64,000 bases of DNA, from contig CM067527.1 in the NCBI GenBank assembly GCA_034509925.1, positions 12,703,001-12,767,000 on the forward strand. Direction: 5' to 3'. Positions 1 to 64,000 of this stretch are shown in pieces. Position 1 is the stretch's first letter. Each line of letters begins with the position of its first letter. Position numbers and translations under genes: made by a program. This DNA comes from Hirudinaria manillensis (taxonomy: Eukaryota; Annelida; Clitellata; Hirudinida; Hirudinidae). The notes under the pieces were generated by a model. The model did not search any database. It saw only the letters and a list, made by a program, of their open reading frames with translations, and was not told where the DNA came from.

Positions 1-3000
1 CATATATTTATTATATAATAATAAAAATAATATAATTATATATAATATATTATAAATAATATATAATTAATTAGCCTGTAGTACCTGTGGTACCTGCGTT
101 ACAGGAACAGGTTGAGCCATGGCGGAATTTCTGCACATTAAATCAAAATTAGGTTAACAATTTGAAATAAAATTTGGTTTTAAAACACTTGAAGTGAATC
201 GTTTTGAATTATTATTTATCGCAATAAATATATTTCGCTTTAATTGGATCTACTTATAGCTAGAAATCATCGTTCTGCTATTACATATGTGATTAAAGTA
301 TCTTAAATTGAATATTATTAGTACCAATTCTAAATAAGATATGATTCTATATATTATATTATTAGTACTTACTGAAAGATCCGATTTGGCCAACCACCAA
401 ACAGCTTTTTATAGACAAATTTTCAATGGCTCAAGACCAAGAAGGATGTAATTTTAGTAACTTTCTTTGTCAAAACTTTAGGCCGCGAGCAGAATGAAAT
501 GCATTAATAATATCAAATATTTTATGGATCCGTAAATAAATTAACTTCAAAGATCAAAATTCCTAGCGATGACCGGCTTATTTGCTAGTAAGAATGGTTT
601 GGTTTGAATGATTAATTTTAAAAAATAACATAAATTCAATGTTGACTAAACTCTGGCGTTTCCAGAATGATGGATACTAGTTTCACTGAGCATATAGTGC
701 GACATCTGGCGAACATTCATTCATTAAATTGAATTAAAAAGATTGTTGAACAAATAAATATGTTATAATAAATAAATTTTTACCAAATAAATATATATAT
801 ATATATATATGTATATGTATATAAAGTAATCAAAATCCTACAAAAACTTAAATTATTGAATTCTGAGAGCTTCTTAACTCAAAACATAATACATCTTTCG
901 AGGGTTTGGATCGGTATTACAATTAATAATAGTATCATAAGTTACTTAAATCTGGATGCCAACGTAGTTCATCGTTAAAGTTGTCTTATAGTTTTTGATA
1001 CTATATAATAAAATATAGATACCTAGAATACAATATAGTAACTCTTTAGATTGGGGCACCCGAAAATAGTCTATAACCTATACTTTTTCGATTTTAGCTT
1101 AACATAGACAGCTGATAAAAGAGTCATCCTGCCCATAGGGACACTTTTTCGTGCAAAGCCTAGCTGTACATAAAGGCAGATTGTGCCCTTTTTGAATGAC
1201 TCCTTAATGTACATTTCCCATCTACCTTGTAATTTCATTGTAATTTTCTTCAACATCATTGGGATTTAGATTGAAACACTTCCCTCTGAAGTTTCAGTGA
1301 TGAATTGTTATCTTTTATTAATTAATAATCTACTCGAAAATTATCGTATTTGCTGTTATGGACACTTCACTTAAGTGCAGCTTTGTCTTAACTTAAATAT
1401 TAAAATACATATATAAAATACAAATATTATAATAAATAACATAAAGAGAAATACGAAGCGATATAAGATGGTGAATCCCAAGCGAAGATAAAGCAAGTTG
1501 AGGCGAATGATTTTAAAAAAGGAGCAATCCTGCCATCTGTTGTACAACCTCGAGTTATTTGTGTATGATTTGATTGATGAAGTGATTGGAAAACTTCAAT
1601 AATCCAATTGTTTTTCTAGTTTAAAGTAACTTTATATTTCAATATTTTCCTTCGAAATTTATTAACGGAATCATTTTTTATTAAATATTATAAAATATAA
1701 CTTATAATTTTAAAAAGATAATTTTATATTATTTTCATTCTGTAAATACGACCATCTTAAGCATATGTAAGAATAAGTTTGTAAGGTTTATTCGGTTCTC
1801 ATTGCGGTTAACTGTATATTAATATTTATTTTTGTAATTCAAATTTTATGCTGAACAATTTTTTTAACAGCAATTGGTTATCGATTTGTTGTTAATAAAT
1901 GTTTTTAAATAATTAAGTTTAAATGAAGCTTTAGGGTTTTTTTTACTTTTGAAACACCACCACTAAGAATCCTATGCAAGTTTATGAAACAAGAATTTGT
2001 TTGCTCAATTGCTCATCTGTGATATGCCTTATTTTTTGGACATTGGTTAAATTGTTGATAATTAATCATCACTTATTTGATGACCACAACCAATCTCAAG
2101 CTAAGATGATCCAAAACGCTAAAACGCTAAAACGCTATCGATAGGAAAACATTTACATTTATTTGTCCAATATTTTACGTGCGCAATGTTATCCCAAGGG
2201 GATGTAAAGGCACGGCAAATACACATTCCAATCCACATTTGTTTAAGAAAAATTTATTATAATAATCCGCTATCCAGAGTGTGATTATTGCTGTCTGAAA
2301 CATCCATCAAGTAGTTACGGCTACCCCTTTCAGACAATCATTAGCATAACTTATAAATTAAGTTATTCTTCTTTATTGGTTACTTTATCCTAGTCGAAAA
2401 ATGTCATCAAAATCTCCTTAAAAGAAATCCTAAATATTAATTAATCCCAAGTTTTATTTAAGTATTCAACAAGTCAAATTAAAATAATAAATTATAAAAT
2501 AAATTAAAATAATAAATTATAAAATAAATTAAAATAACTGTAAAGTGTTTAAGTTTAAAAACAGAGAAATCAATAACTTTCTTTTGTGATGAAATTTGAT
2601 GAATTTGTTGAAAGTTGGTAACTGATGTACGATATCGATATTCTAAGGGGAAGGCAACCTAAGTTGCAATGAATTGATTTGAGCCAGTCGTTATCACCAT
2701 CGTCATCGTCATCATGCCAAATGACAAATTTTTAAATTAGAAAGGCTTAAAAAATATATTAGATGAATTTGGACCTGAATTTGAATCAGTTTGAATTAAC
2801 CAATGGAAAATTATTAAATCCATTACATTTAAGTAAAAAAACCTTTTACCAGAAATGTTATCCAAACGCATATCCATAGAATATTAGCATCAACATTGTC
2901 ATAGCAGCTTTTTTATAATTATTATGTCCATACTGAAATTATTAACATAAATAATGATAATATTATTTATTAATATTATAAATAGCAGTATGAGTTTAAT

Positions 3001-3557
3001 TGGTATTTCTAAATTATTATTATTATTTTATTCAAATTCCATCTCAGTCTTACGACCGGTTAGTAAGCCAAGTCTCATCCAGAGACTTCAGGCAAACAAA
3101 GCAAAAGAAAACAAAAACAAACAACAAAAAACACAATAAAAAGTAATTGAAACAAACTTAACTAAGGAATCAAGGTTAAATACATTAACTAAAGGTCGAC
3201 TGTAACCTAAAACTGTTCTTAATATTATTACTATTATTATTATATTTATTATTATTATTAATATAACTGTATTATTCTATTAAAATAATAGCAATCTTAT
3301 TGCCTCTTATGTTTATCAATTTCACTTAACATACCATCAAAGATGAGTTACAAGCTCATCAATGTTGCAAATTTGTATATCAGTCGTCTCAGAGATTATC
3401 CAAGTCACAAATAAACGGTATTATACTTATTATTAAAAATTGTACACACTATAATAATTATAAATAATTATATTGTACCGAGAGGTTATTGATCTCGAAC
3501 TCCAAGGCAAGTTTTAATTAGAAATTTTAGAATCAATCGTTTATCGATCATGTATTG
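1..3557. other. AT-rich stretch without a recognised gene
   Basis: No open frame in this stretch looks like a gene, and no splice-linked exons with recognisable protein content were found. It holds simple sequence: an AT dinucleotide run near 790-822, a 25-bp AT-rich unit repeated about 2.5 times at 2476-2537, and ATT-rich runs near 3220-3265. The last part runs into the promoter of the TEP gene. Confidence 0.6.
2476..2537. repeat. 25-bp AT-rich tandem repeat, about 2.5 units
   Basis: Two perfect 25-bp units (2476-2500 and 2501-2525) built only of A and T are followed by a partial third. This is a simple minisatellite with no sign of function. Confidence 0.8.
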
Positions 3558-3592
3558 TATAAAAGGGAGTCATAACAGACCATTGGCAGTCG
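3558..3592 (+). promoter_or_regulatory. TATA box and initiator of the TEP/A2M gene
   Basis: TATAAAAG lies at 3558-3565. Thirty bases downstream of its first T is GCAGTC, with the presumed +1 A at 3588, a 5/6 match to the animal initiator TCAKTY. A short non-coding exon would run from 3588 to GAG at 3633, followed by a GTGAAG donor. The 66-bp intron ends with a pyrimidine-rich acceptor placed exactly at the start codon at 3700. Spacing is textbook for a focused RNA polymerase II promoter; the TSS is inferred. Confidence 0.65.
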
Positions 3593-3699
3593 GTAACAAA
3601 AATTGCTTCTTGCGATTTCTTGTTACATCCGAGGTGAAGTTACCTTCCTCCTATGGAATTATTTTATGTTAAAATAAATTAATTTGTTTTTATTTTCAG

Positions 3700-6600
3700 A
3701 TGGAGAGACATCCGTTGTTCCTGCTGGTGTTGTCAGCGTTCGTGGCTTCCAGTTTGGCCATCCATGCTGTTCCGACAAGCAACACGTACGTTGGAAGTTA
3801 ATGATGACGTACGACATGATGGGTTTTAAATGTTTAAATATTCTTCTCCAGGTCCTACGTCGTCGTCACAAGCGATGTTCTCGTACCTGGCTCTGAACTT
3901 CTGATTGACCTGCACCTGCTTGACCTCGTCCGATCTGACGTCAAAGAAGAAGACAGCAAGGGACCTGACGATGAATGCTTTCTCGATCTCAGTGTAACTG
4001 CTGACGACCATCTGTGGCATCGTTCTGTATGGAAACTCGAATTGGACAAGACACCGAAAAGTAAATTATATTATAACTTGTTTTAATTAAGGGTCATTAG
4101 AAATTTTAATTGACTCCAAATTTTATTTTGCAGGCTTTTCCAAAACTCTCAGAATCTTGGTAAGAAGGAAACACTTGCAATGTTTTAAATCGCAACGCTA
4201 TCGCGAGCAATTATGTTAAATTTTGTTTATGATCGACAGGTGTCGCCCGATGAATGGTCATTAGGAGAAAAGTCGGTCTTGAAAATCGAGTCAAGTTCAT
4301 GCTTCAAGTTCTCTCGTTCAGTCGAAGTTCCAACTGCGTGGACGGAGTTGCTGGTTTCACTGCGCACTGACAAACTGAAATATCGCCCAGGAGATCTCGG
4401 TTTGTTGACATTAAAATAATATTTATGCAATTTATTATTAATTATTCGTTGAAACATATTTTGTACATTTCAGTGTTGATTGAGTCACTCGTCCTCACTG
4501 AAGAGCTGCTGCCGCACTGGAAGCCTGTAAACCTGTCCATCCACGTTGGTTTTATTTGATCTTATATTATAATTGCTTTATGTAGTTTTAAATTAATTAT
4601 CATTTTAATTTTCCAGAGTACCAAAGACGTCCTGGTGGTCAAATGGTTGAACGTCACAGCTGAAGAAGGTTCGCATTTTAAATATTATTTCAAAATAGTA
4701 TAAAATCATGACGTATGACTTATCATCGGTTACGTTATTAAATAAATTTATTTTTATTTTATATTCAGGTCTCATCAGAAAAGAATACTTGCTTCCACTT
4801 CTAGTTCAATCGGACGAATTCGTTCTCTCCTTGGAAAGCCACGTAAGAACTGAAATATATTAGTGTTAATTTATCACAATGGATGGTCGGATAATAATTT
4901 AATATATTTTTGTTTTCCAATTCAGAACCAAGTTGTCAACCACACTTTCTACGTCGAACAACCCGCTGGACCATACGGTATGAATACTGTTTCAGCAGTT
5001 GTTTTGTGATAAATTTTTTCTTTGTTATTTTATAGAAATGGAGGCAACTTTCCTTTACCTTCACTCCAAAGAGTTGTAATTTAAAATATAACTTTAATCT
5101 TTTCAGACCACGAATGCTTTCTGGTTGACGTTAGATCTCCAAACTACCACACTCTTCTTTCGGGCGACGAGAGCAAAAGTCCCAGCTTAGAACTCAGTGT
5201 GCTGGCGAGGTAATTATTATTATTATTTCATTAAATATTATATTATCCAATAATAATATGTTTTAAACTATTTTCTTTGCGCAGCCATCATTCTGGTGCT
5301 CCGGTGAAGGGAAGCGTAGAACTTCAACTTTCCCTCGTCAACTCGACGAAATCAGGGTCACTGCCTCCAGCTGAGGTTAAATTTGCATTTCAATTATTAC
5401 TAGTGTCAGATTTCATCATGATTTACTAACTGTCGTTGTTTTTGACAGCTCGATGCCGGTCTCAAGGTCTTCTCTCTGAAACCTGATCAAATGAAAAATA
5501 TCCTCGGATTGAAAACTGAGGAGCCTCTGGTTGGACACGAGGTCAGAGTTCTTGTTACGGTTGAAGAAGAGAGACCTCTGCCTGGGCAAGAAATAGGCCA
5601 AATGGAGAAGGGACAGCTGAAAGACCAAGAAATGAAGGACAAGAAAAAGGATGATCACGATGATGACGATAGCAAGGAAGAAAAAGAACGAAGCGAAGAA
5701 ATGAGGGACAAAGACAAGAAAGGTAGTGACAGATCAAAGCCAACGGTTCCCGTCGTTAGAGAAGTCGTCGTCAACTTCGTCGATCAGTCTCACGTCTTGT
5801 TCTTCAGCGAGTTCACCCCTCAGTTCTACAAGCCTGGATTGACTTACGTGGGACAGGTTAGAGAAAAAATCTTAATCCTTCTCCTCCACATACTTCTAAG
5901 TATTGAATTCTTGAATTTCAGGTTTTGTTGAAACCAGTCGAGGAAGTGCTTCCTGTCAGTTCAGAGGAAAAAGAGGTGACTGTTAACGTCAAACACTACA
6001 CTTCGAACTCAGAAAATCCAAGAGAAGAGAAAATCACTCTGAAACTGAAGCCAAATTCACTGGGCGAGTTCTCTCTCGCGATTCCCAAGGAAACAACCAA
6101 ACTTGAGCTCGAAGTAATAACATTCTAACACGTTCTAAGTTGAACTTTAAGAGTATTTGTCGATATAATCCTTTTTCTTTTAATTTTCTAGGGTAAATTT
6201 GAAGACAAGGAAGCAGGCAAAGTCGTGACAGCTCATCTGAAGGAAGTTCTGCCATTCGTCACCAAAAACAAAGAGGGACACCTTCTGCAGGTCTTGACTG
6301 AGCAGAAGCCACCGAAATTTGTCGTGAGTGAAACTTTTTCTAAGTTCATATAATACTGAGACCAATAATCTTACGTTAAATTTTACATTCAGATCGGTGA
6401 AACACTGAAGGCCAAGGTCGAGACAACGTTCCCCACCAAAGAAGTCCTTTATCAAGTGGTCTGTCAATCAGGGTTGGTTCTCTCAGGAAGACTCGTGACT
6501 CCCTCACCGGCAACAAAACACGATCTGTCTGTTCTCCTCCCACGAAATGTCAGCCATCTCCTGTCAAATCCTCGTCTCGTTGTGGAAGTCCTCAGTCCCA

Positions 6601-9600
6601 GCAACGAGATTCTTTCTGACAGTCTCAGACTTGTTGTTGAACAGAAGCAGGAATGTCCAGTAAATATTAATCGATTATTTAAGTTCAATTAGTCCTCCTT
6701 TTCAGTCTAACATGTGTTTTTATTTTGCTTAGTTGGAACTATCTGTGAAAACAGAAGTTGCTGAACCAGGAGATGTTGTTGAGTTGCTTGTAAGGGCGGA
6801 ACCCTTCACCAATGTGTATCTGATGTCTGTTTCCGATCTGTTGGCTTTCGATCCAAAAGAGCAGGAATCCCGCCAACTGATGGTTAGTTGGAAAAATTTA
6901 ACTATTTATAAAATACTAAATCAATATTTCCGTTTTAAAGGCCCACGAGAAGATGCTGAGATACATTCGCAACTTGAACACAACCGTGTTCTCGAGAACC
7001 ATCGATGAGTTGGGAGAACTGTTGTCGACTTTGCCCTCGTTGGCTCCCGACTCTCAAAGGGTGCACAACGTCAGTTGATGTCGCTTCATAGTGACATAAT
7101 TTTAAGCTTTAACCCTCATCATCATCAATAATAAGAATGTTTTTTTTATTTTTCAGGAATCAGACAGTCTCCTTCTTACTGACGGACTCCTGTTCATCGA
7201 CCCAAGTACGCTTATAATTTGTCCGCTTTTTTTTCTTGTTCTTCTTCTTATGTAAAATTTGTTTATTTCAGGCAAACAATGGCCAACTCCTCCGCTTAAG
7301 AATGGAACGCTGGACGACCTTGAACCATCGGGTTTGGACACCGTCGAGGAATTTGATTCGAATCTTTGGAGGCTTAATGTCACCGTTGGGTATGTTTATA
7401 GCCATAATAGGCTGAATGAGAAGAATTGTAGGATGTTCATAATTGATAATGACTTTTTCAGGCCATCGGGTGAAGAAAAACTTGTCTTGGTTCTCCCCGA
7501 GGAAGCTAGACTTTACACTCTTGCTGCTTTTGGCCTCGTGCCTGGAAAGGGTCTCGTGGTTGTTGACGAACCTCTACAGGTATAAAAATATAATACTGTT
7601 ATATGGCATTCTTAAATTTCTAGCGTTACTGATTCGCATTTTTCATTTTTCAGCTGACGTCAACATCTAAGGTTTTGACCACTCTGAAACATCCCGAATA
7701 CGTGGTACGTGGAGAGGAGGTCGTTTTGGAAGTTCACCTGTTTAACAACCAGGAGAAAGAAGCTAAGGTTCAAAAAATGATACTTGAGATTATGTTATCC
7801 ATAAATAGTGATAATTATGAATTCAATCACAGGTCCAAGTTAATGTGAGAGAAAGTCATAGATGGCCCAGCGAGCACGAAGAAAATGAAAGCAAACATTC
7901 TGAAGTTGTCGTAAGTTCCACGAATATTTCACTTATACATTAATTATTAAAACTTTTAAATAATTTCAGTTGAAGCCCAAACAATTGGCTGTCGTTCAGT
8001 TCCCTGTCAAGACATCTCCAACAGCCCAAGAACCTCTCGAGTTTGAAGTTGAAGTGGTCTCAGATGGTGTTCATCAGAAACTCAATTCATCTGTTGAACT
8101 CAAAGTGAGTATTTGAATAATATTTAAAGTTATTTTGTGCTTTGTAATAACTTATAAATTAAATGCAGTACCAAGGATACGAAGTGGTGCCATCAGAAAG
8201 TTTGTTGCTCGACAATTTCAACGGAGAACAGGTCCTCGTTGTTGACGTTCCAAAGAACATCACGAACCCCATAGAAAAGTCTGAAAGAGCCCATGTTAAG
8301 CTTTACGGTAAAAGGCTTGAATTATAATTGATATCACTTGATGTGTATTAATTTTTAAAAATATTTTGTTTAATGCCACAGGTCATCCGTTGGGTCCTGC
8401 CATTGAACACGTCTGCCAACATTTGAACGAGACCAGTGTTTTGGAAGAGAGGACGAAATTAGATTTTGTCCTCGCAGTCAACGTTCTCGAACACATCTCC
8501 AACAACTCGCTCTTCGACAACTCGATTCTTGTGGACTACGACGAGACAAAACTTCCGGTCAATGTTTCGTTGGAAGTTCCAGTTGGCAAAGATGAATGCA
8601 TTGAGACCCTTCAGTACTGTAGGTTTAGTTATTGTAGTTATTGGTGTTTACACTCAGAGAAATAATTTTTCCAATGAAAATCATTTTATTTATATTTCAG
8701 CTCTGCAATATCTGCTGAACAGAAAGAACGAAGACGGGTCCTTTTCTTTCTACCCGAAACAACCTGGTTACCTTTGGTAGAGAAACTCTTTTACAGTTTC
8801 TTATTTGCTTAACTATTTCTCTAAAAATCTAAATGTTTTATTTACAGGCTCACTTCCTTGATGTTGGACTCAACGGTTTTGTTGAGAAACGTGGTCTCCT
8901 GGGACGAAGAACATGTTGCTGAAACTGTGAAGTGGTTGGCCAAACAGCAAAAGGAAGACGGGTCTTTTGTTGAAGATAAGGATGCCGTTGTTCTTAGGAA
9001 TGATCTGGTACAAACGCTGTGTCATTGAATTTTTATTAAAGTGAAATTAAATTCGAAAATTCTTTTAATTTTATCAGGACGAAGAATCTCATCACGTGCC
9101 TTTGACATCACAAGTGGTTGCCTCCCTTCTTGAAGCTTCTAACAATCTTGATGTAAGTTAATGTCAGACATTTTCGACTGTAGTTGCTAAAATGCATATT
9201 TTGTTTTATTTATTGAACAGCTTCCTGATGAAGAAGTCAAACTGGTGGAGTCAGTGACCAAGAAAGCGGTGGAGTACATCGAAAAGGTCACCCTGAAGGG
9301 AGACCTCGACAAGGATTCTTATTCACTCAACCTTGCTGCTTATGCCCTCACCCTTGCCAAGAGTGACAGTGTCTTTGAAGTTCTGAAACGAAGAGATAAC
9401 TTGATGGTTACTGAAGGTACGCCCTACATAAACACGGTGAATGTGATATAAAATTAATATCTAATGATCTTATGATATTTTTCAGGAGATGCAGAAAATT
9501 GGAGTGTTAGAGAAGGAGAAAACGTAGAAGATAGTTCATTGTCTGTTCAAGCAACGTCCTACGCCATCTTGACCTCTCTGGCCATGAGCGATTTGGACGG

Positions 9601-10768
9601 TGCAAGGCCCTTCGTCAATTTTGTTCTGAGTGCAATGCAACCCAATGGAGCGTTCGTTACTTCGCAGGTGAAATCCTATTGTTGCCGATGTAAAATGATT
9701 CGGAAGCTGAAATTTTTATATTTTCTATTTCAGGATTCACATGTCGCATTGAAGGCCCTGTCGCAGTACTTCCGTCTCTATAACGTCTACCACGAACATG
9801 AACACGTCAATGTCGATGTCAACGTCACTTTGTCGAACAAGGAACAACTTTCCTTGAAAGTTCTCAGTCCACTGTTTGTCGCGAGCCTGTACTTTGACGT
9901 ATGAAATTAGTTTATATTCATGTTTATTTTCAGATAGTATAATAATTTTATTCATTATTTTGTTCAGCACTCCAACCTCAGTCTCAGCAAGCCCCTGAAA
10001 TTGGAATCGTCTGGAACAGGTGTCCTTCTTGTTCAGGTTTGTCAGCTATCAATTAAGTCCATTTTTCAGATTTTATTTAATTAAATTTCTTTTTGCAGAA
10101 CGTACCGGAGTTCAATGAAGCCGTCCCATCCATTGGACCAACATCAGTCGATCTGAAAGTTCAAGTGAAACAGAAGAGTCCTGAACATCTGACCCTGACA
10201 GTCTGCGCAGTGTATAACTGATGCACTCATTTTATCATTTCGATAATGCATCGCGGTATTTCAAATTGCTTTTAACATCTTCATTTTCTATTCAACAGGA
10301 ACATGGAAAAGGAATCGAGCGATTTCCTCATTGCCGAAGTCCCTCTCTTGTCCGGCTACGAACTCAACCTGGAGAATCACCAACGCAAATCCAACCCACA
10401 AGTTCTCAAACAGGACGATGAAGTGTACCTTATCTATCACGACGTATGTCACATCGTAATCCTTCGTGTGGTTGATCAATGTTATTTACATTTAAAAAAA
10501 TTGTTATTTTCAGGTGAAGCCATCTGAACCATCCTGCGTCGATCTGAGTTTGGACAAGCTCTACCGCGTTGGAAATCTTCAACCAAGATTCGTCAAGCTG
10601 TACCCGAGCACTGAACCAGGTTTTGGAGACCTAGGAACCCTTGCCTTATTCGGCAGCATGGATGTCAAATTATTAATAATTACATTTTTAAATTTATTTT
10701 TTGTTTTTTTTTCAGGAAATCCCGTCTACAAGCCTTACAATGCTGGGGACAAAGTTGAATCAAGTTGA
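3700..10768 (+). CDS. Secreted thioester-less TEP / alpha-2-macroglobulin family protein
   Basis: I joined 35 coding exons by GT-AG sites that keep one frame: 3700-3785, 3852-4060, 4134-4159, 4240-4399, 4474-4544, 4617-4668, 4769-4842, 4926-4977, 5107-5209, 5285-5375, 5449-5856, 5922-6113, 6192-6323, 6393-6659, 6733-6882, 6941-7069, 7157-7205, 7272-7389, 7462-7579, 7654-7767, 7833-7910, 7970-8104, 8169-8307, 8382-8618, 8701-8776, 8848-9007, 9078-9152, 9221-9416, 9486-9667, 9734-9898, 9968-10036, 10099-10211, 10299-10443, 10514-10619, 10716-10768. The product is about 1,509 aa, normal for the family. It has an N-terminal signal peptide, macroglobulin domains (YRPGD in exon 5 of this list, FYKPGLTY before 5856), an alpha-alpha toroid region (WLTSLMLDS, AYALTLAKS, DSHVALKALSQY) and a C-terminal receptor-binding domain (EVPLLSGYELN). 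The site matching the thioester GCGEQ reads GKDEC (residues 1053-1057, nt 8585-8599), so both the Cys and the Gln of the thioester are gone. A Lys/Asp/Glu-rich insert lies in the 5449-5856 exon. No C345C domain or GPI tail is seen. In this family such members act extracellularly in immunity or junctions; the exact role is unknown. Confidence 0.92.
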
Positions 10769-10842
10769 AGAATCGAATCGCACGACATCCTTTCCTGAAT
10801 TTTGTCTTAAATCAATGACATGACATTGAGCTCAAACTTCTG

Positions 10843-10848
10843 AATAAA
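10843..10848 (+). terminator. Poly(A) signal of the TEP gene
   Basis: AATAAA lies 75 bases after the TGA at 10766-10768, a typical distance for an animal 3' UTR. Confidence 0.7.
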
Positions 10849-11370
10849 TTCATCTCAAACTGCAAATTATTTTCTTACATAACTTGCTGGCTCTTTATCG
10901 CCTACAATCCGAGACATTCTCCACTTTGAGTTATGAGTAGCTAAGGAGTATCTAAGTAATATATTGGATTGCTTGGATAGAAAGACTATTAACTACATTA
11001 CCAAACTTTAGATATTTCAAACACTTTGTTATTTAAAACATCTATACATACGTATCAACGTTCCAGTGCATAAATTGGAATATTTCACCGAAATATAATT
11101 TTAAATAAAATGTTTTCTAATACTTTGTTGTTCCCAACAAAAAATTTTCACATAGAATAAATAATTCATAGTTAGTAATTAATTATTTATTTAATCAACT
11201 AAATATATTAATATTTTTTTAAATTACATTTTTAATTAATTTAATATATTATTAATTAATAATAAAAATGAGCACAAAAAATAAAAATTGATTACATTTT
11301 ATAAATTAATTAAAAAAATTGATTAAATCATCCGGATTAATTAATTTATTTATTATACAGAATCTTTCGA
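10849..11370. other. AT-rich spacer between TEP and RPB2
   Basis: There is no coding content. A TTATACAG acceptor-like sequence ends at 11360, ten bases before the RPB2 start codon, so a spliced 5' UTR exon may lie upstream. I cannot place its donor or a clear TATA box. Confidence 0.5.
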
Positions 11371-14300
11371 ATGATTCGTCGAGCGCACGTTCCAAATATA
11401 AATTATAGACATCTGGTTAGCGACAATATACAAAACACAGTACAGAAAAGAAATACAATTATGAACAACTGTCAGACATTAGTGTGGGACTTAATCCAGG
11501 CTCATTTCGAAGAAAAGGGTCTCGTCAGCCAGCAGATTGATTCTTTCAATGAATTCATCCAGAAATCCATCCAGCAGATCGTTTCGGATGCACCGGCAAT
11601 CGAACTCCAAGGCGAGCTACAGCACCGGAAGCATGCAGAAAAAGCCACGCGCATCGTCATAAAATTCGGTCAGATATATCTCTCTAAACCGGTACACTTT
11701 GAAGCCGACGGAGTGCCCAATCTGATGGTGCCGAACGATGCCAGACTAAGGGACCTTTCCTACACCGCACCTATTTACATTGACATTACCAAGACTTTCA
11801 TAGGAGACGAAGAAATAGGGAAAGAAACAAAATACGAAAGAGTGAAACTCGGACAAATTCCGATCATGGTCAAGTCAGCTTATTGCAGCCTGTACGGATT
11901 GTCAGAAACGGCTCTCAACGAGAAAGATGAATGTTCCATGGACCCTGGAGGCTACTTCATCATCAATGGAATGGAAAAAGTCATAGTAGCTCAAGAGAGA
12001 ATGGCCAGCAACAATGTCATGGTCTTTAGAAATAATATGGGCACGTTTCTTTACAGGGCGGAAATCAGATCCGTTGACATAAATTCATCCAGACCAGCTA
12101 GCACTTTCATAATCGCCCTTAAGAAATCCACCAAGGACTTTCTCGGACAGCGTCTGGTTGCCATTATGCCGTACGTGAAGCAAGAAATACCAATCTTGGT
12201 TGTTTTCAGAGCTCTCGGATTCGTCTCCGATAAGGAAATTTTGGAGAAGATTGTCTACGATATGAATGATCAGGAGATGATCGAAATGCTGAAACCATCC
12301 ATCGACGAAGCATTCTGCATCCAGGATCAGTCGGTCGCTCTCAGCTTTATCGGCTCGAGAGGTGCAACGCCGGGAACCACAAAGGAGAAGAGAATAAAGT
12401 TTGCCAGAGATCTTCTACAGAGGGAGGTATTGCCACACGTCGGAACTGACGAATTCTGCACCACGAGTAAGGCATACTTTTTGGGTCACATGGTGCGCAG
12501 GCTCTTGGAAGTTGCTCTTGGCAGAAGAAAGGAGGACGATAGAGATCATCTCTCAAACAAAAGGGCAGACATGGCAGGCCCTCTGATGGCCAGCTTGTTC
12601 AGAATATCGTTTAGGAACGTTTGTCAAAACTTGAAGTTTTATGGCCAGAAATTTGTTGATAAAGGTCAAGACTTTAATGTCGAGGCAGGAATCAGATCCA
12701 ATACGCTCACGGAAGCCTTTAATTATGCCCTTGCCACGGGCAATTGGGGAGATAGGAAGAAGGCTAGCCAAAACAGGACCGGAGTCTCTCAAGTTCTTAA
12801 CAGGATGACATATGTGGCTTGCTTGTCTCACCTCAGAAGACTTAACGCTCCGATAGGTCGTGACGGTAAATTGCCAAAACCAAGGCAGCTTCACAATACC
12901 CATCTGGGAAGGGTGTGCCCCGCTGAAACTCCCGAAGGTGCGGCTGTTGGGCTGTTAAAGAACTTCTCATTGATGTCACATGTTTCAGTCGGCTCACCTG
13001 CTAAGGCGTTGTTGGAATTCTTAGAATACAACGGGATGCAAAACTTGGACGACGTCGCTTACTCATCCCTTTCGAGGGCAACAAAAATATTTGTCAACGG
13101 ATGCTGGGTTGGAATTCACACCGACATAGACCAGATTTTCACGTCTCTCAAAAGTCTCAGGAAAAGCATGGACACAATCATCTTCGAGGTGTCCATAACT
13201 AGGGATTTTGGCCACAACGAGCTGAAGATTCTCACTGACGGCGGCAGAATATCCAGACCGCTGTTGACGGTGGAAAAGCACGAACTCATCTTAAAGACAG
13301 TCGATCCTGACATTCTGAAAGATGTAACCAGCAATAAATTTGTTTGGTCGAAACTTTTGGCCAGCGGAGCAGTCGAATATTTGGACATTGACGAAGAAGA
13401 AAACTCCCTCATTGCAGTGACTCCCGACGAAATCATAGATAGAAACAAGAAATATACCCATTGCGAGATCCATCCTTCCATGATTCTTGGAGTTTGCGCC
13501 TCGATCATTCCGTTTCCAGATCACAATCAATCTCCTCGTAACATTTATCAGTCGGCTATGGGGAAGCAAGCCATCGGAATGTACGTGTCCAATTTTGACA
13601 AGAGAATGGACACTTTGGCACACGTCCTTCTCTATCCTCAGAAACCACTGAGTGCGCCGAAATCATCACAGTTTTTGAAATTCAGTGAAATGCCAGCCGG
13701 AATAAATGCTATAACAGCCATTGCATCCTACACCGGATTCAACCAGGAAGACTCTATCATTATGAATGCTTCTTCCATAGACAAAGGTCTTTTCAGGAGT
13801 ATCTTTTATAGGACTTATAAAGATACGGAAACCCAGAGGAACTTTGGTCAACAAGAGACCTTCGAAAAGCCTGACAGATCATGCGTTCAAGGAATGAGGA
13901 ATTGTTTCTACGACAAACTTGGGGAAAGCGGCCTCATATCTGTAGGTGCCGTGGTGTCTGGCGACGATGCCATCATCGGCAAGACGGCCATCCTGCCTCC
14001 GGATGATTGCGAGGTCGATGGAAATCCCCGCAGACATACAAAGAAAGACTGCAGCACGTTCCTGAAGAAAGGAGAACAAGGAATAGTCGACAAAGTCTTG
14101 AAGAATATAAACAAAGACGGGTCTTTGCTCGTCAAAGTCAAAGTGAGAAACGTGAGGATACCTCAGATCGGAGATAAGTTTGCCAGTAGGCACGGACAGA
14201 AGGGTACCATCGGCATCACGTATCGACAAGAAGACATGCCCTTCACCGGCGAGGGCATCACGCCGGATCTAATCATGAACCCTCACGCCATTCCTTCGCG

Positions 14301-14922
14301 TATGACAGTCGGTCACATAATCGAATGCCTCCAGAGTAAAGTGTCTGCACTGACGGGCGAGATCGGAAACTCTACACCGTTCAACGCCGACTCTGTCAAC
14401 GTGAAAAGCATTTCAGACGTGCTTGATAAGTATGGTTATCACAAACATGGTAATGAAGTCATGTATAACGGCTTCACTGGAAGGAAGATCAGAACTCAGA
14501 TATTTATCGGGCCGACTTATTACCAGAGATTGAAGCACATGGTAGAAGACAAGATCCACGCCAGGTCCAGAGGACCCGTTCAACTCTTGAACAGACAACC
14601 GATGGAGGGGCGATCTAGGGACGGTGGACTGAGGTTCGGCGAGATGGAGAGAGACTGTCAGATTGCTCACGGTGCCGCCAGCTTCCTCAAGGAAAGATTG
14701 TTCGAGGTGTCAGATCCTTATCCGATCCAGATCTGCAACGACTGCGGCCTCATTGTGATCAACAACCGGCAAAACAACACTTTCAAATGTTCGTCTTGCG
14801 ATAACAGAATCAACGTCTCCCAAGTGAATCTTCCCTATGCATGCAAGCTACTGTTCCAGGAACTGATGGGAATGAGCATCTGTCCCAGGATTGGAATCGA
14901 GAAGAAGGCCCTGAGTTTCTAA
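11371..14922 (+). CDS. Intronless, divergent RNA polymerase II second-largest subunit (RPB2)
   Basis: One uninterrupted frame of 1,183 codons, close to the usual RPB2 length (about 1,174 aa in man), colinear with RPB2 from the N-terminal [17 protein letters not shown] to the C-terminal zinc ribbon. It matches RPB2 rather than RPA2 or RPC2: [52 protein letters not shown] and [31 protein letters not shown] at residues 934-945 keeps both lysines (K936, K944) that contact the nucleic acid near the active site. The clamp zinc ligands C1122, C1125, C1140 and C1143 are present. Unlike canonical animal RPB2, which is nearly invariant, many normally fixed positions differ, the acidic N-terminus is replaced, and there is no intron, although neighbouring genes have many. 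I infer a retrocopy kept under selection. It could instead be the only, fast-evolving RPB2 of this species. Confidence 0.93.
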
Positions 14923-15000
14923 AATTGCCTATCTAACATTATCTTAGACATTCTAGGTGATTTTTTAAACTATATATATTAATTGTTTTTATAGAGTGTA

Positions 15001-15006
15001 AATAAA
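15001..15006 (+). terminator. Poly(A) signal of the RPB2 gene
   Basis: AATAAA lies 78 bases past the TAA stop, with a second AATAAA near 15019. A working 3' end supports an expressed gene rather than dead sequence. Confidence 0.6.
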
Positions 15007-15219
15007 TACAATTTTTAATAAATCCTTGGAGTTTATTTATTTATTGACAAATTTTGACAATCAAAACAATATGTTTCATCTGATGGTAGAATTTACAATT
15101 AAAATATGTATAAGTGAAATTGATTTATTATAAGAATGAATTTTGTAATAACTGTTTTTTGCTTCATTATATCGTCAGGAGTTTTAAATTAAATTTAAAA
15201 ATTTAACGCCAGTTTTTAT

Positions 15220-16384
15220 TCAACCGTAATACACTTGAAAGAAACGGTTTTTCTGTGGATGTCTGTAACGTTGTTTGTTCAGTCCTTTATAGACTCTATA
15301 ACCATCCTGGTAAAAAGAGTTGTGGTTCTTATACGAGTCATAGGTTTTCCCCCGTCCAAAGAGACCATTATTTCCAGCGTAATTGTAGCGGTATGTATTA
15401 TCGACATAGTTGGCAAGGGTCCTATCTTTAGTATCACTTAATTTGTTGTCTTTGTTAGTATCATTAATTTCATCATCACTATCTGTAGTCTCGTTCTTAT
15501 TTTCAACATCGTCAAAGCCGGTTTTGTCTGACACATTCTTGGTATCATCATCGTTGTCCTCTTCAGTTTTATTATTGTTTTCATCATCGCCACTATTGCC
15601 AACTTCGTTATCGGCGTTCTTGGCTTCATTTTGACTATCAGTAACTGTTACATCGATGGGACTGTCAGTCGTATAGCTTTCCGTTTTACCATCCGCGCTA
15701 TAATCAGTACCACCATTCTTTGCTTCTTCACCATTGCTATTTCCGTCGTCAGTGTCACTCTTTCCGTTGACGTCAGTGGTTTTATTATCGTCCATGTGTT
15801 GCTCTATGTCGCTAGTAGTTTCTTTGATGTTCGCGTTATCATCATTATCATCATCATCACTTTCTTCATTGTCATAACTGCTGTTATTGCCACTAGTTGC
15901 AGTTGAATCGCTCTCATTACTATTGCGTTCGGAATCTTTGCCATTTTCGTCTTTGCCTTTTTCAGAAATATCTCTTTCGTCGTCATCTAAATCGTCCCGT
16001 TCATCACTTGAGTCAGACGATTCACTGCTAGAGGAAGATGAACAGCTGGAACTGCTGTCATTCCCTGAAATGTAATCGATTTCAATAAAAACATGAATTT
16101 CTTGAAAATAAAGTTTGTCTCATTAATCGTGCCATGAATAAGGATCTGCGTAAAATTCACGGCATCAATATTTATTGGCTATTCCAATGAAGCTATTTAT
16201 ATCAAATTGTTATATATATATCGATATTTATTGAAAAAAAGTCAAATTAGATATAAAGCTGGAACAAATCTTTTAAAAATTATTAGATTTTATATTTTCA
16301 GCTGATTTGTGAATCATTAAGAACATCTTTACCTCTCGCAGATATCATGCAAAGAATTAGAAAGAGCAACATTTTCAAATACAT
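15220..16384 (-). CDS. Secreted Ser/Asp/Asn-rich acidic protein
   Basis: There are two exons on the minus strand: 16384-16333 and 16064-15220. Exon 1 encodes the signal peptide MYLKMLLFLILCMISAR and ends at a GTAAAG donor in phase 1. Exon 2 follows a TTTCAG acceptor and restores the frame as R-G-N-D. The product is 298 aa. After the signal come a Ser run with one Cys, then about 190 residues dominated by Asp, Asn, Glu, Ser, Thr and Lys, then a basic, Tyr/Gly/Asn-rich tail (RYRHPQKNRFFQVYYG at the very end). An open frame continues well upstream of the internal Met at 15795, so starting there would lose the signal. The stop TGA overlaps the poly(A) signal (TGAATAAA, complement of 15215-15222). 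The composition recalls acidic extracellular matrix or mineral-binding proteins, but composition alone does not prove homology. Confidence 0.72.
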
Positions 16385-16929
16385 TTCTGTTGTATTGTCT
16401 ACAACTGCAAATAGAACAATTTCAACTCTTTGAAAGAAAACTTTTGAACCTAATTTACGTTTTAACCAAGCATAAATGAAGAATTTCAATGCGTTTATAT
16501 TATAAAGTTTTTCATATAACAATTGAGAAATTGTTAAGAAAGTGAGGAAGCCCAAAAATTATCTGAAGTTTAATGTTGTTTAACTCATCACATAAAACCA
16601 ATAAATTTGTTATTGGCAAGTAAATATTAAAGGAATAATTACAGGTGGAGTAATGCCACTATGGTGTTATGTTTTACATTGGAGTGATTAATGGATCTAA
16701 CCCTAAGATGGATATTTTCCTCTTTTTTTTTACAAAAATGTTCACAACCAAGTTGCGCCCTAACAATATTTTATTAATATATATCTCCTCCCTCGCTACC
16801 TTGTTTACATTTTTTGTATTTTGGATTTGAAAACTGTGTTGCTCAGAGAGATCGGAGGCTATTTTCATTTTAAGTCTAGCGTTATAGCGCCCAACTGATA
16901 GGTTCTTATCGATTTTCACCGATGAAACG
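16385..16929. other. Divergent intergenic region between the acidic protein gene and ARFRP1
   Basis: The two genes point away from each other here. On the minus strand a CTATTTGCAG acceptor lies about 26 bases before the acidic-protein start codon, hinting at an upstream non-coding exon. I recognise nothing else. Confidence 0.45.
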
Positions 16930-19489
16930 ATGTTTACTTTAGTCTCGGGTTTTTACAAGTATATGGTTCAAAAGGAGGAATATTTCGTACTCATACTCGG
17001 TCTCGACAATGCTGGAAAAACGGTAAGATGTTGATAATTAAGGTTTGCACAAAAAAATCACTTCATAAACATTCTTTCTCGATAGCTCGCGAAATAACCA
17101 AGTAAAACTTTATCTTAAATTCTGAGTAAATTACTTCAACCAATCATTTTTCTGAAATTTGATTTTATCTTCTTTTTTTGTGATGACTATATACAAAGAC
17201 CTCCTCTGACCAGACATTTATTCTGAGGTTACACTTTCTCAGCTGTGACTTCAGACACTGTGGTTACTATTTTAATAAGAATTAATTCATTAATTAAGTG
17301 TTCCTTTTTCAGACATTTTTGGAGCAGACAAAGACAAAATTCAACAAGAATTACAAGGCCATAAATCCTGTAAAGATTACGTCAACTGTTGGATTGAACA
17401 GTCAGTGATTTCCTTGGTATCAAATCAAATGATTCTAGTGCGTGGTTCAAAACCCATTATAGATTATATATCTGACTTTAGCATTTTTTAAATTAAAATG
17501 TAATAAATATTTTTATATCTTGACGATTTTGTTTTTAATGTTCTAGTTGGGAAGATTGATATATCGGGCATTAGGCTGAGTTTTTGGGATCTCGGAGGGC
17601 AGGAAGAATTACAGAGCTTGTGGGACAAAGTAATGTTTTGAAGGATTGAAGAAATCCTCCATTAATGTAGAATTTTATTTTAGTTTGACTTTGAATTTGA
17701 TTAATTTCAGAAATTATTCATTTGCAATAATCCATTTCATGAGAGTTTATTTAAAAACAAAATGGACATTTCTAAATTCCATTTGAGAGTCGTGTGCCGT
17801 TAAAATATTCTCTCGCCAATCCTCGTTTGCATTTTCTGTAGACGTATAGATATCGTGGAAAGCCACTTATTAAGTAACTCTAACGACTAGTTAACTCAAG
17901 ATTTAACATGCCAACCATAACTATTATTTGGTTAACTAGTAGTAATGTTAACATTTAACGAATTACCATATCTATTGCCAGTACTATGCTGAGTCGCATG
18001 GCATCATATACGTGGTGGACTCTTCAGATGAGGACAGACTTGAGGAATCCAAGAAAGCATTTGGTGAGAAGATTTATTTATTTATTTATTTTCATGCATT
18101 TTTATGACTAAGACCATATATGTAAATAGGTCCAATCTTCTTGGGTATACAGGACTTGGAATAAGGTTTCGTAGGTAATTGGTTTAGGAAATCTTTTTAT
18201 TATATAATTATTGGTTAATAAATATATAATAAATATAGTTTAGTGTTAGGGTATGCAAAAGATGAGTTGTATTAAGTCTGACTGGATAAAGTAGATTTGA
18301 ATAGTGGAATAATATTTGGATTAATTCGTAACGTTTTTTGAATGATGTATTTATGGTTCCAATTTGCATGATTCGATTTTGGAATATCTGTTCATGGCTC
18401 ATGTGTTTATAAAAACTCTGCATGAATGTATTTGTTTTAGTAATTTAATCATCTAACATGGCTAATTGATTGATCGACTGATTGATTGACAACTTCAACA
18501 ACTCCCTTCAACCCTCAGATATCATGGTGAGCAACTCTGCCCTTCAAGGCGTACCACTGTTGATTGTCTCCAATAAGCAGGATTTAGAGGTTCGCTTGCT
18601 TTTCGTGCCATTTTTCAGCGCCTCTGTAGCTCATGCGTTCGGCGCTATATAAATGACTTATTATTATTATTATTATGAATCTGTTGAACGTTTTAGACAT
18701 TTTAAAATAATATTAATTATTTAAATTATCATAGTCGTACATAACTGCATTGCCACTAATCATGCTACGACTTTAAGTCATAATAAAATGAATAAATTAT
18801 GCTAATATCAGAAGATGACCTAACTCATTGCTTCTCCTCATGGATTCCAAATATTAAAGCATCGGGATGGCTCTCTCTCTTTTATTTATCAATAATAAAT
18901 TATATTCTATTTATTTTATTTTGTTATATATTTTTCGTTTTTTAATTAAATTATTTATTTTTATGTGAATGCAAAAAGGGAATGCCTTTAATTATCCTTT
19001 ATAACATGAAGCCTCTTCTTAGGGTTGTGTTTCACTGAATACCATCAAAGACGTCTTCAAAGAGGAACACCAGAAGGTCATTTCCAGGAACTCGAGGACG
19101 TTGGCCGCCTCGGCTCTGACTGGGTTGGTTGGTTTTCAATCACTCGGCCGGATTTCAATCGCTCAACTGGTTCTGTTAATGTTAATTTTAGAAATGGTTG
19201 CAGAATTCGAGATAATAGGAATTTGTAAATAAGAACCAATTTTACATCAGAATTGTTCACGCTGTATGGACACATCGTACAGACTTGCAGTTCTGATTAT
19301 CATACATGGAGTTTTTCTCAGTTCAACATTATTTTAATTTTCATGGATTATTATCAAATTAATGTCCCCATCTTAATTTTTAAAACAAATTTTTGTAGAG
19401 CTGGTGTTGATGAAGGGATAAGGTGGCTCGTGGACTGCATAAAGAGAAATAGCATTTTCCGACCACCCATGCAGAAAGACATTAACTGA
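16930..19489 (+). CDS. ARFRP1: ADP-ribosylation factor-related protein 1
   Basis: There are seven exons: 16930-17022, 17313-17400, 17547-17629, 17982-18063, 18519-18589, 19023-19123, 19399-19489. The frame is continuous and gives 202 aa (human 201). It opens [18 protein letters not shown], the ARFRP1 N-terminus, which lacks the Gly-2 myristoylation site of true ARFs. The GTPase motifs are all present: P-loop GLDNAGKT (residues 24-31), [17 protein letters not shown] (switch 2) and NKQD. The C-terminus RPPMQKDIN matches RPPRQRDIT of the human protein. ARFRP1 is a trans-Golgi small GTPase that acts upstream of ARL1 in recruiting golgins. It looks like an ordinary, conserved, single-copy gene. 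Intron 5 carries a retroelement tail near 18,615-18,677. Confidence 0.96.
18615..18677 (+). mobile_element. Retroelement 3' tail with (TTA)n end
   Basis: A GC-richer stretch ends GCGCTATATAAATGACTTA and is followed by ATT/TTA triplets. This arrangement is widespread at the 3' ends of short or truncated retroelements in invertebrate genomes. It lies inside an ARFRP1 intron on the same strand. The family cannot be named from this short piece. Confidence 0.5.
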
Positions 19490-20658
<1,169 letters not shown>

Positions 20659-20765
20659 TAACATCGATATCAATAACGGTTTGCTTAAACATGCACGATT
20701 CGAGTTTATAAAACATGATGCCCTGTGATATACTTTGAAGATCAAGTATATTCGAATATTCCAGC

Positions 20766-21385
20766 ATGAAATTAACATTTTTTCTTGCACTAATGATAGT
20801 TGCAGCACGAGGCAAATCGGTCAACAAGACCATGGAGGAAGGTAATAATTGTATTATTTAGTGTAATAATTGTATTATTTCATGTAATTAATGAAATACC
20901 TGAACTAAGTGAAGCTCCATTGAGGAGTTTAGTAATTATCACAACTACCAACGAGAAAAGTCGAAATTGCCAAGAATTATCTAAAAATCCTGCTGGATGC
21001 TACTATTTGGATAAGAATTGCTGTCGTACATGTGCCAAAATAAAGTCTGATAAAGGTTATAAATATATTTATTGTGAAAAAATTGCTTCAATTTCAGTGT
21101 AAAGTTTTTAATAGTTTAACTTAAAAGGAGTAATTCAATCAACTGTCTTATTATCTATCAAGAGATTTAACAAGTAACATTTAAATTTTCAAATTCTACT
21201 TTTTTTTCAAAGACATACCTCTCAAGGGCTGTGAATATGGTGACAAGCAGTCAAACATTTATTTAAATTCAAAGTTATCCACCTGCGAGGAATTAACCAA
21301 AGTAATTATAGACAACAATCTTTGCAAAAAAGAACATTTTTCTGACATTTGCTGTGAAACCTGTTACAAAGTTAATAAAACATAG
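20766..21385 (+). CDS. Small secreted protein with two Cys-rich repeats
   Basis: Three exons, 20766-20841, 20933-21055 and 21213-21385, all joined in phase 1, encode 123 aa. The signal peptide is MKLTFFLALMIVAARG. Exon 2 has the pattern C-QELSKNPAG-C-YYLDKN-CC-RT-C, and exon 3 repeats it as C-EELTKVIIDNNL-C-KKEHFSDI-CC-ET-C. The shared C...C...CCxTC spacing resembles the short disulphide modules of PLAC or ShK type. The exact family is uncertain, and only the repeated pattern is directly visible. The one-module-per-exon layout with phase 1 borders suggests the two modules arose by exon duplication. The target is unknown. A decayed extra copy of exon 2 lies downstream. Confidence 0.75.
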
Positions 21386-21608
21386 TTACTCACATTAAAT
21401 CCAAGCAAACACGTCCAGGGGGGCCTGCGAGGGCTGAATGCAGGTTGACCATTTTGCCTGCATCAGCTAAAATTTTGATGTTCAGTTCAAAAATTCTCGC
21501 TAAAGTAGTCGCTGGTGCAGAGGATATTATTTATCGTGAATGTGTTCAATAAATAACGTTTGGAGCTATAATTAAATATATTTAGTGTGAATTTTCATAA
21601 AGGTGTAA

Positions 21609-21702
21609 AATCATCACAACTACCAACGAGAAAAGTTGAAATTGCCAAGAATTATCTAAAAATCCTGCTGGATGCTACTATTTGGATAAGTATTGCTGAG
21701 GC
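21609..21702 (+). pseudogene. Decayed extra copy of the Cys-rich exon 2
   Basis: The stretch starting AATCATCACAACTACCAACG is almost identical to 20934-21020, but a TGA follows AGTTGAAA (Arg codon lost) and another TGA replaces the CC pair. It is a duplicated exon that can no longer encode the module. Confidence 0.8.
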
Positions 21703-21710
21703 TCGGGTAT

Positions 21711-22540
21711 TATAAAGGCCAGAGTCTTTGTCTCTTGGTCCTATTTGCATCTGTTAGGAATAGACTGTTTGGAATGGGATGTGTGTCACTGTTAATACTT
21801 TGCTGATCGAACTTCAAGATAGTGAGTTTTTATTATTTAATTTGATAGTTCATTGAAAACTTTCAAGCTAAAGTTTTTTCTGCATCATCTCTTTAGAATG
21901 AGTGTCATTTTGGTCAACACGCACCCAAAGGCATAAATTAGCGAAGCGAGTGTCCAAAATAATGGATTCATTCAAAACTGTTACTTTTGTCAACATTGAG
22001 AGTACTCCTCCATGCTCACGTATACACAATGACATAGATGATACACTAGAGTGGATTGAAGAGTCATCTCAGCAGTTTGATGAAGAACGTGGTCTGTGCC
22101 ATCTTTTAAATTTGAAAATTTTCTGCACCAGGTTAAAAAATAAGTTAAAAGGCCAAATTAAATCTCTTGCTCAAATTGTTAAGAGGATTAAAGAGGGTCA
22201 TTTGTTCTTGAAGAGATATGAAACAACCTTCTCACATTTCAAAAGATTGACAAAATAGTGAGATAAGCAACAAGGTAATGTTATTGAACAAATTCATATT
22301 CATCATTGATATATTGTTAAGCGTTTGTTAAGATTTGGAAAAAGGCTAAGGAGATTATTTCAATTCTTGAAAGTCTGAGAAAAATGAATAACTTGATGTT
22401 CATGAAGATTCCAAACCTTGAAAAAGACAATGTGATTGAAAATGCAGATTTTCCAGAGGGTGTGCATCTCCCAGTTCAAGATGAATGCATTTTTAGTCTT
22501 CAAGGACTTTTTAAAGGATGCTGCTATAAAATCTTATTTG
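21711..22540 (+). other. Possible small gene or element remnant, function unknown
   Basis: TATAAAGG lies at 21711-21718, and a GTGAGT donor near 21,820 faces a CTCTTTAG acceptor at 21,896. A frame starting with ATG at 21962 runs 98 codons to a stop at 22258 (MDSFKTVTFVNIEST at the start, Lys-rich end). Further on, 22,340-22,541 is open again and reads LESLRKMNNLMFMKIP and FPEGVHLPVQDECIFSLQ before a GTTAGT donor-like end. The second part loosely recalls the LP-x-x-x-x-E-L segment of DUF4806-type animal proteins, but this is weak. Stops between the parts and the lack of a clear acceptor make a remnant likely. Confidence 0.3.
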
Positions 22541-22659
22541 GTTAGTGTAGGGGTAACATTTTAGTATGTGTTTAATAATTTTTTTTTATTCAGATTTCGG
22601 TTCTATCTACTAATGGGAGCTAGAACAATAAAAAAGATAGCAGCTTATGAATGAGGATA

Positions 22660-22895
22660 TGGCCTGATCATTTAGCCTCATGGGGCTGGGTAGCCCATGT
22701 AAAACGGCAAAGATTAGGCTGGGGAACCCTCGACTGAAGGCTGGGATTTCGCAGGGCAATCCGAGCCTAATATCCGGGCAGTCCGTACGGTCCCCGTGGG
22801 CAGTCCGTACGGTTCCCTTGCGTCCCCCGTGGGCAAAACCTACGCGGGACACGCAAATATGCCCACACAGGTCCCGTATGGGCCCCTCCGGGATT
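22660..22895. repeat. GC-rich repeat island with GGGCAGTCCGTACGG units
   Basis: This block is far richer in G and C than its surroundings. GGGCAGTCCGTACGGT occurs twice (near 22776 and 22799), and many GGGC/GCCC pairs recur. It looks like a dispersed GC-rich repeat, with no coding evidence beyond a chance open frame. I cannot name the family. Confidence 0.5.
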
Positions 22896-23378
22896 ATTTA
22901 ATTGGTAGTCTATATGCAATTTGTCGTGAATATTTCAAAAGCGGTTAATTAATACTAACTAGCACTAAAGAAAACCACTTTTGATTAAATAAAAAGATGA
23001 AGTCAAACCTCCGATTGTAAACATAAAACGTAAATCTACACAACGACTGATTGGATGTCTGGTTTTGCATTTAATATCTACTTTTCAAGATAAAACCACT
23101 CCAGCTTGAAAACAGCCATACGTTCCACAAAGATAAATGGATCTCTTCAAATTAAATTAAATTAAATTTAGTTAACTTTGAAAATGCCTTTAAATAAGTA
23201 AAGTCTCATATATCGTAAAGTCTTCGATTTTGGTATGAATTCGGAATACAACTTTAAAAAAGATTCTATTGAGTTTTACGTGTAATTTTATTAAACTTTT
23301 GTCGTACTAAAAATAGAAATAAAACAGATATTGATAAATTTCCATAATTCCTTCCTCCGATCCGTAACCAGCAAGATA
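22896..23378. other. Intergenic, 3' side of YJU2
   Basis: AT-rich sequence with no gene seen. The TTTATT motif at 23,287 could be the minus-strand poly(A) signal of YJU2. Confidence 0.45.
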
Positions 23379-24224
23379 TCAATCTGTGGGAGACTTTCCA
23401 ATGGCGTCAGTAGCATTGGAATCGAGTTCAGTCTGAAGTGGAGGCTGAGACTTCGCTGCCTCGCTTTTTTGTTGCTTCTTGGCCTGCATTTTCAACCTGA
23501 CCTTCTCTTTGGCTTTGTCGAATTGCTTAGTTAAGGAATTTTGTTTTTTCGCTAGTTCAGCTTTGGCGACTTTGCTCGGAGGTTGCTCAGTCGAATTAGA
23601 CTCAGCGGATCTCTTGGCTCTAAAAAATTCTTTCACCCGTTCTTTAAGAACGGCTTCTTCATCTTCTAATTCTTCTTCGATCGTTTTCAACTTCTTGTTA
23701 TTTTTGATTATTTCATCGATGCTGACCTGTTCATAATTTGACTTCATCTTTTTCAAGTCTTCGAGTGCCTCGATTTCGCTCATCTCTCTTCGAGAAGCAG
23801 CCGTCCTGTTTTCCAAGAGCTTCATCGGATCGTTGCTCTCCTCTTCCTTCTTCATTTGTTCCTCCTTCACGGCCATTTTCTCAGCGGTTCTCAGTGCCTC
23901 GAAGTTTCTTGTCGCGCCCGATTCAATCTCATAGTCCTGACTTTGAGGATCAGTCCTGAAGGATATTTCGGCAATGCACATCGGACATTTGATGTAAAAC
24001 CTGTACATACGAAGTCCCAAGTAGTTCATGTTATCTACATTTTCTTTTCGCGAGTTGAACTTCTTACCCTTGTAAATGTATTCTCCGCAAGTGTTGCATC
24101 TCATGTTGAAAGGTGCCATCAATCTGATGTTGAATGTACTGTTTCTCGGGCCCTTAACCCTCGGTACCTTGCTCGGATCAAAATCGGGCGGGTAATATTT
24201 GTTTAATACTTTTCGCTCGGACAT
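23379..24224 (-). CDS. YJU2: Splicing factor YJU2 (CCDC94)
   Basis: A single-exon gene of 281 codons. The N-terminus MSERKVLNKYYPPDFDPSKVPR is the YJU2 signature. RLMAPFNMRCNTCGEYIYKG and FYIKCPMC supply two CxxC pairs (C43/C46 and C80/C83), the zinc site of the YJU2/CWC16 family. ATRNFEALR follows, then a charged, partly coiled-coil C-terminal half with Lys-rich stretches suited to nuclear import. YJU2 is a step-one splicing factor that helps the branch helix dock in the spliceosome after Prp2 action. The length is a little below human (323 aa) because the C-terminal tail is shorter. It is the only intronless gene here with a product close to the canonical sequence. Confidence 0.95.
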   Translation of the reverse strand: MSERKVLNKYYPPDFDPSKVPRVKGPRNSTFNIRLMAPFNMRCNTCGEYIYKGKKFNSRKENVDNMNYLGLRMYRFYIKCPMCIAEISFRTDPQSQDYEIESGATRNFEALRTAEKMAVKEEQMKKEEESNDPMKLLENRTAASRREMSEIEALEDLKKMKSNYEQVSIDEIIKNNKKLKTIEEELEDEEAVLKERVKEFFRAKRSAESNSTEQPPSKVAKAELAKKQNSLTKQFDKAKEKVRLKMQAKKQQKSEAAKSQPPLQTELDSNATDAIGKSPTD

Positions 24225-25198
24225 ATTTTGAAGATCTGTTGAAAAATTTGTTGAAAACGATGACGATGAGTCGACCTACTGTGTTTATCGTGCCCTCGAG
24301 GGAAAGATAACGCAAAAAAGACTGTGAATATTATTTATTTAATTAAAATTAGTAATAAATTAATTTTAATTTTAAAAAATTTAATTTTACCTTTAAAAAA
24401 AATTAAATATATAATTTTACTTTCATAATGTTCTGATGTTGTCATTGACAGCTTGTTATGTTACACGTTTTACTAACATTTTCAGAATTAAAAACATAAT
24501 TCGTTACAACACATTTAACTGGATTATTAATTTTTTTTTTATTAAAAAACATCCATGTTTTAGTTAGTTCTTCATGTTGATTAATAAAATGTCATTAAAT
24601 TTATTTCTACTTTAGTAAAAAAAGTTATAAAACTTCTTAAACGTAAATGCACTGAAACGCCTCCCCTCATAACTTTCAGTTCCTTTAGCAACATTTGATT
24701 AACTTAATAAACGATGTTTGATGAACGCTACCAAGTAGAGCATACATAATTCTGGGGTTCAAACGGTAGCTTAAATGAAGTCCTTACTTGCCTTTAATGA
24801 AGTTAAATAGTAAAAGAATTTTACAATGGATGGGTCCATTTTTTAGAACAGATAATTAACTTAGCTAAATGTAGTAATTGGCCACTTAGTCAATTGTAAT
24901 AATTTGAATGAGAATATGCAAAAGATAAAAGGCTGTGTCAGCTGATGGCTAAGTTTTTCATACCTTGAGATAGCTAATATGCAATCACATTTACAGCTAT
25001 GATTACTAAAGTAGAAGACAGAATTTTCTTATTATATGTAATTTTTGTAAAACTAATCACATTATTACAGATAATGTTTCAATAGACAAGACAATCTGTC
25101 TAAATAAGGAATGACTGATATATTCAACAAATTGCACATTATAATGGTGACCAGGTCACATTTATTTTTAACAACTGTCAGATGAGTAGAACCACTCT
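24225..25198. other. Intergenic AT-rich region
   Basis: No coding exons, repeats or RNA genes were recognised. Confidence 0.5.
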
Positions 25199-28695
<3,497 letters not shown>

Positions 28696-29340
28696 GCCAA
28701 TGTAATCCGGATATTACCAAAGATGTCGCATATTCACCCCAGCACTCACTCCTCCGTTACCATCGTATAGATTCTAAAAATGCCAGCACGAATGTGGTTT
28801 CATAATACATTGTCGAAAATTATATAATATCAGCGCAATCATGATGAACTTGGACAATGTGGATAATGTAACAGTAATCATGTCCACGAATAATCAGTAC
28901 AACGCTTCTAATGGAAAACTGGTATGAAAACAATTTTAAATTGATCAATTAATTAAATTTTATATTTGTTATTTTCTTGATAAACATATGAGTTTTTACA
29001 AATAATGACTCTATGTTTAAAAAGCTCAAGCCATTACGACATTGGGCCTGTCGTAAAGATAAATTTAATAAAAATTTGAATACTTATATAATGACTTCAA
29101 ATATTATAAACAATGTGTAGCAAGAATTAAATTAATATTTATAATGTATCTTTCATCGAAATCTGATTCAACATGAAACAATCATTAATCATATTAAAGT
29201 ATTAATAATTTCTTGTCCCCCTGCAGGTGAACTATTGCCAAACTCCAACAGAAACAGATTACATTGAAATTATATTATATCCTATAGTGAAATCTCAAGA
29301 TATGATTGTATCAGAAATGACAATTTATGCTTATTGCTAA
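28696..29340 (+). pseudogene. Discoidin-like (F5/8C) gene remnant, copy A
   Basis: Two exon-like stretches, 28696-28921 and 29227-29340, are bounded by TTCCAG, GTATGA and CTGCAG. They correspond position by position to copy B at 38,682-39,292. In the upstream half the frame has stops. From ATG 28841 the rest is open for 64 codons, ending ...SEMTIYAYC. The ending recalls the last beta strand of a discoidin domain (RVELYGC). Identification as F5/8C rests mainly on copy B. Upstream exons were not found. Confidence 0.4.
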
Positions 29341-30085
29341 TAAAAGACTTTGTAATAAACAGACAAATTCATTAACACTTCAATATTGTTAGCTCACGTA
29401 ATTAACCATTTTTTCTAATTGTTTAATTTAAAATGAAAATAGTATTTAACCAATTAGTTTAAGTGATCTTCAATAACACATGTGATTATGCTTGAAAGTT
29501 TTATAATAATTCGACTAATTGTTTTTAAATATACAAATTACTAAAAGGCTTTATTAGAAAGAATTTATTATGAACACCAATTTGATGTTATTTCATTTAA
29601 TAAAGTTCACAATTGTTAACAGAGAAATAGTTAGTGAATAATAAAATTATCGTGAATGAGGATGCACTTTGTTCTTATTAATAAACTGTTAAAAGCAATT
29701 AAGTTAGTCATCTCTGTGGATGGTGTGGTTTCTTCAAATCCGTTTGATGGTTTGAGTGAGAAGTTAAGTCTGCGACTGCTTGACAACTTCAGGGTATTAT
29801 ATGACTTGGTATTTAAGTAATTCTTTTTGTTAAATCACTTCCGTCTAAGCCAGAAGAGGAAAGGATGAAAGTCACTCTAAAAACAATGAAGTTTAAGTAA
29901 TAAAGTGGCAAAGCAGTGGAAATCAATATATGCTGATATGTAAAACAAGGTTAATATTGTCGAAAGTCAATGAACACTAGAGCATCAATTGATTTGTATC
30001 TCGGATGCATCGATGGCTTACGATTATTTAATCGAATATCTCTGTTAGAATTCTGGGCATTGTTAATGAGAGTAACCGATGCATG
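29341..30085. other. Intergenic region before micro-exon gene A
   Basis: No gene was seen. About 29,850-30,145 is clearly homologous to about 34,310-34,598, so the promoter of the micro-exon gene was duplicated with it. Confidence 0.5.
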
Positions 30086-30093
30086 TATAAATA
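30086..30093 (+). promoter_or_regulatory. TATA box of micro-exon gene A
   Basis: TATAAATA lies 59 bases before the start codon and is conserved in copy B (34540-34547). A TSS about 30 bases downstream, near 30116, would leave a 5' UTR of roughly 29 bases. Confidence 0.6.
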
Positions 30094-30144
30094 TGAGGTT
30101 ATTCAACATGTTCACATCATCCGCTCTGATATCGCTAAAAGAAA

Positions 30145-31423
30145 ATGGCTAAGTTGTCGATCCTTGCCGTTGCCTTGATGATGGTCTTGTCTTGCATGGC
30201 CTTAGGTTAGGCTAATGGATTTATAAATAACTCTGAACAAGTTTTAATAACATCATTACGATTATCATTTATTTATGTGATTATTATGTGTTTTTAAATT
30301 TTAATTCAGGAAAGGAAAAGGCAGAAAATCGTGAGATAAGATTTAAACCCTAATTATTTCATATTTAAATTAAGTCAACGTTCATATGATATTATTTGTA
30401 ATATTGACACATTATATACGAAATTATGATGTAACTGCAGATGTTACTCGCCACCTCAATGTCAAAGGTAGGGTGTGACAATGCCGTTGGGAATTCCATC
30501 TAGCAGTGACTTTGAAATAGTTAAATAAATAATTAATTAAATTACATAAATTAGTTTAATAATAAATTGCTAAATAAATTATTTTCACTTAGGCGAAGAA
30601 CATGAAGAATCTCCCGCTGATGGTGAGTTCGAGGCCGGTTGACATTTTTCGGCAAAGCATCAATACGACGATAAATTTTTCAGACGACGAGGATGAGGAT
30701 GAAGATGAGGATGAGGAGGAAGACGACGAGGATGACAGTTGGTTTTACATTTTCGGAACATAACCACATATTTTATTTAAATACGTTTTACTGATTAATC
30801 TAAAATTTTCTTGTTCTTTCATAGAAACAACTGTGCATCACCTGCTACGAAAAAGTAAATCAATAAAGTTTAAAACTTATTTAAAATAGAAATTTAAAAT
30901 CGATTTTCAAATTCTAAGGATATGTTATGATTCTGAAGGGTTTGTCACCGACCACAGTCCAGCGATGGTAAGAAACCAATCGAAGTAAAATCTCGAATCT
31001 GATAAAAAAAAAATCATTGGAAATAAATTAATCATTTGACATTAATAACAAACAATGGTGACTGCAATAGAATTGTAACAATTCTTCATTACTTGAGATG
31101 ACGCAGTGAAGATGGACTAAGTTTGTTCTGATACAAAATATTATTATAATTAAAATTAAAAAGTTATAATAATTAAAACCAAAAAAGTATTAACTGATGA
31201 TTCAGGAAAGAGAACATATAAGAAATTTTTATGTCTTTCAGAGGCCCATTGATGTCGCTCTAAAGATGAATGCCTCAAAAGGTCATTTTAATGATCAATG
31301 ATTTTATGGATTTTCACCAAATATTAATATATATAATGGGTTTAGAACCAGGTTTAATACATTTAAAAATTAATAACCATTTCGTTTTCTTTAGGTGGCT
31401 TCACGACTAAAGATTTTAAATAA
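30145..31423 (+). CDS. Micro-exon gene A: secreted acidic protein
   Basis: Exon 1 (30145-30205, 61 nt) encodes a signal peptide, MAKLSILAVALMMVLSCMAL, and ends in phase 1. Tiny exons follow: 30310-30330 (21 nt), 30441-30467 (27), 30593-30622 (30), 30684-30737 (54), 30825-30854 (30), 30939-30967 (29), 31242-31281 (40) and a last exon from 31395 to TAA at 31423. The first five micro-exons are multiples of three and phase 1 at both ends, so each can be skipped without losing frame. The 54-nt exon encodes an unbroken Asp/Glu run. The 29-nt exon lacks one base found in copy B, and this keeps the 40-nt exon open, giving the tail RPIDVALKMNASKG-GFTTKDFK. The architecture matches what is called a micro-exon gene in schistosomes. 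I see no sequence homology to those genes and cannot assign a function. Confidence 0.65.
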
Positions 31424-32623
31424 TTTCAATTGATTATTATTTGTTATATATCATTGGAAATTGTTAAGAATTCAATAAAAATGAGTAAAAATGAATTTGT
31501 GACATTTGTCAGGGTGACATTATGTGCATCAATAGTCATCCTAGATTGCAAAACGAACAAAACTGATTAGTTGCCTAAAAACTATCCAATATCTGATAAG
31601 AACGTCAAAACAAATATCAATATTTTTATTCAGAACAAACAATTTAAATCAATGTTGGTGTTCAAATAAGTCCAAATGAATGATCGTTATTCTTGGAATT
31701 TCCTGCCATGTGACTTTCTTTTTTCTGCCTTCTTATATTCTGATTTTCATTTAAACGCTCTCTGTACTCATGTCCATTTATATTCCCCGGTCCAAAATAA
31801 TACCGGATCCCAGCTAGAAAATTCGTAACTATTCGCCTAGTTTTGTTTAATCTTGTGCCACAACAGATGTCGACGTTTCTGTGGTATTATGAAATACACA
31901 GAAATGTTCTGGAGTTTTTAAACAATGACACTCTAGCAAAACATTATCGGAAGATATCGGTATTAAGTCACTATATGCTTTAAATTTACTGTTATCCATT
32001 CGATTGGTACAATTAATTTTATTAAATACAATTTAATGACATTGGATAAAAACACTAAAGCATTAATTATATTTTCAATATACTATTGTTGTAGGGCATT
32101 AGGCCCGTTAACATCGGTTGATAAATTGCAGTCCACCGTCGGAAGGTGAATATTCAAATTACCTTTATCAAAAAATAAATTTTGTTTCAATTTGTCAACA
32201 AATCAAGTTATAAAATGTTGATGAATCTTAAATTTTGCCAAATATTCAAACATTCTTAAAACTAAACCTAACCCTTACCCTTAGACTGACCCCAACCTAA
32301 ATTAACGGCAAAAAAACAAAAAATATCAAAATCGTTAGGTTGTTTTAGTTATTTTGAAATCTGTCAAAGACAAATAAAAAATCAAAAATTATTTTGAAAA
32401 CAATCTCAAATATCTATAGATGATATAACAAAAAAATTATCAAAGTAAATTAAAAACGCTAATTAAAAAATAATTATTGGACGCTATTATATTCAGAATC
32501 TTTTTTTAGCACCTCGATATGCGTCTAGCAGAGACTAGGCATATCCCTCAGATCGATAACAGTCGCACTTGGTGTTTACATTTGAGTCACATTTGTAAAG
32601 AATATCAGTGCTAACATCATATC
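31424..32623. other. Spacer between micro-exon gene A and TFIIS A
   Basis: No gene was found. About 32,095-32,623 is homologous to about 36,100-36,620 upstream of TFIIS B, so TFIIS was duplicated together with roughly 500 bases of 5' flank. Confidence 0.5.
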
Positions 32624-33496
32624 ATGGACGTTTACAACGAAGTCATGCTTATCGGATGCAAACTCCAAAAAGGATCCTGTAATGGCCTTGCGGAGGAATT
32701 GCTTAATGCTCTGAAGAATCTTTCTCCTGACGCTGATGTCATATCCAAATCCAAGATTGGCAACATCGTAAATAATCTGAGAAAATTCAGTAAAGATGAG
32801 AAGGTGAAAATCCTGGCTCAAGGCTTACTCATTCGCTGGAAGAAAATGATCAACAATTCTAAGCCGTGCCGCAAAGCGCCCGAGTCTGTAGACGAGAAGG
32901 TCACAGAAACGAAATGTTCTAATTCCCCAAATAGCATTCCCATGGAGGTCTCTAGCTCACGGAACGGACGGCTGTCACTTCCTCTGAGGATGCTCCCGAC
33001 TGATACAAAAGATAAGATGAGGATAAAGTGCCGCACCATGTTGGCCGATTCCCTCCAGTGTCCGGAATATGAGGAATCGTATATCGTGAACCTTGGGGCC
33101 GTCATTGAAGACCTCATATACGAGGAGTTCCATGATACCTCCAAAGCCTACGTGAGCAGAGTGAGGAGTCGAATCGTGAACCTGAGAGATTCGGAGAATC
33201 CAAAGCTGAAAAGTAGAGTCTTGGATGGTTCAATTGCGCCCGAACGAATGGCCAAAATGACTATATCGGAAATGCTTAGCGAGGAAGTTGCTCGAGAAGT
33301 TCGGAGTTATACTCTTCAGTCCATTCACGATCACAAAAGGTTTCTCTATGAAACCTCCAGTTCTGATTATTACAAATGCAGTCGTTGCGGTAAGAGAGAC
33401 ACGACATTCACTCAGGCTCAGACAAGGAGCGCTGACGAGCCAATGACCACTTTCGTCTTGTGCAACGTTTGCGGGAAGAGATGGAAAGACTGCTAG
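32624..33496 (+). CDS. Intronless TFIIS (TCEA-like) transcription elongation factor, copy A
   Basis: One exon of 290 codons with complete TFIIS architecture. Residues 1-75 form the N-terminal LW/TFIIS-N domain (LKNLSPDADVISKSKIG, ILAQGLLIRWKK). A Ser/Lys linker follows, then the central polymerase-binding domain at about residues 125-240 (MRIKCRTMLADSL, RVRSRIVNLRDSENPKL, MAKMTISEMLSEEVA). The C-terminal zinc ribbon has C252, C255, C280 and C283 and the invariant [11 protein letters not shown]271 and E272 are the acidic pair that enters the polymerase pore and triggers cleavage of backtracked RNA, so catalytic support should be intact. Human TCEA1 is 301 aa and split by introns; this copy has none, pointing to a retrocopy. 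The start is the first ATG of the homologous block; upstream there are stops. Confidence 0.93.
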   Translation: MDVYNEVMLIGCKLQKGSCNGLAEELLNALKNLSPDADVISKSKIGNIVNNLRKFSKDEKVKILAQGLLIRWKKMINNSKPCRKAPESVDEKVTETKCSNSPNSIPMEVSSSRNGRLSLPLRMLPTDTKDKMRIKCRTMLADSLQCPEYEESYIVNLGAVIEDLIYEEFHDTSKAYVSRVRSRIVNLRDSENPKLKSRVLDGSIAPERMAKMTISEMLSEEVAREVRSYTLQSIHDHKRFLYETSSSDYYKCSRCGKRDTTFTQAQTRSADEPMTTFVLCNVCGKRWKDC

Positions 33497-34539
33497 AGTC
33501 ATTAAGAGATTTCGCTATTAATTTTGACTATTTTGAAATAAATTTCATAAATGAATTAAATAATGTTTTCCATTTCTTTTTTTAAAATAATATATATGGA
33601 TTTTTAATGATGAATTTAAATACAATTATATTGATATCATTAGCATTTTTATTAAAATAAGCAAATATTTACAAATCGTTAAAATAAATAAACAAAATTT
33701 AAATGGAATCAATATATTTATAGACAATTTGCCGATTAAAATAAACTTTAAGAATTTTTGAAATTATGTATTAATTGTTTTCGTAAGCGTGTAGTTATAT
33801 TTGTAAAATTGATGATATTGATATTCTTAGCATTTCTAATAAAGTAAATGTTTATAAACGTTGATAATATATTGAAAATTTGATAATATATTTAAAAAAT
33901 ATATTTGAGTGAGTTACAAAACGCAAAAGCACTATTACCGGTGATTCCTTACTCGATCAAATAAGAGCAAAAAAAAAATAATTATTTGGTCATTTGCTTC
34001 TTTTTTTTACAGTAATTTTTGGAGGCCATTGCATGACATAAAATAAAGTAAAATCTTCTGTTCATTAGATTGTTCGTTCTTGTTTTTCTTAAATAAACGT
34101 TTAACCCGCGAAGTTCTCTATCACTCGTGCTAAACAAACCGAGCAATAATTGCTACGTGATTCAATTGAGCGCTGGTTATGTGACAGGCAAGAGACATCT
34201 CACAGACGGGAAAGCTTATTCTACGTCCTAGAAATCCGTAGGATACCATTAAAACATGGGGCACTAAAAATATATTTGGATAAAAATATTTAGTTCTTAA
34301 ATATGAATTCGTTGAAGAAGAAAGGACGAAAAATCACTCCGTAAACAATGTAGTTTGAGTAACAATGTGGCATAGCAGTGGAAATCAATATATGTAGAAG
34401 TGTAAAACAAGGCTAAATTGTAGAAACAAAATGAACAATAGAGTATCAATTGAATCGGATGCATCGATGGTTTACGATTAGTTAATCGAATATCTCTGTT
34501 AGAATTCTGCGCAGTGTTATTAAGGGTAACCCATTCGTG
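33497..34539. other. Spacer between TFIIS A and micro-exon gene B
   Basis: The first 350 bases match the 3' flank of TFIIS B (37,494-37,820). No gene was seen. Confidence 0.5.
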
Positions 34540-34547
34540 TATAAATA
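34540..34547 (+). promoter_or_regulatory. TATA box of micro-exon gene B
   Basis: TATAAATA lies 59 bases before the start codon, the same spacing as in copy A, although the flanking bases have diverged. Confidence 0.6.
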
Positions 34548-34598
34548 TGAGGTTATTCGACACGTTCACATCATCGGATCTGATATCGCCAAAAGAAA

Positions 34599-35941
34599 AT
34601 GGCTAAGTTGTCGATCCTTGCCGTTGCCTTGATGATGGTCTTGTCTTGCATGGCCTTAGGTTAGGCTAATTGATTTATAAATAATTCGGTTTTAATAACA
34701 CCATTACGATTATTATTTAATTATGTGATAATGTTTTTTTTTTAAATTTTAACTCAGGAAACGAAAAGGCAGAAAATCGTGAGATATAATTTATGTCCTA
34801 AATATTTCGTATTTAAACTAAGTCAACGTTCAGATGCTATTATTTAAAATGTTGACACATTTTATACGAAATTATGATGTAACTGCAGATGTTACTCGCC
34901 ACCTCAATGTCAAAGGTAGGGTGTGACAATGCCATTGGGAATTCCATCTAGCAGTGACTTTAAAATAGTTAAATAAATAATTAATTAAATTACATAAATT
35001 AATTTAATAATAAATTGCTAAATAAATTATTTTCACTTAGGTGAAGAACATGAAGAATCTTCCGATGATGGTGAGTTCGAGGCTGGTTGACATTTTTCGG
35101 CAAAGCATCAATACGAAGATAAAATTTTTCAGACCACGAGGATGAGGATGAAGATGAGGATGAGGAGGAAGACGACGAGGATGACAGTTGGTTTTACATT
35201 TTCGGAACATAACCACATATTTTATTTAAATACGTATTAATGACTAATCTAAAATTTTCATGCTCTTTCATAGAAACAACTGTGCATCACCTGCTACGAA
35301 AAAGTAAATCAACAAAGTTTATAATTTATTTAAAATATCAATTCACCATTCTCAAATCTAACGAGATATTTTTGTTTTTGAAGGATTTGTCACTGAATCA
35401 CAGTCTAGCGATGGTAAGAAACCAATCGAAGTTAAATCTCGAATCTAATAAAAAATAATTAGAAATAAATTAATCATTTGACATTAATAACAAACAATGG
35501 TGACTGCAAAAGAATTGTAACAATTCTTCATTACTTTAGATGACGCAGTGAAGATGGACTAAGTTTGTTCTGATACAAAATATTATTATAATTAAAATTA
35601 AAAAGTTATAATAATTAAAACAAAAAAAAAAGTATTAACTGATGAATCAGGGAAGAGAACATACAAGAACATCTTTTATTTTTTCAGAGACCCATTGATG
35701 TCGCTCTAAAGATGAATGCCTCAAAAGGTCATTTTAATGATCAATGATTTTATGGATTTTCACCAAATATTAATATATGTAATGGGTTTAGAATCAGGTT
35801 TAATACATTTAAAAATTAATAACCATTTCGTTTTCTTTAGGTGGCTTCACGAAACTGAAAGGTTGGGTGGAACTTTGCGCATCTAGCTCCACAAATATCT
35901 CGAATAACTTCGTTTCAATATTTTTTTCAGATGACGACTAA
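34599..35941 (+). CDS. Micro-exon gene B: secreted acidic protein, two likely endings
   Basis: The exons are 34599-34659 (61 nt, signal peptide), 34758-34778 (21), 34889-34915 (27), 35041-35070 (30), 35133-35186 (54), 35274-35303 (30), 35384-35413 (30), 35841-35861 (21) and 35931-35941 (to TAA). All internal borders are phase 1 and all internal exons are multiples of three. The reading ends FVTESQSSDG-GFTKLK-DDD, about 96 aa after joining. An alternative terminal exon at 35688-35698 (AG ACC CAT TGA) would end the protein as ...SSDETH. The full set of symmetric exons suggests this copy is closer to the ancestral form than copy A. The acidic run is identical to that of copy A except for one Asp to His change at its start. 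Confidence 0.65.
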
Positions 35942-36620
35942 AGATTCTAAATAATTTCAATTGATTATTATTTGTAATATATCATTGGCAATTGTTAAGA
36001 ATTCAATAAAAATGAGGAAAAATGAATTTGTGAAAATTTTCAAGGCGACATTATGTGCATCAATAGTCGTCTTAGCTCGCAATTTATATTTTCAATATGT
36101 TGGGGTCATTAGGCCCGTTAGCGTCGGTTGATAAATTGCGGTCCATCGTCGGAAGGCGAATATTCAAATTAACTTTATCAAAAAATAAATTTTGTTTCAA
36201 TTTTTCAAGAAATCAAGTTATAAAATGTTGATGAATCCAAATATTCAAACATTCCTAAAACTAACCCCAACCCTTACTCTAACCCTACAATAATTTAACG
36301 GCAAAAAAACAAAAAATATCAAAATTGTTAGGTTGTTTTAGTTATTTTGAAATCTGTCAAAGAATTACAAATAAAAAAACAAAAATTATTTTGAAAACAA
36401 TTTCAAATTTGTATAGATGATATAACAAAAAAATTATCAAAGTAAATTAAAAACAGTAATTAAAAAATAATTATTGGACGCTATTATATTCAGACTCTTT
36501 TTTGAGCTCCTCGATATGCGTCTAGCAGCGACTAGACATATCCCTCAGATCGATAACAGTCGCACTAGGTGTTTACATTTGAGTCACATTTGTAAAGAAT
36601 ATCAGTGCCAACATCATATC
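35942..36620. other. 5' flank of TFIIS B
   Basis: Homologous to the flank of TFIIS A. A frame open from 36474 continues into TFIIS B but is closed by stops in copy A, so it is read as 5' UTR. Confidence 0.5.
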
Positions 36621-37493
36621 ATGGACGTTTACAGCGAAGTCATGCTTATCGGATGCAAACTCCAAAAAGGATCCTGTAATGGCCTTGCGGAGGAATTGCT
36701 TAATGCTCTGAAGAATCTTTCTCCTGACGCTGATGTCATATCTAAATCTAAGATTGGCAACATCGTAAATAATCTGAGAAAATTTAGTAAAGATGAGAAG
36801 GTGAAAATACTGGCTCAAGGCTTACTCATTCGCTGGAAGAAAATGGTCAACAATTCTAAGCCGTGCCGCAAAGCGCCCGAGTCTGTAGACGAGAAGGTCA
36901 CAGAAACGAAATGTTCTAATTCCCCAAATAGCATTCCCATGGAGGTTTCTAACTCACGGAATGGACGGGTGTCTGTTCCTCTGAGGATGCTCCCGACTGC
37001 TACAAAAGATAAGATGAGGATAAAGTGCCGCACCATGTTGGCCGATTCCCTCCTGTGTCCGGAATATGAGGAAACGTATACCGTTAACCTTGGGGCCGTT
37101 ATTGAAGACCTCATATACGAGGAGTTCCGTGATACCGCCAAAGCCTACGTGAGCAGAGTGAGGAGTCGAATCGTGAACCTGAGAGATTCGGAGAATCCAA
37201 AGCTGAAAAGTAGAGTCTTGGATGGTTCAATTGCGCCCGAACGAATGGCCAAAATGACTATATCGGAAATGCTTAGCGAGGAAGTTGCTCGAGAAGTTCG
37301 GAGTTATACTCTTCAGTCCATTCACGATCACAAAAGGTTTCTCTACGAAACCTCTAGTTCGGATTATTACAAATGTAGTCGTTGCGGTAAGAGAGACACG
37401 ACATTCACTCAGGCTCAGACAAGGAGCGCTGACGAGCCAATGACCACTTTCGTCTTGTGCAACGTTTGCGGGAAGAGATGGAAAGACTGCTAG
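36621..37493 (+). CDS. Intronless TFIIS (TCEA-like) elongation factor, copy B
   Basis: 290 codons, collinear with copy A without any gap. Only about ten residues differ, such as Asn5 to Ser and changes in the linker (GRVSVP for GRLSLP). The central domain, the four zinc cysteines and the [10 protein letters not shown] hairpin are unchanged. An upstream in-frame ATG at 36474 exists, but the added residues are not conserved in copy A, so the ATG at 36621 is chosen. Two open copies after measurable divergence suggest both are under constraint. Confidence 0.92.
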   Translation: MDVYSEVMLIGCKLQKGSCNGLAEELLNALKNLSPDADVISKSKIGNIVNNLRKFSKDEKVKILAQGLLIRWKKMVNNSKPCRKAPESVDEKVTETKCSNSPNSIPMEVSNSRNGRVSVPLRMLPTATKDKMRIKCRTMLADSLLCPEYEETYTVNLGAVIEDLIYEEFRDTAKAYVSRVRSRIVNLRDSENPKLKSRVLDGSIAPERMAKMTISEMLSEEVAREVRSYTLQSIHDHKRFLYETSSSDYYKCSRCGKRDTTFTQAQTRSADEPMTTFVLCNVCGKRWKDC

Positions 37494-37818
37494 AGTCATT
37501 AAGAGATTTCGCTATTAATTTTGACTATTTTGAAATAAATTTCATAAATGAATTAAATAATGTTTTCAATTTCTTCTTTTTTATAATATATATGGATTTT
37601 TTAATGACGAATTCAAATACAATTAATATGATATTTTTAGCATTTTTATTAAAAAAGACAAATATTTACAAATCGTTAAAATAAACAAACAAAATTTAAA
37701 TAGAATCAATATGTTTATAAACAATTTTTCCGATTTAAATAAACTTTAAGAATTTTTGAAATTATGTATTAATTGTTTTCGTAAGCACGTGCTTTGTAGT
37801 AATATATGTAAAATTGGC
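37494..37818. other. 3' flank of TFIIS B
   Basis: AT-rich sequence homologous to the 3' flank of copy A up to about 37,815, where a third TFIIS fragment begins. Confidence 0.5.
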
Positions 37819-38022
37819 CAGGAAGCAGCTCGGGAAGTTCTAAGTTATATTCTTCAGTCCATTCACGATCACAAAAGGTTTGTCTATGAAAGCTCCAGTT
37901 CGGATTATTACAAATCCAGTCGTTGCGGTTAGAGAGACACGACATTCACTCAGGCCCAGTCAAGGAGCGCTGACGAGCCAATGACCACATTCGTCTTGTG
38001 CAACGATTGCGGGAAGAGAAGG
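37819..38022 (+). pseudogene. Third TFIIS copy, only the 3' end left
   Basis: Matches codons from about 222 to 286 of TFIIS B. It begins in the end of the central domain and covers most of the zinc ribbon. The first zinc pair is broken: TGT to TCC changes C252 to Ser, and GGT to GGTTAG places a stop just after the first knuckle. The ending diverges after KR. It is a relic and cannot act as TFIIS. Confidence 0.9.
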
Positions 38023-38681
38023 GGGGCCAAAATCTCTGCCAGAAAGCTCGTCCAAGTGTTTCAAACCATACGTATTGTTAAAGCGAAATAACAAACATTT
38101 CATACTTTAACTATTGTCTAGCAACGCCCTATATTGTTAGTTTGCGCCGTTAGAACAGATATTTTATTATTTATTTTATTTATTTTAGATTGGTTTGAAC
38201 CATTTAATTTTATGAAAACAAGCGATGAAAACTGGCTAAACAAATCCATCGTAGAAGTATTTCAGGATTTTGACAAAAATTGTCATCTCCCTCATTCAGC
38301 CAACTACGCACTTGCACAAGTGTAGGATGAAAGTCAGAAACATAGTTGATATAATAAAATAAAAAAAAAATTCACTTCAAATCTTGTATCTAAGTAGTGA
38401 CTAAAGTAATTTATTAATCCTCACGTCACAAAATATATAATATCTGCCAAATTCAATAAAAGAGGTTTGAATTTATGAAAACGCAACAATGTGTGGCTTC
38501 CACAATGACAAATTACACCAATGTCACACAATTGTTAACAGACAATCAAATAAATTTTAACAGAACCAAAGTGACATTTATATCATGTCAACTTGATTAA
38601 TTCAATTTTAAATCGTTTCAATTTTACATAGTTATTAGAATAATTCATTGATTGAAAGGCTTTATTATTGAACCCTTCTAG
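38023..38681. other. Gene-poor segment of the duplicated block
   Basis: About 38,272-38,520 is homologous to 27,765-28,110. A short shared reading (FDKNCHL-HSANYAL-QV) ends in a stop in both, but its upstream parts differ and it is not called a gene. Confidence 0.4.
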
Positions 38682-39292
38682 GTCAATGTATAAAGGACAT
38701 TACGAACAACATTTCGTCCATCCAATTCACCCCACGACCCACTCCTCCAACACCCCCGTACGGACTCCAAGCATACCCTTCCGATTGCGAGATTAGCATA
38801 TCTTTTGGAAAATTCTACAATATCAGTGCACTCATGATGAACTTGGACAATGTGGATAGTCTTGCAGTATCAACAAAGGTTCTCGAGTAAATCGACGTAT
38901 ATAATGGAAATTTGGTTTGAAAACAATGTTAAATTGATTAATTAATTAAATTTTAAATTTTATTTATTAATAAACGTATTCGTTATTAGAAATAAAGCGA
39001 TTCTCATAAAGATAAATTGAATAAAATTTGAACACCTATATAGTGACTACAAATACTTTAAACAACGAATAGGTAGAATTAAGTTAACATTTAAAATGCA
39101 TCTTTCATCAAAATCTGATGAAACATGAAACAAACATTAGTCATATTAAGGTATATACAATTTCTTGTCTCCCTGCAGGTGAACTATTGGCATGATCCAG
39201 CGGAAACAGATTTGATTTTTATTTCCTTACTTACTAAAGCGGCATCTCAAGCTACGATTTCATCAGAATTGGCAGTTTGTGCTTCTTGCTAA
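38682..39292 (+). pseudogene. Discoidin-like (F5/8C) gene remnant, copy B
   Basis: The exons are 38682-38914 and 39179-39292. The first reads CIKDITNNISS...FTPRPTPPTPPYG, then DCEISISFGKFYNISALMM, like the W-x-DLG-x-x-Y-x-I core of a discoidin domain, but a TAA at 38888-38890 breaks it before the donor. The second ends SSELAVCASC, like the closing RVELYGC strand. The stop and the absence of upstream exons mark a remnant. Confidence 0.45.
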
Positions 39293-40079
39293 TAAAAGAC
39301 AAATTCATTAACACTTCAATATTAGTTACGTAATTAACCTTTGTTCTTATTGTTTAATTTAAAATTTAAATAGTATTTAAACAATTGATTTAAGTAATCT
39401 TCAACAACTCATGTGATTATGCTTGAAAATATAACAATATTTTGACCAACAGTTTTTAAATAAACACACTTCGAAACAGTTTTCTTTATTATGAACCTAA
39501 ATTTGATAATACTTCATTTAATAAAGTACGCAAATATTGACAGAGAAATACTTTGTGAATAATACAATTATTGCAAAGAAAGATTGCCATTTGCTTTTAT
39601 TAATAAATTGTAAAACCCTCCGAAACGATCACATTAATATTAATGAGAAACTTAACTCAGATCAATGAACCGGCCACCAGTGTTGACATTTGCAAATCTT
39701 ATTTGTATTTTGTTATCTACGTTACGATTCATTAATCATCATGACACATTATGTTCTGGCGGTCGTTTCGGGCCTATTGAACGTCGTGACCTCGTGATAA
39801 AGATCTGTTTATTTTTCAAATGGTCTCTTATTGCGAGAGTGTCTGGGCCTGTGATTATTTTTTTTAATTAATTTGTTTATAGATATTTGAATGAGATAGA
39901 AACAAATTTTTTATTTTCAATTTTAATATAAATGATGAATAAATCAATAACTTTATTTGCTGGTTGCACAACATCGTGAAATTATTGCGACTTAAAATGA
40001 CCTAGTTGTAAAGCCAATAGAAGCACTGCTCTAAATATATCTTCGAATAACATAGGAGATTATCGGGTCAGAGAGAACT
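39293..40079. other. Gene-poor AT-rich region
   Basis: No exon, repeat or RNA gene was recognised. Confidence 0.5.
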
Positions 40080-40560
40080 AAGTATGCCGTACGGACAGTA
40101 TAAATAATCGTCTCTTCTTACAGCTGCCAGGGTGAGTCGAGTTACTTCTGGCGGCCATTTCGCTGGTCGCTGGTTGGGCAAGCTTCGAGAGAAGATGACT
40201 GACTGGAAGTGGGTCCTTTCTCACACAAAGTAAGGTTTCATCTTCAAGCTTACTTCGCTGTTCCAGGGTCCTTTCATCGGATCCTGAACTCACCTCGTCG
40301 GCCGAACGGCGGGCCGGAGCGGTCCCGCTATCGTCGCTAGACGCCAGGGATTGGTCCGCCGGGAGGCTGACCCCGACGGTCTCTGTTGGATGTACGCTTT
40401 GTTTGAATCTTTGTATAAATAGCGTGTCCGTCTGGAGATTGGTTCGGGGTCGATACACGTGCTGCTATTCAAGAGAGGACCTGGAACAGCGAAGGACTTG
40501 AATTTGGAAACTTTACTGGTGTGGGAAAGATTTCACTTCAGTCAGTTAAGTAAAGGTAAT
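40080..40560. other. GC-rich, CpG-containing island with internal TATA box
   Basis: The base composition rises sharply above the AT-rich background, with many CpG steps (GGCCGAACGGCGGGCCGGAG near 40,300). TATAAATA lies at 40414-40421, followed by CGTGTCCGTCTGG. No long frame on either strand resembles a known protein. It could be a solo LTR, a promoter CpG island of an unseen gene, or inserted foreign DNA. I cannot decide without a repeat search. Confidence 0.4.
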
Positions 40561-43384
40561 GAATGAGGTATTATTTAATTGACTGCATTGGTGATAACAA
40601 TTTGGATTTTAATCGAATCCTAATACTATTGTATTATGAAGGTCTCCATAATGAGGCCTCTATAACTAAAGCTTCAGTTGATGTGCTTAAGGTCCGGTTT
40701 GTGTCGCTATTTGGAACGTTGTCATTTCTAGATTGGATTGGCGTTGCTGGATTGGCTTTATCGAAAACGTAATTGAACTCAACGAACAATCAATTCAAAA
40801 TAACTTCGACCAGAAGCATACTATGATATTGAGTTGCTTATTTCGAACAATTTTTATAAAATTTTCTTGGCAGATTCGTCATCATAAAGAGTATGCGAGA
40901 ACTGAGTCAGAAATATTCAGGTGCAAATAGCTTTGTTGACACCGTAGGCTTGAATAAATGGAGGAGATTGTGTACCTAGGCCTGATTTTATTAATTGAAA
41001 GCCTGCCTGTTTAATTGCTTCATTCGATTAAAATATTGCACAGGGGAGGAACTCTAAAGAAATATCATTCATAACGAAACATCTTTAGGGTCCCTGGCTT
41101 CATTGACTTGTAATGTTCATAAACCTTGATTTTTTTTTTATCTTTGGAGGAATGAGAATGGTCGAGGCGTTGCCTTAGGTTGTCGGCCATCTTTTCTCGA
41201 TTTACGAGTTTAAGAGTTCATTCGTTGGTGGATTTTTGTCCACGCATTTGTCTCGAATAAAAGTACAAATAATAATTCTGACTCAACCACTTTTTAATGT
41301 AAAAGTGCTCGAAATGGATATATTTTGATGAAAATATACAAGTATGTATAACAGTTATTTCGAGTTATTTGTATTTTCGTTATAAATTAGAAATAAATGT
41401 ACGCGTAAGCATATTTTAAGACTAGGCAGGCGCTTTAACCGACTAATGTCTCTCTAAAGTTTATTTATCATAGATTAGGCAGTGACGTTATCGTGTCAAG
41501 ATGGCAGGATTTTTGAAAAAAGCTTATTTTTACATGATATAGTTGTGGCATATATATGAAACCTGTATAACAGCACTCCTCTAATCGAGCACTATGTCGT
41601 GTCAAAATTTCAAATCAATTGGTTAAGTACTTTCAGAGAACGTTTACATGATACAAACACACATTACGTTTTTATTTATATAGATTAATACATGAGTACA
41701 GTATATTAGCAAATTCCGTCGTAACAACCCAAATCCAAAAATTAATTAATAATAAATAATGCCGACATTTGCATTTTGCTCCTAGGATGGTTCCATGGCA
41801 ATAACCAATTGAAAGAAATATGGACACAAAGTAGAAGAACCACTTCGAACTTATATTCAAGCTAGATACAAGCCCTTCAACTTTTTATCTTTGACTTAAT
41901 GATGATTTGAGTTTTTTTTAAGTTGTTTTAAATTTAAAGCTTGGAAATGTGTTTTTTCATTACCTAAAGCTTGGTATTATGGATAAATTCAAAAATTCGA
42001 AAAATATTGTTGTTCTGCATTGGCGAAACTCAAATAACTGTTCATAGGTATCACTTTTATTTCGCAACATTAACTGCTGAGTTCCACGATGTTTAAAAAA
42101 CATAGATGCAATAAATAAAGCATTAAAAGTCATCTGGAGAAGTCATTAGCAACAGTTTCCATCAATTTATTATTGTTTAATTGACGTAAGGAAACCCCAC
42201 AAATTCGAAAGAAACATTAAAAATTCTACAGATGACAATCCTACAGATGACATTTTAGGACAACTACTTAAGTTTCTGAGCATTGGGTCTTGCATTCTTA
42301 AAATTATAATTTTACCTTTGATTGAACTCTAAATATCTGGTAATTTAGAAACACTTAAATTGAACATTTATTACAAAAATAATTAATTAATATTTATTAA
42401 ATAGTTGGAATATAATACATATTTAATGTATATTAATATAAATATAACCACATGGATAAGCTATAGCATGCCGGATAGCGAAAGAACGTCCTTGAAAAAA
42501 AGCCCACCGGCCATACCATAATTATAGCAATTATTATCGTATAATAATAATATTATTAATAATATATATTTAATAATAATAATATTATTATTTCTATCCT
42601 CAGTATATTGATTTTAACATAAATATCTCACGCCAAATTACTTTCAACTGACGAAGACTTAATGTTATCGGGTTGCGCGAAAGTAAGTTTTAGCATTTTA
42701 ATAATAATGTTAATAATAATCATATCATCAAATTACCATAACCTATTATTATTATTTTCTATATTATAATAACAATAATTATGAAGATGCCACATTATGA
42801 GAATTTAATCTAGTAATAACAGCAAGAAGATTGCACCACTTTGCAAAAATGCGTGTGGTTGGTGGAAATTTGCTTCTTTGAAATTTTGAATGAAATTTTA
42901 ACAATCACATTGTTTAATACTTTTTAAATTTGTTGATTACCCTATTTCTGATCCCAATCCGTAATTTATTTTCGAGTTTTTGTCATTTTTATTTGACACT
43001 ATCCAATGAATAAAAGATGACAATGAAACAGTGCTTATTGAATAACAAAATCGAAATAACAACTTTAATTTAAAATACCATTAAAATGTTCTAAATCCAG
43101 TATATTTAACTCCATAATAGTTAATCGTCATTCAAATGTCCACTGTATTTTGATTTTAAAAATAAATGAATCATTACCTGAAATGGTTCCTTTATACAGC
43201 TACAATGGTCGTGTACAATTTATTTGAGTTACAATTTCGTTATACTACTTAAGAAGTGGATTGAGTTTATATTTCCTTGAGTCTTGGTCTTATGAAATAA
43301 ATCTTTAACTTTAAACAACAAACAGCAAACTTGGTTTTATGAAATAAATCTTTAACTTTAAACAGCAAACAGCAATCGTTCAGC
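40561..43384. other. Gene-poor AT-rich region
   Basis: There is no supported gene. It contains the retroelement-like tail listed separately and AT/TTA-rich palindromic sequence at about 42,530-42,590. Confidence 0.5.
41555..41690 (+). mobile_element. Possible non-LTR retroelement 3' tail
   Basis: The stretch AAAATTTCAAATCAATTGGT followed by TTAAGTACTTT, then an ACAAACACACATTAC segment and a T/A-rich end, is the style of 3' end seen in several non-LTR retrotransposon families. No open reading frame accompanies it, so this would be a heavily 5'-truncated copy. Confidence 0.35.
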
Positions 43385-44144
43385 TCTGAAAATTTAGATA
43401 AACTGAAGAAATGAAGCAACTTTAAGGAGGAAAAACCAGGGATCTAATAAGTTGGACTTTGTTTATCCTTTGCTTATTTTGTTAACACTGGTTGAGTGAA
43501 TGGTCGCTTGTTAAATTCACCTCCAAGATGTGCACGTAGAAGAACCGAAAGGCCACGATGTCAATCATAAACAGAGAGTAAGATTATTTCCAAAACGGAA
43601 GTGAGATTGAACTTTCAGAACACTATTAATGATAATTTCTTTGATTATTATTGTAGAAAATATTTGTATAAATTTATAGGGAAAACTATTTTTTTAAATA
43701 ACTCAAATAAATTTAATGACCTATATTTCCAGATTGCAATTATTGTTTGAACACTTCCTCAAATATTAAAACAACGTCAAATAAGCAAATCACAAATTGT
43801 TTTTGTTTATATTGTCTTATTATCAGATTTAATGGTCTGATAATTCCACAAATGAAAACAGAATTGGGGCTTTGTCTTTGCAAATGAAAAATTAATTTCT
43901 ATTGGCATTATCTAATCAACTTATCTTAATGCTTAGCATGAGCATTATCTAATCAGCTGATTAATTGAAACCATAATTTAAACAGAATTATGGTCCCTAG
44001 TAGATATCCATCCTGACAAATAAATTAGTTAGTAAACACTTCTTAATCTGATCATCTAGGGACAATTGAGATAGCATTTATTAATTTATATGCATGAAAA
44101 CCAGGCAATGCAGATCAACAGAAGATTAGTAAACAGTGGTCACA
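43385..44144. repeat. Left flank of the fucolectin segmental duplication, copy A
   Basis: From about 43,400 the sequence is repeated at about 46,850 and, from 43,755 on, almost perfectly at 47,170-47,555. No gene is seen here. The sharpness of the match shows a recent duplication of at least 2.3 kb that includes the following gene. Confidence 0.8.
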
Positions 44145-45605
44145 ATGTTAAGGACGGGAGCACATATCGTAGTCATTCTTCTGTATTGCAGAACTTCTTT
44201 CGGAGGTTAGCAGAAACTAGTGACCACATATCTGAAGTTTAGTGTAGTTTATCAATTGGAGATTTAAATAATATTTTTCTTAAGCTTACAATATAATATA
44301 ATAATCATTACTGCAAAATTATGAAACACTAATATCATAATACTACATAACGTGAACAGAATTATTTCCGAGATCGAAAATTAGACCCATCCAAAGTAAA
44401 TCGTATAACGGACGTGAGGCGAAATTTGCCATCGATGATGACGTATTCAGCTACTCAACTGCTATAGGATCGAAGGACCCTCATCCTGACGCTTGGATCG
44501 GCGTGCCTTGGTGGGAAGCGGATCTGGAATTCTTGCATACAGTCATTGCCATTGTTATTATTGGGCCACCTGCTGATGGGCGTGAGTATTTAATCGTCAG
44601 ACCTCAGATGGTATGGTATCTTCTATAGGTGTGTTATTTAAACTATATAACTAGAAGAAACAGACCATAGGGAAAAACAGATTAATAATAATGGAAATCT
44701 CAAGTTCTTGCAGAATGTCTCTTCGTTTCTTTGGAGTTCTTATATATATTATTGGCCACAACATCTGGTTTAATGAAAATTTGGTCTAAGAAAAAATATT
44801 TTTATCGCTCTTTTTCATCTGCAGTATGTATTGTATAGATTTTCAAACGGTAAGCGTTTTAACGTTTCTTTGCTGTTGAGGCACCTGTTTTTCACTAGTC
44901 CAATATTAATCAGATAACTAATTAAATAACTAATTAGATAACTAATTTTCCATAATTCTGAATGATAGTTACATACTTTCTTTTTCTGTCCATTACGGGA
45001 AGTTGCACCCTAGACATACTATTTTCGAGATTTTCTTGTAGTGAGTGCTTTTAAAAGTTTCGTCCATCGCTTTTGGCATCCTTTAATGATATTGTGATGT
45101 AATATTTACAATCCCTTGCTGATATCGTTACATGGTACAACAACTGGGATTTGGTTGTGGCCGGTATGCTTTTTCACTGACGGGAGTTCCAGTTTGAGCC
45201 ATATAGAGTAGAACACCTGAAATTGTTTATATCTTTACTATTATTTAAAAATTTTTAAAATATCTGAAAAAAAGGAAAGCAATGAATTTAAAAGATTCAT
45301 ATTTCAGTTTTTTTTTTAAATTTTTTCATATCATTATATCTCAATTTATTGCAGATAGTAGAGGGCTAACTGCAATCGCCGTTGAAATCATGCCATCAAG
45401 TCTTCTGACATTTCAGTGGAAGCCAGGTTCGGTATATTGCGGCAGTATATCATCAAATTATGTTGTACCACTACGAGGAAGATTAGTCTTGACATGTACG
45501 CAATATAATTTCGGTAGATTTGTCCTGATTAGAAAATTGGGGCGTTACGGAAGTGTTAGTCTATCGGAAGTTGAAATTCATGTGTCTCAATTAAATTTCT
45601 TTTGA
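44145..45605 (+). CDS. Secreted fucolectin-like (FTP / F5/8C-fold) protein, copy A
   Basis: Three exons, 44145-44205, 44360-44581 and 45355-45605, join in frame (both borders phase 1) to 177 aa. A 61-nt first exon encodes the signal MLRTGAHIVVILLYCRTSFG. The single domain has the order typical of fucolectin/tachylectin-4/pentraxin-1 modules: SKSYNGREAKFAIDDD (variable-strand start), DAWIGVPWWEADL (the NPWWRVDL core), then a Cys pair and GRFVLIRKLG followed by LSEVEIHV, the closing strand. Such domains bind fucose or related glycans with a His and two Arg; the exact ligand residues cannot be assigned by eye. It is probably a small secreted lectin. Upstream TATA was not recognised. Confidence 0.75.
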
Positions 45606-45660
45606 CATTTTTTTAACCCTGGCAAAGTTACCTTATTGGAATTGTTATGATTGGTAGCAA
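45606..45660. other. Short 3' flank of lectin A
   Basis: Still homologous to the 3' flank of lectin B; the poly(A) site was not identified. Confidence 0.4.
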
Positions 45661-45822
45661 CAAAAACATGCTTCTTAAACTCGGCAGGGAAAAGAAGGCT
45701 TCGACATTCTACTTTTACTACGAATAAAAAATAATTATATTATTAGCATATATTTTTTGAAACGGCGCAAACTTGGAACAATGCGAAGAGTTTTCAAGAT
45801 AAACTCAAGGCGGTCGATAAAT
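45661..45822 (+). pseudogene. Decayed relic of the TRF2-like array unit
   Basis: The first part corresponds to the array spacer: ATGCTTCTTAAACTCGGCAG for ATGCGCTCTAAAATCGGGAG, then TTATTAGCATATATTTTTTG and AACGGCGCAAACTTGGAACA. It jumps directly to ACTCAAGGCGGTCGATAAAT, which is codon 162 onward of the TRF2-like gene. Most of the gene is deleted and many bases have changed. It is the oldest-looking copy in the window. Confidence 0.85.
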
Positions 45823-47555
45823 TTTTATTTTTACATATTTAAATTGGGATGATTGAAAAGACATCGTCATGGATTTATCACTTGCTTCACGAAACAAGAT
45901 ATAAAAAAAAGATATGATAAATTTCTTAGTAATTTATTACACTTTCATTGTTTTACTGATTTCTGAAATGGAATGATAAGGCATAATCACAGCACAAATC
46001 ATAGAGTAGCGTGATAAATGCTTTTCATCCCTGGTAACTACACTAAGTGCACTTTATAAATTGTGATTTTAAAATGGATATTTCACTCACATAAGTTATT
46101 TAACTGCTATAAAATAACATAAACAAGTCATCACAAAGCACACGTTCATCACGTTGATGTCTATCTACTCCGTTGGAATACGGTATTTTATGGCTGACTA
46201 CTTTCTTAATATTTTTGTATCCATTCAAACGTAGGAATTGCCAATGGTTGAGAAAGTACTTGCAAATATGTAAGTAACTTAATAGAGGTATATCGAGAGG
46301 TATATGAAAATAAAAATTAAAAGTTTTTTTCTAAATCTTAAATTTTATAACAAAATGAGTCATCAAAATATGGAATGTAGTACTGCTTTTCAGCGCATGC
46401 TATTCAATCACGTTAATAAATTGTATAAGCTTAATACATTATAATAATTATTTAACGAATTATTCAACTAGTAGCCACAAAATCTATAATTAGCTCGTTT
46501 AATGTTGAATCACGTGAAAATAAATATTTTGGAGGGTTTTACCATCGTGCAAAAGATGAACGATGCCATCAATCCATCACCAACTGCAGAAGTACGTATG
46601 ACCTTAATAATTTCTCATTAAGTCAGTAATTAATTAATTAATTTTAATTAATTTTAAAAGATGTAATTAATAAACACATCGAACGATATTATTTATAATT
46701 TAATTATTATTACAATTCAATGTTGAAAAGGTTTTAATTTAAAAAAATCTTTAACGTTGGTAATTCATTTCCATAACAATTGACAAATATCGTTCATATG
46801 TATTGAATGCCTATGTTATCATAAATAATATTCACACTGTAAACTCAAGAAATTAAGCTACTTTAAGGAGGAAAAACCAGGGAGCTGATAAGTTGGACTT
46901 TGTTTATCCTTTGGTTATTTTGTTAACCCTGGTTGAGTGAATGGTCGCGTGTTAAATTCACCTCCAAGCTGTGCTGGTAGAAGAACCGAAAGGACGCGCA
47001 AAAACAGAGAAAAATTATTTGCAAAAGGCAGAGAGTGAGATTGAATTTACAGATGTACAGAATTAATCATAATTTGTTTGCATTTGATTATTATTGTATA
47101 AAATATTTGTGAAAATAAATATGGAAAACTTATAATGCTTTTTTAAAATAACTCAAATAAATTTAATGACCAAATATTAAAACAACGTCAAATAAGCAAA
47201 TCACAAATTGTTTTTGTTTATATTGTCTTATTATCAGATTTAATGCTCTGATAATTCCACAAATGAAAACAGAATTGGGGCTTTGTCTTTGCAAATGAAA
47301 AATTAATTTCTATTGGCATTATCTAATCAACTTATCTTAATGCTTAGCATGAGCATTATCTAATCAGCTGATTAATTGAAACCATAATTTAAACAGAATT
47401 ATGGTCCCTAGTAGATATCCATCCTGACAAATAAATTAGTTAGTAAACACTTCTTAATCTGATCATCTAGGGACAATTGAGATAGCATTTATTAATTTAT
47501 AAGCATGAAAATCAGGCAATGCAGATCAACAGAAGATTAGTAAACAGTGGTCACA
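45823..47555. other. Spacer, then left flank of lectin copy B
   Basis: 45,823-46,840 has no gene. From about 46,850 the sequence repeats the flank of lectin A. Confidence 0.55.
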
Positions 47556-49320
47556 ATGTTAAGGACGGGAGCACATATCGTAGTCATTCTTCTGTATTGC
47601 AGAACTTCTTTCGGAGGTTAGCAGAAACTAGTGACCACATATCTGAAGTTTAGTGTAGTTTATCAATTGGAGATTTAAATAATATTTTTCTTAAGCTTAC
47701 AATATAATATAATAATCATTACTGCAAAATTATGAAACACTAATATCATAATACTACATAACGTGAACAGAATTATTTCCGAGATCGAAAATTAGACCCA
47801 TCCAAAGTAAATCGTATAACGGACGTGAGGCGAAATTTGCCATCGATGATGACGTATTCAGCTACTCAACTGCTATAGGATCGAAGGACCCTCATCCTGA
47901 CGCTTGGATCGGCGTGCCTTGGTGGGAAGCGGATCTGGAATTCTTGCATACAGTCATTGCCATTGTTATTGTTGGGCCACCTGCTGATGGGCGTGAGTAT
48001 TTAATCGTCAGACCTCAGATGGTATGGTATCTTCTATAGGTGTGTTATTTAAACTATTGTTATAACCCTGAAAATAGATAATTAAAAGAATTATGTAAAA
48101 TTATATGACGATATAAAATTGGTGCTACTATACAGAGTCTTCTGTTAGGTTTGATAATGGAGCTCGTCAAATCGGGAAACGAGCAAGGCAGAGCGAGAGT
48201 CAGAGCGAAAGCAGAGAGTGAGGGAAATAGCAAATTCGAATACCTAGACAATTAGGCATTGAATAGCTTCCAAGCCATCTGAGCAATTTCAATAAACCTG
48301 ACCTACCATAATTAGTTTGAGGATCCGGGTTATTGCACTATATAACTAGAAGAAACAGACCATAGGGAAACAGATTAATAATAATGGAAATCTAAAGTTT
48401 TGTATGGTATCTTCTATAGCTACAGCAGAATGTCTCTTCGTTTCTTTGGAGTTCTTATATATATTATTAGCCACAACATCTGGTTTATTGAAAATTTGCT
48501 CTAAGAAAAATGTTTTATCGCTTTTATCATCTGTATCTATCAGTACGCATGGCATAGACATTCAAGCAGGAAGCGTTTTTAACGTTTCTTTGCTGTTGAG
48601 GCAGCTTTTTTTCACTAGTCCAATAGTAAGCAGATAACTAATTAAAGATCAGTTTCCATTACTCTGAATGATAGTTGTACACTTTCTTTTTTTGTCCATT
48701 ACGGGAAGTTGCATCCTAGACATACCTTTTTCGAGATTTCTTTGTAGTGAGTGCATTTAAAAGTTTCGTCCATCGCTTTTGGCATACTTTAATGATATTG
48801 TGATGTAATATTTACAATCCCTTGCTGATATCGTTACATGGTACAATATCTTAGATTTGGTTGTAGCTGGTATGCTTTTTCATTGACGGTAATTCCAGCT
48901 TGAGCCATATAGAGTAGAACACCTGAATTCATTTATATCTTTAGTACTATTTATAATTTTTAAAAAATCTGAAAAACGATAAGCTGTGAAGTTGAAAGAT
49001 TAATATCTTGTTTTTTTCAATTTCTTCACATCATATCTCAATTTTAATGCAACAAACTATTTATTGCAGATAGTAGAGGGCTATCTAACATCGCCGTTGA
49101 AATCATGCCATCAAGTCTTCTGACATTTCAGTGGAAGCCAGGAGCGGTATATTGCGGCACTATATCAGCAAATTATGTTGTACCACTCCGCGAAAGATTA
49201 ATCTTGACATGTATGCAATATAATTTCGGTAGATTTGTCCTGATTAGAAAATTGGGGCGTTACGGAAGTGTTAGTCTATCGGAAGTTGAAATTCATGTGT
49301 CTCAATTAAATTTCTTTTAA
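47556..49320 (+). CDS. Secreted fucolectin-like (FTP / F5/8C-fold) protein, copy B
   Basis: The exons are 47556-47616, 47771-47992 and 49070-49320, again 177 aa. Exons 1 and 2 are nearly identical to copy A at DNA level (one visible amino-acid change, Ile to Val, in the exon 2 hydrophobic strand). Exon 3 differs at several residues (LSNIAVEIM, GAVYCGTISANY, RERLILTC). The uneven divergence suggests that gene conversion or selection acted on one part. Intron 2 is longer than in copy A because of a 280-bp insertion at 48058-48337. Confidence 0.75.
48058..48337. mobile_element. 280-bp MITE-like insertion in intron 2 of lectin B
   Basis: Lectin A has an uninterrupted AAACTATATAACTAG at the matching site, so the empty site is known. 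The insert begins TGTTATAACCC and ends GGGTTATTGCA, an 11-bp terminal inverted repeat with two mismatches. It is flanked by a CTAT duplication (or ACTAT, 5 bp). No transposase frame is present. It is a non-autonomous DNA transposon; the superfamily is uncertain. Confidence 0.8.
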
Positions 49321-49612
49321 AATTTTTTTAACTCTGGCAAAGTTACCTTATTGAAATTAATGAGATAGGGAGCAAAGTTATTTATATTTCGATGATATAA
49401 TAAGATATGAAGAGGAACTGATTGAAAAAAAGATTTCCAAATGAAGTAATCTGCATAAACTTCAAGGATAAAGGAATACTGCAAATGAAACGAAATTGTA
49501 AAAATTTTTAAACAATACGACTAAATAATCTTGACTTCTTTGTTCATAATTGAATTATAATTAATGAAACATCTTGTACAAGTTTTGGGAAAAATGATCA
49601 AAAATAAAATAA
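49321..49612. other. Spacer between lectin B and the TRF2-like array
   Basis: The first 50 bases match the 3' flank of lectin A. The rest has no recognised content. Confidence 0.5.
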
Positions 49613-49684
49613 GCATGCGAATATCCTTAGACAATTGCAGATGAACTCAGCGTTTACTTTAGCAACGTCTTCAACTCCGGTTGA
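49613..49684 (+). pseudogene. Broken first unit of the TRF2-like array
   Basis: It keeps the sequence just before the start codon and the first 13 codons, but ATG is changed to TTG. It then jumps to TTCAACTCCGGT (codons 147-150) and again to the 3' UTR (GGGGTCATTTTCAGAAG). Two internal deletions remove the gene, while the 3' UTR and the spacer that carries the promoter of copy 1 are intact. Confidence 0.92.
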
Positions 49685-49925
49685 TTTAGGGGTCATTTTC
49701 AGAAGAAAAGGGATTGTTTTGATCGGGAGACTTTTTATTATGTATCAAAATAAAATATTATCGAATTAAATGTTTCTTATTTTTAGAATATTTATATTTT
49801 CAAATTTAAAACAAAAAAAAAACGTAAAAAAATGCGCTCTAAAATCGGGAGGGAAATGCCGGGATCGAAATTACGATTTTTTTTTAATAAAAAATAACAA
49901 TATTATTAGCAAATATTTTTTGGAA

Positions 49926-50030
49926 CGGCGCCAACTTCGAACAATGGCGCGCATCGTCGCTAGCGCGCATGCTGCTAGCAGGCATTCATAGACATCTATA
50001 TAAGGCCGCGCGCCGTGAAATTCATCATTT
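49926..50030 (+). promoter_or_regulatory. Conserved TATA/initiator promoter of the TRF2-like genes (copy 1)
   Basis: TATATAAG lies at 49997-50004, 95 bases before the ATG. TCATTT at 50025-50030 is a perfect match to the initiator TCAKTY, and its A at 50027 lies 30 bases from the first T of the TATA box. Upstream are CGGCGCCAA (49926-49934) and TGGCGCGC (49945-49952), both E2F-like, and GCGCGCAT occurs twice 16 bases apart (49947 and 49963). The same motifs precede the other 13 genes at the same spacing (for example TATATAAG at 50967 for copy 2). The leader of about 65 nt has no upstream ATG. Factor binding is inferred. Confidence 0.8.
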
Positions 50031-50091
50031 CCACATTCGCTTGGCGTTCTGACGGGTGAGGCTCCGATAAGCGTGCGAATATACTTAAACA

Positions 50092-50634
50092 ATGGCGGAT
50101 GAACTCAGCGTTTACTTTAGCAACGTCGTTTGCTCGTTCAAAACGTCACATCCCATCGACCTGAGACTGCTCTGTTCCAGAGCAAATAACATCGTCTACG
50201 ATGCACGAAAAAATATGTGTCGCATGGACTTGACGGAACCGAGAGTATTCGCCAGCATTTGGTCGACCGGCAAGGTCGTGTGTGCCGGGGCGCAGCTCGA
50301 GCAAGAAGCTTTGGACAACGCCAAATTCGTTGCAAGACTAATAAGGAACCTCGGTTTCCAAGTGGAAATGCGCAATTACAGGATCACGAATGTGATGGCA
50401 TCCTGCAAATTGCCATTCAAAGTCGACCTGAACCTGTTGTCGAGAAAGTGCCCCGGCCTAATCTACGAGGCAGAGATTCACCCGGGAGCGATGTTGAAAA
50501 TTCCCGAGTACAATACCTCAATGACGATCTTCAACTCCGGTAGCATGACCATGTTCGGGACGAGTTGTCAAAATATACTCAAGGCGGTCGAGAAATTCCT
50601 GATATCCACGGGATATCCCGTGGTACAGGATTAA
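50092..50634 (+). CDS. TBP-like factor (TRF2/TLF/TBPL1 type), array copy 1
   Basis: 180 codons, no intron. The protein is only the saddle-shaped TBP core with its two direct repeats (about residues 8-95 and 96-178). It resembles TBPL1/TRF2 rather than TBP: NVVCSFKT at the start, IWSTGKVVCAGA in repeat 1 (W57 where TBP has an intercalating Phe), LGFQV (F89), IYEAEIHPGAMLKI and TIFNSGSMTMFG in repeat 2 (F147). Only two of the four DNA-kinking Phe of TBP remain; the fourth place seems to hold Y175. TRF2 proteins bind TFIIA and TFIIB but not TATA DNA and serve TATA-less promoters, and TBPL1 works in spermatogenesis in mouse. Length fits human TBPL1 (186 aa), not the long insect TRF2. Intronless, so probably a retrocopy. 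This copy: Lys119, AAACA before ATG, spacer type GCTAGCAGG. Confidence 0.95.
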   Translation: MADELSVYFSNVVCSFKTSHPIDLRLLCSRANNIVYDARKNMCRMDLTEPRVFASIWSTGKVVCAGAQLEQEALDNAKFVARLIRNLGFQVEMRNYRITNVMASCKLPFKVDLNLLSRKCPGLIYEAEIHPGAMLKIPEYNTSMTIFNSGSMTMFGTSCQNILKAVEKFLISTGYPVVQD

Positions 50635-50718
50635 CGAGGGACGAATGGAATTGATTTCGTGGTCATTTTCTGAAGAAAAGGGATTGTTTTGATCGGGAGA
50701 CTTTTTATTATGTATCAA

Positions 50719-50724
50719 AATAAA
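50719..50724 (+). terminator. Poly(A) signal of array copy 1
   Basis: AATAAA 84 bases after the stop codon (AAAATAAATTATT). The same signal recurs in every unit; after copies 9, 12, 13 and 14 it reads AAAATAAAATATT. Confidence 0.75.
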
Positions 50725-51061
50725 TTATTATCGAATTAAATATTTGTTATTTTTAGAATATTTAAATTTCCAAATTTAAAACAAAAAAAAACGTAAAAAA
50801 AAATGCGCTCTAAAATCGGGAGGGAAATGCCGGGATCGAAATTACGATTTTTTTTTATAAAAAATAACAATATTATTACCAAATATTTTTTGGAACGGCG
50901 CCAACTTCGAACAATGGCGCGCATCGTCGCTAGCGCGCATGCTGCTAGCAGGCATTCATAGACATCTATATAAGGCCGCGCGCCGTGAAATTCATCATTT
51001 CCACATTCGCTTGGCGTTCTGACGGGTGAGGCTCCGATAAGCGTGCGAATATACTTAAACA

Positions 51062-51604
51062 ATGGCGGATGAACTCAGCGTTTACTTTAGCAACGTCGTT
51101 TGCTCGTTCAAAACGTCACATCCCATCGACCTGAGACTGCTCTGTTCCAGAGCAAATAACATCGTCTACGATGCACGAAAAAATATGTGTCGCATGGACT
51201 TGACGGAACCGAGAGTATTCGCCAGCATTTGGTCGACCGGCAAGGTCGTGTGTGCCGGGGCGCAGCTCGAGCAAGAAGCTTTGGACAACGCCAAATTCGT
51301 TGCAAGACTAATAAGGAACCTCGGTTTCCAAGTGGAAATGCGCAATTACAGGATCACGAATGTGATGGCATCCTGCAAATTGCCATTCAAAGTCGACCTG
51401 AACCTGTTGTCGAGAAATTGCCCCGGCCTAATCTACGAGGCAGAGATTCACCCGGGAGCGATGTTGAAAATTCCCGAGTACAATACCTCAATGACGATCT
51501 TCAACTCCGGTAGCATGACCATGTTCGGGACGAGTTGTCAAAATATACTCAAGGCGGTCGAGAAATTCCTGATATCCACGGGATATCCCGTGGTACAGGA
51601 TTAA
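51062..51604 (+). CDS. TRF2/TBPL1-like factor, array copy 2
   Basis: Differs from copy 1 by Asn119 in place of Lys (AAT for AAG), just before the second-repeat core CPGLIYEAE. It keeps AAACA before the start, TCTGTTCC in the coding region and spacer type GCTAGCAGG. Confidence 0.95.
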   Translation: MADELSVYFSNVVCSFKTSHPIDLRLLCSRANNIVYDARKNMCRMDLTEPRVFASIWSTGKVVCAGAQLEQEALDNAKFVARLIRNLGFQVEMRNYRITNVMASCKLPFKVDLNLLSRNCPGLIYEAEIHPGAMLKIPEYNTSMTIFNSGSMTMFGTSCQNILKAVEKFLISTGYPVVQD

Positions 51605-52029
51605 CGAGGGACGAATGGAATTGATTTCGTGGTCATTTTCTGAAGAAAAGGGATTGTTTTGATCGGGAGACTTTTTATTATGTATCAAAATAAATTATTA
51701 TCGAATTAAATATTTGTTATTTTTAGAATATTTAAATTTCCAAATTTCAAACAAAAAAAACGTAAAAAAAATGCGCTCTAAAATCGGGAGGGAAATGCCG
51801 GGATCGAAATTACGATTTTTTTTTATAAAAAATAACAATATTATTACCAAATATTTTTTGGAACGGCGCCAACTTCGAACAATGGCGCGCATCGTCGCTA
51901 GCGCGCATGCTGCTATCAGGCATTCATAGACATCTATATAAGGCCGCGCGCCGTGAAATTCATCATTTCCACATTCGCTTGGCGTTCTGACGGGTGAGGC
52001 TCCGATAAGCGTGCGAATATACTTAAACA

Positions 52030-52572
52030 ATGGCGGATGAACTCAGCGTTTACTTTAGCAACGTCGTTTGCTCGTTCAAAACGTCACATCCCATCGACCT
52101 GAGACTGCTCTGTTCCAGAGCAAATAACATCGTCTACGATGCACGAAAAAATATGTGTCGCATGGACTTGACGGAACCGAGAGTATTCGCCAGCATTTGG
52201 TCGACCGGCAAGGTCGTGTGTGCCGGGGCGCAGCTCGAGCAAGAAGCTTTGGACAACGCCAAATTCGTTGCAAGACTAATAAGGAACCTCGGTTTCCAAG
52301 TGGAAATGCGCAATTACAGGATCACGAATGTGATGGCATCCTGCAAATTGCCATTCAAAGTCGACCTGAACCTGTTGTCGAGAAATTGCCCCGGCCTAAT
52401 CTACGAGGCAGAGATTCACCCGGGAGCGATGTTGAAAATTCCCGAGTACAATACCTCAATGACGATCTTCAACTCCGGTAGCATGACCATGTTCGGGACG
52501 AGTTGTCAAAATATACTCAAGGCGGTCGAGAAATTCCTGATATCCACGGGATATCCCGTGGTACAGGATTAA
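52030..52572 (+). CDS. TRF2/TBPL1-like factor, array copy 3
   Basis: Asn119 variant, with AAACA before the start. The upstream spacer changes here to GCTATCAGG, the type shared by copies 3 to 9, 13 and 14. Confidence 0.95.
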   Translation: MADELSVYFSNVVCSFKTSHPIDLRLLCSRANNIVYDARKNMCRMDLTEPRVFASIWSTGKVVCAGAQLEQEALDNAKFVARLIRNLGFQVEMRNYRITNVMASCKLPFKVDLNLLSRNCPGLIYEAEIHPGAMLKIPEYNTSMTIFNSGSMTMFGTSCQNILKAVEKFLISTGYPVVQD

Positions 52573-53002
52573 CGAGGGACGAATGGAATTGATTTCGTGG
52601 TCATTTTCTGAAGAAAAGGGATTGTTTTGATCGGGAGACTTTTTATTATGTATCAAAATAAATTATTATCGAATTAAATATTTGTTATTTTTAGAATATT
52701 TAAATTTCCAAATTTCAAACAAAAAAAACGTAAAAAAAATGCGCTCTAAAATCGGGAGGGAAATGCCGGGATCGAAATTACGATTTTTTTTTTTTTTATA
52801 AAAAATAACAATATTATTACCAAATATTTTTTGGAACGGCGCCAACTTCGAACAATGGCGCGCATCGTCGCTAGCGCGCATGCTGCTATCAGGCATTCAT
52901 AGACATCTATATAAGGCCGCGCGCCGTGAAATTCATCATTTCCACATTCGCTTGGCGTTCTGACGGGTGAGGCTCCGATAAGCGTGCGAATATACTTAGA
53001 CA

Positions 53003-53545
53003 ATGGCGGATGAACTCAGCGTTTACTTTAGCAACGTCGTTTGCTCGTTCAAAACGTCACATCCCATCGACCTGAGACTGCTCTGCTCCAGAGCAAATAA
53101 CATCGTCTACGATGCACGAAAAAATATGTGTCGCATGGACTTGACGGAACCGAGAGTATTCGCCAGCATTTGGTCGACCGGCAAGGTCGTGTGTGCCGGG
53201 GCGCAGCTCGAGCAAGAAGCTTTGGACAACGCCAAATTCGTTGCAAGACTAATAAGGAACCTCGGTTTCCAAGTGGAAATGCGCAATTACAGGATCACGA
53301 ATGTGATGGCATCCTGCAAATTGCCATTCAAAGTCGACCTGAACCTGTTGTCGAGAAATTGCCCCGGCCTAATCTACGAGGCAGAGATTCACCCGGGAGC
53401 GATGTTGAAAATTCCCGAGTACAATACCTCAATGACGATCTTCAACTCCGGTAGCATGACCATGTTCGGGACGAGTTGTCAAAATATACTCAAGGCGGTC
53501 GAGAAATTCCTGATATCCACGGGATATCCCGTGGTACAGGATTAA
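53003..53545 (+). CDS. TRF2/TBPL1-like factor, array copy 4
   Basis: Last of the three contiguous Asn119 copies. It combines Asn119 with AGACA before the start and the silent TCTGCTCC variant, a combination found nowhere else in the array. Its upstream poly-T run is the longest, which explains the 973-bp unit. Confidence 0.95.
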   Translation: MADELSVYFSNVVCSFKTSHPIDLRLLCSRANNIVYDARKNMCRMDLTEPRVFASIWSTGKVVCAGAQLEQEALDNAKFVARLIRNLGFQVEMRNYRITNVMASCKLPFKVDLNLLSRNCPGLIYEAEIHPGAMLKIPEYNTSMTIFNSGSMTMFGTSCQNILKAVEKFLISTGYPVVQD

Positions 53546-53970
53546 CGAGGGACGAATGGAATTGATTTCGTGGTCATTTTCTGAAGAAAAGGGATTGTTT
53601 TGATCGGGAGACTTTTTATTATGTATCAAAATAAATTATTATCGAATTAAATATTTGTTATTTTTAGAATATTTAAATTTCCAAATTTAAAACAAAAAAA
53701 ACGTAAAAAAAATGCGCTCTAAAATCGGGAGGGAAATGCCGGGATCGAAATTACGATTTTTTTTTATAAAAAATAACAATATTATTACCAAATATTTTTT
53801 GGAACGGCGCCAACTTCGAACAATGGCGCGCATCGTCGCTAGCGCGCATGCTGCTATCAGGCATTCATAGACATCTATATAAGGCCGCGCGCCGTGAAAT
53901 TCATCATTTCCACATTCGCTTGGCGTTCTGACGGGTGAGGCTCCGATAAGCGTGCGAATATACTTAAACA

Positions 53971-54513
53971 ATGGCGGATGAACTCAGCGTTTACTTTAGC
54001 AACGTCGTTTGCTCGTTCAAAACGTCACATCCCATCGACCTGAGACTGCTCTGTTCCAGAGCAAATAACATCGTCTACGATGCACGAAAAAATATGTGTC
54101 GCATGGACTTGACGGAACCGAGAGTATTCGCCAGCATTTGGTCGACCGGCAAGGTCGTGTGTGCCGGGGCGCAGCTCGAGCAAGAAGCTTTGGACAACGC
54201 CAAATTCGTTGCAAGACTAATAAGGAACCTCGGTTTCCAAGTGGAAATGCGCAATTACAGGATCACGAATGTGATGGCATCCTGCAAATTGCCATTCAAA
54301 GTCGACCTGAACCTGTTGTCGAGAAAGTGCCCCGGCCTAATCTACGAGGCAGAGATTCACCCGGGAGCGATGTTGAAAATTCCCGAGTACAATACCTCAA
54401 TGACGATCTTCAACTCCGGTAGCATGACCATGTTCGGGACGAGTTGTCAAAATATACTCAAGGCGGTCGAGAAATTCCTGATATCCACGGGATATCCCGT
54501 GGTACAGGATTAA
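53971..54513 (+). CDS. TRF2/TBPL1-like factor, array copy 5
   Basis: Back to Lys119, with AAACA and TCTGTTCC. The protein is identical to copy 1. Confidence 0.95.
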   Translation: MADELSVYFSNVVCSFKTSHPIDLRLLCSRANNIVYDARKNMCRMDLTEPRVFASIWSTGKVVCAGAQLEQEALDNAKFVARLIRNLGFQVEMRNYRITNVMASCKLPFKVDLNLLSRKCPGLIYEAEIHPGAMLKIPEYNTSMTIFNSGSMTMFGTSCQNILKAVEKFLISTGYPVVQD

Positions 54514-54937
54514 CGAGGGACGAATGGAATTGATTTCGTGGTCATTTTCTGAAGAAAAGGGATTGTTTTGATCGGGAGACTTTTTATTATGTATCAAAAT
54601 AAATTATTATCGAATTAAATATTTGTTATTTTTAGAATATTTAAATTTCCAAATTTAAAACAAAAAAACGTAAAAAAAATGCGCTCTAAAATCGGGAGGG
54701 AAATGCCGGGATCGAAATTACGATTTTTTTTTATAAAAAATAACAATATTATTACCAAATATTTTTTGGAACGGCGCCAACTTCGAACAATGGCGCGCAT
54801 CGTCGCTAGCGCGCATGCTGCTATCAGGCATTCATAGACATCTATATAAGGCCGCGCGCCGTGAAATTCATCATTTCCACATTCGCTTGGCGTTCTGACG
54901 GGTGAGGCTCCGATAAGCGTGCGAATATACTTAAACA

Positions 54938-55480
54938 ATGGCGGATGAACTCAGCGTTTACTTTAGCAACGTCGTTTGCTCGTTCAAAACGTCACATCCC
55001 ATCGACCTGAGACTGCTCTGTTCCAGAGCAAATAACATCGTCTACGATGCACGAAAAAATATGTGTCGCATGGACTTGACGGAACCGAGAGTATTCGCCA
55101 GCATTTGGTCGACCGGCAAGGTCGTGTGTGCCGGGGCGCAGCTCGAGCAAGAAGCTTTGGACAACGCCAAATTCGTTGCAAGACTAATAAGGAACCTCGG
55201 TTTCCAAGTGGAAATGCGCAATTACAGGATCACGAATGTGATGGCATCCTGCAAATTGCCATTCAAAGTCGACCTGAACCTGTTGTCGAGAAAGTGCCCC
55301 GGCCTAATCTACGAGGCAGAGATTCACCCGGGAGCGATGTTGAAAATTCCCGAGTACAATACCTCAATGACGATCTTCAACTCCGGTAGCATGACCATGT
55401 TCGGGACGAGTTGTCAAAATATACTCAAGGCGGTCGAGAAATTCCTGATATCCACGGGATATCCCGTGGTACAGGATTAA
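54938..55480 (+). CDS. TRF2/TBPL1-like factor, array copy 6
   Basis: Lys119, AAACA and TCTGTTCC, the same haplotype as copies 5 and 7. The A run in the upstream spacer is slightly shortened, giving a 967-bp unit. Confidence 0.95.
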   Translation: MADELSVYFSNVVCSFKTSHPIDLRLLCSRANNIVYDARKNMCRMDLTEPRVFASIWSTGKVVCAGAQLEQEALDNAKFVARLIRNLGFQVEMRNYRITNVMASCKLPFKVDLNLLSRKCPGLIYEAEIHPGAMLKIPEYNTSMTIFNSGSMTMFGTSCQNILKAVEKFLISTGYPVVQD

Positions 55481-55903
55481 CGAGGGACGAATGGAATTGA
55501 TTTCGTGGTCATTTTCTGAAGAAAAGGGATTGTTTTGATCGGGAGACTTTTTATTATGTATCAAAATAAATTATTATCGAATTAAATATTTGTTATTTTT
55601 AGAATATTTAAATTTCCAAATTTAAAACAAAAAAACGTAAAAAAAATGCGCTCTAAAATCGGGAGGGAAATGCCGGGATCGAAATTACGATTTTTTTTAT
55701 AAAAAATAACAATATTATTACCAAATATTTTTTGGAACGGCGCCAACTTCGAACAATGGCGCGCATCGTCGCTAGCGCGCATGCTGCTATCAGGCATTCA
55801 TAGACATCTATATAAGGCCGCGCGCCGTGAAATTCATCATTTCCACATTCGCTTGGCGTTCTGACGGGTGAGGCTCCGATAAGCGTGCGAATATACTTAA
55901 ACA

Positions 55904-56446
55904 ATGGCGGATGAACTCAGCGTTTACTTTAGCAACGTCGTTTGCTCGTTCAAAACGTCACATCCCATCGACCTGAGACTGCTCTGTTCCAGAGCAAATA
56001 ACATCGTCTACGATGCACGAAAAAATATGTGTCGCATGGACTTGACGGAACCGAGAGTATTCGCCAGCATTTGGTCGACCGGCAAGGTCGTGTGTGCCGG
56101 GGCGCAGCTCGAGCAAGAAGCTTTGGACAACGCCAAATTCGTTGCAAGACTAATAAGGAACCTCGGTTTCCAAGTGGAAATGCGCAATTACAGGATCACG
56201 AATGTGATGGCATCCTGCAAATTGCCATTCAAAGTCGACCTGAACCTGTTGTCGAGAAAGTGCCCCGGCCTAATCTACGAGGCAGAGATTCACCCGGGAG
56301 CGATGTTGAAAATTCCCGAGTACAATACCTCAATGACGATCTTCAACTCCGGTAGCATGACCATGTTCGGGACGAGTTGTCAAAATATACTCAAGGCGGT
56401 CGAGAAATTCCTGATATCCACGGGATATCCCGTGGTACAGGATTAA
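55904..56446 (+). CDS. TRF2/TBPL1-like factor, array copy 7
   Basis: Lys119, AAACA and TCTGTTCC. It closes the shortest unit (966 bp) of the array. Confidence 0.95.
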   Translation: MADELSVYFSNVVCSFKTSHPIDLRLLCSRANNIVYDARKNMCRMDLTEPRVFASIWSTGKVVCAGAQLEQEALDNAKFVARLIRNLGFQVEMRNYRITNVMASCKLPFKVDLNLLSRKCPGLIYEAEIHPGAMLKIPEYNTSMTIFNSGSMTMFGTSCQNILKAVEKFLISTGYPVVQD

Positions 56447-56873
56447 CGAGGGACGAATGGAATTGATTTCGTGGTCATTTTCTGAAGAAAAGGGATTGTT
56501 TTGATCGGGAGACTTTTTATTATGTATCAAAATAAATTATTATCGAATTAAATATTTGTTATTTTTAGAATATTTAAATTTCCAAATTTAAAACAAAAAA
56601 AAAACGTAAAAAAAAATGCGCTCTAAAATCGGGAGGGAAATGCCGGGATCGAAATTACGATTTTTTTTATAAAAAATAACAATATTATTACCAAATATTT
56701 TTTGGAACGGCGCCAACTTCGAACAATGGCGCGCATCGTCGCTAGCGCGCATGCTGCTATCAGGCATTCATAGACATCTATATAAGGCCGCGCGCCGTGA
56801 AATTCATCATTTCCACATTCGCTTGGCGTTCTGACGGGTGAGGCTCCGATAAGCGTGCGAATATACTTAGACA

Positions 56874-57416
56874 ATGGCGGATGAACTCAGCGTTTACTTT
56901 AGCAACGTCGTTTGCTCGTTCAAAACGTCACATCCCATCGACCTGAGACTGCTCTGCTCCAGAGCAAATAACATCGTCTACGATGCACGAAAAAATATGT
57001 GTCGCATGGACTTGACGGAACCGAGAGTATTCGCCAGCATTTGGTCGACCGGCAAGGTCGTGTGTGCCGGGGCGCAGCTCGAGCAAGAAGCTTTGGACAA
57101 CGCCAAATTCGTTGCAAGACTAATAAGGAACCTCGGTTTCCAAGTGGAAATGCGCAATTACAGGATCACGAATGTGATGGCATCCTGCAAATTGCCATTC
57201 AAAGTCGACCTGAACCTGTTGTCGAGAAAGTGCCCCGGCCTAATCTACGAGGCAGAGATTCACCCGGGAGCGATGTTGAAAATTCCCGAGTACAATACCT
57301 CAATGACGATCTTCAACTCCGGTAGCATGACCATGTTCGGGACGAGTTGTCAAAATATACTCAAGGCGGTCGAGAAATTCCTGATATCCACGGGATATCC
57401 CGTGGTACAGGATTAA
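56874..57416 (+). CDS. TRF2/TBPL1-like factor, array copy 8
   Basis: Lys119 with AGACA before the start and the silent TCTGCTCC variant. The protein is identical to copy 1. Confidence 0.95.
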   Translation: MADELSVYFSNVVCSFKTSHPIDLRLLCSRANNIVYDARKNMCRMDLTEPRVFASIWSTGKVVCAGAQLEQEALDNAKFVARLIRNLGFQVEMRNYRITNVMASCKLPFKVDLNLLSRKCPGLIYEAEIHPGAMLKIPEYNTSMTIFNSGSMTMFGTSCQNILKAVEKFLISTGYPVVQD

Positions 57417-57842
57417 CGAGGGACGAATGGAATTGATTTCGTGGTCATTTTCTGAAGAAAAGGGATTGTTTTGATCGGGAGACTTTTTATTATGTATCAA
57501 AATAAATTATTATCGAATTAAATATTTGTTATTTTTAGAATATTTAAATTTCCAAATTTAAAACAAAAAAAAACGTAAAAAAAATGCGCTCTAAAATCGG
57601 GAGGGAAATGCCGGGATCGAAATTACGATTTTTTTTTATAAAAAATAACAATATTATTACCAAATATTTTTTGGAACGGCGCCAACTTCGAACAATGGCG
57701 CGCATCGTCGCTAGCGCGCATGCTGCTATCAGGCATTCATAGACATCTATATAAGGCCGCGCGCCGTGAAATTCATCATTTCCACATTCGCTTGGCGTTC
57801 TGACGGGTGAGGCTCCGATAAGCGTGCGAATATACTTAGACA

Positions 57843-58385
57843 ATGGCGGATGAACTCAGCGTTTACTTTAGCAACGTCGTTTGCTCGTTCAAAACGTCAC
57901 ATCCCATCGACCTGAGACTGCTCTGCTCCAGAGCAAATAACATCGTCTACGATGCACGAAAAAATATGTGTCGCATGGACTTGACGGAACCGAGAGTATT
58001 CGCCAGCATTTGGTCGACCGGCAAGGTCGTGTGTGCCGGGGCGCAGCTCGAGCAAGAAGCTTTGGACAACGCCAAATTCGTTGCAAGACTAATAAGGAAC
58101 CTCGGTTTCCAAGTGGAAATGCGCAATTACAGGATCACGAATGTGATGGCATCCTGCAAATTGCCATTCAAAGTCGACCTGAACCTGTTGTCGAGAAAGT
58201 GCCCCGGCCTAATCTACGAGGCAGAGATTCACCCGGGAGCGATGTTGAAAATTCCCGAGTACAATACCTCAATGACGATCTTCAACTCCGGTAGCATGAC
58301 CATGTTCGGGACGAGTTGTCAAAATATACTCAAGGCGGTCGAGAAATTCCTGATATCCACGGGATATCCCGTGGTACAGGATTAA
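57843..58385 (+). CDS. TRF2/TBPL1-like factor, array copy 9
   Basis: Lys119, AGACA and TCTGCTCC. Its 3' UTR reads TTTTCAGAAG instead of TTTTCTGAAG, a variant shared with copy 12 and the broken first unit. Confidence 0.95.
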   Translation: MADELSVYFSNVVCSFKTSHPIDLRLLCSRANNIVYDARKNMCRMDLTEPRVFASIWSTGKVVCAGAQLEQEALDNAKFVARLIRNLGFQVEMRNYRITNVMASCKLPFKVDLNLLSRKCPGLIYEAEIHPGAMLKIPEYNTSMTIFNSGSMTMFGTSCQNILKAVEKFLISTGYPVVQD

Positions 58386-58827
58386 CGAGGGACGAATGGA
58401 ATTGATTTCGTGGTCATTTTCAGAAGAAAAGGGATTGTTTTGATCGGGAGACTTTTTATTATGTATCAAAATAAAATATTATTATCGAATTAAATATTTG
58501 TTATTTTTAGAATATTTAAATTTCCAAATTTAAAACAAAAAAAAACGTAAAAAAAAATGCGCTCTAAAATCGGGAGGGAAATGCCGGGATCGAAATTACG
58601 ATTTTTTTTTAAATATTTATTTATAAAAAATAACAATATTATTAGCAAATATTTTTTGGAACGGCGCCAACTTCGAACAATGGCGCGCATCGTCGCTAGC
58701 GCGCATGCTGCTAGCAGGCATTCATAGACATCTATATAAGGCCGCGCGCCGTGAAATTCATCATTTCCACATTCGCTTGGCGTTCTGACGGGTGAGGCTC
58801 CGATAAGCGTGCGAATATACTTAAACA

Positions 58828-59370
58828 ATGGCGGATGAACTCAGCGTTTACTTTAGCAACGTCGTTTGCTCGTTCAAAACGTCACATCCCATCGACCTGA
58901 GACTGCTCTGCTCCAGAGCAAATAACATCGTCTACGATGCACGAAAAAATATGTGTCGCATGGACTTGACGGAACCGAGAGTATTCGCCAGCATTTGGTC
59001 GACCGGCAAGGTCGTGTGTGCCGGGGCGCAGCTCGAGCAAGAAGCTTTGGACAACGCCAAATTCGTTGCAAGACTAATAAGGAACCTCGGTTTCCAAGTG
59101 GAAATGCGCAATTACAGGATCACGAATGTGATGGCATCCTGCAAATTGCCATTCAAAGTCGACCTGAACCTGTTGTCGAGAAAGTGCCCCGGCCTAATCT
59201 ACGAGGCAGAGATTCACCCGGGAGCGATGTTGAAAATTCCCGAGTACAATACCTCAATGACGATCTTCAACTCCGGTAGCATGACCATGTTCGGGACGAG
59301 TTGTCAAAATATACTCAAGGCGGTCGAGAAATTCCTGATATCCACGGGATATCCCGTGGTACAGGATTAA
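58828..59370 (+). CDS. TRF2/TBPL1-like factor, array copy 10
   Basis: First unit with the longer AATATTTATTTA-type spacer. It has AAACA before the start but the TCTGCTCC coding variant, a recombinant of the two common haplotypes. Its 3' UTR has TTTCGGGGTC, shared with copy 13. Confidence 0.95.
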   Translation: MADELSVYFSNVVCSFKTSHPIDLRLLCSRANNIVYDARKNMCRMDLTEPRVFASIWSTGKVVCAGAQLEQEALDNAKFVARLIRNLGFQVEMRNYRITNVMASCKLPFKVDLNLLSRKCPGLIYEAEIHPGAMLKIPEYNTSMTIFNSGSMTMFGTSCQNILKAVEKFLISTGYPVVQD

Positions 59371-59808
59371 CGAGGGACGAATGGAATTGATTTCGGGGTC
59401 ATTTTCTGAAGAAAAGGGATTGTTTTGATCGGGAGACTTTTTATTATGTATCAAAATAAATTATTATCGAATTAAATATTTGTTATTTTTAGAATATTTA
59501 AATTTCCAAATTTCAAACAAAAAAAAACGTAAAAAAAATGCGCTCTAAAATCGGGAGGGAAATGCCGGGATCGAAATTACGATTTTTTTTAAAATATTTA
59601 TTTATAAAAAATAACAATATTATTAGCAAATATTTTTTGGAACGGCGCCAACTTCGAACAATGGCGCGCATCGTCGCTAGCGCGCATGCTGCTAGCAGGC
59701 ATTCATAGACATCTATATAAGGCCGCGCGCCGTGAAATTCATCATTTCCACATTCGCTTGGCGTTCTGACGGGTGAGGCTCCGATAAGCGTGCGAATATA
59801 CTTAAACA

Positions 59809-60351
59809 ATGGCGGATGAACTCAGCGTTTACTTTAGCAACGTCGTTTGCTCGTTCAAAACGTCACATCCCATCGACCTGAGACTGCTCTGTTCCAGAGC
59901 AAATAACATCGTCTACGATGCACGAAAAAATATGTGTCGCATGGACTTGACGGAACCGAGAGTATTCGCCAGCATTTGGTCGACCGGCAAGGTAGTGTGT
60001 GCCGGGGCGCAGCTCGAGCAAGAAGCTTTGGACAACGCCAAATTCGTTGCAAGACTAATAAGGAACCTCGGTTTCCAAGTGGAAATGCGCAATTACAGGA
60101 TCACGAATGTGATGGCATCCTGCAAATTGCCATTCAAAGTCGACCTGAACCTGTTGTCGAGAAAGTGCCCCGGCCTAATCTACGAGGCAGAGATTCACCC
60201 GGGAGCGATGTTGAAAATTCCCGAGTACAATACCTCAATGACGATCTTCAACTCCGGTAGCATGACCATGTTCGGGACGAGTTGTCAAAATATACTCAAG
60301 GCGGTCGAGAAATTCCTGATATCCACGGGATATCCCGTGGTACAGGATTAA
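59809..60351 (+). CDS. TRF2/TBPL1-like factor, array copy 11
   Basis: Lys119, AAACA and TCTGTTCC, plus a private silent change (GTA for GTC at codon 62). The protein is unchanged. Confidence 0.95.
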   Translation: MADELSVYFSNVVCSFKTSHPIDLRLLCSRANNIVYDARKNMCRMDLTEPRVFASIWSTGKVVCAGAQLEQEALDNAKFVARLIRNLGFQVEMRNYRITNVMASCKLPFKVDLNLLSRKCPGLIYEAEIHPGAMLKIPEYNTSMTIFNSGSMTMFGTSCQNILKAVEKFLISTGYPVVQD

Positions 60352-60791
60352 CGAGGGACGAATGGAATTGATTTCGTGGTCATTTTCTGAAGAAAAGGGA
60401 TTGTTTTGATCGGGAGACTTTTTATTATGTATCAAAATAAATTATTATCGAATTAAATATTTGTTATTTTTAGAATATTTAAATTTCCAAATTTAAAACA
60501 AAAAAAAAACGTAAAAGAAAATGCGCTCTAAAATCGGGAGGGAAATGCCGGGATCGAAATTACGATTTTTTTTTAAATATTTATTTATAAAAAATAACAA
60601 TATTATTAGCAAATATTTTTTGGAACGGCGCCAACTTCGAACAATGGCGCGCATCGTCGCTAGCGCGCATGCTGCTAGCAGGCATTCATAGACATCTATA
60701 TAAGGCCGCGCGCCGTGAAATTCATCATTTCCACATTCGCTTGGCGTTCTGACGGGTGAGGCTCCGATAAGCGTGCGAATATACTTAGACA

Positions 60792-61334
60792 ATGGCGGAT
60801 GAACTCAGCGTTTACTTTAGCAACGTCGTTTGCTCGTTCAAAACGTCACATCCCATCGACCTGAGACTGCTCTGCTCCAGAGCAAATAACATCGTCTACG
60901 ATGCACGAAAAAATATGTGTCGCATGGACTTGACGGAACCGAGAGTATTCGCCAGCATTTGGTCGACCGGCAAGGTCGTGTGTGCCGGGGCGCAGCTCGA
61001 GCAAGAAGCTTTGGACAACGCCAAATTCGTTGCAAGACTAATAAGGAACCTCGGTTTCCAAGTGGAAATGCGCAATTACAGGATCACGAATGTGATGGCA
61101 TCCTGCAAATTGCCATTCAAAGTCGACCTGAACCTGTTGTCGAGAAAGTGCCCCGGCCTAATCTACGAGGCAGAGATTCACCCGGGAGCGATGTTGAAAA
61201 TTCCCGAGTACAATACCTCAATGACGATCTTCAACTCCGGTAGCATGACCATGTTCGGGACGAGTTGTCAAAATATACTCAAGGCGGTCGAGAAATTCCT
61301 GATATCCACGGGATATCCCGTGGTACAGGATTAA
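60792..61334 (+). CDS. TRF2/TBPL1-like factor, array copy 12
   Basis: Lys119, AGACA and TCTGCTCC, with the long spacer type and GCTAGCAGG. The 3' UTR TTTTCAGAAG variant is shared with copy 9. Confidence 0.95.
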   Translation: MADELSVYFSNVVCSFKTSHPIDLRLLCSRANNIVYDARKNMCRMDLTEPRVFASIWSTGKVVCAGAQLEQEALDNAKFVARLIRNLGFQVEMRNYRITNVMASCKLPFKVDLNLLSRKCPGLIYEAEIHPGAMLKIPEYNTSMTIFNSGSMTMFGTSCQNILKAVEKFLISTGYPVVQD

Positions 61335-61777
61335 CGAGGGACGAATGGAATTGATTTCGTGGTCATTTTCAGAAGAAAAGGGATTGTTTTGATCGGGAGA
61401 CTTTTTATTATGTATCAAAATAAAATATTATCGAATTAAATATTTGTTATTTTTAGAATATGTAAATTTCCAAATTTAAAACAAGAAAAAAAAACGGGGA
61501 AAAAATGCGCTCTAAAATCGGGAGGGAAATGCCGGGATCGAAATTACGATTTTTATTTAAAATATTTTTTTAATAAAAAATAACAATATTATTAGCAAAT
61601 ATTTTTTGGAACGGCGCCAACTTCGAACAATGGCGCGCATCGTCGCTAGCGCGCATGCTGCTATCAGGCATTCATAGACATCTATATAAGGCCGCGCGCC
61701 GTGAAATTCATCATTTCCACATTCGCTTGGCGTTCTGACGGGTGAGGCTCCGATAAGCGTGCGAATATACTTAGACA

Positions 61778-62320
61778 ATGGCGGATGAACTCAGCGTTTA
61801 CTTTAGCAACGTCGTTTGCTCGTTCAAAACGTCACATCCCATCGACCTGAGACTGCTCTGCTCCAGAGCAAATAACATCGTCTACGATGCACGAAAAAAT
61901 ATGTGTCGCATGGACTTGACGGAACCGAGAGTATTCGCCAGCATTTGGTCGACCGGCAAGGTCGTGTGTGCCGGGGCGCAGCTCGAGCAAGAAGCTTTGG
62001 ACAACGCCAAATTCGTTGCAAGACTAATAAGGAACCTCGGTTTCCAAGTGGAAATGCGCAATTACAGGATCACGAATGTGATGGCATCCTGCAAATTGCC
62101 ATTCAAAGTCGACCTGAACCTGTTGTCGAGAAAGTGCCCCGGCCTAATCTACGAGGCAGAGATTCACCCGGGAGCGATGTTGAAAATTCCCGAGTACAAT
62201 ACCTCAATGACGATCTTCAACTCCGGTAGCATGACCATGTTCGGGACGAGTTGTCAAAATATACTCAAGGCGGTCGAGAAATTCCTGATATCCACGGGAT
62301 ATCCCGTGGTACAGGATTAA
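61778..62320 (+). CDS. TRF2/TBPL1-like factor, array copy 13
   Basis: Lys119, AGACA and TCTGCTCC. The upstream spacer is the most diverged of the array (AACGGGGAAAAAATGCG, TTTTTATTTAAAATATT), while the promoter and gene remain intact. Confidence 0.95.
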   Translation: MADELSVYFSNVVCSFKTSHPIDLRLLCSRANNIVYDARKNMCRMDLTEPRVFASIWSTGKVVCAGAQLEQEALDNAKFVARLIRNLGFQVEMRNYRITNVMASCKLPFKVDLNLLSRKCPGLIYEAEIHPGAMLKIPEYNTSMTIFNSGSMTMFGTSCQNILKAVEKFLISTGYPVVQD

Positions 62321-62746
62321 CGAGGGACGAATGGAATTGATTTCGGGGTCATTTTCTGAAGAAAAGGGATTGTTTTGATCGGGAGACTTTTTATTATGTA
62401 TCAAAATAAAATATTATCGAATTAAATATTTCTTATTTTTAGAATATTTATATTTTCAAATTTAAAACAAAAAAAAACGTAAAAAAAATGCGCTCTAAAA
62501 TCGGGAGGGAAATGCCGGGATCGAAATTACGATTTTTTTTTATAAAAAATAACAATATTATTACCAAATATTTTTTGGAACGGCGCCAACTTCGAACAAT
62601 GGCGCGCATCGTCGCTAGCGCGCATGCTGCTATCAGGCATTCATAGACATCTATATAAGGCCGCGCGCCGTGAAATTCATCATTTCCACATTCGCTTGGC
62701 GTTCTGACGGGTGAGGCTCCGATAAGCGTGCGAATATACTTAGACA

Positions 62747-63289
62747 ATGGCGGATGAACTCAGCGTTTACTTTAGCAACGTCGTTTGCTCGTTCAAAACG
62801 TCACATCCCATCGACCTGAGACTGCTCTGCTCCAGAGCAAATAACATCGTCTACGATGCACGAAAAAATATGTGTCGCATGGACTTGACGGAACCGAGAG
62901 TATTCGCCAGCATTTGGTCGACCGGCAAGGTCGTGTGTGCCGGGGCGCAGCTCGAGCAAGAAGCTTTGGACAACGCCAAATTCGTTGCAAGACTAATAAG
63001 GAACCTCGGTTTCCAAGTGGAAATGCGCAATTACAGGATCACGAATGTGATGGCATCCTGCAAATTGCCATTCAAAGTCGACCTGAACCTGTTGTCGAGA
63101 AAGTGCCCCGGCCTAATCTACGAGGCAGAGATTCACCCGGGAGCGATGTTGAAAATTCCCGAGTACAATACCTCAATGACGATCTTCAACTCCGGTAGCA
63201 TGACCATGTTCGGGACGAGTTGTCAAAATATACTCAAGGCGGTCGAGAAATTCCTGATATCCACGGGATATCCCGTGGTACAGGATTAA
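62747..63289 (+). CDS. TRF2/TBPL1-like factor, array copy 14 (last)
   Basis: Lys119, AGACA and TCTGCTCC. The 3' flank TTCTTATTTTTAGAATATTTATATTTTC matches the spacer before copies 1 and 14 more than the inner spacers. The array stops about 264 bases after this stop codon. Confidence 0.95.
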   Translation: MADELSVYFSNVVCSFKTSHPIDLRLLCSRANNIVYDARKNMCRMDLTEPRVFASIWSTGKVVCAGAQLEQEALDNAKFVARLIRNLGFQVEMRNYRITNVMASCKLPFKVDLNLLSRKCPGLIYEAEIHPGAMLKIPEYNTSMTIFNSGSMTMFGTSCQNILKAVEKFLISTGYPVVQD

Positions 63290-63553
63290 CGAGGGACGAA
63301 TGGAATTGATTTCGTGGTCATTTTCTGAAGAAAAGGGATTGTTTTGATCGGGAGACTTTTTATTATGTATCAAAATAAAATATTATCGAATTAAATATTT
63401 CTTATTTTTAGAATATTTATATTTTCAAATTTAAAACAAAAAAAAACGTAAAAAAAATGCGCTCTAAAATCGGGAGGGAAATGCCGGGATCGAAATTACG
63501 ATTTTTTTTAAAATATTTATTTATAAAAAATAACAATATTATTTGCAAATATT

Positions 63554-64000
63554 ACCAAATGATGTTATAGAAATGGAAAATTCAGACAAACACTACCTAA
63601 ACGAAATTTAAAAAATCACAATTTAATTAATTTAGTTTAATTACCAGTGATTAAAGGCATTTGTCATTCTGAACAAAGATTACTTATAAGTATAGCAAAA
63701 ATGTATAATAAATCCATAAATAATTTTTATAAATTATTACGTATGTTGAAATTATTGTGAAACTTATGTCGCTATCTAAATAATATGATCATCGTCGTTT
63801 GTATTCAAATTTTTAAAAGTTAAGATGTAATTTCTAAATTATCGCTGAAAGATTAGGTTTTGGAAATTGACCGCAAAAGATTAATACTTTTATTACTATA
63901 TATATTACTATTAAATTACTGCTGCTGCATAACTTATTCTATATTTAACAATTTTATAATTTAACATAGCTCCATTTTATCCATAAAAGTCCGCTTCGAC
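63554..64000. other. AT-rich DNA beyond the array
   Basis: No gene, repeat or further array unit was recognised before the window ends. Confidence 0.5.

Follow-up and report, generated by a model that had tools for sequence, protein, structure and literature searches.

Intron-free TLF-type genes in tandem and further intron-free Pol II paralogs in the leech Hirudinaria manillensis

In the established view, animals run a single Pol II, with cell-type variation limited to a few initiation factors. Variants of the general factors described in animal germ cells include ALF (a form of TFIIA), TBP2/TRF3, TAF4b, TAF7L and the sperm TAF isoforms of flies (PMC3142196, available part), and the germ cells of animals other than leeches use TLF and a TFIIA variant (PMC3142196 and PMC5006001, available parts). 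Outside the animals, the available part of PMC5312943 describes a second RPB1 and RPB2 in the ciliate Oxytricha trifallax, together with TFIIS, TFIIF and TBP1 paralogs, all expressed preferentially during macronuclear development, and also plant Pol IV and Pol V, further polymerases derived from duplicated Pol II subunits.

The stretch of H. manillensis DNA analysed here (the window; 64 kb of contig C2) carries an array of TLF-like genes, and the genome holds intron-free paralogs of other Pol II components. Like the animal germ-cell variants, the leech set consists in part of initiation-factor paralogs, relatives of TFIIA and TBP included; however, the leech also has RPB1 and RPB2 variants and tandem arrays, none of which is named in the available part of PMC3142196. 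With Oxytricha it shares paralogs of RPB1, RPB2, TFIIS, TFIIF and the TBP family, and it combines paralogs of both large subunits, intact where read (five long RPB1 frames and five near-full RPB2 copies), with several initiation and elongation paralogs (TFIIA, TFIIB, TFIIE-beta, TFIIF-beta, TFIIS and TLF). Oxytricha differs in being a ciliate, one for which the available part of PMC5312943 describes no tandem arrays. Plant Pol IV and Pol V resemble the leech in their duplicated Pol II subunits, but the leech RPB1 paralog stays Pol II-like, scoring 1953 bits against a solved Pol II RPB1 and 214 against a solved Pol IV largest subunit. Oxytricha and plant Pol IV/V are the nearest precedents. A full-text literature search, with subscription papers outside its scope, returned no account of such a set from leeches and none of RPB1/RPB2 duplication in any animal, and the available part of PMC9174698 makes no mention of RNA polymerase or TATA.

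The tandem array of TLF-like genes

All 14 TLF-like frames of 180 codons are intact, lie on the + strand between positions 50092 and 63289 of the window (Table 1) and start 966-986 bp apart (n=13). An earlier, sequence-only reading had described an intronless tandem amplification of 14 full-length, near-identical frames on one strand at a spacing of about 970 bp, which is borne out throughout; the ends it gave, 49613-63553, were correct to within a few bases, the edges lying at 49609 and 63553. The coding sequences vary at only three positions, of which nt 84 and nt 186 are third-position variants that leave the protein unchanged, whilst at nt 357 copies 2, 3 and 4 encode N and the remaining 11 encode K. 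Diversity per site is 0.0019 in the coding sequence (14 copies) versus 0.0103 in the spacer (13 copies, copy 14 being left out because its spacer runs into unique flank), and indel columns number 0 and 34, respectively. Units so nearly identical are also what collapsed or expanded repeats look like, but it is highly improbable that the array is an assembly artefact or a satellite with relict frames: coding diversity is five-fold below that of the spacer, coding indels are absent and the unit lengths are distinct. Moreover, the HiFi reads behind the published HiFi/Hi-C assembly that this genome matches (mean 18.73 kb) are longer than the 13.9-kb array, which makes collapse or false expansion unlikely. 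Scans of the 64-kb window for tRNAs and Rfam families gave no matches, and a TTAGG x6 repeat was looked for and not found.

Table 1. Features of the window, in window coordinates
Feature	Position	Strand	Remark
ATATTC...ATCTTT-type element, RPB2 upstream	11352..11369	+	core T at 11363
RPB2 paralog (Pol II second-largest subunit), intron-free, 1153 aa	11461..14922	+	frame open from 11371
Yju2/Saf4 splicing-factor gene, single open frame	23379..24224	-	ATATTC...ATCTTT element upstream
ATATTC...ATCTTT-type element, Yju2 upstream	24315..24332	-	core T at 24321
Inverted duplication with TFIIS, left arm	29853..38517	+	right arm ~67724-78784, past window end
ATATTC...ATCTTT-type element, TFIIS copy 1 upstream	32488..32505	+	core T at 32499
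TFIIS paralog copy 1, intron-free, 290 aa	32624..33496	+	
ATATTC...ATCTTT-type element, TFIIS copy 2 upstream	36485..36502	+	core T at 36496
TFIIS paralog copy 2, intron-free	36621..37493	+	open frame reaches upstream to 36474
Segmental duplication left of TLF array	43399..49375	+	43399-45660 vs 46840-49375, 85-92% identical
Old degenerate TLF-unit fragments	45662..45823	+	spacer piece, then coding piece
TLF array left edge	49609..50091	+	degenerate 5' coding scrap 49609-49669, then unit spacer from 49681
TATA box (TATATAAG) of TLF copy 1	49997..50004	+	
TLF-like gene copy 1/14	50092..50634	+	intact frame, Pfam TBP match
TLF-like gene copy 2/14	51062..51604	+	intact frame
TLF-like gene copy 3/14	52030..52572	+	intact frame
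TLF-like gene copy 4/14	53003..53545	+	intact frame
TLF-like gene copy 5/14	53971..54513	+	intact frame
TLF-like gene copy 6/14	54938..55480	+	intact frame
TLF-like gene copy 7/14	55904..56446	+	intact frame
TLF-like gene copy 8/14	56874..57416	+	intact frame
TLF-like gene copy 9/14	57843..58385	+	intact frame
TLF-like gene copy 10/14	58828..59370	+	intact frame
TLF-like gene copy 11/14	59809..60351	+	intact frame
TLF-like gene copy 12/14	60792..61334	+	intact frame
TLF-like gene copy 13/14	61778..62320	+	intact frame
TLF-like gene copy 14/14	62747..63289	+	intact frame
TLF array right edge	63290..63553	+	partial unit, spacer only

The array protein matches the Pfam TBP family (PF00352) in two stretches at 111.9 bits, against a cut-off of 22.9, and its structural model is a TBP saddle (mean pLDDT 89.9) that superposes on the core of human TBP (1cdw) with a TM-score of 0.86, in agreement with the fold originally proposed. 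Its assignment to the TLF/TRF2 type, likewise proposed, is supported by a tree with six outside references: a TLF side composed of the array, two copies on C6, an intron-bearing TLF on C3, human TBPL1 and Drosophila TRF2 is split from all TBPs with support of 100/100, and the leech sequences within it group at 100/99. The alignment places W and H, as in TBPL1, where TBP carries two DNA-intercalating Phe. Identity is 42.5% to the C3 TLF and 35% to human TBPL1. TLF-type proteins characteristically bind TFIIA and TFIIB and do not bind TATA. In its fold, its placement and this W/H substitution the array protein is thus like TLF/TRF2/TBPL1 of other animals; the leech genes differ in being intron-free and in their number, with 14 tandem copies and two on C6 beside the intron-bearing C3 gene, so that the expectation of a single gene, which is not a family-defining trait, fails.

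A viral origin was rejected, as a scan of viral contigs for a relative of the array protein gave 22 pattern-matching stretches and no confirmed one, and the RPB2 paralog of the window is far closer to Pol II, with 1681 bits to solved Pol II RPB2 chains versus 385 and 210 to the viral-type homologs 8q3b and 6rfl. Amongst the sources suggested earlier for the array, dosage was a fair idea and germline use is possible; a sex-linked ampliconic locus does not fit, since H. manillensis is described as a hermaphrodite (PMC9174698, available part), and a sex-chromosome location was rejected by inference from this.

Intron-free paralogs in other Pol II families

Although right about the TLF array, the earlier reading missed a wider set of intron-free Pol II paralogs. 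The survey covered eight Pol II families (TBP family, TFIIS, RPB2, TFIIE-beta, TFIIB, RPB1, TFIIA and TFIIF-beta), and every one has intron-free frames as well as split or partial matches elsewhere in the genome. The first four families were queried because a copy lies in or beside the window; the others, picked without such prior knowledge, gave intron-free multicopy frames in 4/4 cases. In the one control family, MCM, 25/25 matches fell in exon-sized frames of at most 241 aa. Within 106 kb of C2 there are intron-free paralogs of RPB2 (two), TFIIS (four), TLF (14) and TFIIE-beta (one), two of the TFIIS copies lying inverted beyond the right end of the window (C2:12773770 and C2:12778079). The five near-full RPB2 copies are found on C2 and C4, two in this region and three, apparently intron-free as well, elsewhere; four were read, and the ATG common to these defines the 1153-aa start. 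The RPB1 frames, all on C8, are long and apparently intron-free (one copy was read and four were judged by frame length), and at 4/5 of these loci a TFIIF-beta match lies ~1.9 kb from the RPB1 match. TFIIF-beta has six long frames, with intron absence judged from frame length, TFIIB a 19-copy, apparently intron-free array and TFIIA at least nine long, apparently intron-free frames, whilst the two TLF copies on C6 and two TBP-like long frames away from the C2 region also appear to be intron-free. Long intron-free frames were additionally observed in the same regions for a PPWD1-like gene and Yju2, which are not initiation factors.

Compared with the intron-bearing C13 RPB2, of which four exons were used, the RPB2 paralogs show 69-76% identity, and the RPB1 paralog is 71.6% identical to a large exon of the intron-bearing C4 RPB1. 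NADFDGDEMN is kept in the RPB1 paralog and a 12-residue segment in the RPB2 paralog, both presumably catalytic; the RPB2 segments examined for retention were partly taken from the paralog itself and so form no independent test. One of the four RPB1 motifs tried is absent from both the paralog and the intron-bearing copy and is probably not a correct form of the motif. The single RPB1 copy that was read ends in a degenerate tail containing one exact YSPTSPS. The RPB2 copies are under strong purifying selection, dN/dS being 0.038-0.074 in 6/6 pairs of the four copies read (dS 0.05-0.18). Values for the TFIIB array (0.76-1.12, in pairs with 15-33 changes) and the TFIIA copies (1.04-1.30, from 5-6 changes) are near 1, so these copies, taken one by one, may be relaxed.

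Upstream elements

Two promoter architectures are shared amongst these genes. The same TATA box begins 95 bp before the ATG in all 14 TLF copies, and across the arrays it lies 95-127 bp ahead of the ATG, being present in the upstream regions read of TLF (14/14), TFIIB (3/3), kinase (2/2) and TFIIA (3/3) genes. The second, a TATA-less element of the ATATTC...ATCTTT type, passes leave-one-out tests against simulated sequence in 9/11 dispersed genes (p 0.001-0.041), RPB1 (p 0.041) and PPWD1 (at -28) being weak passes and TBPL_C8b and TFIIS_C12a lacking it; none of five control genes and none of four arrays pass the same test. In a scan of 113.5 kb, all seven sites of at least 18 bits lie upstream of RPB2, Yju2, the four TFIIS copies and TFIIE-beta, families that helped to train the element model used. 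These upstream elements bear only indirectly on a restricted, shared expression of the paralogs. A link between the ATCTTT element and the TCT initiator was considered and left as a resemblance only, since TCT promoters function with TBP or TRF2 alike (PMC10183819, available part).

Possible origin and use of the paralogs

Retroposition is the reverse transcription of a spliced mRNA followed by its re-insertion in the genome. The reading that we favour, at somewhat better than even chances, is that the intron-free paralogs arose by retroposition, were in part amplified and form an alternative machinery for Pol II initiation, probably one specific to the germline. A TLF/TRF2-type factor would have lost its introns, most likely by this route, and would then have been recently amplified in tandem, its copies being kept homogeneous. 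The array belongs to a mostly multicopy set (TLF, TBP-like, TFIIA, TFIIB, TFIIE-beta, TFIIF-beta, RPB1, RPB2 and TFIIS) whose products may come together as a preinitiation complex and a polymerase distinct from the ordinary ones and used in one setting, most likely the germline. Small initiation factors required in quantity (TLF, TFIIA and TFIIB) would be supplied by TATA-driven arrays, and polymerase subunits and accessory factors by dispersed copies, most of those tested sharing the TATA-less element, which the TLF-type factor could recognise together with TFIIA.

Against this reading stand the dN/dS values near 1 among the TFIIB and TFIIA copies and the lack of the upstream element in TBPL_C8b and TFIIS_C12a. 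Ordinary intron-bearing copies are also present, so some paralogs may merely add dosage to the ordinary complex. Taken alone, dosage would mean that extra copies feed the ordinary preinitiation complex at high demand, for example in growing oocytes, with no separate machinery. The near-identity of the array copies suits this, as do the presumed catalytic segments, with which the RPB1 and RPB2 products could join the normal enzyme; we nevertheless consider it unlikely, because it predicts amplification of the ordinary version, whereas the amplified proteins have diverged from the intron-bearing copies (to 69-76% identity for RPB2, 71.6% for RPB1 and 42.5% for the array TLF) and the RPB1 copy read has a degenerate tail.

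Inverted duplications and tandem arrays, both present here, are a frequent form of conflict loci, and the copies might accordingly be weapons or decoys in a germline conflict such as meiotic drive or transposon control. Relaxed or changing constraint would fit the TFIIB array, but the purifying selection on RPB2 and the spread over eight families point to a functioning apparatus, leaving this scenario with a small share of the probability. About equally improbable is a genome-wide habit, whereby leech genomes keep intron-free retrocopies of abundant mRNAs in large numbers, from which the Pol II set would be a biased draw: Yju2 and the PPWD1-like gene, outside the initiation factors, are intron-free and pass the upstream-element test, but the MCM matches all fall in exon-sized frames, and retrocopies without selection would mostly be broken whereas the copies read are intact.

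A bolder form of the favoured alternative-machinery reading, to which we give slightly less than an even chance, is that H. manillensis possesses a second system for Pol II initiation, made up of the intron-free copies, with a separate TLF, TFIIA, TFIIB, TFIIE, TFIIF, RPB1, RPB2 and TFIIS and a promoter code to itself. In that code, proposed just as tentatively, TATA arrays would serve the initiation factors and the TATA-less ATATTC...ATCTTT element the other genes of the system. If true, this would be the first second-Pol II system described in an animal, within reach of the literature searched. Having intron-free forms of both large subunits and of most of the initiation factors that were looked for, many in amplified form, the leech would make two Pol II systems in one animal directly testable, as well as the joint evolution of promoter code and polymerase, and it offers a natural case of core-promoter factor amplification. 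As a separate observation, the mitochondrial COX1 reads best in code 5 (AGR = Ser, AAA = Lys, ATA = Met), as judged by eye.

The TLF-type array and its protein

The array consists of 14 forward-strand open frames, each 180 codons long, spaced 966-986 bp apart. Only three sites vary across the 14 coding sequences (two silent, one K/N); diversity is 0.0019 in coding sequence versus 0.0103 in the spacer, the latter calculated from 13 copies with the last left out, and indel columns number 0 and 34, respectively. The sole Pfam match of the array protein is TBP. Its AlphaFold2 model, built from an alignment of four sequences that all come from this genome, has a mean pLDDT of 89.9, and its best 44 matches among solved structures (E <=0.001) are, judged by their titles, TBPs or TBP-containing complexes. 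The sequence-only reading had assigned the genes to the TRF2/TLF type, and a tree of 14 rows (six reference sequences from outside this genome; three rows joined from exon translations; C6b partial) likewise places the array on the TLF side, grouped with an intron-bearing TLF on contig C3 and with both TLF copies of C6 (support 100/99) and split from all TBPs with support of 100/100. Identity is 52% to the C6a copy, 42.5% to the C3 TLF, 35% to human TBPL1 and 29% to human TBP. TBP inserts four phenylalanines into DNA; of these the aligned array protein keeps one and has W and H in place of two more, the arrangement found in human TBPL1.

Features of the array and of related genes nearby on contig C2 (bare numbers are window positions)
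Feature	Position	Remark
RPB2 paralog	11461-14922	in window
Second RPB2 copy	C2:12672608	inverted
TFIIS copies	32624 and 36621 (starts)	in window
TFIIS fragment	C2:12740813	with stop
Older scrap of array unit	45662-45823	
Array left edge	49609 (start)	coding scrap
Array frames	50092-63289	14, + strand
Array right edge	63553 (end)	partial unit
TFIIE-beta	C2:12767155-12767973	just outside window
TFIIS copies	C2:12773770 and C2:12778079	outside window, both inverted

Intron-free Pol II paralogs in the genome

The RPB2, TFIIS, TLF and TFIIE-beta families lie together in a 106-kb stretch of C2, the TFIIS copies being carried by an inverted duplication whose arms are 75-94% identical, and the splicing factor Yju2 is a single open frame in the window. 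To its right (C2:12782179-12806361, window 79179-103361) are five similar long frames, three of them on tandem 3.2-kb duplications, and two ubiquitin-like frames (one scanned); the one long frame that was scanned is TRIM-like, with RING and B-box domains.

The genome searched holds 148,429,096 bases in 23 contigs; the assembly report describes 22 scaffolds (148.59 Mb in all), an N50 of 11.46 Mb, a mitochondrial genome and 13 chromosomes ranging from 14.76 down to 8.30 Mb, with HiFi reads averaging 18.73 kb (PMC10671345). Search counts are lower bounds for large families, and TFIIB, RPB1, TFIIA and TFIIF-beta were chosen before anything was known of their copy state. One of the C6 TLF copies is readable only in part; C8 carries two intron-free TBP-like genes, C9 a TBP paralog, and C1 and the small contig C15 an intron-bearing TBP. 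Beside the C6 copies is a single long frame named by eye as PPWD1-like, a spliceosome cyclophilin (L009:1696-3573), and beside the C8 genes a polyubiquitin frame, also named by eye, with a degenerate middle repeat (L010:2185-2874).

Contig C8 carries five long RPB1 frames of 1634-1723 aa; seven RPB1 domains were identified in the one copy read, whose tail is degenerate, with one exact YSPTSPS and 37 Ser-Pro. Five near-full RPB2 copies are found on C2 and C4, with further fragments on C4; three C4 copies each show one stop in the search listing, and the two read (L028, L029) are open for 1153 codons from a shared ATG. Two intron-bearing RPB2 loci (C13:1120395-1126704 and C2:8018368-8026046) give split matches, 43-80% identical piece by piece to the intron-free copy, the former with a long TGGA-type repeat between exons. 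By search alone, there are six TFIIF-beta frames (250-270 aa), of which C8 carries five and C1 one, and a single split match on C10. A TFIIF-beta match lies ~1.9 kb from RPB1 at four of the five C8 RPB1 loci, and the two seem to form a paired cassette that duplicates as a unit; on C1 an RPB1 match with stops is 1.6 kb from TFIIF-beta. TFIIB has 19 copies on C10 (15 direct, four inverted; 17 with frames of >=300 aa), a further intron-free copy on C11 and split matches on C1; TFIIA has at least nine copies on C3 and a split match on C1. TFIIE-beta recurs as a split match on C6 and a match with stops on C4; C12 holds two further intron-free TFIIS copies, and C6 a partial TFIIS match. The control family, MCM, gave 25 matches with a longest frame of 241 aa.

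At C8:3219606-3267299 (L035) there are 26 tandem units of ~1.9 kb, in each of which the search gives a 471-aa frame; the one scanned encodes a protein kinase domain and, after it, a TFIIB-type repeat (27.1 bits against a cut-off of 23.6). We know of no kinase-TFIIB fusion of this sort. Single frames of similar size (445-453 aa) with a TFIIB-type match occur at C11:8140170, C2:9531430 and C2:7626878. A nuclear copy of mitochondrial COX1 at C9:3026446-3027786 scores the same as contig C23, and reflects either an assembly issue or recent transfer to the nucleus.

Two promoter types

Fifteen upstream regions were read initially, Yju2, PPWD1 and five other genes being added later. Two promoter types were distinguished among the 15: a TATA box in the arrays versus an ATATTC...ATCTTT element before dispersed genes. 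In the TLF, TFIIB, TFIIA and kinase-TFIIB arrays the TATA box sits in a GC-rich context 95-127 bp upstream of the ATG (14, 3, 3 and 2 regions read), the distance being 95 bp in all 14 TLF copies. In leave-one-out scoring against 1000 first-order Markov simulations, the second element reached p 0.001 for RPB2, TFIIS, TFIIE-beta, TLF_C6a, TFIIS_C12b and Yju2, 0.007 for TBPL_C8a, 0.017 for PPWD1 and 0.041 for RPB1; seven of these nine had been chosen by eye beforehand, the exceptions being Yju2 and PPWD1. With 2336 windows from the region itself as background, some true sites among them, the nine gave p 0.001-0.039. In eight of these genes the element is 97-128 bp upstream of the ATG; in PPWD1 the distance is 28 bp. 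None of the four arrays passed the test, nor did TBPL_C8b, TFIIS_C12a, three TRIM-like genes, one ubiquitin-like gene or polyubiquitin. TFIIF-beta was left out, as was TFIIB_C11, for which only 78 bp of upstream sequence were available. A scan of 113.5 kb found 15 sites of >=12.5 bits versus 3-10 in five simulations; the seven of >=18 bits precede RPB2, Yju2, TFIIS (four) and TFIIE-beta, families that helped train the model. The set of Pol II paralogs may also include splicing factors.

Selection and a putative alternative machinery

The most likely inference is that the intron-free paralogs assemble into an alternative polymerase and initiation complex serving one cell type. dN/dS is 0.038-0.074 among the four RPB2 copies read (six pairs; dS 0.05-0.18), 0.09-0.35 among the four TFIIS copies of C2 (six pairs), 0.17-0.18 between C10 and C11 TFIIB (dS near 1.9) and 0.24 between TLF C6a and C6b (dS 1.5); between array TLF and the C6 copies substitutions are saturated. 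Values of 0.76-1.12 within the TFIIB array, over pairs with 15-33 changes, and of 1.04-1.30 within TFIIA, on 5-6 changes, count against such a machinery; in one TFIIB array pair all four changes are nonsynonymous.

The best guess for the cell type, by analogy, is the germline, because mouse spermatogenesis is reported to need TLF, with which a germ-cell TFIIA paralog pairs (PMC3142196, PMC5006001). H. manillensis is described as a hermaphrodite (PMC9174698). Since the TLF of other animals reportedly fails to recognise TATA (PMC3142196, PMC5006001), TBP or the TBP-like copies would serve the TATA-driven arrays, and TLF could serve the TATA-less genes.

A search of open-access papers turned up no description of a set like that of the leech in another animal. 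Plants possess Pol IV and V, which offer one parallel; another is the second Pol II set of Oxytricha. The account of that ciliate gives second paralogs of RPB1, 2, 4, 7 and 10, three of RPB11, and also TFIIS, TFIIF and TBP1 paralogs, the set being preferentially expressed in macronuclear development (PMC5312943).
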